This document shows, in pieces, positions 1 to 41,793 of a stretch of DNA of 41,793 nucleotides (position 1 is its first letter; each line of letters opens with the position of its first letter). The translations under genes were made by a program, and so were the position numbers. The notes below the pieces were generated by a model. That model worked only from the letters and a program-made list of their open reading frames with translations, was not told where the DNA came from and searched no databases. Origin of the DNA: Candidatus Poribacteria bacterium (lineage in GTDB: Bacteria > Poribacteria > WGA-4E > UBA9662). The stretch spans positions 1 to 41,793 of the forward strand of contig PAQF01000061.1 of assembly GCA_002709695.1 (NCBI GenBank), given 5' to 3'.

Positions 1-344
1 GGATCGAACTTGGTGATAGTATTCTTTACAATTCGGAGGATGCGGCAAAATCGACATGGGCAGTGGTAGCCTTGCCTGAGACACGAATAGTTAGACGTAT
101 CCAAGTCTATTCGAAAAATTTAGTTCAAGCTACTGTAATTCTATCTGATGGTAAAACAGAGAGTTCTAGAACACTCCGTTTTAAGACAACAAGTAGCGGG
201 TCGCTCAAGATGGCTGAAACAAGTACTGGATTGACAAAAGCGAGGATTATAAAGATTCGTGCACCTATAGCGAGATCAAAGAGAGGTAGTATTAGACAAG
301 ATATAAATTATCAGGTCAACGAAGTCTATATATCAGGTTATTGA
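1..344 (+). CDS. C-terminal end of a probable secreted protein (partial, 5' cut by window)
   Basis: An open frame runs in from the window edge (first complete codon at 3) to a TGA... type stop ending at 344. The first in-frame ATG-like start is inside the coding stretch, so the true start lies outside the window. The visible ~113 residues alternate hydrophobic and polar residues in a beta-rich pattern (VRRIQVYSKN, QATVILSDG, RIIKIRAP, NEVYISGY). This resembles the beta-sandwich of F5/8 type C (discoidin-like) carbohydrate-binding modules, which often end in a short strand of the type EVEVY. No catalytic motif is visible. The fold assignment is an inference from pattern only; that the frame is coding is well supported. 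Confidence 0.55.
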   Translation, partial: IELGDSILYNSEDAAKSTWAVVALPETRIVRRIQVYSKNLVQATVILSDGKTESSRTLRFKTTSSGSLKMAETSTGLTKARIIKIRAPIARSKRGSIRQDINYQVNEVYISGY

Positions 345-951
345 AATTTTAGTAATAAGCCCAAGAACCTGATACTATTTCACTCCCAATATTGTACACA
401 CCGGCGGCAGGTATAATGCATCGGATAATTTTGTTCCCGAGTCTTCTTTATAGATATATTTTTCAGTATTTGGAAGTTGAGGTGGATAAGAGTGCTGAGA
501 GTTCAAAACGGAACTCAAAACCCAACACATGGAGGTAAATGATATTTTCATGGATTGAATATAATTCCCTATTGTATATGCCCAAAGATTAAGAAAGAAT
601 TCGTCTGTGGAGTTTGGGGCTGAATGCGCCATCACAAAAAAAGCTTAACTGTCTCATTCAGTCAAAAACGATTTTTCACTCATTGGTAGAAAGCCTTGTT
701 AAATTTAGTGTTTGATCATAAAGATTTATGGAACGTCAACCCCCTCGGAATAATTCCTGTCTACATTAATTGCAGGGATGGAAACAAGTTGTCACCCCCA
801 AATGGATTTGATAATGATATGTTTACGAGAATTCTCTCACACCTCATCTCCAAGGAGCCAAGAGGAAATATTGTCTCTGTGGGTTAGCCACTGTGTGGTC
901 AGTTCTAGGCTTGATGGTGGAGAACCTCTCTGACGAAGAAAGTAAAAGAGC
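345..951. other. Intergenic stretch without a convincing gene
   Basis: About 600 bases lie between the end of the partial gene and the stop of the minus-strand GH-like gene. Open frames of 86 codons (minus, 375-635) and 63 codons (plus, 696-887) exist, but neither shows a recognisable domain or a good ribosome binding site. The minus-strand frame changes near its end into another frame with a plausible-looking ending (GVYNIGSEI), so this could be decayed coding DNA of unknown origin. No RNA gene or repeat was seen. Confidence 0.4.
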
Positions 952-2541
952 TTAAAGATCAACAACACCACTCATTCTTGGCCCACCTGCCCCTAAAAAC
1001 CCACGACTGGCTCCTGATGCTGTGGGGCTGACCCAAAAGGAGTAAAGCTTCCCTGAACATAAGCTGAATTTGAATTGGACAGGCCTGCTAGTTAATGGCG
1101 ATAGGTCTTTAGCGCCATGCCAATTGATACGAGTTTTAACCCGGTTAGTCTGTACTGGTTGACAATTCTCCGCAGAGAAAGGTTCGATAACCTGTCCCTT
1201 TAGGTCTAGTATCTCTACCTTTAACATGCCCATCGGATTGTCGATATTGACATGCAAGAACTTTCCACTGAAAACCACAGGGCGGGTGGTTAGGAAGCCA
1301 CCCTTGGAGTTGGCCTCCATAGAGGCAAATCCGTCACGCCTCAAGGTCGACAAGCCAGTATTTCCTCCCGCGTACATGGCGTTGTTTTGTTCGAAAGAAC
1401 CAGTCTCTCCGGGTTTAAGATTCGACCCTTGACCAGAAAAGGTGCCGTAGTAAAACCAAAGTTCGTCGTCCACTACCAGACACAATCCACCAGCAGCATG
1501 AATATAGCCGTAGTTCCAATCTTTCCATCGCCGACTGCAAGCGATGAAGGCAGAGCGCTCCGGTCGGTGCCAATGAAAACCATCTCGACTGAATCCCAAC
1601 TGGAGGTCGATGATTTTTGGTCGTCCAATCTTCGCACACACTGGGTTCTGTGGGCCGTAGAATATGCCCAATCCTCCCAGCAAAATACTTTCATAAGCAA
1701 CTGCATTCAAGTCGTACAATTGTGGCCTATCTCCTACTAGTGGGTCAGGCAGGTCCAAACGATCGGTTCGAGCCCATTTGACCTTTTGTTGATCTTCCCA
1801 TCTTGCCGCCTGTCCGAATTCCGCTGATTCGCGATAGGCCCGGGCTCGATAGGACCAACTTTCGCGGATACTAAAGACAAACTGTTGCCGAAATGGGTTA
1901 TAGAAAAAACTGGAATTGTCACCGCAACGAGAAGTCTGACCATGTTCGTTCCAGTGAATGCCATTGGGGGAGGTATAGACAAACCCTGATTGCCCTTGGG
2001 ACCATCGGAAATAAAGGAACATCTTGAAGCGGACCTCCGGCTTAGCTTGGTGATCCAACCAGACGAGGCAACCATCTCGCTGATAACTGGCTTTTGGTGC
2101 TACCACCGCGTTGGTTCCAGGAATAACATCAAGTTTGGGTCTTTCCCAGTTTAGACCATCGGTGCTGGTAGCCAAGGCAGTACCATCAAACCAACCTGCA
2201 TGGTACCACATTTTAAACCTGTTATCTTCCGGATCGTACCAAACTCCATCGTTGAAAGGTGCCGCCACCGGACAATAGCCTTGATTACACTCTAACTCTG
2301 TTTCTGGCACCAATACTGGCGAGGCTTCGTGTGGTTTTGCTGAATGGTAAACCCGACATAGCGTTGAATGTTCGATTAAAAAATCGTCCACAAATAGTTG
2401 TCGTCCCATATCGATTGGGATGACAGAAGGAGGATTATTCAGATAGGGAACTGGTAGCAAAGCTTCGTCCGATTCTATATGCTGTGGTGGCCAAACGCCT
2501 GGGGGGACAATCCCGTTATAAGGAGATTCTTTTTCAGTCAT
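952..2541 (-). CDS. GH32/GH43-like five-bladed beta-propeller protein
   Basis: This protein of about 529 residues probably acts on, or binds, carbohydrate. Near the N-terminus is GRQLFVDDFLIE, followed by repeated blade-like segments: WYDPEDNRFKMWYHAG, ATSTDGLNWERP, VYTSPNGIHWNEHG, GFSRDGFHWHRPE. The short 'S.DG.xW' turns are typical of sialidase/GH32/GH43-type propellers. A C-terminal beta-sandwich follows (KVEILDLKGQVIEPF to YSFWVSP). The longer frame begins at 2613, but the ATG at 2541 (MTEKESPY) is preceded by AAAGAGG about five bases away, so 2541 is preferred. No signal peptide is evident from this start. A truncated relative with the same LFVDD opening lies at 33982-34731. Family membership is a pattern call and the substrate is unknown. 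Confidence 0.75.
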   Translation of the reverse strand: MTEKESPYNGIVPPGVWPPQHIESDEALLPVPYLNNPPSVIPIDMGRQLFVDDFLIEHSTLCRVYHSAKPHEASPVLVPETELECNQGYCPVAAPFNDGVWYDPEDNRFKMWYHAGWFDGTALATSTDGLNWERPKLDVIPGTNAVVAPKASYQRDGCLVWLDHQAKPEVRFKMFLYFRWSQGQSGFVYTSPNGIHWNEHGQTSRCGDNSSFFYNPFRQQFVFSIRESWSYRARAYRESAEFGQAARWEDQQKVKWARTDRLDLPDPLVGDRPQLYDLNAVAYESILLGGLGIFYGPQNPVCAKIGRPKIIDLQLGFSRDGFHWHRPERSAFIACSRRWKDWNYGYIHAAGGLCLVVDDELWFYYGTFSGQGSNLKPGETGSFEQNNAMYAGGNTGLSTLRRDGFASMEANSKGGFLTTRPVVFSGKFLHVNIDNPMGMLKVEILDLKGQVIEPFSAENCQPVQTNRVKTRINWHGAKDLSPLTSRPVQFKFSLCSGKLYSFWVSPTASGASRGFLGAGGPRMSGVVDL

Positions 2542-3683
2542 TTTTGCCTCTTTGTTCTTGACTGTGCTTTGAGTTAAAAAGGGAAAATATCTTCCGTGTA
2601 ACATCCCGACCAAATTGGGGATAGTAAATTACTGTTTAGCTAATTTACGTTTGCTGTCTTGGTTCTAACCAACACAAATCTTACAAGCGATTCATTCGTC
2701 CTTATTATCTGAGTTAGTGATTGTTTGTTAATTCGATTAGGGTTACGAAATCTATGGGCTTTCAGTCGCCCTTTTTAGAGGCTTCTATTTGTTTTACGAA
2801 AGGTTTATTTGGAATTCCTTTGACACTTAGGAAATCATAGATTTGGATAATACTATAACGTAATCCCCGGTTCGATAAATTCACACTATAACTTACATTT
2901 AGATGAATAACATGAATTCGAATTGCAATTACTAGATAATAACATAATTCAAGAAAACAAAGATGATTGGTTTATCTTCAGGGATGATCGTAGCCTTTTT
3001 AGAAATATTATCTGATGAAGCTTTTGATTTTTACAATACCCAACCAGATCAGGTTCTATTTCTCTCCAAATGAAACAAGTTATTATAGTTCTTTTGGGTT
3101 CCCAATTTTCTGGAATATTCAAAACTTGTACTCTTGTTTTATTGCAGGTCGGTTTTATTAATTGGCTTAAGGACGATATCATTACTGGGAAAAACACCTA
3201 GTTTTATTAGAGTAACGATCAAAACCATTTTAGCAGTCCACTTCCATGATCTCAACTAGGAGAACATATAGATTTAGAAGGTCTCCACCTCACAGAATGT
3301 CCCGTCGCTCTTGAGATGAACTTTCTAATAATAATTTAGTTGACACAACTGACTACTGCAAATGTTATACGCCAGATTTGCTGTGATAAAATCCTGCTAA
3401 TATTCCATCGATTTACCTCAAAGCAGCAATCATGATAAAATGCAAAAGCTGGTTCCTTGATAGTCGAATTCAGGCTTAAGATGTAAAGAAAAAACTTTAG
3501 GACTAACTTGCTTTTTCATTGATAGCAGATGGTCAAACCATAGATGGAGGAAATAGCGGATACTAGCTGTGAGCTGATTGTGTAATTGCTTGACTTCTTT
3601 TATTTGCTTTGCTATCTTTCGGGATTGAAAATAGATATGTATCAGAGCTTAATATGAAACTTTTAGAACAAATGTGAATTCTA
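2542..3683. other. Long AT-rich intergenic region, no supported gene
   Basis: About 1.1 kb separates two divergently transcribed genes, so promoters for both should lie here. Many stops occur in all frames. A 44-codon frame with an ATG at 3070 (MKQVIIVLLGSQFSG...) and a short tail at 3519-3566 reading LIADGQTIDGG are the only protein-like stretches. The latter faintly resembles the C-terminal ADGG motif of short-chain dehydrogenases, but it is too short to annotate. No tRNA-like or strong hairpin element was found. Confidence 0.4.
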
Positions 3684-6089
3684 ATGGAAATCATCTTGCA
3701 GAAGATAAATAGAACTGTGTGCTTGTATGTTGTGCTTATGTTCGTGCTTTCCACAAGATTTTCTCTTGTGGAAGGCAATTCAACTAGTTTTGATCAGGTA
3801 GTGCTTCCATTCCTAAAAATGTATTGCTTACGTTGCCATGACAAGCAAATACACAAGGCGGAGTTCCGTGTTGACACGTTGTCTCATAGTTTCGAGAACA
3901 ACTTGGTTACTCAAAAGTGGGCTGAGCTGATAAACCGGATGAACGCTGGTGAGATGCCGCCTGAGAAAGAATTGCAGCCGACAGCAGATGAAATTGGGAG
4001 GGTAGTTGATTGGATTTCCAGTAGGATTAGGGAAAGTGAGGCGGTACGGATGGCTAAACGTGGCCCTGTCGTTCATTATCGTCTAAGCCGGGCTGAATAT
4101 GCTAGTACTGTTTATGATCTGTTGGGTGTACATTATGACGCCCAACTGCCAGGTGCACTCAACGAAGATCCTCGTTGGCATGGGTTTGAGCGCATCGGCA
4201 AAATGTTGTCTTTATCTCCATCACATGTTAATCGCTACTTTAAAGCGGCCGAGACCGTTTTGATGCGGACCTTTCCTGAAAAACCTATTGTACAGACCAA
4301 GGGGCAACATGATGCCAATAAAGGACGTGAGAAATGGTTGTCTGAGCAAGGTGTTTCCGGTCGATTTCGTTGGGTTTACTGGCCTGGTAGAGTTAGCCAT
4401 CATATCCATATAGGCAATCAAGGTGGGCAGTCGCGGGTTCGCATTCAACTCAGTGGTTTGCGTTCCTTAGATGGTAGGGTGCCGCACTTGACTGTCTGGG
4501 ATTTTGTTCTTAAACGGTCTATTTTCGATAGGGATATCGCTGTGCCAGAAGAAAAGCCAATTATCGTTGAGTTCATAACTTCATCGAGCAGTTTCCAAAT
4601 TATGAATGATGTAACGAGTGTGTCATTGCCAAGTAGGCATACATTTAATAATACCAGTGGGGATTTTATTAATACGAAAGAACATAGGTTTAAGAACCCT
4701 ACGGGATACATGCTTGTTGACGATGATGGTAATCCTATTTATCCTTTGTTGCTTATTGATTGGATTGAATGGGAAGTTCTTGTTGCAAGTGAGTCAGAAT
4801 TGAAGAATCGTGATAATCTTGTTCCTTCCAAAGAAGGTGATTTAGACGAAGCTCACGAGTGTCTTAAACGTTTTGCGGGCCGTGCTTGGCGCCGGCCCGC
4901 GACGGATGCAGAGATAGATAAATATGTGGAAATTGTTGAGCGTGAACTCGTTGCCGGCGAAGGCTTCAGGTCCGCCCACTTTGCTGCCATGGTGGGGGTA
5001 CTTACTTCGAAGAACTTCTATTATCTTGTCGAAGGTTCAGCTACAACACCTCGAAACTATATTAACGATTGGGAACTTGCCTCACGGTTGTCGTACTTTC
5101 TCTGGGGGTCAATGCCTGACAAGGAGCTTTTCACTATCGCGAAGGTTGGCAGGTTGAGTGACCCTAGTGTGTTACGGGCGCAGTTGACACGAATGTTGCT
5201 GGATCCGAAGATCAATCGGTTTACTGAATCGTTTCCTCTACAATGGCTACAGCTTTATAAAGTTGGTATGTTTCCTCCTGACTCTGAACTCTATCCTGAG
5301 TACGATAGATGGCTCGAGAGGAGCATGGTACTTGAAACGACCAGTTTTTTTCACGAAGTATTTTCGAAGAATCTGTCGTTACGCGAGTTTCTGATCTCCG
5401 ACTGGACGATGGTGAACCCTCGGTTGGCTAGACACTACAAGATGCGTCCGTTATCAGAATCCGGTTTTCAGCGTGCGGTATTGCGTCCAGAGGACCATCG
5501 TGGTGGATTGTTGACGCAAGCCTCGATTTTAATGCTTACTTCCGATGGGACACGCCATCGCCCTGTACATCGTGGAGTGTGGGTTTCGGAAGCAATTTTT
5601 GGCAAAACGCCGACACCGCCACCACCCAATGTTGAGCCACTAGAACCAACCCCGGTTGACCAACCGAAAGCCACGATACGTATGCAGTTGGAAGCTCATG
5701 CGACCCATGCTATTTGTGCCTCATGCCATAAGAAAATAGATCCGCTTGGTTTTGCCTTTGACAACTACGACGCGATTGGTCGCTGGCGGACAGAGGAAGT
5801 TGTAACTGTTAATCAAGGAACTAACCTTCCTGTGAACGCCAGCGGCACGATGGCTGATGGCCGTACCTATGATGGGCCAGATGAATTCAAGCAACTCCTC
5901 GTACAAGATCTCGACCATTTTGCTCAGGCCTTTGTCGAACAACTTGCTACTTTTGCCCTGCGTCGAGTGATGACAATTGATGATGCTAAACAGATCAAGG
6001 AAATTACTAAAGCGAGCAAACGAGATCACTACAAGCTAAAAACCATTATTGAAAACTTTGTCATGTCTAGCCTATTTCAGAAACTTTGA
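3684..6089 (+). CDS. Planctomycete-type cytochrome c protein with DUF1587/1592/1588/1585 domains
   Basis: This 801-residue exported protein starts with a hydrophobic leader (VCLYVVLMFVLSTRFSLVEG). A heme-binding CLRCH motif follows at residues 48-52 in a PSCyt1-like context (LPFLKMYCLRCHDKQ ... MPPEKELQPT). Then come DUF1587 (HYRLSRAEYASTVYDLLGV), a central beta-sandwich, DUF1595 (AGRAWRRPATDAEIDKYV), DUF1592 (WELASRLSYFLWGSMPD), DUF1588 (GGLLTQASILMLTSDGTRHR), a second CASCH motif at 678-682 (CHKKIDPLGFAFDNYDAIGR), and DUF1585 at the end. This domain order and length are those of the family. It likely acts outside the cytoplasm in electron transfer or polymer oxidation; the exact reaction is not known. 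It is followed 28 bases later by a DUF1552 gene, its usual partner. The ribosome binding site is weak. Confidence 0.92.
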   Translation: MEIILQKINRTVCLYVVLMFVLSTRFSLVEGNSTSFDQVVLPFLKMYCLRCHDKQIHKAEFRVDTLSHSFENNLVTQKWAELINRMNAGEMPPEKELQPTADEIGRVVDWISSRIRESEAVRMAKRGPVVHYRLSRAEYASTVYDLLGVHYDAQLPGALNEDPRWHGFERIGKMLSLSPSHVNRYFKAAETVLMRTFPEKPIVQTKGQHDANKGREKWLSEQGVSGRFRWVYWPGRVSHHIHIGNQGGQSRVRIQLSGLRSLDGRVPHLTVWDFVLKRSIFDRDIAVPEEKPIIVEFITSSSSFQIMNDVTSVSLPSRHTFNNTSGDFINTKEHRFKNPTGYMLVDDDGNPIYPLLLIDWIEWEVLVASESELKNRDNLVPSKEGDLDEAHECLKRFAGRAWRRPATDAEIDKYVEIVERELVAGEGFRSAHFAAMVGVLTSKNFYYLVEGSATTPRNYINDWELASRLSYFLWGSMPDKELFTIAKVGRLSDPSVLRAQLTRMLLDPKINRFTESFPLQWLQLYKVGMFPPDSELYPEYDRWLERSMVLETTSFFHEVFSKNLSLREFLISDWTMVNPRLARHYKMRPLSESGFQRAVLRPEDHRGGLLTQASILMLTSDGTRHRPVHRGVWVSEAIFGKTPTPPPPNVEPLEPTPVDQPKATIRMQLEAHATHAICASCHKKIDPLGFAFDNYDAIGRWRTEEVVTVNQGTNLPVNASGTMADGRTYDGPDEFKQLLVQDLDHFAQAFVEQLATFALRRVMTIDDAKQIKEITKASKRDHYKLKTIIENFVMSSLFQKL

Positions 6090-6117
6090 CCTCAAAGTAA
6101 TAAGGAGATTATCTGTC

Positions 6118-7488
6118 ATGAAGTTTATCCGTCAAAATTGGCTTATTAGTCGTCGTCAGGTTCTACGTGGCTTTGGAGTCTCGCTTGCCTTACCCTTACT
6201 TGATTGTATGCGGCCGTTGCGAGCAGTTGCGGCAAGGCAAGGATTCAAACCAAGACGTAGCGCTTTTATTTATTTGCCTAATGGTGTAAACACATTAGAT
6301 TATCAGATTGCCGAAGAAGGAATGGATTATACGTTCACGGAATCGCTTCGCCCGTTAGAGAAACATCGCATGAATATTACACCAATTAGCGGACTTCATC
6401 ATCCTAACGGTCTTGGTCATGATCATAATTGTCGTAAGATTTGGCTTACTGGTGGGAAGTTAGGACAGGCAGATAGAAACAGCATTTCAGTAGATCAGTT
6501 AATAGCCCAGATGACCGCACCACGTACGCGTTTTGCTTCCATGGAATTGAGTAACAAAGGAGGGGCACTCTCGTGGAACCCTGATGGAATTCAGCTACCT
6601 GCACAGTCCAATCCGGGAGTTGTATTCCGAGAGTTTTTCGAGGAACCTAAAGATGGAATTGCAAAGCAGCGGCGTAGTCTCCATCGTCAAGGCAGTATCC
6701 TCGATACTATTCTGCATGAAGCCAAGGTATTAAGTAATCAGCTTGGTAAAAACGACCGTGGTCGGTTAGATCAGTATCTTACCTCTGTCCGTGAGGTTGA
6801 GATACGTACTGAACGTGCCGACAAATGGCTTGATATACCAAGACCAAAGCTTACTGACGAAGACAAGTCACGTGTGAACCAGGATGTTCCTCAGCAGATG
6901 GTCGGAGAGTATTTTCGCACCATGTATGATCTGATTGTATTGGCATTCCAAACGGATATAACACGTGTTGCTACTTTCAGTACAGGCGAGGAAGGCCAAG
7001 GATTACCGATTCCTGAAATAGGTCTTAAGCAAGATCGGCATTCATTATCGCACCACAATGGTAATGTCGAGTTAATGAAGAATTTAACCTTGAGCGACAC
7101 ATTCAACATCAAACAATTCAGCTACTTTCTCGATCGACTTAGCGAGGTTCAGGATGCTGATGGTACAACACTATTAGAGACAACGATGGCACTCTATGGT
7201 AGTGGTATGGCGTTTGGCCATAGCCACGGCAACGCCAATTTGCCGATTGTCTTAGCTGGCGGTGCTAAACTAGGTTTGAAGCATGGTCGACACATTGATT
7301 TTAACAAAACATCAGCATTTTCTGGTTACGATCTGGCTAATCCTAGTAATCACTATAACATCTGTCATAATCCTGTGAATCAACAGGCTCACCTGAGCAA
7401 TCTACTTCTTACTGTTGCACAGAGAATGGGGGTTGAGACGGACAAATTCGCTGACAGTAATGGGGTTATTTCCGAACTACTAATTTAA
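6118..7488 (+). CDS. DUF1552 family protein, Tat-exported partner of the cytochrome protein
   Basis: This 456-residue protein has a twin-arginine type leader, SRRQVLRGFGVSLALPLLDC, at residues 11-30. The DUF1552 body includes SAFIYLPNGVN, GLHHPNGLGHDHN, SVDQLIAQ, YLTSVREVEIRTERA, MYDLIVLAFQTDITRVATFS and GSGMAFGHSHGNANLPIVLAGG. The fold is related to alkaline-phosphatase-like DUF1501/1552 proteins with several conserved His and Asp residues. A longer frame opens at 6049 and overlaps the previous gene. The ATG at 6118 is chosen because AAGGAG sits about ten bases upstream and the Tat motif then falls at the N-terminus. The family regularly pairs with DUF1592-type proteins, as here, which suggests joint periplasmic function. 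The biochemical role is not established. Confidence 0.92.
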   Translation: MKFIRQNWLISRRQVLRGFGVSLALPLLDCMRPLRAVAARQGFKPRRSAFIYLPNGVNTLDYQIAEEGMDYTFTESLRPLEKHRMNITPISGLHHPNGLGHDHNCRKIWLTGGKLGQADRNSISVDQLIAQMTAPRTRFASMELSNKGGALSWNPDGIQLPAQSNPGVVFREFFEEPKDGIAKQRRSLHRQGSILDTILHEAKVLSNQLGKNDRGRLDQYLTSVREVEIRTERADKWLDIPRPKLTDEDKSRVNQDVPQQMVGEYFRTMYDLIVLAFQTDITRVATFSTGEEGQGLPIPEIGLKQDRHSLSHHNGNVELMKNLTLSDTFNIKQFSYFLDRLSEVQDADGTTLLETTMALYGSGMAFGHSHGNANLPIVLAGGAKLGLKHGRHIDFNKTSAFSGYDLANPSNHYNICHNPVNQQAHLSNLLLTVAQRMGVETDKFADSNGVISELLI

Positions 7489-7574
7489 AAGAGCGGAAGT
7501 GGTAGAGAGACGTGGCCTGTAAAGGGTCACCTCAGGACTAGTTCCCACAGGAGAGACAAAGGGGTAGTGCTCTT

Positions 7575-8939
7575 ATGAAGTTGCCTTTGAAGTTTAAGTT
7601 GCTCAGGATATTAGGGGTTATTAGTAGAATTCTAAATTGCAGGTTGTTCCTTGTCCTAACTTCAGAGCGAGGTGTTGTACATCCTTTCCAAATTTTCACT
7701 GGGATTAGTTTCTACTGTCATGTACTTAATTTTGTGCTTTTGTGTATATTAGTAGAAACTTCGTTTTCTGCTGAGAATCAGAAGGACTATATTCCTAAGC
7801 TTAACGAGTTTCCACCACCGGATACAGGCGTCTACATTGCAGGAGAACTTGTGATGGTGGACCCGATCAACCGGCGAGGTGGCCTTCGTCTAGACGGCGA
7901 TTTTAACGATGACCGGTATGACAAGGCTTCCGCTCACCGATTTGCGATGCTCCCCTATGGAATTATCTGGTATCATGGAGCTCCAGCGGAACTTCGGGAT
8001 ATCCCCATCGGTACGCATTTGCATGGCCGTTTTTATCTGCCTCCAGAAGGTAATATGACGATTCCTCCTCCAGAGGGGCCTCCGCAGTACGTTCCTAAAC
8101 ATAATCATGCTATTTTGTTGGAAGACGATTTCAGCTTCTACCAGCGGCGTGGCCAAGCGTGGAATATTCTGTCAATTGAGTTGCGTTATGGCTCATCGAA
8201 GGAGGGATTTCCTGGATTAAACGAGAACGGGGATTGGCGAAAGGCTCCAGTGGAGGGCAAACTAAAAGTAATCCCTGTCGGTCACATGGTTAAAGACGAA
8301 TTGAAGAATGAGCGGACATTTGAAGTCGACCGTTTTACACGCATTTGGAAGGGAAATGGCGTCATCGAATGGGAAGATATCGCTCCAGAGAATGCTTGGA
8401 CTATGAAAGACAACGTCAGGTCGGTTTTCTTGGCAACTCAGGTTGTGCAGGTAGGTCTCACATGGGCTCCAGAGTGGAAGAATCGTCAATTTCACGTTGC
8501 TGACCTTTGGTTTGATGAGGAGAGCCGCAAGCTAGCCACTAAACACCAGACTCGAGTTCATCTCCGTTATCAACTTCATCGAGGTCTAGCGGCGGTGGTT
8601 GAGCAAGTCAACCATCAAGGGCTGGGAAAGGGTATCGTCATCATTACACTGTTTGGTGGTATGGATGATGGTCTCTACGATGATTTTCAGATTAGTTCGG
8701 CTGTTACGCTTTGTGCCGCTGAAGAAACGCTTCGTACTTACTGGAGAAATCATGACAATAAAGAAGGTTTGATCATCGATATTAAACATGTTGAGAGTTC
8801 TCCTCTTGGCAGTAGTGGTATTCAGCTTCATATTCAGGTTGACGAATTGTTGGAAGGCTTTCGTCGTGGAAGGTTTGTTCGCGTAGATAGGACTCATTGG
8901 CCTCGCGTGAAATTGCCTCCGGAAGAACGAGTTCGGTAG
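7575..8939 (+). CDS. Exported protein of unknown function in the DUF1592-DUF1552 operon
   Basis: This 454-residue protein has a hydrophobic segment at about residues 48-67 (FYCHVLNFVLLCILVETSFSA), probably a signal sequence preceded by an unusually long N-terminal region; the real start may lie further in at a non-ATG codon. The mature part begins GVYIAGELVMVDPINRRGG, then RFAMLPYGIIWYHGAPAEL and IPIGTHLHGRFYLP. This barrel-like pattern could be an OB-type domain, and a second strand-rich half follows (VVQVGLTWAPEW, VHLRYQLHRG). I do not recognise a named family. Its position 86 bases after the DUF1552 gene, same strand, suggests it belongs to the same functional set. Confidence 0.75.
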   Translation: MKLPLKFKLLRILGVISRILNCRLFLVLTSERGVVHPFQIFTGISFYCHVLNFVLLCILVETSFSAENQKDYIPKLNEFPPPDTGVYIAGELVMVDPINRRGGLRLDGDFNDDRYDKASAHRFAMLPYGIIWYHGAPAELRDIPIGTHLHGRFYLPPEGNMTIPPPEGPPQYVPKHNHAILLEDDFSFYQRRGQAWNILSIELRYGSSKEGFPGLNENGDWRKAPVEGKLKVIPVGHMVKDELKNERTFEVDRFTRIWKGNGVIEWEDIAPENAWTMKDNVRSVFLATQVVQVGLTWAPEWKNRQFHVADLWFDEESRKLATKHQTRVHLRYQLHRGLAAVVEQVNHQGLGKGIVIITLFGGMDDGLYDDFQISSAVTLCAAEETLRTYWRNHDNKEGLIIDIKHVESSPLGSSGIQLHIQVDELLEGFRRGRFVRVDRTHWPRVKLPPEERVR

Positions 8940-9259
8940 TGTTTGTAAGGCAAGAGCCAGAAACTAATCGTGATTTTCCTGAAGGGTATGGAGTCCAGCC
9001 TTAAAGGAAAGCCATTGAAGTAACTGATATATTTTCGAAATAACTGAGACAGATCTGTTTCGTTACCTGCAAAGGAAACACTCTCTGCGAAGGCTTAACC
9101 TGAAAGTGGAACTGGATGTGTTCTCTAGGGGTACAATTGAAGTGACATTGGATCAGTATTTATCCTCTCTCTGTTTTAGAAAGGGTAAAATTAGAGAAGG
9201 AACAGCAGGTCAACGAAATCAAATAAATAAAGAAACGAAGTTCCTATGGGAGAAAATTA
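8940..9259. other. Intergenic, no supported gene
   Basis: This 320-base stretch follows the exported protein gene. A frame open from 9106 to 9417 starts here, but only its distal part (from about 9312) resembles protein, and that part belongs to the MotA-like pseudogene. No hairpin followed by a T-run was seen after the 8939 stop. Confidence 0.4.
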
Positions 9260-9656
9260 ATGAGGTTTATTGTTTGGATCATTTTTGTTGCAGCTCCAGT
9301 TATAGTATAGGGGGAATGTTCTTTTTTAGCGATTATGACATTAAAATTTACATACACCCAGCATCGGTTTTTCTGATTTTCTTTCCAGCTTGGGTAGCTG
9401 TATTCGTAGGATTTTAAGGTTACTTGATCAAATCTGGATAGCCACATTTTGGGACAATGCGCTGAAGTTTGGAAGGCATCTAGAAAATATGTGATGGCTT
9501 TCAGTTTCCTGTTAATTTTTCTACACACCATTGCAATGCTTCGTAACATGGAAGATGCGAGTTCAATCGGCCTTTTGGTGGCAGTGATTCTATTGTCTAT
9601 ATTTTAATGCTCTTTTCTGTGGATTTGTAGGCTACCCCAATAAAAAGTTTACTTGA
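9260..9656 (+). pseudogene. Broken MotA/TolQ/ExbB-like inner-membrane protein gene
   Basis: Reading across three frames recovers a protein matching the intact gene at 40595-41050 over nearly its full length. From the ATG at 9260, preceded by GGGAG, MRFIVWIIFVAAPVIV aligns with MNLIIWITLVVTPIVT. After a TAG at 9308 the next frame gives GMFFFSDYD...HPASVFLIFFPAWVAVFVGF, aligning with GMFVSGGIG...PPSAFITILPTIGVMIVGF. TAA at 9415 replaces the Lys of VGFKGY. Another frame from 9461 gives AEVWKASRKYVMAFSFL, aligning with VEFWKASKRYAIAFSFL. A last shift restores NALFCGFVGY, aligning with YGFIWGYVV. At least two frameshifts and three stops make it non-functional. The alignment is seen directly; the MotA-like family name is less certain. 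Confidence 0.8.
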
Positions 9657-9805
9657 AGCCAAACAATAGATGTCGAATGATAAAACCTGATGATTAGCTA
9701 CAATGATATGAAGGAACCACAAGGGGTAGAAATTACTATTGCTTAGGTCTATTTAAGGTTCAGCCCTAACTTGTTCCTACATTGTAATGTGAGTTGCCTC
9801 TTGGT

Positions 9806-9901
9806 TCAAATGGGTATGGTTTTGATTCTGCTGTTTATGTTAAGTGGTCAGGTAAACGGTTATCAACAGAAAAAGAGTGGGAATTTTCTGGTCACAATTG
9901 A
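9806..9901 (+). pseudogene. Fragment of a formylglycine-generating enzyme (SUMF1/FGE-sulfatase) domain gene
   Basis: One frame reads FDSAVYVKWSGKRLSTEKE and then WEFSGHN before a TGA. This matches the most conserved segment of the FGE-sulfatase family, whose consensus is approximately [22 protein letters not shown]. Nothing convincing of the family's ~250 other residues is present upstream or downstream; a possible NVSC just before (near 9787) may be the remains of the preceding NVSW. FGE converts the active-site Cys of sulfatases to formylglycine, and two such sulfatases are encoded in this window. SUMF1-domain proteins also have other roles, so the original function is not certain. Confidence 0.65.
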
Positions 9902-10009
9902 TAACTGTTGTTTGGGCTGAAAGAATTAGAGTCAATAAGTAGGTAGCAGCAAACCAAATAGATTCAACAACCACCAACGTTTATTCACCGCCTAAGCCCT
10001 TCGTTCTAT

Positions 10010-11053
10010 CTATTCAAAAGTAACTGGCTGTCCGATTTCGGCACTTCGCAGGAGCCCTTCCATCATTTTTTGTACCATGAGTCCATGTTTCAGTGGGGCT
10101 TCGCAGTCGATTCCGTCCAAAATGCAGCTGATGAAATGGTTAGCAATTCGGTCCCAAGACCTCATCCGCTCCGTAGGTTTCAATTGGATGTCTTCTTCTT
10201 TATCATCATCGCAACGGTAGGCCATCAAAGGTTTTAATTTAGCCCCAGCTTCGGTACCAAATAGCTCCATCTGGAACTCGCCCGGTTGGTGAGACGCCCA
10301 GAAACTTTCGATTTGCAAACCGACACCATTATCAAAGGTGATAAATCCGCCTGCATAGTCGTCAGCTTCGAACTGTTGAAAAATTTCTTTTGTGTACTTC
10401 CGATCCCAACCGTAACCTCGGCCGTAGGGGCCGAACTTGGCCCCTGCAGTTCCGATAACGTGTACTGGTTTGGGCGTGCCTAGCACCCACCAAACTGCGT
10501 CTAAGGCATGGACACCCATGTCACGGAAAGCACCACCACCTTTTTTGATGAATCCAAGATTCCAAGCTGGAATGCCGTTGCGGCGTACACTACGGGAGCG
10601 TGCATAGTACAGTTCTCCAAAATAGCCGTCTCGGGCGAGATGACCTAAGTGCCGACAGTCGTTACCAAAACGGGTAGATAACGACATCATATTAACCACA
10701 CCGGCATCAGCAGCAGCTGCTACCATGTCCTCCCCTGCTGTCTCCGAATCAGCCAAAGGTTTGGTAATCATCACATGTTTACCATTTTTGACGACTTCCA
10801 AGCCAATCGGTACATGCCACTGGTTGGGTGTGCCAACAAAGACAGCGTCAATGTCTGGGTCTTGGCACATCTCTTTGTAGTCGGTGTAATATTTGACCGA
10901 GTCCGGCAATTCTTTGGCAAAATCTTCCATCCTCGACTGATCGAGGTCGCAGAGAGCGACCACTTTACCTCGTTTATTGTTGGCTAAGGCCATTCCGTTA
11001 GCGCGACCAATACCCATACCTACAACGGCTACATTGACACAATTTTTCGACAT
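10010..11053 (-). CDS. Gfo/Idh/MocA family NAD(P)-dependent oxidoreductase
   Basis: This 347-residue protein is of normal length for the family. It has an N-terminal Rossmann fold with VAVVGMGIGRANG, the acidic residue after strand 2 (ALCDLD), the ITKPLADS variant of the EKP motif, and the family's GTPNQWHVPIGLEV loop. The C-terminal alpha/beta domain contains GGGAFRDMGVHALDAVWWVLG with the usual Asp and His. Such enzymes oxidise or reduce sugars and sugar derivatives in the cytoplasm; the substrate cannot be read from sequence. The ATG at 11053 has AAGGAG about ten bases upstream. It stands alone on the minus strand, flanked on both sides by decayed or empty DNA. Confidence 0.9.
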   Translation of the reverse strand: MSKNCVNVAVVGMGIGRANGMALANNKRGKVVALCDLDQSRMEDFAKELPDSVKYYTDYKEMCQDPDIDAVFVGTPNQWHVPIGLEVVKNGKHVMITKPLADSETAGEDMVAAAADAGVVNMMSLSTRFGNDCRHLGHLARDGYFGELYYARSRSVRRNGIPAWNLGFIKKGGGAFRDMGVHALDAVWWVLGTPKPVHVIGTAGAKFGPYGRGYGWDRKYTKEIFQQFEADDYAGGFITFDNGVGLQIESFWASHQPGEFQMELFGTEAGAKLKPLMAYRCDDDKEEDIQLKPTERMRSWDRIANHFISCILDGIDCEAPLKHGLMVQKMMEGLLRSAEIGQPVTFE

Positions 11054-11647
11054 AGTAGCTTACTCCTTAATTTGTATTGTTTTTATCCGTATAGGAATTG
11101 CTTGCGTAACCAATGTTGTCCTTATTCAACCAACGAAGTGCAGGAACGAATTAAATCGACTTCACAAGGGATTAGATTATAAAACATGCAAACAATTTGG
11201 TCAATCAAATCCTGATTAGGTATGATCTGTGTCGACCTTAATTGTCAATCAGCATCGGTGTTAGCATGATTGGTTTTTGTGTGAGAGGCACTGCACATCG
11301 TCTATTTTCGATTTCTTTGTGGGGGATTGAAGACACAAATGGTTAGAAGCAAGAATTGGATACCGACAATTGAAATAAGCTTTTGAATGTACGATGATTC
11401 TGAAATAAGTATCATACCACCCCAGAATTATCCAACAGCTATTACTAAATGGGGCAGTATATTCTGCCATCCATCAGGGTGTAGCTTAAGACGAGCTCCT
11501 ACTTTTTACTGTGTACCTGCCTACTTGCTCAAAGTCCCACTATTTTACCCTGAAATTGTAATCGTGATAGAATTTGAAAATGAATTCCTTGAGAATTCAT
11601 ACTAAAGATGCAAAAGGGTTCGATGATCAGCTGTCGCAAGCGGTTTG
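11054..11647. other. Intergenic region with no supported gene
   Basis: About 590 bases lie between two divergent transcription units. The first ~20 bases hold the ribosome binding site of the oxidoreductase on the minus strand. Open frames of about 70 codons occur on both strands, but they overlap one another and show no domain or ribosome binding site. Confidence 0.35.
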
Positions 11648-11824
11648 ATGCAGTTTAAAGGTGTTATGCGTAACTACAGGACTATCCCACGGTTTGTGGA
11701 AATGATAGACCTGTTACACACGCCTAGATTGTGTTACAATCCTGCTGAAAGGCAGGAAAAGGTCCAGCAAATCAGGGCTACTTATTTGAACTGGTATAGG
11801 AACTATCTTGAAGTTAGTAATTAG
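11648..11824 (+). CDS. Small orphan ORF (58 aa), possibly the end of a lost gene
   Basis: The frame MQFKGVMRNYRTIPRF... to YLNWYRNYLEVSN has a protein-like composition: charged and amphipathic, with a helix-prone NPAERQEKVQQIRATYLNWY segment. It lies about 100 bases before the PhyH gene on the same strand. There is no clear ribosome binding site, and an in-frame stop sits just upstream near 11621. The stretch may be the C-terminal remnant of a larger enzyme rather than a functional small gene. I do not recognise the family. Confidence 0.35.
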   Translation: MQFKGVMRNYRTIPRFVEMIDLLHTPRLCYNPAERQEKVQQIRATYLNWYRNYLEVSN

Positions 11825-11930
11825 ATTTTCAGCTTACGCTCAGAATGGCAGTCAAAATGGATCAAGCAAATAGATTAATTTGTCATATTGAGCACAGTGA
11901 AGGATCTCTAAGTATATCACAGGAGGGTGT

Positions 11931-12809
11931 ATGAGTTACACTGTGTTAAGTAATGAGCAAGTCGAACAATTTTTGGACCAAGGCTATGTGAAAATCGACA
12001 ATTGTTTTAAAAAAGCCGATATTCAAGACTGGATTGATCTTGCCTTTAAAAGATTGGGCTATCAGCCAGACGACGCTACAACTTGGATCGAAAGCAAAGT
12101 GCATCTTCCTTCTATCAACCATATAGACGTTGCTGATTTTTCTCCTAAAGCTTGGGGGGCAATTTGTGACCTGATGGGCGGAATGGATCGCATCAAAACC
12201 CCAGTTCAGTGGCGTGACGGCTTTATCATGAACTTTAACTTAGGTGCCGATCAACCATGGCAATCTCCTTCACCGAAAGTTGGTGGCTGGCACAAGGATG
12301 GAGACTGGTTTCGGCACTATCTGGATAGCCCAGAGCAGGGATTACTGACTGTCGTTCTTTGGGATGATATTCAACCTCGTAGCGGAGGAACATTTCTGGC
12401 TACTGACTCAATTCGTCCCATTGCACGGTATCTGGTTGAGCATCCACAGGGACTAACACCGACAGAGGCGAAATTTGGAAAATTGATCGATCAATGTCAG
12501 GATTTTCTGGAAGTTACAGGAGAGGCTGGTGACGTCTTTCTACTGCACCCTTATATGTTACATGCCGCTTCCCAAAACCCGTCCGGAGTCGTGCGTATTA
12601 TTACCAATCCGGCGGTCTCTTTCAAGGAACCAATGAACTTCAACCGTTCCAACCCAGACGATTATTGCCTTGTAGAACGCACCGTTTTGCGGGCATTATC
12701 GGTCGATCAACTGGATTTTAAGATCACACAGGGACGAGAATTGATCACTCCCGAGCGGGTTCATCGTCAGCGAAAAATGATGGAAGAACAGATGGCTCGG
12801 TTGGAATAG
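11931..12809 (+). CDS. Phytanoyl-CoA dioxygenase (PhyH) family Fe(II)/2-oxoglutarate oxygenase
   Basis: This 292-residue cytoplasmic protein opens with LSNEQVEQFLDQGYVKIDNCF, a standard PhyH start. The iron-binding triad can be placed as H121 and D123 in GGWHKDGDWF and H211 in HPYMLHAASQNPSG, with an Arg about ten residues later (VVRIITNP) for 2-oxoglutarate. The strand PRSGGTFLATDSI matches the family's 'GgT.v.pgSH' segment. Members hydroxylate varied small molecules and lipids; the substrate here is unknown. The ATG is well set by AGGAGG seven bases upstream. The mapped triad makes an active enzyme likely. It is the first gene of a plus-strand series that includes two more PhyH genes. Confidence 0.92.
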   Translation: MSYTVLSNEQVEQFLDQGYVKIDNCFKKADIQDWIDLAFKRLGYQPDDATTWIESKVHLPSINHIDVADFSPKAWGAICDLMGGMDRIKTPVQWRDGFIMNFNLGADQPWQSPSPKVGGWHKDGDWFRHYLDSPEQGLLTVVLWDDIQPRSGGTFLATDSIRPIARYLVEHPQGLTPTEAKFGKLIDQCQDFLEVTGEAGDVFLLHPYMLHAASQNPSGVVRIITNPAVSFKEPMNFNRSNPDDYCLVERTVLRALSVDQLDFKITQGRELITPERVHRQRKMMEEQMARLE

Positions 12810-13247
12810 AGGTGCACCCAATAACTTACAAGCTAACTCCAACTTTCTTTGTCTTTATTGATTATTATTGCATCAAATTTTGAAACAGCTGGTACCTGAT
12901 AACTCGGTGATATGTTGTTTAACCTAAGCCTCGTTCATCGATAGGACGACAGAGGTTTTTGTCTGTAATTGATCCTTAAAGGTCCATTAGTATGTTCGGT
13001 GTATCCATCTATTAAGATATTGAGTTTGCGTTTGCACTAATCCTTGAAAACCAGAGATTTCGAGACTGGGTTAGACTTGTAACCTTCTACGACTCAATAG
13101 CTGTAGAAATTCTATTATTGGTATCCAAGTGAATTAATTGCTATGTTCTCTATGTTGGTTGTTTAACCTTTTTTGAATAGACGGTATAGAATCACTACTT
13201 TGTGCTACAATAGACCAACTTTCTTAAAATAGAACATGCAGTTTTTG
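12810..13247. other. Intergenic region, probable promoter area for the LamG gene
   Basis: This 438-base AT-rich stretch has no open frame of note. It ends in the inverted repeat immediately ahead of the LamG gene. Several TATAAT-like strings occur (for instance TACAAT near 13206), but none has a well-placed -35 element that I would assign with confidence. Confidence 0.3.
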
Positions 13248-13273
13248 GAAAGCACAGATCGATTTGTGCTTTC
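13248..13273. repeat. Perfect 9-bp inverted repeat upstream of the LamG gene
   Basis: GAAAGCACA at 13248-13256 and its exact reverse complement TGTGCTTTC at 13265-13273 flank an 8-base spacer, GATCGATT. It lies 28 bases before the preferred start codon at 13302, so it could be an operator for a dimeric repressor, or an RNA hairpin in the leader that affects translation or transcription. The symmetry is seen directly; the role is inference. No T-run follows, so it is not a typical intrinsic terminator. Confidence 0.6.
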
Positions 13274-13301
13274 TATTTAGATAATGAAATTAGAGGATTC
13301 G

Positions 13302-14063
13302 ATGTTTTTGGATTTTAAGTTTTTTACATGGTTGAAATATACTGTTTTTTTGCTGATTTTTTCCCTTTTGCTAATTGTTCAGGCAAGCGGAAAACTTAGC
13401 TTGGAAGACAATATTGGTATTTGGCATTTGGACGAAGGCAAAGGCAATGTGGCAAAAGATACATCATCCAATAAACATGAAGGGGAGATCAAAGGAGCCA
13501 AATGGGTCAAGGGGAAATTCGGTCAAGCACTGGAATTCAAAAAGGGAGATACTGTTATTATCCCTTTGGGTAAAGGGGCGGTACGAGATAAAATGAGCGT
13601 CATTATGTGGATCCAGTTTACTGACGTGAGTGCCCAACAAAATTACTTCTCTGTCTGGGATCAAAGCAAAAACCGTCTGGTGCCTTATAAGGATCCAGGA
13701 AATATGCTCCGTTGTTGGAGCAATGAATGGAATGTTGCCAGTGGGGTTTCAGCCAAAAAAGGCCAATGGTATCATATTGCTAATGTCTACGATGGCAAGA
13801 AGGCTAAAATTTACATTGATGGTAAAGAAAAAGCGTCACAAGATGTACCAAAATTCGAGATGAATGATGAGGACCAGACAGCTTGGTTGGCCACAGATCA
13901 AGGCGGTTGGCATTCAGCATGCATCATTGATGAATTTATCTTCTTTAGCCGTGCTGTCACTGCTGATGAGGTTAGTGAGATCTTCAGTAAAGGAATCGAT
14001 GTTGGCACAAAAGTAGATAGAGTTTCAAAACTACCGACCATCTGGGCAGATCTAAAAAAATAA
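13302..14063 (+). CDS. Secreted LamG / concanavalin A-like domain protein
   Basis: The protein has about 253 residues. A hydrophobic leader (FTWLKYTVFLLIFSLLLIVQ) is followed by a single LamG-like domain: IGIWHLDEGKGNVAKDTSSN, GKFGQALEFKKGDTVIIPL, SVIMWIQFTD, WYHIANVYDGKKAKIYIDGK, and CIIDEFIFFSRAVTADEVSE at the end. This is the standard beta-jelly-roll order of the LamG_3-type family and covers nearly the whole mature protein, with a short tail. It probably binds carbohydrate or surface polymers outside the cell. The frame opens at 13284, but AGAGGA lies four bases before the ATG at 13302, which is preferred. Proteins of this type are abundant in Poribacteria (from memory). Confidence 0.88.
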   Translation: MFLDFKFFTWLKYTVFLLIFSLLLIVQASGKLSLEDNIGIWHLDEGKGNVAKDTSSNKHEGEIKGAKWVKGKFGQALEFKKGDTVIIPLGKGAVRDKMSVIMWIQFTDVSAQQNYFSVWDQSKNRLVPYKDPGNMLRCWSNEWNVASGVSAKKGQWYHIANVYDGKKAKIYIDGKEKASQDVPKFEMNDEDQTAWLATDQGGWHSACIIDEFIFFSRAVTADEVSEIFSKGIDVGTKVDRVSKLPTIWADLKK

Positions 14064-14199
14064 TTGCCAAGGCTCATTGGGTAGCTTATTGGTCTGTCAT
14101 AATATTGGTACCAGTTGAGGGCGTGTGTCGGCTCATGATGGATTACAAGATGCTACTTTGAGGGCACTCAGGTGTGGAATAATTACTGACGTGGACATA

Positions 14200-15036
14200 A
14201 TGTCGATTGTACCCGCTAGACGCAAACAATTGCAAGTCGAGGGCTATTGTATCCTGAAGGGTGTAGTTAACGATGATCTCCTCAATCGAACACAGGCCTG
14301 TGTGAATAATGCCATTGCTGCCCAGTTGCCTTTACAACCGAAGAAAAATCAGTCACCTGGCCTAATGCTTGCGGCAGAGCACTATCCAGAACTCTCTGGC
14401 ATAATAGGTAACCCGGTTGTTTGGCAAGCATTAGGCCAAATGGGGCTGAGCGGAAGTGCTTTTTGGAAAGCGGTTGTAATTAGCAAGCCACCAGCCGGTC
14501 CCCGTTTGTATTGGCATCAGGATTGTCTGATGTGGGACGACCCGAGATCCTATAGTCAGATTTCGCCCATGATTTTCTTGATGTATTACATGGAGGATAC
14601 GACTCGTAAAAATGGATGTTTACGGGTATTGCCTGGGACCCACCGAAAACGGCATATACTGCACCAAATGGGCGAAGCACATACCCCTGAGATTAACGAT
14701 ATGGAAAACCCGGATGATCCACGATTCCTGAATTACGCGGGTGAAAAGGATGTACCGATGTTTGCGGGAGATGTTGTCATTGGAGATGCCCGCATGTTCC
14801 ATGCTACGCACGAGAACCGGTCTGATGAACGCCGCACAGTTATTACTGTCTGGTATCATCCCTTGTTTGACGGTCTTCATCCAAGTACACAAAGCTGGAT
14901 TCACAAGCAGTTTAATGAAAGGCATGGACACTGGCCGGAGTCAGCACTGGCGGAAATTTCGGCAGTAATCCCTCGTTATGATGGAGATGTCTCACCGATG
15001 AAGTATAATCGTTTCCCAAATGAACGCTTAACCTAG
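14200..15036 (+). CDS. PhyH family Fe(II)/2-oxoglutarate dioxygenase
   Basis: Numbered from the ATG at 14200, the iron ligands are H106 and D108 in LYWHQDCLMWDD and H201 in MFHATHENRSDERR, whose arginines supply the 2-oxoglutarate contact. The family's central segment is present as NGCLRVLPGTHRKRH. The N-terminus MSIVPARRKQLQVEGYCILK fits the usual 'QL..EGY.iL.g' opening, so 14200 is preferred over the upstream GTG at 14125, which does have a nearby GAGG. Either start leaves the domain complete. It shows only general resemblance to the neighbouring PhyH proteins, so substrates may differ. It follows the LamG gene on the same strand. Confidence 0.88.
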   Translation: MSIVPARRKQLQVEGYCILKGVVNDDLLNRTQACVNNAIAAQLPLQPKKNQSPGLMLAAEHYPELSGIIGNPVVWQALGQMGLSGSAFWKAVVISKPPAGPRLYWHQDCLMWDDPRSYSQISPMIFLMYYMEDTTRKNGCLRVLPGTHRKRHILHQMGEAHTPEINDMENPDDPRFLNYAGEKDVPMFAGDVVIGDARMFHATHENRSDERRTVITVWYHPLFDGLHPSTQSWIHKQFNERHGHWPESALAEISAVIPRYDGDVSPMKYNRFPNERLT

Positions 15037-15162
15037 AGTAGAGGGAGCCATGTGATGATGATGTTGAGGACATTTTTGTTGCTGGATTTGTGGGACTGAT
15101 TAAAACCAGTTCTTTCAGCAATGAACTTTTAGAAGAAGTTAATAGAGATTTTGAGGAGTAAA

Positions 15163-16053
15163 ATGGCTAGTCGAGCGAGGGAAATGCGAATCGTCGAGAC
15201 GTTTGTTGATTGCAATGATGTCCTCGGAGATCAAGTACAGTTAAGATCCCGCGCTGCCGAAAATGGTTATCTGTACTTCCCTCGTTTGCTCCCTGTGGAA
15301 GATGTATTAACAGTGCGCCACGAGATTTTGCAGGTCGCGGACTGCCATGGTCTTCTTAGAGAGGGCATTGATATAGATAAAGGCATTCGCAAAGAGGGTG
15401 TGTATATCGATTTGGAGTACGATAAACCGACCCCGCCTGAACTGAAACGGTTTTACAATGATATACTGAGTTTACACAGTTTCAACGCCTTTCCCCATCA
15501 TGCGATAGTTATGGATTTGCTCGAATTACTCCTTGCAGAATCTACTTTTGTACATCCTCGCCATATCTGCCATGTCCTCTTTCCAGGTCGATTTGACCAT
15601 ACAACAGAGCCACATCAGGATTTTCATCCAGTGCGTGGTACCAGGGATACTTGGACCGTTTGGGTCCCGTTGGGCAACATCGAATCTGACCTCGGTGGAG
15701 TGGCCATCGCCCGCGGCTCCAACCAGCTTGGTTATCTTGACAACGAGTTCGTTACCTCCGGGCAATTGCTGGATGACAAAACCGTGTGGCACTGGAATCC
15801 CTTTAGTTGTGGGGATGTGCTTATGTTTCATAGCTTGACGATCCATCAGGGGCGTGACAATGTGACTGATGATACCATTCGTCTTTCCACCAGTGCCCGT
15901 TATCAAGCTATCAGTGAACCAGTAGATGCAGCCGCGCTGACACCTCACTGGGGATGGGCCGATTGGGAGGAGCTCTACGCCGATTGGGAGCGGGACGATC
16001 CGCTCAAATACTACTGGCGGTCGCTTGATCTCAACACACAGACATACCGATAA
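15163..16053 (+). CDS. PhyH family Fe(II)/2-oxoglutarate dioxygenase
   Basis: This 296-residue enzyme has the triad H151 and D153 in EPHQDFHPVRG and H228 in SLTIHQGRDNVTDDT, followed by IRLSTSARYQ with the expected Arg. The segment VPLGNIESDLGGVAIARGS is the family's pre-distal-His strand pair. The C-terminal part is rich in Trp (PHWGWADWEELYADWERDD), an acidic aromatic tail seen in one PhyH subgroup. The start is fixed by GAGGAG about five bases before the ATG at 15163. The gene begins 127 bases after the preceding PhyH gene and probably belongs to the same unit. Confidence 0.9.
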   Translation: MASRAREMRIVETFVDCNDVLGDQVQLRSRAAENGYLYFPRLLPVEDVLTVRHEILQVADCHGLLREGIDIDKGIRKEGVYIDLEYDKPTPPELKRFYNDILSLHSFNAFPHHAIVMDLLELLLAESTFVHPRHICHVLFPGRFDHTTEPHQDFHPVRGTRDTWTVWVPLGNIESDLGGVAIARGSNQLGYLDNEFVTSGQLLDDKTVWHWNPFSCGDVLMFHSLTIHQGRDNVTDDTIRLSTSARYQAISEPVDAAALTPHWGWADWEELYADWERDDPLKYYWRSLDLNTQTYR

Positions 16054-16463
16054 GAGTATACTGAAAGAGCGTGACTGTATGCGCAAAAGCTTGTTAGCTC
16101 CACACCTTCATGCGTTTTGAAAATGCTCGGATGTAAATCAGAACCAAACAAAAGGGAAAGTTCTATTTTGTACAAATTTAATTTTAATATTTTGGGGTAA
16201 TTCGATCTACCATGGTTGAATTACACCCCCCGACTTTTAGGTGCTAATTTACCAGTTCAAAACGACTGGAACCGCCGGTTACCTCGGTTTTCGGAGGCAG
16301 ATCTCGCATTTAGTCAATACCCTTCGTCAAAGATTTGGACCGTCTTAGAAGGAAAACTATCATTTTCAAAACTAAACATATTCCATAATTGGGGTTTGGC
16401 AATGTTTGTTTTTAGTTATAATTTGGAGAGTATCAGTTAAAACCTAATCAATACAAAATAACT
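16054..16463. other. Intergenic region with no supported gene
   Basis: This 410-base stretch contains a 74-codon frame starting with TTG at 16216 (LNYTPRLLGANLPVQNDW...). It lacks a ribosome binding site and a recognisable domain, though its composition is fairly protein-like. It could be a remnant. No structural RNA element was recognised. Confidence 0.35.
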
Positions 16464-17756
16464 ATGAAAGCCGAAAACTGTTTTTTTGAATTAGTCCCAA
16501 AAGTGGTACCAGCGGATAGGGAAACTATGATCGAAATTCGATCACTTTTCGATCATGTCCATTTTACTTCCGAACGGCAATATGAGGTTACCTACTATCC
16601 AGTAGAAGAAATTTCGCACCAAAGTAGTTGGCCGGAGCAACATAGGAAAAGGCTAAAAGTAGTAGATGGTATCTTGCGGATGTCACAATACTTTGAAGGT
16701 GAACAAGAGCATGTGTTGTCTGTAGAAGAGATTTGGGGGAAAAACCGAAGGTCAGTGGGTGAATTTCGGCTCTACTCAGCTCAGCCTGATCTATTCGGCC
16801 GAAAGCCTTACAAGGGTGATATACATATGCATAGTCATCGGTCCGATGGGAGAGAATCACCTGGATATGTAGCAGGATGTTGTCGACGAATCGGGCTTGA
16901 CTTTATGGCTCTGACTGATCATCGGAAATACAAACCTTCTTTGGAGGCACAGCAAGCCTACGCTGGGATTTCGACAGATCTGCGTATTTACCCCGGTGAA
17001 GAGGTACATCCTCCCAACAATCCGGCCCACATAATTAATTTTGGTGGTAGTTTCAGTGTCAACGACCTGTTTGAAGATAAAGATAGATACCAAGCTGAAG
17101 TCGATCAAATCGATCAGCAACTCGGCCCTCTTCCCGCTGGGGTAAATCGTTATCAGTATGCCTCTTGTTGTTGGTCTTTTGACAAAATCCGACAAGGTGG
17201 AGGGTTAGGTGTTTTTTGCCATCCTTATTGGTTTACTGGGAACCGTTATTCACCATCTGGTGCGTTAACTTCCCATTTGCTGGAGACACAGCCGTTTGAT
17301 GCTTATGAACTACTGAGTGGTTACGATCGCCAAGAGGTCGATTCTAATACTTTGCAGGTGGCACGTTACTACGAGGAACGTGCTAAGGGGAATGAGATGC
17401 CAATTGTTGGTGTGAGTGACGCACACGGTTGCGAAACTGGATCACTATTTGGCTGGTATTATACGATCGTTTTTTCGACTACCTTGGAACACTCAAACCT
17501 GATAACCAGTATTAAGGACCTTTTTTCAGTTGCAGTTGAGTCTATCCCCGGTGAATCTGCCCGGGTTTATGGTCCCTTTCGTCTTGTTAAGTACGCGCTT
17601 TTCCTCTTGCGTGAAATACTACCGCAACAGGATACGCTCTGTCTAGAAGAGGGGCGTCTGATGCTGGCACATGTGGCTGGAGATTCCTCTGCGGCAAAAC
17701 TTCTCGGGAATTTATCCGGACGGACCGCAGAACGATTGGCAAACCTCTGGGCATAA
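16464..17756 (+). CDS. CehA/McbA-type PHP-domain metal-dependent hydrolase
   Basis: The protein has 430 residues. An N-terminal ~110-residue beta-rich domain precedes a PHP domain whose metal ligands are visible: H121, H123 and D128 in GDIHMHSHRSDG, D152-H153 in FMALTDHRKYK, the glutamates of YPGEEVHPP, the His of GVFCHPYWFTG, and DAH in IVGVSDAHG. This set matches PHP phosphoesterases/hydrolases, and the leading beta-sandwich is typical of CehA-like proteins. It probably hydrolyses a phosphoester or related bond; the substrate is unknown. No signal peptide is seen. The ribosome binding site is weak. It sits between PhyH and sulfatase genes on the same strand. Confidence 0.85.
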   Translation: MKAENCFFELVPKVVPADRETMIEIRSLFDHVHFTSERQYEVTYYPVEEISHQSSWPEQHRKRLKVVDGILRMSQYFEGEQEHVLSVEEIWGKNRRSVGEFRLYSAQPDLFGRKPYKGDIHMHSHRSDGRESPGYVAGCCRRIGLDFMALTDHRKYKPSLEAQQAYAGISTDLRIYPGEEVHPPNNPAHIINFGGSFSVNDLFEDKDRYQAEVDQIDQQLGPLPAGVNRYQYASCCWSFDKIRQGGGLGVFCHPYWFTGNRYSPSGALTSHLLETQPFDAYELLSGYDRQEVDSNTLQVARYYEERAKGNEMPIVGVSDAHGCETGSLFGWYYTIVFSTTLEHSNLITSIKDLFSVAVESIPGESARVYGPFRLVKYALFLLREILPQQDTLCLEEGRLMLAHVAGDSSAAKLLGNLSGRTAERLANLWA

Positions 17757-17857
17757 TCGGAATAAAATGTGTCAATAAATGACTGAGATTGCTTTCTTGA
17801 AACTGTGGTTGAATAGTTGTAGATCTCAAGTGGTCAAATTTACCTTGGTGAGTAGCT

Positions 17858-19237
17858 ATGAAAACTGAACAGGTGATGAAACTGAAATTAGAGAAATTGT
17901 TGGGTCATCGGCCACAAAATATCGTGGTTATCCAAGTTGATGATCTAGCTTGGCATCAACTTGGATGCCAAAATCAGAGTGGATTCTACGAAACTCCTCA
18001 CTTGGATGCTCTAGCCCAAAAAGGGTGGCGCTTTTCCCAAGCTTACAGCGCAGCACCTATTTGCTCTGCTTCCCGAGCCGGCCTGTTAACTGGACAGTCA
18101 CCGGCTAGGTTGGGATTGGAGTTTGTTACCAAATCCAGTCAGGCAACATTTCCTACTCACACCAAGTTACTTCAACCCCCTTATACCCAGGAACTGCCAT
18201 CCTCAATTCCGACTTTGGGTGATCGCCTCACTCAAGCTGGCTATATCACCGGATTTGTAGGCAAATGGCATTTGACTCAAGATGGTGTTTCCTACTTGGC
18301 TTATGGAGACACAAATGGTCCAGAGCAGAGAGGGTTTTCTTGGACTCGGGGCCAATTTGGAGCCCATCCATATGCCTGCACCGACCACACTTTGAAAGAC
18401 TACGAATCAAGGGTGTTTCCAACTGATAGTAGTTCCCAAGCCGCAGTTCAATTTATCCGTGATAATTGCCAGCAGCCTTTTTATCTTCATTTTGCCAGTT
18501 ATTTTCCACATGTGCCTTTACATACTCCTTGTCGGTGGTTACTAGAAAAATATCGGCATAAGAATCCTTCCCTAACCAAGCCGCAAATCACCTATGCCGC
18601 CATGGTGGAAAGCATGGATCATTATATTGGTCAGATTCTCCAGGAATTGGAGCAGCAAAGTTTAGTCTCAGAAACACTGGTCATTTTCACGAGTGATCAT
18701 GGTGGTGATCCAAGGCATGATATAAACGGTCCTTACCGAGGTTGCAAATGGACACTATATGAAGGGGGGATTAGAGTACCCTTCATTATCAGGTGGCCAC
18801 AGGTATTAAAGCCCAACCAAGTCTGTGACCAACCTGTTGGGGGCATTGATTTGATGCCAACCCTTTGTGATTTAGCTTTTATTGATCAACCGGAGATTTG
18901 CGATGGAGCAACACTAGCTCCATTATTGTTGATGGCAGAGGATCAAATTGAGCGAACGGTTCCTCTGTTTTGGCATTTTCCTTACTACCATCCAAAGATA
19001 GGTTATCAGGGTACAACTCCCTGTGCTTCTATTCGCAGTCAGGATTGGAAATTGATACATTTTTTTGAAGATCAACGCTCTGAACTGTATCAATTGGGAG
19101 CAGATGTAGCCGAAAGGAACGATCTAGCTCGCCAAGAATACAAGACCAGTAACCATTTGGAATGCCAGCTTTTCTCAGAGTTAAGACAGAGGAATGCCAG
19201 ATGGCCTAAGCAGAATCCAGACTATTTAGATTTTTAG
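17858..19237 (+). CDS. Type I sulfatase (formylglycine-dependent, CSASR variant)
   Basis: This 459-residue arylsulfatase-like enzyme removes sulfate esters. The metal-binding start IVVIQVDDLAWHQLGC includes D28-D29. The active-site box CSASRAGLLTG has Cys69, the residue converted to formylglycine, in a C-x-A-x-R form in place of the commoner C-x-P-x-R. The lower metal site is VIFTSDHGGDPRHD, and GFVGKWHL gives the conserved Lys and His. No signal peptide is seen, which suggests cytoplasmic action or an alternative start. GGTGAG precedes the ATG. The order PHP-sulfatase after PhyH genes suggests processing of sulfated organic substrates. Modification would need an FGE, and only a fragment of one is seen in this window. 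Confidence 0.9.
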   Translation: MKTEQVMKLKLEKLLGHRPQNIVVIQVDDLAWHQLGCQNQSGFYETPHLDALAQKGWRFSQAYSAAPICSASRAGLLTGQSPARLGLEFVTKSSQATFPTHTKLLQPPYTQELPSSIPTLGDRLTQAGYITGFVGKWHLTQDGVSYLAYGDTNGPEQRGFSWTRGQFGAHPYACTDHTLKDYESRVFPTDSSSQAAVQFIRDNCQQPFYLHFASYFPHVPLHTPCRWLLEKYRHKNPSLTKPQITYAAMVESMDHYIGQILQELEQQSLVSETLVIFTSDHGGDPRHDINGPYRGCKWTLYEGGIRVPFIIRWPQVLKPNQVCDQPVGGIDLMPTLCDLAFIDQPEICDGATLAPLLLMAEDQIERTVPLFWHFPYYHPKIGYQGTTPCASIRSQDWKLIHFFEDQRSELYQLGADVAERNDLARQEYKTSNHLECQLFSELRQRNARWPKQNPDYLDF

Positions 19238-19453
19238 ACCAGCTGGCGATTTGCATATCTATTCTATTCTTGAAACCGTCTATGTCTTGTTGATTGGGGT
19301 ATGTGTGATTTATCTCTAGGGAATTCAAAAGGGCGGTTTTATTCTTCATATGTTCGTAATCTGTCTTAAATTTTAAATCGGTTCGGTCGACCAATGATAA
19401 ATTTAGATTACAGTAGATAAACCGTATACGGGCAATCAGGTGGATATCGAAGA

Positions 19454-21148
19454 TTACTTTGTGAGTTGACTAACCCCTTCTTTGATATAAACGATTGTAT
19501 CTAGGGCAATATTATTAAGTCTATCAACTGTTCCACTGGGCCATGAAACTTCTAGCAGGTCTATCTGCTTGAGATCTTTTCCAAGACCAAAATGGACACG
19601 CATGTCATTTTGAGACATATAGCTAGAACCACTGCGCACCTCTGAAATCAATGTTTGATTTTTAGTGATTATTCTTACTTTAGCACCAATTCCATCACGA
19701 TTGCTTGCCGATGTCGGTTGAGTCCCGATCGTCTTTACTATCAACCAATGATTATCTGTTTCACTGTCATTTCGCAGTAAAGTTGGTCGATCGTGAGCAT
19801 TACTAATTAGAATATCCATATCTCCATCATTGTCATAATCTCCAAAAGCCACACCACGACTAGCTTTCATTTCTTTGGGGATGGACTCAGTTTTCACAAA
19901 CCCACCTCTTCTATCATTTATTAGTAGATGATTGGGTTGAAGGTAGGAAGAGCCTGTGTCATATTGCTCTATTACGTCTTGAGTATGCCCATTTGCCACA
20001 AACAAATCTCGAAAGCCATCATTATTGAGATCAACGAGACCAGTCCCCCAGCTTACGTATGGCAATGTAAACCCCAATCCTATTGAAAAAGAAATATCGT
20101 TGAAGAACACATATTCCTCATTTCGATAGAATACATTAACCTGTTTTTGAAAATTGGTCATAATTAAGTCAAAATCTCCGTCGTTGTCATAATCTGCCAA
20201 ATCAAGTCCCATACATCCTTGTAAATCTCCATTCATATCACTGGCAACTCCTGTTATCCATGCTACGTTGGAAAATCGGCCATTATTGTCGTTCTGATAC
20301 AAAAAGTTCTCCGTTGCATCATTTGCCACAAAAAGGTCAAGGTCTCCATCGTTGTCATAATCTGACCATATAGGACTCATACCTCTTCCAATAGGATTGT
20401 AAAGTCCCGATTCTTTAGTGACATCGGTGAACGTGCCATTACCATTATTTTGGTATAAAATATCTGAGACTCCTGCGAATTGTTCAGGGGGACAATAAAC
20501 TTGAATGTTACTGCCATTAATTCCTTTATGGATACATGGTTGGTGGTTTTCAACTCTGAAGTTGCAATAGTTGGTTACATATAAATCTAAATCTCCATCT
20601 CTGTCGTAATCTCCAAATGAGGAACCGGCACTCCATTGGGATCCTTCTACTTGAGCACTTTGAGTTACATTAGTAAAGGTACCATTACCATTATTTTTAT
20701 ACAGTACATTTGTGCCAAAATTTGTAATGTAAAGATCTATGAAGCCATTGTTATCGTAATCACCTGCGGAAATCCCAGTACCATAGCCCGTGTCTCCAAC
20801 ACCAGCGGATGTGGTTATGTCGACAAATTTACCCTCTCCGGTATTTCGGTAAAGTCTGTTTCCTGAAGCTTTTTCTGTGTTTTCTTTCCTAACAGAAGTT
20901 GCATTAACCAAGTAAATATCCAAATTCCCATCGTTGTCATAATCTATAAAAGCACAACCTGAGCCAATTGTTTCAATAAAATATTTTTTTCCTTCTCTGC
21001 CATCTTGGTGTTGAAAACTTATGTTTGCTTCCTCTGTAACGTCGGTAAACTGAATATGTTCGGTTGGTTTGGCTTGGTTAAATTTCTGTCCGGACAAAAG
21101 GAGAAGTATGAAAACGAAAACATGTTTCAAAAGTTGGTCAGGGATCAA
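19454..21148 (-). CDS. CRTAC1-like FG-GAP/VCBS repeat protein with ASPIC/UnbV C-terminal domain
   Basis: This 564-residue exported protein has a hydrophobic leader (LLKHVFVFILLLLSG) followed by repeated calcium-binding blades of the form FIDYDNDGNLDIYLVN, GDYDNNGFIDLYITN, GDYDRDGDLDLYVTN and DYDNDGDMDILISN. Each is paired with 'LY.N.GNGTFTDVT'. Together they form an integrin-alpha-like beta-propeller. The C-terminal ASPIC/UnbV domain is seen in IGAKVRIITKNQTLISEVRS and VHFGLGKDLKQIDLLEVSWP. The start is a TTG with AGGA about six bases before; no ATG is available near the leader. It is probably a surface or periplasmic protein for adhesion or scaffolding. It resembles the neighbouring gene throughout and is its likely duplicate. 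Confidence 0.9.
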   Translation of the reverse strand: MIPDQLLKHVFVFILLLLSGQKFNQAKPTEHIQFTDVTEEANISFQHQDGREGKKYFIETIGSGCAFIDYDNDGNLDIYLVNATSVRKENTEKASGNRLYRNTGEGKFVDITTSAGVGDTGYGTGISAGDYDNNGFIDLYITNFGTNVLYKNNGNGTFTNVTQSAQVEGSQWSAGSSFGDYDRDGDLDLYVTNYCNFRVENHQPCIHKGINGSNIQVYCPPEQFAGVSDILYQNNGNGTFTDVTKESGLYNPIGRGMSPIWSDYDNDGDLDLFVANDATENFLYQNDNNGRFSNVAWITGVASDMNGDLQGCMGLDLADYDNDGDFDLIMTNFQKQVNVFYRNEEYVFFNDISFSIGLGFTLPYVSWGTGLVDLNNDGFRDLFVANGHTQDVIEQYDTGSSYLQPNHLLINDRRGGFVKTESIPKEMKASRGVAFGDYDNDGDMDILISNAHDRPTLLRNDSETDNHWLIVKTIGTQPTSASNRDGIGAKVRIITKNQTLISEVRSGSSYMSQNDMRVHFGLGKDLKQIDLLEVSWPSGTVDRLNNIALDTIVYIKEGVSQLTK

Positions 21149-21524
21149 AGAATTTCCTGTCGGGTTTATTTAGTTGGGTTAAGCGCTTAGTCCAAGGTGA
21201 CTATTTTGACAAAATCACTTTTTCAAGCCCATTTTTCTTTGGATCGTTTTGATTACTCATCGAAATGTGGTTTGAGATGATTCTAATGTTTGATCGAGGC
21301 CTTTTTTGTTTGGAGGTAAAAACTTAATCTTGGGAGAAAGTGAAAGGCGGTTCAATTTATAAATGTTTTTGAGCCTAATGAAAACGGTAGTCGTTTTAGA
21401 GCTTGCGGATCTCGTTTTGGTTCAATCATTCGGTTCCGTTCAGCATAATGCTGCGAGAAATGACTTTTCTGTTTCCTTTTTCTATCGTTTGATTTTGAGG
21501 ATTTATTAAATGCAATTATATAAA
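21149..21524. other. Gap between the two CRTAC1-like genes, no gene seen
   Basis: This 376-base AT-rich stretch lies between two same-strand paralogues. It has stops in all frames and no recognisable domain. It may hold a promoter for the downstream CRTAC1-like gene, since the distance is too long for tight operon coupling. Confidence 0.35.
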
Positions 21525-23183
21525 TTACAAGGTTTTGCTTTTACCTGATTCGAAAATCTGTATGGTTTTGTTTACAGACACTTGCTTTATTTCATAGGTG
21601 AACCCATTTGTAAACGTAGCCGAGATTTTCCCAATTATATTATAATCACCTAAACCAAAATGGAGGATAAAATCATTTTGACACAGATAACTCGTTCCAC
21701 TTTTGACTTCAGCAACTTGTACCAAATTTTTACAGATGACTTCGACTCTGGTTCCTACTCCTGACCGATTACTGGTTTCCCCAATAATTTGAACTTTTAT
21801 CCAGTTCTTTTGATTCCCTCCATCATTCCGTAGAAGCTGTGCTTTTCTGTTGCTATTGGTGATCAGTATGTCTATGTCACCATCATTGTCATAGTCTCCG
21901 AAAGCGGCGCCTCGACTCGATGCCTTTTGATGTGAATCATTGCCAAAAGAAATAGCAACTTCCCTGAAAACTTCATTCCCTAAATTTTCAAACAACTGAT
22001 TAGGTTGTGGGTAAGTTTTTTCAGGATAAATTTGGTTGATATTATCACAAACATGTCCGTTAGCAACAAAAAGATCTTTATCGCCATCATTATCATAATC
22101 GAAAAAGCTTGTTCCCCACCCAAGAGTAGACAAAGTCTTTTCTCCTATACCAGAGATATAAGTGATATCAGAAAAAAAACCGTTTCCTTCATTTTTGTAA
22201 AGAATTGCTACTTCATCCTGAAAATTAGTAACGATCAAATCTAGAAACCCATCATTGTTGAAGTCACCAAAATCGGTTCCCATTCCACTTCCCATTTCTC
22301 CGTTTTCACCTAACGCAACACCTGCGTAAAAAGCAACATTTTTAAACTGTCCATTTCCATCATTTTGATAGAGGTAGTTATCGTTAGTATCATTTGCCAC
22401 GTAAATATCCAAGTCTTTATCGTTGTCATAGTCACCCCAAACGATCCCTAGACCACGACCTCGTGTATTGTAAACACCAGCGGCTTGAGTAACATCGGTA
22501 AAAATTCCATTCCCATCATTTTGGTAGAGTAAATCGGATTCTCCTTGAAAATCCTGAGGTTGACAATATGTCTCGATGTTGTTGAAACGACATGTTTTAT
22601 GTTTTTCGAAATCAAATTGGACATAGTTTGCAACGTACAGATCTAAATCTCCGTCATTGTCGTAATCGGCGAATGAGCATCCAGTTCCCCAGCGTGAATC
22701 ACCAACACATGCTTGATCTGTTACATCTATAAAAGTACCATCACCATTATTTTTATACAGGATATTATTTCCATAGTTTGTAACATATAGGTCAACGTAA
22801 CCATCATTGTTGTAATCTCCTGCACAGCACCCAACACCATAACCTGGGTCTCCTACTCCAGCTTTCTGAGTAACATCGGTAAATGTCCCTTTACCGTTAT
22901 TTTCATACAATTGGTTTATCGGTGTTTGAACAGAATTGTGTCCGGGTAGATCAGCACTATTGACAAGATAGATATCAAGATCATTATCGTTATCGTAGTC
23001 AAAGAAGGCTGCACCTGATCCTAGTTCTTCCAAGAAATAAAAACGTCCGCTTCGGCCATCTTGGTGTTTAAAAACTAAACCTGTTTCATTTGTTACATCG
23101 GTGAATGTGACAGCATCTAATGGAAATGAAAAATTAATGTATAAACTAAAGGCCAGAAAATAACAAGTCTCATTTATTCTCAT
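21525..23183 (-). CDS. CRTAC1-like FG-GAP/VCBS repeat protein with ASPIC/UnbV C-terminal domain (paralogue)
   Basis: From the preferred ATG at 23183 the protein has about 552 residues: a leader (CYFLAFSLYINFSFPLDA), then the same layout as its neighbour: FTDVTNETGLVFKHQDGRSG, repeated DYDNDxDLDIY blades and GNGTFTDVT linkers, and an ASPIC/UnbV end (GVGTRVEVICKNLVQVAEVK, LHFGLGDYNIIGKISATF). The start is placed by overlap: the ATG lies within the last codons of the TPR gene and its stop overlaps this frame by 14 bases, which suggests translational coupling. The longer frame at 23219 would overlap more. It is probably calcium-binding and located outside the cytoplasm. Confidence 0.9.
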   Translation of the reverse strand: MRINETCYFLAFSLYINFSFPLDAVTFTDVTNETGLVFKHQDGRSGRFYFLEELGSGAAFFDYDNDNDLDIYLVNSADLPGHNSVQTPINQLYENNGKGTFTDVTQKAGVGDPGYGVGCCAGDYNNDGYVDLYVTNYGNNILYKNNGDGTFIDVTDQACVGDSRWGTGCSFADYDNDGDLDLYVANYVQFDFEKHKTCRFNNIETYCQPQDFQGESDLLYQNDGNGIFTDVTQAAGVYNTRGRGLGIVWGDYDNDKDLDIYVANDTNDNYLYQNDGNGQFKNVAFYAGVALGENGEMGSGMGTDFGDFNNDGFLDLIVTNFQDEVAILYKNEGNGFFSDITYISGIGEKTLSTLGWGTSFFDYDNDGDKDLFVANGHVCDNINQIYPEKTYPQPNQLFENLGNEVFREVAISFGNDSHQKASSRGAAFGDYDNDGDIDILITNSNRKAQLLRNDGGNQKNWIKVQIIGETSNRSGVGTRVEVICKNLVQVAEVKSGTSYLCQNDFILHFGLGDYNIIGKISATFTNGFTYEIKQVSVNKTIQIFESGKSKTL

Positions 23184-24453
23184 CTTGGATTGCTTCTTTA
23201 ATTCGTTTGCGATTATCAATGTATTCTGACTGATAGGGTTGGATTTCCAAGGCTTTTTTAATTGCTTTTAGAGCGTTGGTATAGTTTTGTAATTTATACA
23301 TGGTAAAGGCCAATGTGTTCCAGTAGGAAGCAATCGGTTCCGAAGGCTTCGCGTGCGTTACCGCATGTTTGGCAAGTTCAAATGCCTGCTTAAAATTCTG
23401 ATCTATTTGCAGGTAATGTAAAGCTAGTGTATGGCAGGACGGAGAGAAATTGGGATCAATCTGCAATGATTTTTTGAGATATTTAATCCCATCTTCATAG
23501 TGTTCAAGGCGAAGGCAAGCTGTCCCTAAACCATAGAATGGATACGAATTATTAGCTTCTATCGCAATAACTCGTTCAAATTCTTCCTTGGCTGTTTCAA
23601 AGTCACTTGATTGTAAGGCAATTGATCCGAGTACTTGGTGTCCTTGAGCAGAATTGGGAGTTAGCTTAACGAATGATTGATAGTAACTAATTGCTTTTTC
23701 CATGTTTTGTTGCTGAAGCGCGATTGCGCCAAGTCGAGCATAAGCAGGAGCAAAGTCAGAAGCCATATCAATTGCCCGCTGATATTGTTTAATTGCTTCT
23801 AGTACATTATGGCTTTTTAGTGCTGATTCTGCTAATTCATACTGCGATTCTGCTTTCATAAATTGATATTTTTTAAGGTGTTTATCTCCTCGATTTTGGT
23901 CTCCAATACGATAGTAAACGGTTGCGGCTCGATAGTAAGCACTTGTATTGTTTGGATCCTTCTGAATAGCTTGGAGATATTCAGAAATTGCTTTTCGAAA
24001 CTTGGCCTGTTGTTCGTGAATTAATCCTAATTGATAGTATGGTAGAGATTGACTTGGGTCCAGTTCAATTGCGGTTTTGTATTCGATCTCAGCGTTATTG
24101 AACAGCCTTTTACGTGCGAAGACAACACCTAAATTGTAGTGGGCAGCTAAGGAGTGAGGGTTAAGTTCAATGGCTCGTTGGTAGTGCCTTATCGCTTGGT
24201 CAAGCTCTCCTCTTTTGGAGTAGTTAGTCCCAAGTTCAACATTCGCTTCAACAGACCTCGGGTTTTCACTGAGTGTATGCAGGAGATATTCAATTGCTTT
24301 TAAGTAATGGCCTTGTTTTTTTGCGTCAATTGCTTCTTGGATATTAGTGCCTTCCACAATACTGCCAAACGATACAAGCAGAAAGTAAATTACAACACTG
24401 ATATACTTAGCTCTCTTTTCTGGAAAAAGGTCTTTATCCTTGGTAACGCTCAT
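23170..24453 (-). CDS. Tetratricopeptide repeat (TPR) protein, exported or membrane-anchored
   Basis: This 427-residue protein has an N-terminal hydrophobic segment (YISVVIYFLLVSFGSIVEG) and then about ten TPR units from residue ~38 onward, for example AIRHYQRAIELNPHSLAAHY, AEIEYKTAIELDPSQSLPYY, AISEYLQAIQKDPNNTSAYY and GIKYLKKSLQIDPNFSPSCH. TPRs mediate protein-protein contacts, so it may be a scaffold for the adjacent CRTAC1-like proteins; TPR and ASPIC/UnbV proteins are known to co-occur. Its start overlaps the end of the sulfatase gene by 20 bases, and its end overlaps the next gene by 14 bases, so co-translation is likely. Confidence 0.9.
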   Translation of the reverse strand: MSVTKDKDLFPEKRAKYISVVIYFLLVSFGSIVEGTNIQEAIDAKKQGHYLKAIEYLLHTLSENPRSVEANVELGTNYSKRGELDQAIRHYQRAIELNPHSLAAHYNLGVVFARKRLFNNAEIEYKTAIELDPSQSLPYYQLGLIHEQQAKFRKAISEYLQAIQKDPNNTSAYYRAATVYYRIGDQNRGDKHLKKYQFMKAESQYELAESALKSHNVLEAIKQYQRAIDMASDFAPAYARLGAIALQQQNMEKAISYYQSFVKLTPNSAQGHQVLGSIALQSSDFETAKEEFERVIAIEANNSYPFYGLGTACLRLEHYEDGIKYLKKSLQIDPNFSPSCHTLALHYLQIDQNFKQAFELAKHAVTHAKPSEPIASYWNTLAFTMYKLQNYTNALKAIKKALEIQPYQSEYIDNRKRIKEAIQDENK

Positions 24454-25897
24454 TTTTATATGGTGAAACTAATGGTCCAGCTGGAGGTGGAGAAATTAGT
24501 TCTCCGTCTTTAACCCAGTTGCAATTTCGATCTGCCAGTTCATTGATCAGATAGCTTTTCCATTTACTGACTTCGGCTTGATAATTGGGGTTGCCTATGA
24601 GATTATTACACTCACCTGGATCAGTGTCTAAATTGAAAAACTGCATGTCATCAATACGTGGTAACCAGATCAGCTTGCGCTTCCCATTGGTTACATATTG
24701 CATCTCCTGTTCTTGAGAATAGCAAGTGGAATGCTCTCCGTGAATGTATTTACGCCAGTTTCCATTCGATTCTCGGCTCAACAAGGGTAGGATACTTTTG
24801 CCATCGACTGTTTTAGGGATTTCAAGTCTTGCTATGTCTAAAACGGTTGGCATAATATCACGTAACTCGACTACCTGATCTGCAACTTTACATTCAGATT
24901 GAGAGGCATTTTGGCTAGGGGTTACAATAAATGGAATACGGGCACTCCCCTCATAGGCGTACGTTTTTCGCCATAAATGATGATCACCCAGCATCTCACC
25001 ATGATCGGAGGTAAAGACGAACCAAGTATTAGCAAATGTATCAGGTTGATGTCGTCTTAACCAGTTCATTAACCGGCCGATTTGCGTATCAATGAAAGAA
25101 ATTGATCCGTAATAACCGGATCGAGCGCGATGGATCTGTTGCTTTGATTTTTTTCCTCGCCATGCGTTAGGATTCACTGCATCTTGTGGACAATCATGTC
25201 GATCAGCCCAATCAGCGACTGAAGGCTCTGGCAATTTACTGTGATAGTACATATTAAAGTAGTGTTCTGGTGGGACAAAAGGGGAATGGGGTCGTGCAAA
25301 GGATATATTTAGAAAGAATGGGCGAGATCTATCCCTTTGAGAGATGAAATGTATAGACCTATTCATTGTCCAAGCGGTTGGATGGAGATATTCTTCCGTA
25401 TGCCAAGGACGAGAAATCCATGAATTCCAGTCAACTCCGTGATCATCTGGAGTGAGATCACTTTTTTTTTCGTTATCAAACCAAGTTCGATACTCATCTT
25501 TGAGTCCATTGGAAAGCATTCTACCCGATTCATCGAGTTCATGTGTTTCAAATCCCATCTTTGTACGTTGAGGTGTAAAGTGACCTTTGCCTACAAGATG
25601 TGTCTGATAACCAGCTAAAGCGAGCTCACCTGACATTGTATGTGGGAAGTCGTTTGGTATAGGACCTTGTCCTGCACCCATACCTAGGATTCCGGTATGC
25701 CACTGTTTCATACCAGTCATAATTGTTGCACGCGATGGAAGACAGGATGGGCAAGCAGTATAAGCATGGCGAAATCGTGTCCCTTGTGCTGCTAAAAAAT
25801 CCAGATTTGGGGTTTCTATATACGAATTCCCATCTGCCCCCAAGCAATCTCCACGCATCTGATCTGTCATGATTAAGATAATGTTCGGTGTATTCAT
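24434..25897 (-). CDS. Type I sulfatase (formylglycine-dependent, CLPSR motif)
   Basis: From the ATG at 25897 this enzyme has 487 residues. The first metal site is IILIMTDQMRGDCLG. The active-site box is SCLPSRATIMTG, with Cys52 as the formylglycine precursor in the standard C-x-P-x-R form. VGKGHFTP gives the conserved Lys/His, and VFTSDHGEMLGDHHLWRK gives the lower metal site and a conserved Lys. It resembles choline-sulfatase/arylsulfatase-like proteins; substrate unknown. A longer frame begins at 25948 inside the PhyH gene; 25897, 16 bases after the PhyH stop, keeps the normal family N-terminus. There is no signal peptide. It sits between PhyH and TPR genes in one apparent operon. Confidence 0.92.
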   Translation of the reverse strand: MNTPNIILIMTDQMRGDCLGADGNSYIETPNLDFLAAQGTRFRHAYTACPSCLPSRATIMTGMKQWHTGILGMGAGQGPIPNDFPHTMSGELALAGYQTHLVGKGHFTPQRTKMGFETHELDESGRMLSNGLKDEYRTWFDNEKKSDLTPDDHGVDWNSWISRPWHTEEYLHPTAWTMNRSIHFISQRDRSRPFFLNISFARPHSPFVPPEHYFNMYYHSKLPEPSVADWADRHDCPQDAVNPNAWRGKKSKQQIHRARSGYYGSISFIDTQIGRLMNWLRRHQPDTFANTWFVFTSDHGEMLGDHHLWRKTYAYEGSARIPFIVTPSQNASQSECKVADQVVELRDIMPTVLDIARLEIPKTVDGKSILPLLSRESNGNWRKYIHGEHSTCYSQEQEMQYVTNGKRKLIWLPRIDDMQFFNLDTDPGECNNLIGNPNYQAEVSKWKSYLINELADRNCNWVKDGELISPPPAGPLVSPYKNERYQG

Positions 25898-25913
25898 AAT
25901 GCGGCAATCTTTC

Positions 25914-26741
25914 CTAGTTAACTTGCGTTGCTGCGCATGGTGTGCCAAATTTCGGAACTGCGTAAGGTAAATGAGTGCTGCCTCGGGCTAATATCTGATT
26001 ACTGTTACGACATTCTTCTAGTGGAGCTCCCCAATGTGTCCAAGAACGTGCGTTGGCATAATGCCCGACGAAGGCTCGACGAAAACGAGTTTTTGATGTA
26101 TTCGAATGTGATCTATGAATAACATGACCACCAAAAAATGCTACATCACCTGATTTCATAACTGCAGGGACTTCGTTGTCCGAATACTTGGCTGCGATTT
26201 TGCCAAGGTCATTAAGATTAACATCATCATGACTAATGTTTTGAGCGTCATAGCATATCGGTTCATGTTGTGTTCCTTTGACAAACCAGACGCAACCATT
26301 TTCTTCGTCAGCATCATCAAGAGCGATCCAAGCACCGCAGAGTGTATCAGGACGTGTTGGGATATAGTAAGAATCCTGATGGTAACCTTGTCCTACTTGC
26401 TCTGGGGCTTTAAGAAAAAGCATTGTTTGCATGGCCATCACATCTGGGCCAATTAGCCTTTCCAAAACATCCAAAATACGGGTGTGAAGCAAATATCGTT
26501 CGTGAATTTCTAGTTCAAGATGGAGTTGATGTATACGAACATATCGTTGTTCGATTTCTTCAATTGTTGCATTGGGAGATGGAGGGTCGATTCGTCCTGG
26601 TACAGTAACTTCCCCTTGCATAATGTCAACTGTATGATCGACAAGTTCTTGAACATCCCTTTGATTAATTAATTGAGGGATTATTAGGAATCCGTCTTCA
26701 TTAAAAGCTTTCTTTTCTTCGACGGAAAGGACGTATGCCAT
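25914..26741 (-). CDS. PhyH family Fe(II)/2-oxoglutarate dioxygenase, first gene of the operon
   Basis: The protein has 275 residues. It opens VLSVEEKKAFNEDGFLIIPQ. The iron triad is H121 and D123 in GYHQDSYYIPTRP and H209 in GGHVIHRSHSNTS, with arginines at about 219-222 (TRFRRAFVGHY). The intervening strand IALDDADEENGCVWFVKGTQ is diagnostic of the family. This subgroup (HQD.YY, 'ENG..W..PGSH', 'RRA....Y') resembles ectoine-hydroxylase-like PhyH enzymes, but the substrate is not predictable. AAGGAG lies seven bases before the ATG. The sulfatase start follows its stop by 16 bases, so dioxygenase and sulfatase are probably co-expressed. Confidence 0.92.
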   Translation of the reverse strand: MAYVLSVEEKKAFNEDGFLIIPQLINQRDVQELVDHTVDIMQGEVTVPGRIDPPSPNATIEEIEQRYVRIHQLHLELEIHERYLLHTRILDVLERLIGPDVMAMQTMLFLKAPEQVGQGYHQDSYYIPTRPDTLCGAWIALDDADEENGCVWFVKGTQHEPICYDAQNISHDDVNLNDLGKIAAKYSDNEVPAVMKSGDVAFFGGHVIHRSHSNTSKTRFRRAFVGHYANARSWTHWGAPLEECRNSNQILARGSTHLPYAVPKFGTPCAATQVN

Positions 26742-27284
26742 ATTTACTCCTTTTGGTATGTAACCCGTTGACTGATCTATGACAAACTCTTGTAGCTTAG
26801 GCCGTTTAGATAATTACTGCTCTATTCCGTGATTGTGTGAGCTTCTTCCTTTTTGATATTTGTACATCATATTTAGTGTTGAAAGTTAAATCGTTGCAGA
26901 AGTATTTAACTTCTAAAATGGGGATGTATGTAAAGAGCAAGTTTCCCTTAATTAGGCTAATCAGGACAGCTTAAATCTTATTTGTCTTGCGTACAGATTA
27001 TACTACATCCTCATATTAGATTCACCACTATATTCTGTTGATGGTTATTGGTCTGAACTAATTGAACAGATTTGTGAACTAGCTCGCATCAGTGTTTGAT
27101 ATTTTTATTGACGAGCTGCATTTAGAACTGATACAGTGCGACGCTAGTACTAACATGTTAGTTTTTGTCGTTGTAGATAAACCGAATACTCAGATAGCAA
27201 TTGACTGATTTTGAAGACGGAGAATCGAATCTTGTTTAATATCTGGATTATGGAAATACTATTTTTCGATGGGAAAAGAAGACA
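26742..27284. other. Divergent intergenic region, no supported gene
   Basis: About 540 AT-rich bases lie between the minus-strand PhyH operon and the plus-strand propeller gene, and should hold promoters for both. One plus-strand frame near 27000-27100 reads DGYWSELIEQICELARIS before a stop, which looks protein-like but is unassigned. No strong hairpin or RNA gene was recognised. Confidence 0.35.
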
Positions 27285-28175
27285 TTGGCATTTAATAGAT
27301 TGCATCGTTTAGACCTAAGGATTGCTTTGTTGGCTCTGACTGCGTTTACGTGCGTGTTGTGCATATACTTTATCTTTTCAAAAAATCTAGTAGCTAAAAA
27401 GAACAACCAATTTCCCTTGATATATCCGGCCAAACTTCCTTATAAACGGATTGGAAACATTTGTCAAAATCGAATTAGAGAACCTTCTGGTATTACCTAC
27501 CATCCTAACCGGAAAAGTCTATTTGTTATTGGTGACGAAGGTCATCTCTATGAAATAACAACGGATGGTTATTTAATTCGCTCTAAACGTCTAAAACGAA
27601 GGGATTTCGAGGGAATCACAGTCGATCCATTTAGCGGGCGGCTGTATACCGTTGTTGAGGGTGATGATGCAATTCTTGAAATAGATCAAAAAACTCTGCG
27701 GGTTATTCGAAAGTTTGAAATAAACCGAAAATTTAATGGTCAGGAATTACTGAAGAAGAAAGGGACTGGGTTGGAAGCAATAGTCTTTGTGCCTGATATA
27801 TCGCATCCGGAAAGAGGCACATTTTGGGTGGGCAATCAATCTTTCGATCTTCGATCAGGTAAAGAACCTTCAATAATTTGTCAAATCAATATTCCACTTC
27901 TTTCATCCAGGAAAAAGAAGACTAAGGGGAAGATCATCGACTTTTTTCTTATGAATGCAATTGACATTTCTGGACTTACCTATGACATAAGGCGTAATCA
28001 ACTGGTTGTTATCAACGATAAGCCCAATTTGCTACAGGAAGTAGGGTATGATGGAAAAGTTCTTCATCAATATCAGTTACCGGGAAAAGGTCAGGAAGGT
28101 ATTACGCTGGATACTATGGGATATATTTATATTGCACAAGAAGACGGAAAGGTTATCAAATTCAAAACCCGTTAA
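27285..28175 (+). CDS. SdiA-regulated-like beta-propeller protein, membrane-anchored
   Basis: The protein has 296 residues. An N-terminal hydrophobic stretch (IALLALTAFTCVLCIYFIF) acts as an anchor or signal. A single propeller follows with repeated strands: EPSGITYHPNRKSLFVIGDE, GHLYEITTDGYLI, DFEGITVDPFSGRLYTVVEG, DISGLTYDIRRNQLVVINDK and QEGITLDTMGYIYIAQEDGK. This order matches the SdiA-regulated (PF06977-like) family, which is related to phytase-like propellers; its function is unknown. The start is a TTG with only a weak upstream GAAG, as no ATG precedes the hydrophobic segment. Its stop overlaps by a few bases the end of a converging broken gene. Confidence 0.8.
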   Translation: MAFNRLHRLDLRIALLALTAFTCVLCIYFIFSKNLVAKKNNQFPLIYPAKLPYKRIGNICQNRIREPSGITYHPNRKSLFVIGDEGHLYEITTDGYLIRSKRLKRRDFEGITVDPFSGRLYTVVEGDDAILEIDQKTLRVIRKFEINRKFNGQELLKKKGTGLEAIVFVPDISHPERGTFWVGNQSFDLRSGKEPSIICQINIPLLSSRKKKTKGKIIDFFLMNAIDISGLTYDIRRNQLVVINDKPNLLQEVGYDGKVLHQYQLPGKGQEGITLDTMGYIYIAQEDGKVIKFKTR

Positions 28176-28501
28176 AAAAGAGCATATGAGGTTTTGAAAA
28201 GAAAACTGAAGCTGGAATCAATTGGTTTTTCACAAAAGATGGCTTTATCAGCCTTCACTGATGCCTCAATCAAATCCGCGTGCGTGTCCGTGGCAGATGC
28301 AATGACAACAGCTTTAATATCAGGATTAGACAATGGCTCGTCGGTGCTGGTTACGGCTAGCGTACCATAGCGTCTGGCCAGTGTTTCAGCACGACTCTTG
28401 TCGCTGTCCACGATACAGGCAAGTTCAGCACGATCAGAAACTGCTATGTTTGCCGCGTGGAGAGAACCCATTCGACCGGCCCCGATAACGCAAAATTTCA
28501 T
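28172..28501 (-). pseudogene. Truncated Gfo/Idh/MocA oxidoreductase (N-terminal Rossmann half only)
   Basis: The first ~98 residues are a good Rossmann domain: MKFCVIGAGRMGSLHAANI, ACIVDSDKSRAETLARRYG, DIKAVVIASATDTHADLIEA and AIFCEKPID. This resembles inositol 2-dehydrogenase-like members. Right after the EKP motif the sequence becomes unrelated (SSFSFLFKTSYALF) and stops. The catalytic C-terminal domain of ~230 residues is missing, so it cannot be an active enzyme. The start and ribosome binding site (AAGGA, seven bases) are intact, so a short product may still be made. The break point lies where the converging propeller gene ends, suggesting a deletion or rearrangement there. Confidence 0.85.
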
Positions 28502-28531
28502 GTGTTTATCCTTTCCTTCGCAACTTCAACC

Positions 28532-28930
28532 TTAGTCCATTCCCCACCTTTTTCCTGCGATGTGGATGTAACTTCTATACGTGCCAAACCACATGATTCC
28601 ATCGTTAGCTTGATAGATGTCGGTGACTTGGTTATCTCCTAAGCCATTGGCTGTGGATAGCGAAAAGATCGACAATATCCTCGATCGATAGAGGCTCCAA
28701 GTTAGAGTCCCACCTTGGGCTGTTTTGATGGTATCCCCAACTTTAGGATTCATATTGGCTTCACCATCAACATTTTTCAAGTAGTCTTGATCGATGTTCC
28801 TACCAGAGAAAGAACCTAGTATCAGCCAATCTTTGATGAAGTTACCATCTATTTGATTGACTTGTGCTGTTGAGTGATAAGTGGCAAACAGGCATAAAGC
28901 TGGAATCAGGACCAGGTACCATTTCATCAT
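28532..28930 (-). pseudogene. Truncated regulator-propeller (Reg_prop) secreted protein
   Basis: The frame of 132 residues has a signal peptide (WYLVLIPALCLFATYHSTA), then IDGNFIKDWLILGSFSGRN, then directly one two-component-regulator-propeller repeat, ANGLGDNQVTDIYQANDGIM followed by WFGTYRSY. Proteins of this build normally carry many such repeats and are several hundred residues or longer. Here only one repeat remains before the stop, and the linker between the leader domain and the repeat looks shortened. I read it as a gene that has lost most of its repeats. A functional short form cannot be excluded. It lies just upstream, on the same strand, of the truncated oxidoreductase. Confidence 0.65.
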
Positions 28931-29009
28931 ATTGCTCGTCAGTTATGCTGAGAATTCAGATGAAGCATTCTATCATAACTGTTGTCTTAGGGGAAAGAGG
29001 CAGGTCGAC

Positions 29010-29336
29010 CTAATTCTGTAACCTTAATAGTGGAACAATAATCAATTGCGACAGCAGGCGGTTAAGATTACCCCCCAAAGAATTCGCTAACTCTTCCGAG
29101 GCTATCCGATCAGCTTCAAATGAACTCCTAGCCAACGCTTTAGCTCGCGCTATTAAAGTCCGTGTCGTTTCAATGGCTTCGATATATTTTTCTATCAAGT
29201 TAGACAACTGAAGACTAATGCTGGTCTTATACCAGTTAGATTTCCAGCGATGAAGTTCCTTTGCTACCGATTTATGTTGCTTCCACCAACCAGCCTTTTC
29301 TTGTGGACTATCGGTTTGACCACGTTCCTCACATAA
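29010..29336 (-). pseudogene. Open frame without a start, in frame after the stop of the large GH-like gene
   Basis: Immediately after the TGA of the 29337-32831 gene the same frame stays open for 108 residues. It is clearly protein-like: EKAGWWKQHKSVAKELHRW, then helical segments with LIEKYIEAIETTRTLIARAK and FEADRIASEELANSLGG. No ATG occurs near its beginning; the first usable start would be a TTG at 29207 in the middle of the helical part. It is probably the 3' remains of a separate gene, joined by deletion to the end of the GH-like gene. A read-through extension is the less likely alternative. I do not recognise the family; the heptad-like pattern suggests a coiled coil. Confidence 0.55.
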
Positions 29337-32300
29337 TCACTGCTGAATTGGGTCAAGACGCCAAACAATCAAGTTCCCCCAGCCGATCTCTGTCTCAAGA
29401 CCAGCTTCTAGTTGTTTCCGGGTCATCTCCTTGGGTTCGGCGCCTTCCGGACCAAGACGGGTAACCCTGTAACGCCTAGCGGGCAAATGGAAGGCAGACA
29501 ACCGTGTCTTGACTGGTGTGGGATCGGATTCCTCATCTGTCTTCGTCCACCACAGGAAATGTTGTTGCTTCTCAGGAATTTCTCGATGAAGCACAAGATA
29601 TCGCGTTTCGCCCAAGCGCAGATAGTTGGTGACATACTCGCCGGTGTTGGGATGGACTCGCACCCAGCGTCTGGAACCCGTCCAAGTGAGCAGGTCATCG
29701 ATGAAGAGAGGTTCTGCCTGCGTCATGTAGTATCCGACATTCAGCGGACGAACGAATAATAGGATCTCCCCATTACCGTAGGAGAAGCGGACAACGGCTG
29801 GCTGTCCGTTTTCGAACCGGGCCTCAATCTTTGCTCCCGCGGGGATATCTACTTGCTTCGGAGGGCAACCCACTAAGTGTAGAACCTTCTCCCGGATAAA
29901 CAGGTTCAGCTCACTTTTTGCTTCAATTTCATCCTGTTGGGAATATCGCGTTTTGGCCGTGTCAACCCAACCGAAGGAAGAAAGCAGACCTGTGGGTTCC
30001 TCGCCTTCACCAGTAAAGCGACTTGCTGCCGCAGGGTCAAAGAAAACAAGACGACCGCCCCTTCTTACAAAAGCTTTCACTTTCTGAATACCTTCAGAAT
30101 TGATTTCAGGTCTCGTAAGGATCAAGCACTTGCGACCATCCCATGCTTCCTGCGGGTAATAATCACGTAGCATGTGATTTGGAACTTGGGCTCGGTAACG
30201 GAACAGATAATAGAGAGACTCATCTGAATAGCTGGCAAAGTCTATCTTTGGAATCTCCGTGGCTGACATTTCTGCCAGCACAGCACTCCAGATGCTCTGC
30301 CTTTCCAGTCCGGATGATATTGTCGGAGTTTGATGGCCCGGATGCATTATGTTGTAGAACATGTTCATATGCATACTTGCACCTCCGAAAAGTAGCATGC
30401 CTGCAACTATCTGATCCGCGTCCCACTTGCCTCGCTTCGGCCCAGGGACAATAGCTTGGTATTCAGCCTGCCAGATGCTCTTATTCAGAAAAGCACGATC
30501 AGCATAAGAAATACATTTTACAGGGGTATCCCCATGACCGGTACTCGCATATCCACCGCTTGTGAAAACCTCTCTCAGATAGGAATCCTCGTCAATCCCC
30601 CAGTAAGGATGATAGAAGGAAGTCGGTCTGGTATCGCCTTCTGCCCGAAGTGTTCCGCTAAAGAAGTCTACATAGAATTCGCGAACCACTTCATTCTTGA
30701 AGGCCATCACGTCACGATAATATAGAGTACTTTTCCATGCCTCCCTGTCTAATTCTGGCATAGGAATCATAACATCATCCCAAGAGGTATATTCAGAACC
30801 ATAGCGCTCATTGACCTGTTTCAAGGATAACACGAGCTTCTCCTGCAGAAAGCGACGAAACGCATCTTGGGATGAAACCGAATAACCTGCGAACCCCCCA
30901 TCGTGATCCACAAAGAATATATCTGTCTGGTAGTTCCATGCCACTACATCCATGTCGTTCTTAATATGATCATAGACTCCTACGAGAATCCGGCGAATCA
31001 GATCCCGATAGATGGGGTTACTATGGTCTGGAAAGTACTGACAATTCCACAGTTCTTTGCGCCAGTGTGTAAGACCTTGGTAATCCTCCTGACACTCCCA
31101 TGGTAACCACTCCGGATCCCAGCGATGGTTTGGCGGGGCAGGTGCGATTACAGTGACCAAACCGGATTGGCGGGCGTAACTCAGCCGCTCTTCCAGGTTG
31201 CGGGTGCGCACAAATCCAGGCAGAGGTGCGATTTCCCACGGATTAAGCAGCATCTTTACACCGGTGAGGCCAATCTCCTTCCAAATCGTACATGACTTGT
31301 CATAAACTTCATGAAAAGGCCCCCATTCTGCGTCTGTCCATGTCCCTTTATCACCAGTGGTCATCAGCCTTTTCCCACTACCAACAAGGTCACTCAGTAT
31401 TGGCTGGCACTTAATCTTTTTGCTCGTTGCTCGTTGAACATCACGGACGGCGAATTTCAGCTTCTGACGATCAAGCACCTGTTTGCCGTTAAGCAATTCA
31501 GCAATAAGAAAATATGCATCTCCCTTGTTTTTCACTTTCCATGACCATCGCAGGTCACAAAAACCATCAGCTGCATCAACAGGGAAAACCTGTTCACTGA
31601 GAACCTCGTCGGGCAAAGCATCAATACGGCGGTTCTGGCGGATTACCATTCTCAACTTAGTTCCATCAGGAAGTTTCCTTTCCTCGTGAGGAGTAATTCT
31701 GACAAGAAGCGCAACCTCATCCTGCGCTGGATAAATGTGATTCTCCTGCCCCGTGTCTAACCGAAGGACCCCCACGTCTTTGGCATCGTTCAGGCGAGGC
31801 AGGCTCTTCCAATCCACAGATGCCGGTGCTCCCAATTCTCCTCGGATAACGGCCACCCGGACTCTCTTTTCTCCAGCTAGGGCGCCGTCTGCACTCCATG
31901 CCCGCAGTTCTATCCAGTATGTGCCTGTCCGGTTCAGGTCCAGTTCGACTCGCTCCTGATAAGCCTGTTCTAGGTTAGGCCGTATCCATGCCAGATTCTT
32001 AGAACCAGCCATAAAAACAGGCCCTTGGTACACGTCTCGAACCGTCCACCCGAGGTAATATTCCTTAGACTCATTGATGACCAGATCAACTGGTATCTGG
32101 GTCTTACCCGACCCGTATGGGTTTAGTCCAAGCAGGTTATTCCAGCCTTGAATGTCTTCGTAACCTAGGTACATCTGCCAGCGAGTGTGGTTTAGATAAT
32201 CAATGGTATCGGCCTCAGCATCACGCAGGTAACATTGACCATCGGTCTTTGCGGCAAGAATCACCTTGAGTCCTGTAATAGCCTTTGGTCCCATGGGTCC

Positions 32301-32831
32301 ACCGCCGGGTGCTGCTTTACCTATTCCTGGAAACGAATCTCGCAAGCCGCCTACCCAGACACTGGAAACCTTACGCCAGTTGACTCCCGCACCAAGGTTA
32401 GCTTGAAATGGCCGCTCTATACCATCGGCACCTTTGATAAGCCATTGAAAGCGCAGGTAAGACACCTTCTCCAAGCAAGTGTAAATGTTTATTCTCTGTG
32501 TCCTCTTTGGAAGAGGAATCGGCTCTACGGGCCGAAGCACGAAAGTGTTGTTAATATCACCCTTGAGTTTCAGCCTGAGGACCCCACCACCAGCCTGGAT
32601 GGCTTTGGCCGTACCAGCCTGTGGCTTTTCCAGAACCCAATTTATCCCGAATGGACCAAGTTCTGAGGCCGGTCCGAATCCCTGTGCCTGCGGATCGGCC
32701 AGCGGGTTAGTTACGGCCTCCTGTGCATCTACTCCCGAGTCGTAGTAGGGTGCGGGCTGTTCGGCAGAAGACGCAATGGCAACTACGATGAAGACTATGA
32801 CCATAGAACTGGCGACTCCCAACACTCTCAC
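29337..32831 (-). CDS. Large secreted GH42-like beta-galactosidase-type protein
   Basis: From the preferred GTG at 32831 this is a protein of ~1164 residues. A signal peptide (VLGVASSMVIVFIVVAIASS) is followed by a jelly-roll domain (NINNTF-like strands to QMYLGYEDIQGW), Ig-like strands, then a TIM-barrel region with LTGVKMLLNPWEIAPLPG, YARQSGLVTVIAPAPPNHRW, VVAWNYQTDIFFVDHDGG and FRRFLQEKL...LNERYGS-like text, typical of GH42 (the segment is LKQVNERYGSEYTSWDD). A trimerisation-type domain follows (VKAFVRRGGRLVFFDPAA). It probably cleaves or binds glycans outside the cell. AGGAGAAGGA precedes the GTG; the frame extends to a TTG at 32879. The gene is visibly richer in G+C than its surroundings, so acquisition by transfer is possible. 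Confidence 0.78.
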   Translation of the reverse strand: MRVLGVASSMVIVFIVVAIASSAEQPAPYYDSGVDAQEAVTNPLADPQAQGFGPASELGPFGINWVLEKPQAGTAKAIQAGGGVLRLKLKGDINNTFVLRPVEPIPLPKRTQRINIYTCLEKVSYLRFQWLIKGADGIERPFQANLGAGVNWRKVSSVWVGGLRDSFPGIGKAAPGGGPMGPKAITGLKVILAAKTDGQCYLRDAEADTIDYLNHTRWQMYLGYEDIQGWNNLLGLNPYGSGKTQIPVDLVINESKEYYLGWTVRDVYQGPVFMAGSKNLAWIRPNLEQAYQERVELDLNRTGTYWIELRAWSADGALAGEKRVRVAVIRGELGAPASVDWKSLPRLNDAKDVGVLRLDTGQENHIYPAQDEVALLVRITPHEERKLPDGTKLRMVIRQNRRIDALPDEVLSEQVFPVDAADGFCDLRWSWKVKNKGDAYFLIAELLNGKQVLDRQKLKFAVRDVQRATSKKIKCQPILSDLVGSGKRLMTTGDKGTWTDAEWGPFHEVYDKSCTIWKEIGLTGVKMLLNPWEIAPLPGFVRTRNLEERLSYARQSGLVTVIAPAPPNHRWDPEWLPWECQEDYQGLTHWRKELWNCQYFPDHSNPIYRDLIRRILVGVYDHIKNDMDVVAWNYQTDIFFVDHDGGFAGYSVSSQDAFRRFLQEKLVLSLKQVNERYGSEYTSWDDVMIPMPELDREAWKSTLYYRDVMAFKNEVVREFYVDFFSGTLRAEGDTRPTSFYHPYWGIDEDSYLREVFTSGGYASTGHGDTPVKCISYADRAFLNKSIWQAEYQAIVPGPKRGKWDADQIVAGMLLFGGASMHMNMFYNIMHPGHQTPTISSGLERQSIWSAVLAEMSATEIPKIDFASYSDESLYYLFRYRAQVPNHMLRDYYPQEAWDGRKCLILTRPEINSEGIQKVKAFVRRGGRLVFFDPAAASRFTGEGEEPTGLLSSFGWVDTAKTRYSQQDEIEAKSELNLFIREKVLHLVGCPPKQVDIPAGAKIEARFENGQPAVVRFSYGNGEILLFVRPLNVGYYMTQAEPLFIDDLLTWTGSRRWVRVHPNTGEYVTNYLRLGETRYLVLHREIPEKQQHFLWWTKTDEESDPTPVKTRLSAFHLPARRYRVTRLGPEGAEPKEMTRKQLEAGLETEIGWGNLIVWRLDPIQQ

Positions 32832-33580
32832 GATTTTGATCCTTCTCCTGAGGGCAAGATTGACTGAATCCCCTTCCAATAACGGGCATTAGCTCAATTG
32901 TCCTTCGAACCCCAAGTTGTAGAGATATAGGAGCACATCATAAGACGAAATTTGGAAGCTGTCAAGTAATGATCAACCAGGTTAAGCTAGACCGGTGAGA
33001 GATAAACTAAGAAGAGACTAACCTTGGTCTGGACTCCTGTCAACCACTGACACGACAAGGGCTGATTGTTCAAGTCGATGGGGTTGTTTTTGTATCAGTC
33101 ATTCGGAGTGTTGTATCAGAAAACAAGAGTCTAGTTGCGAGAAGGAAAAAGGTTACCAGTTAGGGATACTGATGCCCATCTGATTATCCTGTACAGATCT
33201 TTACGCTGTCTTGGTACCTGTTCTTTTGCGCTGGATTCGCTTGGTCCAAAGTTATGCCAAAAGAGGCCTTTTTGTATGGATGGGTCTTTATGCGATGACT
33301 CAACCCCGAGAAACAATGATCAGATTCTTTTGAGCTACGACAATCAAGCAACAATGCGTGCAAAATCTGCTCATTATCATACTCAGGCATATCAACGCAA
33401 AATTCACGGACCGAACTGTTAGTAACACGATTAACCCAAATTATGCCTATAACCCGCAGGGACAGATCAGCATCCAAAAACCCCGAAAAATCTGGTAACT
33501 CCCTACTCTGATCTTTGAATCATTATATTCATCTTCATATTCGCCTTGTACATAAGTTTTTAACTTAAATACAACTCTGC
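32832..33580. other. Intergenic region with possible traces of decayed genes
   Basis: About 750 bases upstream of the large GH-like gene hold no supported gene. A plus-strand stretch at about 33012-33163 (GLIVQVDGVVFVSVIRSVVS, then ARRKKVTS) looks like coding DNA and faintly resembles the membrane-fusion-protein (HlyD/RND adaptor) C-terminal region. It has no start. Overlapping 60-97 codon frames on both strands near 33131-33477 are uninformative. Confidence 0.35.
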
Positions 33581-34030
33581 CTACCTGTTATAAACGCTAA
33601 TTACCTTGGGCTCTGTTCTGTCTCCAACAGTGACTGCGACAATATATGCTCCCGTTGGTACAATCTCGTTATCGCTATCCATGCCACTCCAAGACAAAGC
33701 ATTTCTTCCTTCTGATAAGATTCGGTCGTAGGCTAGCAGTCGAACTAAATGTCCCGCTACATTGTAGACTTTGACCGTGGCTGAAGCCGGCTTATTCAGG
33801 TTAAAGGAAATGGTGGTTTCAGTATTCAAAGTGTTTCCCCTCGGTGAAAACGCTCGTGGCTGACAAGTAAGACTCCCTTTAGCTATCATGGCTGAATCAT
33901 CTGCTTTCACTTCATCAACTGCCATTACCCCATACCTTCCAAACTCTGTGATTGCAACCGATACCTTTTGGATTCCAGATTCTACTGTCCCTCCTTTTGA
34001 CTTCCAGTCGCTTCCATCCCATGTTTCCAA
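33581..34030 (-). pseudogene. C-terminal fragment with FlgD-Ig / sorting-type domain
   Basis: The frame ends with a complete FlgD-Ig-like domain: PRAFSPRGNTLNTETTISFN, LNKPASATVKVYNVAGHLVR, GRNALSWSGMDSDNEIVPTG and AYIVAVTVGDRTEPKVISVY. Ahead of it is WDGSDWKSKGGTVESG ... TEFGRYGVMAV, the end of a preceding beta domain. Such domains sit at the far C-terminus of large secreted proteins and may serve in cell-surface attachment or type IX-like secretion. No signal peptide or body remains. The frame begins inside, and out of phase with, the truncated GH-like gene, so it appears to be the tail of a lost gene. Confidence 0.75.
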
Positions 34031-34731
34031 TACATCCCTCCGTTCGGCCCATCAATCCACATCTTTCCATATAAAGCGAAAACCTTTCGCCTTGGATCAT
34101 AAATCACGTCAACAGCATCAGACATCGAAAGCAGAATATCCCAAGATTGATCCAGGTCGCTATCAAATGGAACTGCCTGACCATAATTACCATAAGATGA
34201 CTTCAATAACGGAGCTCGAGAATGTTTTTTCCAACGAATACCATCAGCAGAAAAAGCAACGCACAAACCAGGATATTCATTTTTCTCGTCCTGAACAAAA
34301 TCAAAATAAGCCATTTTATAATGTTGATTTGGATCCTTTTCATTTGGGTCAACAATAACTGAGTTGACATATCGAAGTGAATGACCTCCATTCCCAATTA
34401 ACACAATATTAGTTTCTTTAATTTCATTAAAATTAAAGAGATTCAGATCAGGTTTTATAAAATGAATACCATCATCCGATTCAGCATAACAAACAATACA
34501 TCGATGAGTTGCCTCCTCTGCTCGATCACCCGCAAATGACTGGTACCATAACTGATACTTGCGTGTAAGATGATTCCGATATATACTCGTCCAAGCAATA
34601 GCTGTTTCCCATGGTCGATCTGGCGTAATCAACGGGTTAGCATGATGACGAATGGGAGAGTTCAGTACACGTCGTGTACCGGAACGATAAAGTATGTCAT
34701 GATCATCTACGAAAAGTATGGTTGAAGACAT
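33982..34731 (-). pseudogene. Truncated GH32/GH43-like propeller protein
   Basis: The 249-residue frame begins MSSTILFVDDHDILYRSG, with the same LFVDD opening as the intact protein at 952-2541, and continues with blades AWTSIYRNHLTRKYQLWYQS, CYAESDDGIHFIKPDLNL and AFSADGIRWKKHSRAP. After YGKMWIDGPNGGMYWKHGM it breaks off and the frame ends with unrelated codons at the junction with the FlgD-Ig tail. About half of the expected length is missing. The start is good (AGGA, eight bases before the ATG), so a partial product could be made, but a closed propeller is unlikely. Confidence 0.7.
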
Positions 34732-34762
34732 TTCTTGATTCCTCGCTGATTTTCCAAGAATA

Positions 34763-34799
34763 TGGGATTAGTCGGCTTCTGCTAATCCGACTAATCCCA
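34763..34799. repeat. Perfect 13-bp inverted repeat (hairpin) between two minus-strand genes
   Basis: TGGGATTAGTCGG at 34763-34775 is exactly complementary to CCGACTAATCCCA at 34787-34799, with an 11-base loop. It starts 11 bases past the stop of the DUF6785-like gene and ends 32 bases before the next start on that strand. No T-run follows in either direction, so it is more likely an mRNA-stabilising or attenuating hairpin, or a dispersed palindromic repeat, than a standard intrinsic terminator. A weak terminator remains possible. Confidence 0.75.
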
Positions 34800-34809
34800 G
34801 CCCACCTGA

Positions 34810-36720
34810 CTAATGCCAAACAATATATGTTGGCATCTCTAAAGCTAACCCAAGTAAACTCCATAAACAACCGAGTGTATAATCCCCCAAAATCAAACCC
34901 ATAAAAAAGGGAACAGCTTTCCTATATAAACGTACTCCTCCGATCTTCAGCACTGCAGCTTTGACCATCCAACTGAGCAGGGCAGTAAACCACAAACCAG
35001 AGAATCCTGTTCCTGTAACCAATACGTAACCTCCAGGATGAAGTGGCCACCACAAAAAACAATTTTTCATGATTAACAAAACAATTGTAAACAAAAAACT
35101 GCTAGTTATTACTCCAACTTCGGCAACATTAGAATTACGTGGATGAACGATCCATGCCTGTAAACGATTGAATGATTCCCATCCCATGTAAACCAACCAG
35201 CCCCGCGCTTTACTTGCAGCTCCCATCTGGTACATAATGTGAAGATAAATCCAAAAGGTGAATAAAACACCAAATATGATAGCTATAATCATACCTATTT
35301 GTAGTTGACGGTAACCAATTTGGGTTCTCTCAGCAATACGGTAAGCTTCTAATTCACTTGGCATAGGATGCGCACGAAAACAACGCACAAATGGGTAAAG
35401 AAAAGTTAAGCCGGTCAGGTTGTTGGTTCCAAGGCGGCGTGTTCCTAAAGCTGTCACCATTGTCCTACCAGGATCAACAAAAATCATTTGGTGTATAGGA
35501 GGGCCAACTTCAGCTCGTATACGTGTCACTCCAATAACCATTGGAAAATATATCATTAAGAACAATAAGATCACCCAAAATGACATACCCATCTGATAAC
35601 AAACAAAAATCAGGAACACCAATCCAAGTGCTATTATCATCATCGCCATTCTATAGGTCATCGGTTCATTTTGACCTGCCAAGTTGTTATCCTCTAATGA
35701 ATCATGTTTGCCAAAACTACGAGACAATAGTCGTAAATAATAGCGACGACCAGTCCATAAAGGAATAAACCCGAACGCGATCCATGCGCCTGCTTGCTGT
35801 TCGAGATGATAAATGTTTTGTCCACCGATAGCATCACTTATAATCAATTGAACACGACCCAAAAGATAAAACACCCAACAAGAAAAAGAGAGATCCAAAG
35901 GAGTAAAAAACATTAAACCGATTGCGAATGGATAAAAAGAAATGTGAAGAGATCCCATCGCACTCCATGGCCTTGAACTGAATCGACCAAGTGATAAACC
36001 TTTAATTGGTAAAGAAGGAATAGTAGGAAAGAGGTAATTTAGTCCATTCAACAATTCAGCCGCCCCAGCTAAGCCAAACCCAATCCACATCCAGTGACTA
36101 GTAAAAAATTTCTTGGAGTTGCTTGTCATTGCAATTGGAAGCTGAACAATTGGATAGCTGAGTTTTTCATTCTCAGTCCACTGCTTCCGCAAAAGCACAG
36201 TTAAAGCCAGTAAAACCAACCACAAAGCGATGACAAATGCGGACCATGTAACAACAATAGGCAACCATCCACGCAATCGCTCGTAAGTGTAAAGTGTTGA
36301 CCCACCTTGATAGTAACCATGCAGAATCTCTGGGTTCTTAACAGCAATCCAATCCCAAACGTGGTGACCAAATAATTGTCTCCACTCGTTTTCTGGCGAA
36401 GCGAACCAAAACGCATGGGTAATAACGGGTAACAAATAACCCATCATCGTGTGACCACTGATAGTAGTCAACATAACAACCATAACGTACATGGTTTGTA
36501 AGTCTGCCTGTGACATAAGCAAATGAGGCATGGTTTTCTCCAAAAACAAATTGATCAAAACCAAAACCAGTAAACTAAAAACCGCATTAAAAAACAGAGA
36601 GGCAATCGTCATTTGTGTCGAATGCCAAACCTCAGTACCCATCAATACCCAGAAGCTATTGAAGCCTACCAGAACCAAGCCAATTAGCAGTATATGGATT
36701 TTAACGCGTTTTGGTTTCAT
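34810..36720 (-). CDS. Polytopic membrane protein, DUF6785/DUF6784-like
   Basis: From the ATG at 36720 the protein has 636 residues with about 12-14 hydrophobic segments, e.g. KIHILLIGLVLVGFNSFWVL, TIASLFFNAVFSLLVLVLIN, VTWSAFVIALWLVLLALTVL, AMMIIALGLVFLIFVCYQMG and FLFTIVLLIMKNCFLWWPLH. Between them are motifs such as RKQWTENEKLSYPIVQLP and RIRAEVGPPIHQMIFVDPGR. The architecture and motifs fit the DUF6785/DUF6784 family of planctomycete-like and poribacterial genomes, whose function is unknown; transport of small solutes is a guess. The frame starts with a TTG at 36795, but the ATG at 36720 gives the usual basic N-terminus (MKPKRVK). Its genomic neighbours are glycosidase-like and VOC genes. 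Confidence 0.82.
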   Translation of the reverse strand: MKPKRVKIHILLIGLVLVGFNSFWVLMGTEVWHSTQMTIASLFFNAVFSLLVLVLINLFLEKTMPHLLMSQADLQTMYVMVVMLTTISGHTMMGYLLPVITHAFWFASPENEWRQLFGHHVWDWIAVKNPEILHGYYQGGSTLYTYERLRGWLPIVVTWSAFVIALWLVLLALTVLLRKQWTENEKLSYPIVQLPIAMTSNSKKFFTSHWMWIGFGLAGAAELLNGLNYLFPTIPSLPIKGLSLGRFSSRPWSAMGSLHISFYPFAIGLMFFTPLDLSFSCWVFYLLGRVQLIISDAIGGQNIYHLEQQAGAWIAFGFIPLWTGRRYYLRLLSRSFGKHDSLEDNNLAGQNEPMTYRMAMMIIALGLVFLIFVCYQMGMSFWVILLFLMIYFPMVIGVTRIRAEVGPPIHQMIFVDPGRTMVTALGTRRLGTNNLTGLTFLYPFVRCFRAHPMPSELEAYRIAERTQIGYRQLQIGMIIAIIFGVLFTFWIYLHIMYQMGAASKARGWLVYMGWESFNRLQAWIVHPRNSNVAEVGVITSSFLFTIVLLIMKNCFLWWPLHPGGYVLVTGTGFSGLWFTALLSWMVKAAVLKIGGVRLYRKAVPFFMGLILGDYTLGCLWSLLGLALEMPTYIVWH

Positions 36721-36839
36721 GTGATTGCCAACAGTGGGTAAATTGGAAGGCCATAAACGATTGAACCCAAACCTATAAATTATTGTAATGGGCAATATTT
36801 ATTTTGATTAAGCAGAAAACTACTAAGTCGAACTCTGTC

Positions 36840-38330
36840 TTACTTTTGAATCGCATATTGAATTTGACAATTTTCAATCATCACGGTGGCTGATGTCCCA
36901 TCAGTTCGAATACCATACCAGTCTGATTTTCGAGGCTTCCGTGACCTGATGGACAGTCGTCGATTCTCAGCATCAGAGGTCAGAAGAACCTGGCGGTCAG
37001 GCGTTCCTTCTACAACCAGTTTCCCACGAACAATAAGCTCACAGAGACTGCTATCCGCACCACTTTGGAAATGATCCCATGTAGCAAATTTTACAGTTGT
37101 CCCTGCTTCTAATATGAGTGTTGCATCTCGGCTAACAATGACATCACCAATAATATGGATGGTTCCTCGCCAACGTTCAGTTCCACGAATCAGCACGGCT
37201 TGGTGTCGGTTTGAAAGTTCTGTTTGGATAGCTTCCGACCATCCTCCCTCAGTTCCTTTATCCCAGCGATTAATTTCAATCACCTCCCCCTGAGGGGTTT
37301 GTTTTTTTGATTTACAATCGTGCCACCACCAGAACCATATTCCATCAGGTGGAGTTTCCCATCGGGGCTGTATCGCATAAATACCTCGATCTACCCACCC
37401 AGGCTGTAAAGTGTAATTGACCTGTTGATGCATATTAATGTGATTAGGTTGAAGTGGACCTTCAGAATTCCAATCATATGCCTGAAGAACCACCTCAATT
37501 CTCACATCCAGATTTTTGGAGGCTTTGGCATGGCCACGCATAGACCTAATCGCATGATGGATAGCTTCATATTGTGCTTCTTCAACATATGTCGGAGGCA
37601 CTCGCGCCCAAATATAAGCATCCGGGCTGATCATGATGGTATCAGCACTTTTCAGGAATGGAATTACCTGACTCCGTTTTCGATAGGGAGAAATATCAAT
37701 ATAAATTGGACGTGACGATACCTCCGCGTCTGCCTGAGAAGCTTGGATCAACGCAACAATTGACTCATATCGAGCTGGGTTATAACGCTTTGCCGAACTA
37801 TTAGGTTCCTCAACGACATACCAACCTCCTATTGAACCCGGACAATTAGCAGCTTCAAATTCTAAAATAGCCGTAACAAAAGACCTTAAATCAACATCAT
37901 CCTGATCCAATGGGAACATCCCATAAATTTCTCCGACTAATACTTTTAAACCGCCTTGGGTTTTTTGATATGCTTCTAGCAAATAAGTGCTGTAAAAAAA
38001 TAGTTTCCAGCCTAGTGATTCCCCATAATTATTCTTCCAAGCCTGTAAACGTTCAGCTGCCTCAGGATTTGCTTCTAACCAATCTTTTAAACCAAACCAG
38101 AACAGCTCCCCCTCAGCATTACGACTGTGTTCTCGTTGAAAATAATGCGTGACCAGACGACAACCGGCCGAATGAACTTCTGACAAATCATCTCTCACGT
38201 CCTGATAACCTAAAGCTTCATCAATTGAAAAGTAGACGTTGAACATACCAAATCCATTGATTTCAGCTAAAATCGCAGCTGGCTTCAGAGAAAAAAAACA
38301 GATCGAGATTAGAAGAGAAAAAATCCTCAC
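36840..38330 (-). CDS. Secreted protein with TIM-barrel-like domain and beta-helix-like C-terminus
   Basis: From the GTG at 38330 (MRIFSLLISICFFSLKPAAI) the protein has 496 residues with a good signal peptide. Residues ~30-350 look like a glycosidase-type alpha/beta barrel: GCRLVTHYFQREHSRN, LVGEIYGMFPLDQDD, IGGWYVVEEPNSSAKRY, TIMISPDAYIW and GIYAIQPRWETPPDGIWFWW. The C-terminal part (GTIHIIGDVIVSRDATLILE, AGTTVKFATWDHF, ELIVRGKLVVEGTPDRQVLL) is a parallel beta-helix start, which stops abruptly after NCQIQYAIQK. Such helices usually continue for several more turns, so the 3' end may be truncated. Substrate unknown. The longer frame starts with TTG at 38378. Confidence 0.7.
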   Translation of the reverse strand: MRIFSLLISICFFSLKPAAILAEINGFGMFNVYFSIDEALGYQDVRDDLSEVHSAGCRLVTHYFQREHSRNAEGELFWFGLKDWLEANPEAAERLQAWKNNYGESLGWKLFFYSTYLLEAYQKTQGGLKVLVGEIYGMFPLDQDDVDLRSFVTAILEFEAANCPGSIGGWYVVEEPNSSAKRYNPARYESIVALIQASQADAEVSSRPIYIDISPYRKRSQVIPFLKSADTIMISPDAYIWARVPPTYVEEAQYEAIHHAIRSMRGHAKASKNLDVRIEVVLQAYDWNSEGPLQPNHINMHQQVNYTLQPGWVDRGIYAIQPRWETPPDGIWFWWWHDCKSKKQTPQGEVIEINRWDKGTEGGWSEAIQTELSNRHQAVLIRGTERWRGTIHIIGDVIVSRDATLILEAGTTVKFATWDHFQSGADSSLCELIVRGKLVVEGTPDRQVLLTSDAENRRLSIRSRKPRKSDWYGIRTDGTSATVMIENCQIQYAIQK

Positions 38331-38396
38331 TGTGGAACCGACTTCACCTTGATCCAAATTAAAGTTATTAGATGTCAAAAGAGGTACGGGAACATT

Positions 38397-38855
38397 CTAA
38401 CGATATTCCGTAAGTTCCAACAACACACCATCTGGATCCAAGAAATAGCAAAGAACTTTATGGCCTTCACGGTGTGTAATGACGTCGGCAGGCACAACAA
38501 CAGGTTCACTGATCAGCTCAGCGTTCGCACCCTTCAAACGTCTGACAGCTGCATCAATATCATCTACCTGCAAAGCGAGATGCCGAAGACCAAGCGTGTT
38601 TGGCCGAGAATTTCCCGGAAATTTATCACCAGTGGGCGATCCATAACAGAGTAACTCCAAGCGAGGCCCCCCAGCGGGAGCAATGACATACGCAACGTGA
38701 GCTCGAACGCCTTCAAGACCTACGATTGACTCGACCCATTCCCCTTCTAGATAGGCTCTACGAACCTCTTTGAATCCCAGTACTTTCGTATAAAAGCTGA
38801 GAGATCTTTCCAAATCAGAAACAACAATATTTATATGATCAACAGTATTAATCAT
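38397..38855 (-). CDS. VOC (glyoxalase/dioxygenase fold) family protein
   Basis: This 152-residue protein has two VOC modules: VDHINIVVSDLERSLSFYTK with VLGFKEVRRAYLEGEW, and LRHLALQVDDIDAAVRRLKG with CYFLDPDGVLLELTEYR. The metal-site candidates are the His of VDHINIVV, the Glu of PRLELLCYG, the His of LRHLALQV and the Glu of LLELTEY. VOC enzymes include lactoylglutathione lyases, epimerases and fosfomycin-type proteins; which applies cannot be decided. The ATG at 38855 has AGGA nine bases upstream. It is the first gene of a minus-strand run with the beta-helix protein, 66 bases later, and the DUF6785-like membrane protein. Confidence 0.9.
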   Translation of the reverse strand: MINTVDHINIVVSDLERSLSFYTKVLGFKEVRRAYLEGEWVESIVGLEGVRAHVAYVIAPAGGPRLELLCYGSPTGDKFPGNSRPNTLGLRHLALQVDDIDAAVRRLKGANAELISEPVVVPADVITHREGHKVLCYFLDPDGVLLELTEYR

Positions 38856-39411
38856 CAATTACTTTCCTATTTAGTTTCTATTACTCATCAGGCAAGCTAA
38901 CATATTACCCCAAATTATATCTGGCAAAGTTTGGATTTCCAAAGGTCTCGGTAGACTCATAGATTTAGGCAGGGACAGCATTCAATAAGCTGGAAATAGC
39001 CATGGCGAAGGGATCTAAGGGTAGGCGAATCTATGCTGCACTCCCAAACTGGTTCGATTAAAAGCAGATCAGAAGCTCTTGTATTTTAGTTTTAACTCAA
39101 ATATCAGCCACAGGTTCTTTGCGTCTACTTTAGGATCATCCTCATATGCGAAATCTATTTGAACTAAACGCATTACTTCGAAACTAAAACGGTAAAGACC
39201 GAGCCATATGCACCAACATACCGCCCACTACATACAATTCTCTTTGACTCCACGATTTCCATGCGGTAAATCTAAACCATCAAAGTCACCTTCAACTTTG
39301 ATGAAACTCCTAAAATAAGCCCTAATCCTCATTCAAACTCCGTAAATATTAAGGTTTACTCACCCCACCCTAACCGACACGATAAAGGAACAAAAGAACA
39401 ATTTCATTTTA
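38856..39411. other. Intergenic stretch, contains a possible outer-membrane barrel remnant
   Basis: About 550 bases have no intact gene. On the minus strand at 39069-39179 one frame reads EVMRLVQIDFAYEDDPKVDA then KNLWLIFELKLKYKSF and stops. The alternating pattern and terminal Phe resemble the last strands of an outer-membrane beta-barrel (BamA/Omp85-like). The upstream part is out of frame. The rest of the stretch is empty. Confidence 0.4.
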
Positions 39412-39651
39412 TCAACTAGCATTCTTTTTACGTTTGTATGTGCCAGCATTTCTTTTTCTTTTCTCACCGGCTTTCCATTTCCATGACCTTCGGCTCAGCA
39501 GCTTATCGAGACCAGATGACTTGATATACTCAACAAGTTCTTGCTCAGAATACCCTAACTCCCTCGCAATCTGATCGATTGCACCACCATACCGCATCAT
39601 TATAACAATTGTTTCCCTATTGGAATCTAAACGAACTAATGTTTTTTTCAT
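39412..39651 (-). CDS. Small basic helix-turn-helix protein
   Basis: From the ATG at 39651 (MKKTLVRLDSNRETIVIMM) this is a 79-residue protein. GGAIDQIARELGYSEQELVE fits a helix-turn-helix of the Fis/homeodomain-like class, and the C-terminal third is very rich in Lys and Arg (KWKAGEKRKRNAGTYKRKKN), suited to DNA contact. GGAGG lies nine bases before the ATG. It is on the same strand as the glutaredoxin-like gene upstream. It could be a small regulator or the DNA-binding part of a nucleoid-type protein; the target is unknown. I do not recognise a named family. Confidence 0.6.
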   Translation of the reverse strand: MKKTLVRLDSNRETIVIMMRYGGAIDQIARELGYSEQELVEYIKSSGLDKLLSRRSWKWKAGEKRKRNAGTYKRKKNAS

Positions 39652-39710
39652 TCCAAAACTACCTCCATAGTGTCCCAATTCGCATATGAGCCCCGAACAA
39701 CCATCACCAA

Positions 39711-40230
39711 CTACTCTAACTTATAACCCATGATGACATCTTCCCAGAGTTCCATTTTATTGTTTTTGCGAGATCCATAATCAATAAGATTAACGAGATC
39801 CGTAAAATGTAGTATCTTTAATTGGAATATGTGGTCCAATACCACTATTATGACTACCTTTTGTAGTCTCACGCTTGGTTTTCCGATCCTGAACGGCATT
39901 TTGACATTCATGTTCCTCATCCGTACATGTACTATCCACTGGTACGCCCTCATCACCTGACACACAATCATACCCGTTTTCAATTAGATATTGTTCAAGT
40001 TCCTCACCACTTACATCTGCCAAAATCAAATTCTCTGCCAACAGTACACATGGTTGATTTTCCTGACCAGTTTTGTCTACCATCTCTTGAAAATTCTCTG
40101 AAATATGTAGCGGCTTCTCTTCGTATTCAACACCATATTTCCTCAAAACTTCCCTAACACCACGACTCCAACTACACTGCTCTTTCAAATATGCAATTGC
40201 ACCCATTACCCTATACCTTTCTATTTTCAT
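39711..40230 (-). CDS. Glutaredoxin-like protein with a probable frameshift near its 3' end
   Basis: The frame 40230 to 39790 gives 146 residues. The first ~85 residues resemble glutaredoxin: YLKEQCSWSRGVREVLRKYG with a CxxS site (C19, S22), EYEEKPLHISENFQEMV, and ENQPCVLLAENLILADVSGE. A polar tail of ~60 residues follows and ends at a stop at 39790. Within this stop region lie two near-identical 12-base copies (39769-39780, 39794-39805) 25 bases apart; removing one unit would restore a frame ending FYGSRKNNKMELWEDVIMGY at 39711. The start at 40230 overlaps the ferredoxin remnant by four bases (ATGA). A redox role is likely only for the glutaredoxin-like part. Confidence 0.6.
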
Positions 40231-40357
40231 ACAACAAAAAATTCTGCATTCTTTCCTGTGAAGCTTTCCCATTCTTCTGGAACGTCATCTTCAGCAGGAC
40301 AGCCATCTACATAAGCAATATCTTTCACATCTATAGTTCACAAATAACATATGTCAT
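40227..40357 (-). pseudogene. Ferredoxin remnant with internal deletion and frameshift
   Basis: The ATG at 40357 (AGGA just upstream) begins MTYVICEL, then stops; one base out of phase the text continues IDVKDIAYVDGCPA and then EDDVPEEWESFTGKNAEFF to a stop. Seven-iron-type bacterial ferredoxins (FdxA class) begin MTYVICEPCIxxKDxACVDV followed by CPVDCI, and end with xxDVPEEWxxFTxxNAxFF. So both ends are present, but the ~45 central residues, including nearly all cluster cysteines, are gone. It can no longer carry an iron-sulfur cluster. The recognition rests on characteristic end motifs and is strong; the exact subfamily is from memory. Confidence 0.8.
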
Positions 40358-40594
40358 TATCCTACTACTTCCCTCAATTTTCATAGCACCTCAAGTGCAA
40401 CGATGCTGCAAACGTGGATGGTTGGGATTCACCTCTTTCCTATATCCAGCTGGTCAAATTCAATCAAGGATTGATTAAACGACTCCAACTACTTAAATTA
40501 ACAATTGATTAAGATCTAGAAGGCACCAAATACTAAAGTTAAAAATACACATAACCTATTATACTTTAATTCCAATTTAAATACATGTTGACAT

Positions 40595-41050
40595 CTATAT
40601 TTTATTAGGACTCAATAACTTCTTTTTTGTTTCTAATGAACATGCTATTGGGTCCGCAACCACATATCCCCAAATAAATCCATAGAAAATGGTAATTGAA
40701 GCAACGGCAAGATAAGGACCAAATTTCCCCAAATCTTCTAAAGTTCCACTTCCTAGCATTGCAATCAGACCGATCATAAATCCCAAAAAACTGAAGGCAA
40801 TAGCATATCTTTTGGATGCTTTCCAAAACTCAACACCTTTAGCTAGAGTTAGGTCATCTACATCCTTTTTCCAGACTGATGTGAGAGATGAGATAAAGTA
40901 TCCTTTAAACCCCACTATCATAACTCCAATAGTAGGCAAAATAGTAATAAAAGCTGACGGTGGGTCAATAAATTGTCCGATACCTCCGGACACGAACATC
41001 CCAGTAACAATAGGTGTGACAACAAGAGTAATCCAAATAATTAGGTTCAT
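40595..41050 (-). CDS. Small MotA/TolQ/ExbB-like inner-membrane protein
   Basis: From the ATG at 41050 the protein has 151 residues. It has four hydrophobic segments: IIWITLVVTPIVTGMFV, AFITILPTIGVMIVGF, YAIAFSFLGFMIGLIAMLG and YLAVASITIFYGFIWGYVVA. The segment FIDPPSAFITILPTIGVMIV resembles the MotA 'FiD.PS..iv.GGt.ga' motif, suggesting a proton-channel subunit, but the protein is shorter than MotA (~250 residues) and lacks its large cytoplasmic domain. No MotB-like partner is seen nearby. A decayed relative lies at 9260-9656. Ribosome binding site is GGG 12 bases upstream, weak. Confidence 0.7.
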   Translation of the reverse strand: MNLIIWITLVVTPIVTGMFVSGGIGQFIDPPSAFITILPTIGVMIVGFKGYFISSLTSVWKKDVDDLTLAKGVEFWKASKRYAIAFSFLGFMIGLIAMLGSGTLEDLGKFGPYLAVASITIFYGFIWGYVVADPIACSLETKKKLLSPNKI

Positions 41051-41333
41051 TTTTTTATTTATCCCTTTTTTAAAAGTGTTAGGCAAGGGTAAGAAATTGG
41101 TTTTCCTTTGACGAAGTAAACGACAAGATTATATTAGAATGAAAATAACAGATCAAGAATCATGGGATGAATTGTTCAACAGGTAATTTCTAAATGTAAT
41201 GGAAAATGTATTACGTGCAGTTAATGAGAAGGATAAGAGATAAGTTCAGTTGTATGATAGTGATTTGTTGACAGATTCAAGTTGTATCTAAGTTTTTAAC
41301 TTGGAATACAGAATTAAGAATTAGTAACTTCCC

Positions 41334-41793
41334 TCATTGACCGAAATCTGGAGATATTAGGCTTTTGGTGTAACCATATGATGCAGTTTCGGATAATTCC
41401 TGTGTCTCCGGTGATAGTCTCTCCCAAACTTCCTCCGGAAAAGGATGCTTGCGACCACTGTCATTTGAGAAATACTGCGTTTTGTAGCGTAGAATCAGGA
41501 ACCTACGATCCCGATCAGTTGGCTTCCAGATCTGCACTCCATGTACCACCAGTTCGGAGAGAATAACAACATCCCCAGCCTTAGGTGTTACATTGACCAA
41601 TGCCGGATGAAGTGGCTGGTCAGGAGCTTCCGGATCCTGGAAAAAGATACCATCAGGTTCAGTATGAGTATAAGATATTTGCGGGCGTTCAAATTCGCTC
41701 TTATGTGAACCGGGTAACACAATCACCCCACCATCACCAGGATTAACATCAGTAAAATAGAAAAAACAGATGAAATCATTACAGTGGATGCGA
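41334..41793 (-). CDS. PhyH family dioxygenase, C-terminal part (cut by window edge)
   Basis: The frame is open to the right edge; the first complete codon starts at 41792. The visible ~152 residues cover the second half of the domain: YFTDVNPGDGGVIVLPGSHK, AGDVVILSELVVHGVQIWKP with the distal iron His, and DRRFLILRYKTQY with the 2-oxoglutarate Arg. The typical 'TDVNPGDGG' segment places it in the same broad subgroup as other PhyH proteins in these genomes. The proximal His/Asp pair lies outside the window. The C-terminal tail FPEEVWERLSPETQELSE is common in the subgroup. Confidence 0.88.
   Translation of the reverse strand, partial: RIHCNDFICFFYFTDVNPGDGGVIVLPGSHKSEFERPQISYTHTEPDGIFFQDPEAPDQPLHPALVNVTPKAGDVVILSELVVHGVQIWKPTDRDRRFLILRYKTQYFSNDSGRKHPFPEEVWERLSPETQELSETASYGYTKSLISPDFGQ

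Follow-up and report, generated by a model that had tools for sequence, protein, structure and literature searches.

The window, that is, the whole 41,793-nucleotide stretch of DNA that was analyzed, comes from a Candidatus Poribacteria genome of 5.2 Mb in 87 contigs. On its minus strand, it carries a gene set that begins with a PhyH-family Fe(II)/2-oxoglutarate oxygenase (25914-26741; 275 aa; PF05721, E = 1.9e-33). This first gene is followed by those for a Cys-type S1 sulfatase (24434-25897, ATG at 25897; 487 aa; PF00884, E = 3e-49), a TPR superhelix protein with matches to many TPR families (23170-24453; 427 aa), a CRTAC1-type protein that we call CRTAC1-a (21525-23183, ATG at 23183; 552 aa; PF13517, E = 5.6e-57; PF07593, E = 4.9e-13), and its paralogue CRTAC1-b (19454-21148; 564 aa; PF13517, E = 2.4e-52). 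A gap of 16 nt separates PhyH from the sulfatase, the sulfatase and TPR genes overlap by 20 nt, and the TPR and CRTAC1-a genes overlap by 14 nt; CRTAC1-b lies downstream on the same strand at a spacing of 376 nt. The five genes and the close junctions described in the initial annotation were thus confirmed by the open reading frames and domain searches.

Neither a SusC/SusD pair nor a glycan-degrading enzyme, the features by which we would recognize a polysaccharide utilization locus, occurs among the genes from PhyH to CRTAC1-b (19454-26741), and the stretch from PhyH to CRTAC1-a is devoid of transporter and glycoside hydrolase genes. A GH42-like gene is present in the window (29337-32879); it does not adjoin the set. 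The scans for promoter-like sites (33 vs. 24.0, SD 4.8, in shuffled sequences) and terminator-like sites (6 vs. 5.5, SD 2.5) were uninformative. Elsewhere in the window, a 109-residue GFO/IDH/MocA fragment comprising the N-terminal domain only (28172-28501) is probably a remnant gene, and the plus strand just past CRTAC1-b (11931-19237) encodes three further PhyH-family proteins, a CehA/McbA-like metallohydrolase, and a second sulfatase.

Do these genes form one unit? Among the genomes searched, only one other, G001, belongs to the genus; its contigs match records of Ca. Poribacteria UWMA-0119, the nearest named relative. The order PhyH-sulfatase-TPR-CRTAC1-a recurs there. One G001 contig carries an additional choline-sulfatase-like gene upstream of PhyH, then PhyH, the sulfatase, and the N-terminal part of the TPR gene; two near-identical contigs carry the C-terminal part of the TPR gene and CRTAC1. 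Because these contigs are joined only by exact 55-nt overlaps, linkage through the TPR gene is deduced from the assembly. The 20-nt overlap between the sulfatase and TPR genes is identical in G001, and the proteins share 88% (PhyH), 87% (sulfatase), 71–73% (TPR), and 87% (CRTAC1-a) identity. The corresponding dN/dS values were about 0.07, about 0.07, 0.11–0.14, and about 0.05; they are rough, since dS was near saturation. All four genes are under purifying selection. Downstream of CRTAC1-a, G001 has another TPR gene instead of CRTAC1-b; a G001 contig continuing after CRTAC1 was not found.

The exactly conserved 20-nt overlap, together with an enrichment of TPR-CRTAC1 adjacency over background (described below), places the arrangement beyond chance. 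It is very likely that the four genes from PhyH to CRTAC1-a constitute one operon, and the best explanation of the data is that this operon is translationally coupled and specific to a single Ca. Poribacteria genus; CRTAC1-b probably lies outside it. The functional unit proposed at the outset thus survives as a likely four-gene transcription unit, whereas its five-gene form is unsupported. Likewise, conservation of the gene order, on which that proposal had been made to depend, holds within the genus and fails outside it.

We surveyed the neighborhoods of 109 CRTAC1 genes in eight Poribacteria genomes, leaving out the window's own operon and using the other open reading frames of the same loci as background. 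TPR genes accounted for 32 of 174 operonic neighbors of CRTAC1, compared to 13 of 684 in the background (p = 4e-14), and for 22 of the 61 neighbors at distances of 30 nt or less (p = 2e-17). These p-values are optimistic, as orthologous loci of related genomes were counted repeatedly; the TPR contrast was already plain within the source genome alone. In the same eight genomes, neither sulfatases (1/174 vs. 6/684) nor PhyH genes (7/174 vs. 48/684) were enriched beside CRTAC1, which rules out both as general CRTAC1 partners in Poribacteria. Of the families grouped together by the initial annotation, TPR is statistically tied to CRTAC1 in this phylum, and sulfatase and PhyH are not.

The pairing extends to other phyla: in Acidobacteria, Abditibacteriales, and a gammaproteobacterium, 6 of 19 close CRTAC1 neighbors encoded TPR proteins (background, 0/161). 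A mirror-tree comparison of paired TPR and CRTAC1 proteins yielded r = 0.82 (p = 2e-4, 18 pairs), and the class of partner tends to stay constant within CRTAC1 clades. The two are also fused at four loci (L042, L075, L080, and L125). The fusion in the source genome (L042:5378-8665, contig C17) is a protein of 1095 residues in which N-terminal TPR repeats precede FG-GAP and UnbV domains. The TPR-CRTAC1 pair is the conserved core of the set, and we consider it reasonably likely that the two proteins act together. Our search of the open-access literature yielded neither a report of a TPR-CRTAC1 operon nor a described bacterial role for CRTAC1-type genes.

Genes with FGE domains were the second enriched class of CRTAC1 partner (14/174 vs. 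8/684). Those with a readable GGS/GGA motif do not have the two catalytic cysteines behind it, at the positions that we presume these residues to occupy; a role as sulfatase activators is thus unlikely. FGE-sulfatase-domain genes are overrepresented directly upstream of CRTAC1, in a clade-specific manner (L039:6735-9274 on contig C47 of the source genome; L149, L162, L180, L194, L196, L207, and L208). At L031:5802-8255 (contig C5, source genome), an 817-residue FGE-TPR fusion overlaps CRTAC1 by 4 nt, and PhyH and another CRTAC1 gene come next, an order that recurs in G001 (L221). At L034:7208-10074 and, in G001, L213, CRTAC1 overlaps by 4 nt a gene for a HEAT-repeat protein, also an alpha-solenoid, as if it replaced TPR. 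The source genome also harbors decayed copies, namely a shortened TPR-CRTAC1 pair (L061:6237-7612, contig C38) and a TPR gene interrupted by stop codons (L022, contig C36). DUF6785 genes adjoin several CRTAC1 genes (L029, L031, L033, and L038) without enrichment over background; another lies in the window at 34810-36795.

Both CRTAC1 paralogues show the domain order of the family, FG-GAP repeats followed by UnbV_ASPIC; CRTAC1-a has seven FG-GAP_3 stretches. Each has seven D-x-[DN]-x-D loops, which by motif are of the calcium type. The predicted model of CRTAC1-a (pLDDT 90) is a seven-bladed propeller whose best match in the PDB, murine CRTAC1 (9etn), aligned over the full length with a TM score of 0.73 and 20% identity. 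The murine protein has the same domain order; CRTAC1-a differs in being bacterial, in its signal-peptide-like N-terminus, and in having an overlapping TPR partner gene. The next matches, at 16–18% identity, were fungal propeller lectins for which either a structure with GlcNAc or a description of GlcNAc binding exists; because this is a fold-level match, the lectin likeness applies to the entire CRTAC1 family. The AlphaFold2 model of the TPR protein (pLDDT 92.5) is a regular superhelix of about 11 helix pairs with an N-terminal helix at residues 11–30. Its matches to the TPRs of O-GlcNAc transferase are generic and were given no weight. Judged by hydropathy only, the TPR protein, CRTAC1-a, and CRTAC1-b have an N-terminal hydrophobic stretch, which is weakest in CRTAC1-a. 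The TPR and CRTAC1 proteins are thus predicted to be exported, and this segment could serve the TPR protein as either a signal or a membrane anchor.

The sulfatase has an intact C52-LPSR signature and the PF00884 fold, which identify it as an S1 (formylglycine-type) enzyme. Its best curated model was that of an arylsulfatase (NF010322 / PRK13759, above the cut-off). The nearest solved relative was BT1918 of subfamily S1_46 (7OZ8; 377 bits, 40% identity over 458 aligned residues), and the next solved matches scored 303 and 152 bits. BT1918 cleaves the 3-O-sulfate of GlcNAc and requires the N-acetyl group (PMC10154620, PMC10154612). Its N-acetyl pocket is made up of four residues (two Tyr, one Arg, and one Asn); several Tyr, Arg, and Asn residues are common to the two proteins along the alignment. 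Both carry the Cys signature; an equivalent N-acetyl pocket in the present sulfatase, and its placement in S1_46, are putative. BT1918 has been described as periplasmic (PMC10154612), whereas hydropathy revealed no N-terminal hydrophobic stretch in our sulfatase, nor in PhyH. The latter retains the HxD...H triad of PF05721 (H121-x-D123 and a distal His region), and the intact HxD rules out a halogenase. A function directed at a sulfated compound, as initially suggested, is plausible given the intact Cys signature and the GlcNAc-3-O-sulfatase as nearest solved relative. A machine that captures and desulfates within a single compartment finds no support: an export signal is visible in the TPR and CRTAC1 proteins and in neither the sulfatase nor PhyH.

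Where did the parts come from? Genomes of family f4 keep a related TPR-CRTAC1 pair without sulfatase or PhyH. Close orthologues of the sulfatase (76–81% identity) occur in eight other genomes, and in none of the six neighborhoods read did the PhyH orthologue, the matching TPR gene, or any CRTAC1 gene adjoin them. Beyond the genus, PhyH has its nearest orthologue in genome G021 (81% identity), beside an amidohydrolase gene. The full set was not found in the other relatives searched with the TPR protein (40 genomes) or with the sulfatase or PhyH protein (59 genomes). Read most simply, the four genes came together from existing parts within or near the base of the genus, with loss elsewhere as the alternative; it is a local, genus-limited combination around the widespread, old TPR-CRTAC1 core. 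The source genome contains about 55 sulfatase, more than 150 PhyH, about 40 FGE-domain, about 38 DUF6785, and about 20 CRTAC1-type genes. With so many sulfatase and PhyH genes, adjacency of either alone means little. That PhyH, TPR, FG-GAP, and UnbV_ASPIC genes are numerous in Poribacteria, a group with sponge-associated and free-living members (PMC8546597), has been published before (PMC3909097).

On our best reading, the operon would encode an exported solenoid-propeller binding module to which a pair of cytoplasmic enzymes has been recruited, presumably to act on a sulfated amino-sugar compound. In the working that we propose, the CRTAC1 propeller would bind a sulfated glycan or glycoconjugate containing amino sugars at the cell surface or within the periplasm, held there in a putative complex by the exported or membrane-anchored TPR solenoid. 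Small fragments would enter the cell by a transporter. The S1_46-like sulfatase, placed in the cytoplasm with PhyH because neither has a visible export signal, would remove the sulfate (our best guess is the 3-O-sulfate of N-acetylglucosamine), and PhyH may hydroxylate some part of the compound. As the best explanation of the operon, we give this entire scheme a probability of roughly 35%; that all four proteins act on one sulfated compound is equally tentative. In its favor, the sulfatase is nearest to the GlcNAc-3-O-sulfatase BT1918, whereas the sulfatase of another CRTAC1 operon in the source genome (L035, contig C17) and the one upstream of PhyH in G001 best match choline sulfatases; the lectin likeness of CRTAC1-a also counts for it, within the limits given above. 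The scheme has to contend with the absence of sulfatase and PhyH enrichment near CRTAC1 in the phylum and with their orthologues standing apart from the pair elsewhere. It also divides the enzymes and the exported proteins between compartments, with the transporter and glycoside hydrolase missing from the unit, and the set is found in two genomes only, one copy being split over contigs. A link of the sulfatase and PhyH to the pair is plausible, though thinly supported. Sponge glyconectin carries a GlcNAc3S-(1-3)-Fuc unit (PMC8271808), which suggested a candidate substrate; it is nevertheless improbable that a phylum-crossing glycan-capture pair is wired here to an intracellular GlcNAc-3-O-sulfatase for uptake and desulfation of such GlcNAc3S-type epitopes.

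The same abundance, lack of enrichment, solo orthologues, and persistence of the pair in family f4 would also be expected if TPR-CRTAC1 worked alone, for instance in adhesion or as part of the structure of the envelope, with the sulfatase and PhyH upstream by chance and co-transcribed without a shared function. We hold this to be a serious contender, not far short of an even chance. It leaves unexplained why order and overlap were kept in both genomes despite near-saturated synonymous change. Moreover, sulfatase-CRTAC1 adjacency recurs: the source genome has a second sulfatase-CRTAC1-TPR operon (L035, contig C17), and Neolewinella and Lewinella have sulfatase-CRTAC1-sulfatase genes with 4-nt overlaps. 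These are single cases, not an enrichment, and they speak against pure accident. In a further, rather unlikely scenario, the sulfatase would scavenge sulfate as a plain aryl- or alkyl-sulfatase, PhyH would oxidize the freed alcohol or phenol, and TPR-CRTAC1 would serve non-glycan export or assembly. The arylsulfatase model, the missing export signal, and the missing glycoside hydrolase would suit such a function, but the nearest solved structure, that of a carbohydrate sulfatase, outscored the next matches by a clear margin. A single system of all five genes is very improbable. The genes do share a strand, four have short junctions, and CRTAC1-b is the sister of the CRTAC1 in the L035 operon; against this stand the 376-nt gap, the different downstream gene in G001, and the failure to find the set in the relatives searched. 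On the gap and the lack of conservation we rejected the five-gene unit; the data lend no support to a general pathway of five genes.

Other systems also place CRTAC1 among functional partners. The Bacteroidota SusC-SusD-CRTAC1 loci (SusC/SusD assigned from size and order) have it beside uptake-type genes, and the Lewinella set beside desulfating genes; unlike the present operon, both are without TPR and PhyH, and most of their CRTAC1 proteins are about 1100 residues long. A hydrazine-synthase-like operon has a CRTAC1 gene between subunit genes, also among enzyme genes; the enzymes differ, and the passage that describes it mentions no TPR or sulfatase gene (PMC12758564).

Within this set, it is the TPR-CRTAC1 pair that merits further attention, and CRTAC1-b is probably not a member. 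Poribacteria genomes hold many CRTAC1-type genes (about 8 to 20 or more each), and a robust operon partner that recurs in several phyla and is sometimes fused to CRTAC1 offers a concrete handle on the role of these proteins in bacteria. Should the link to the sulfatase prove functional, this operon may be what allows some Poribacteria to exploit a rare sulfated sugar.
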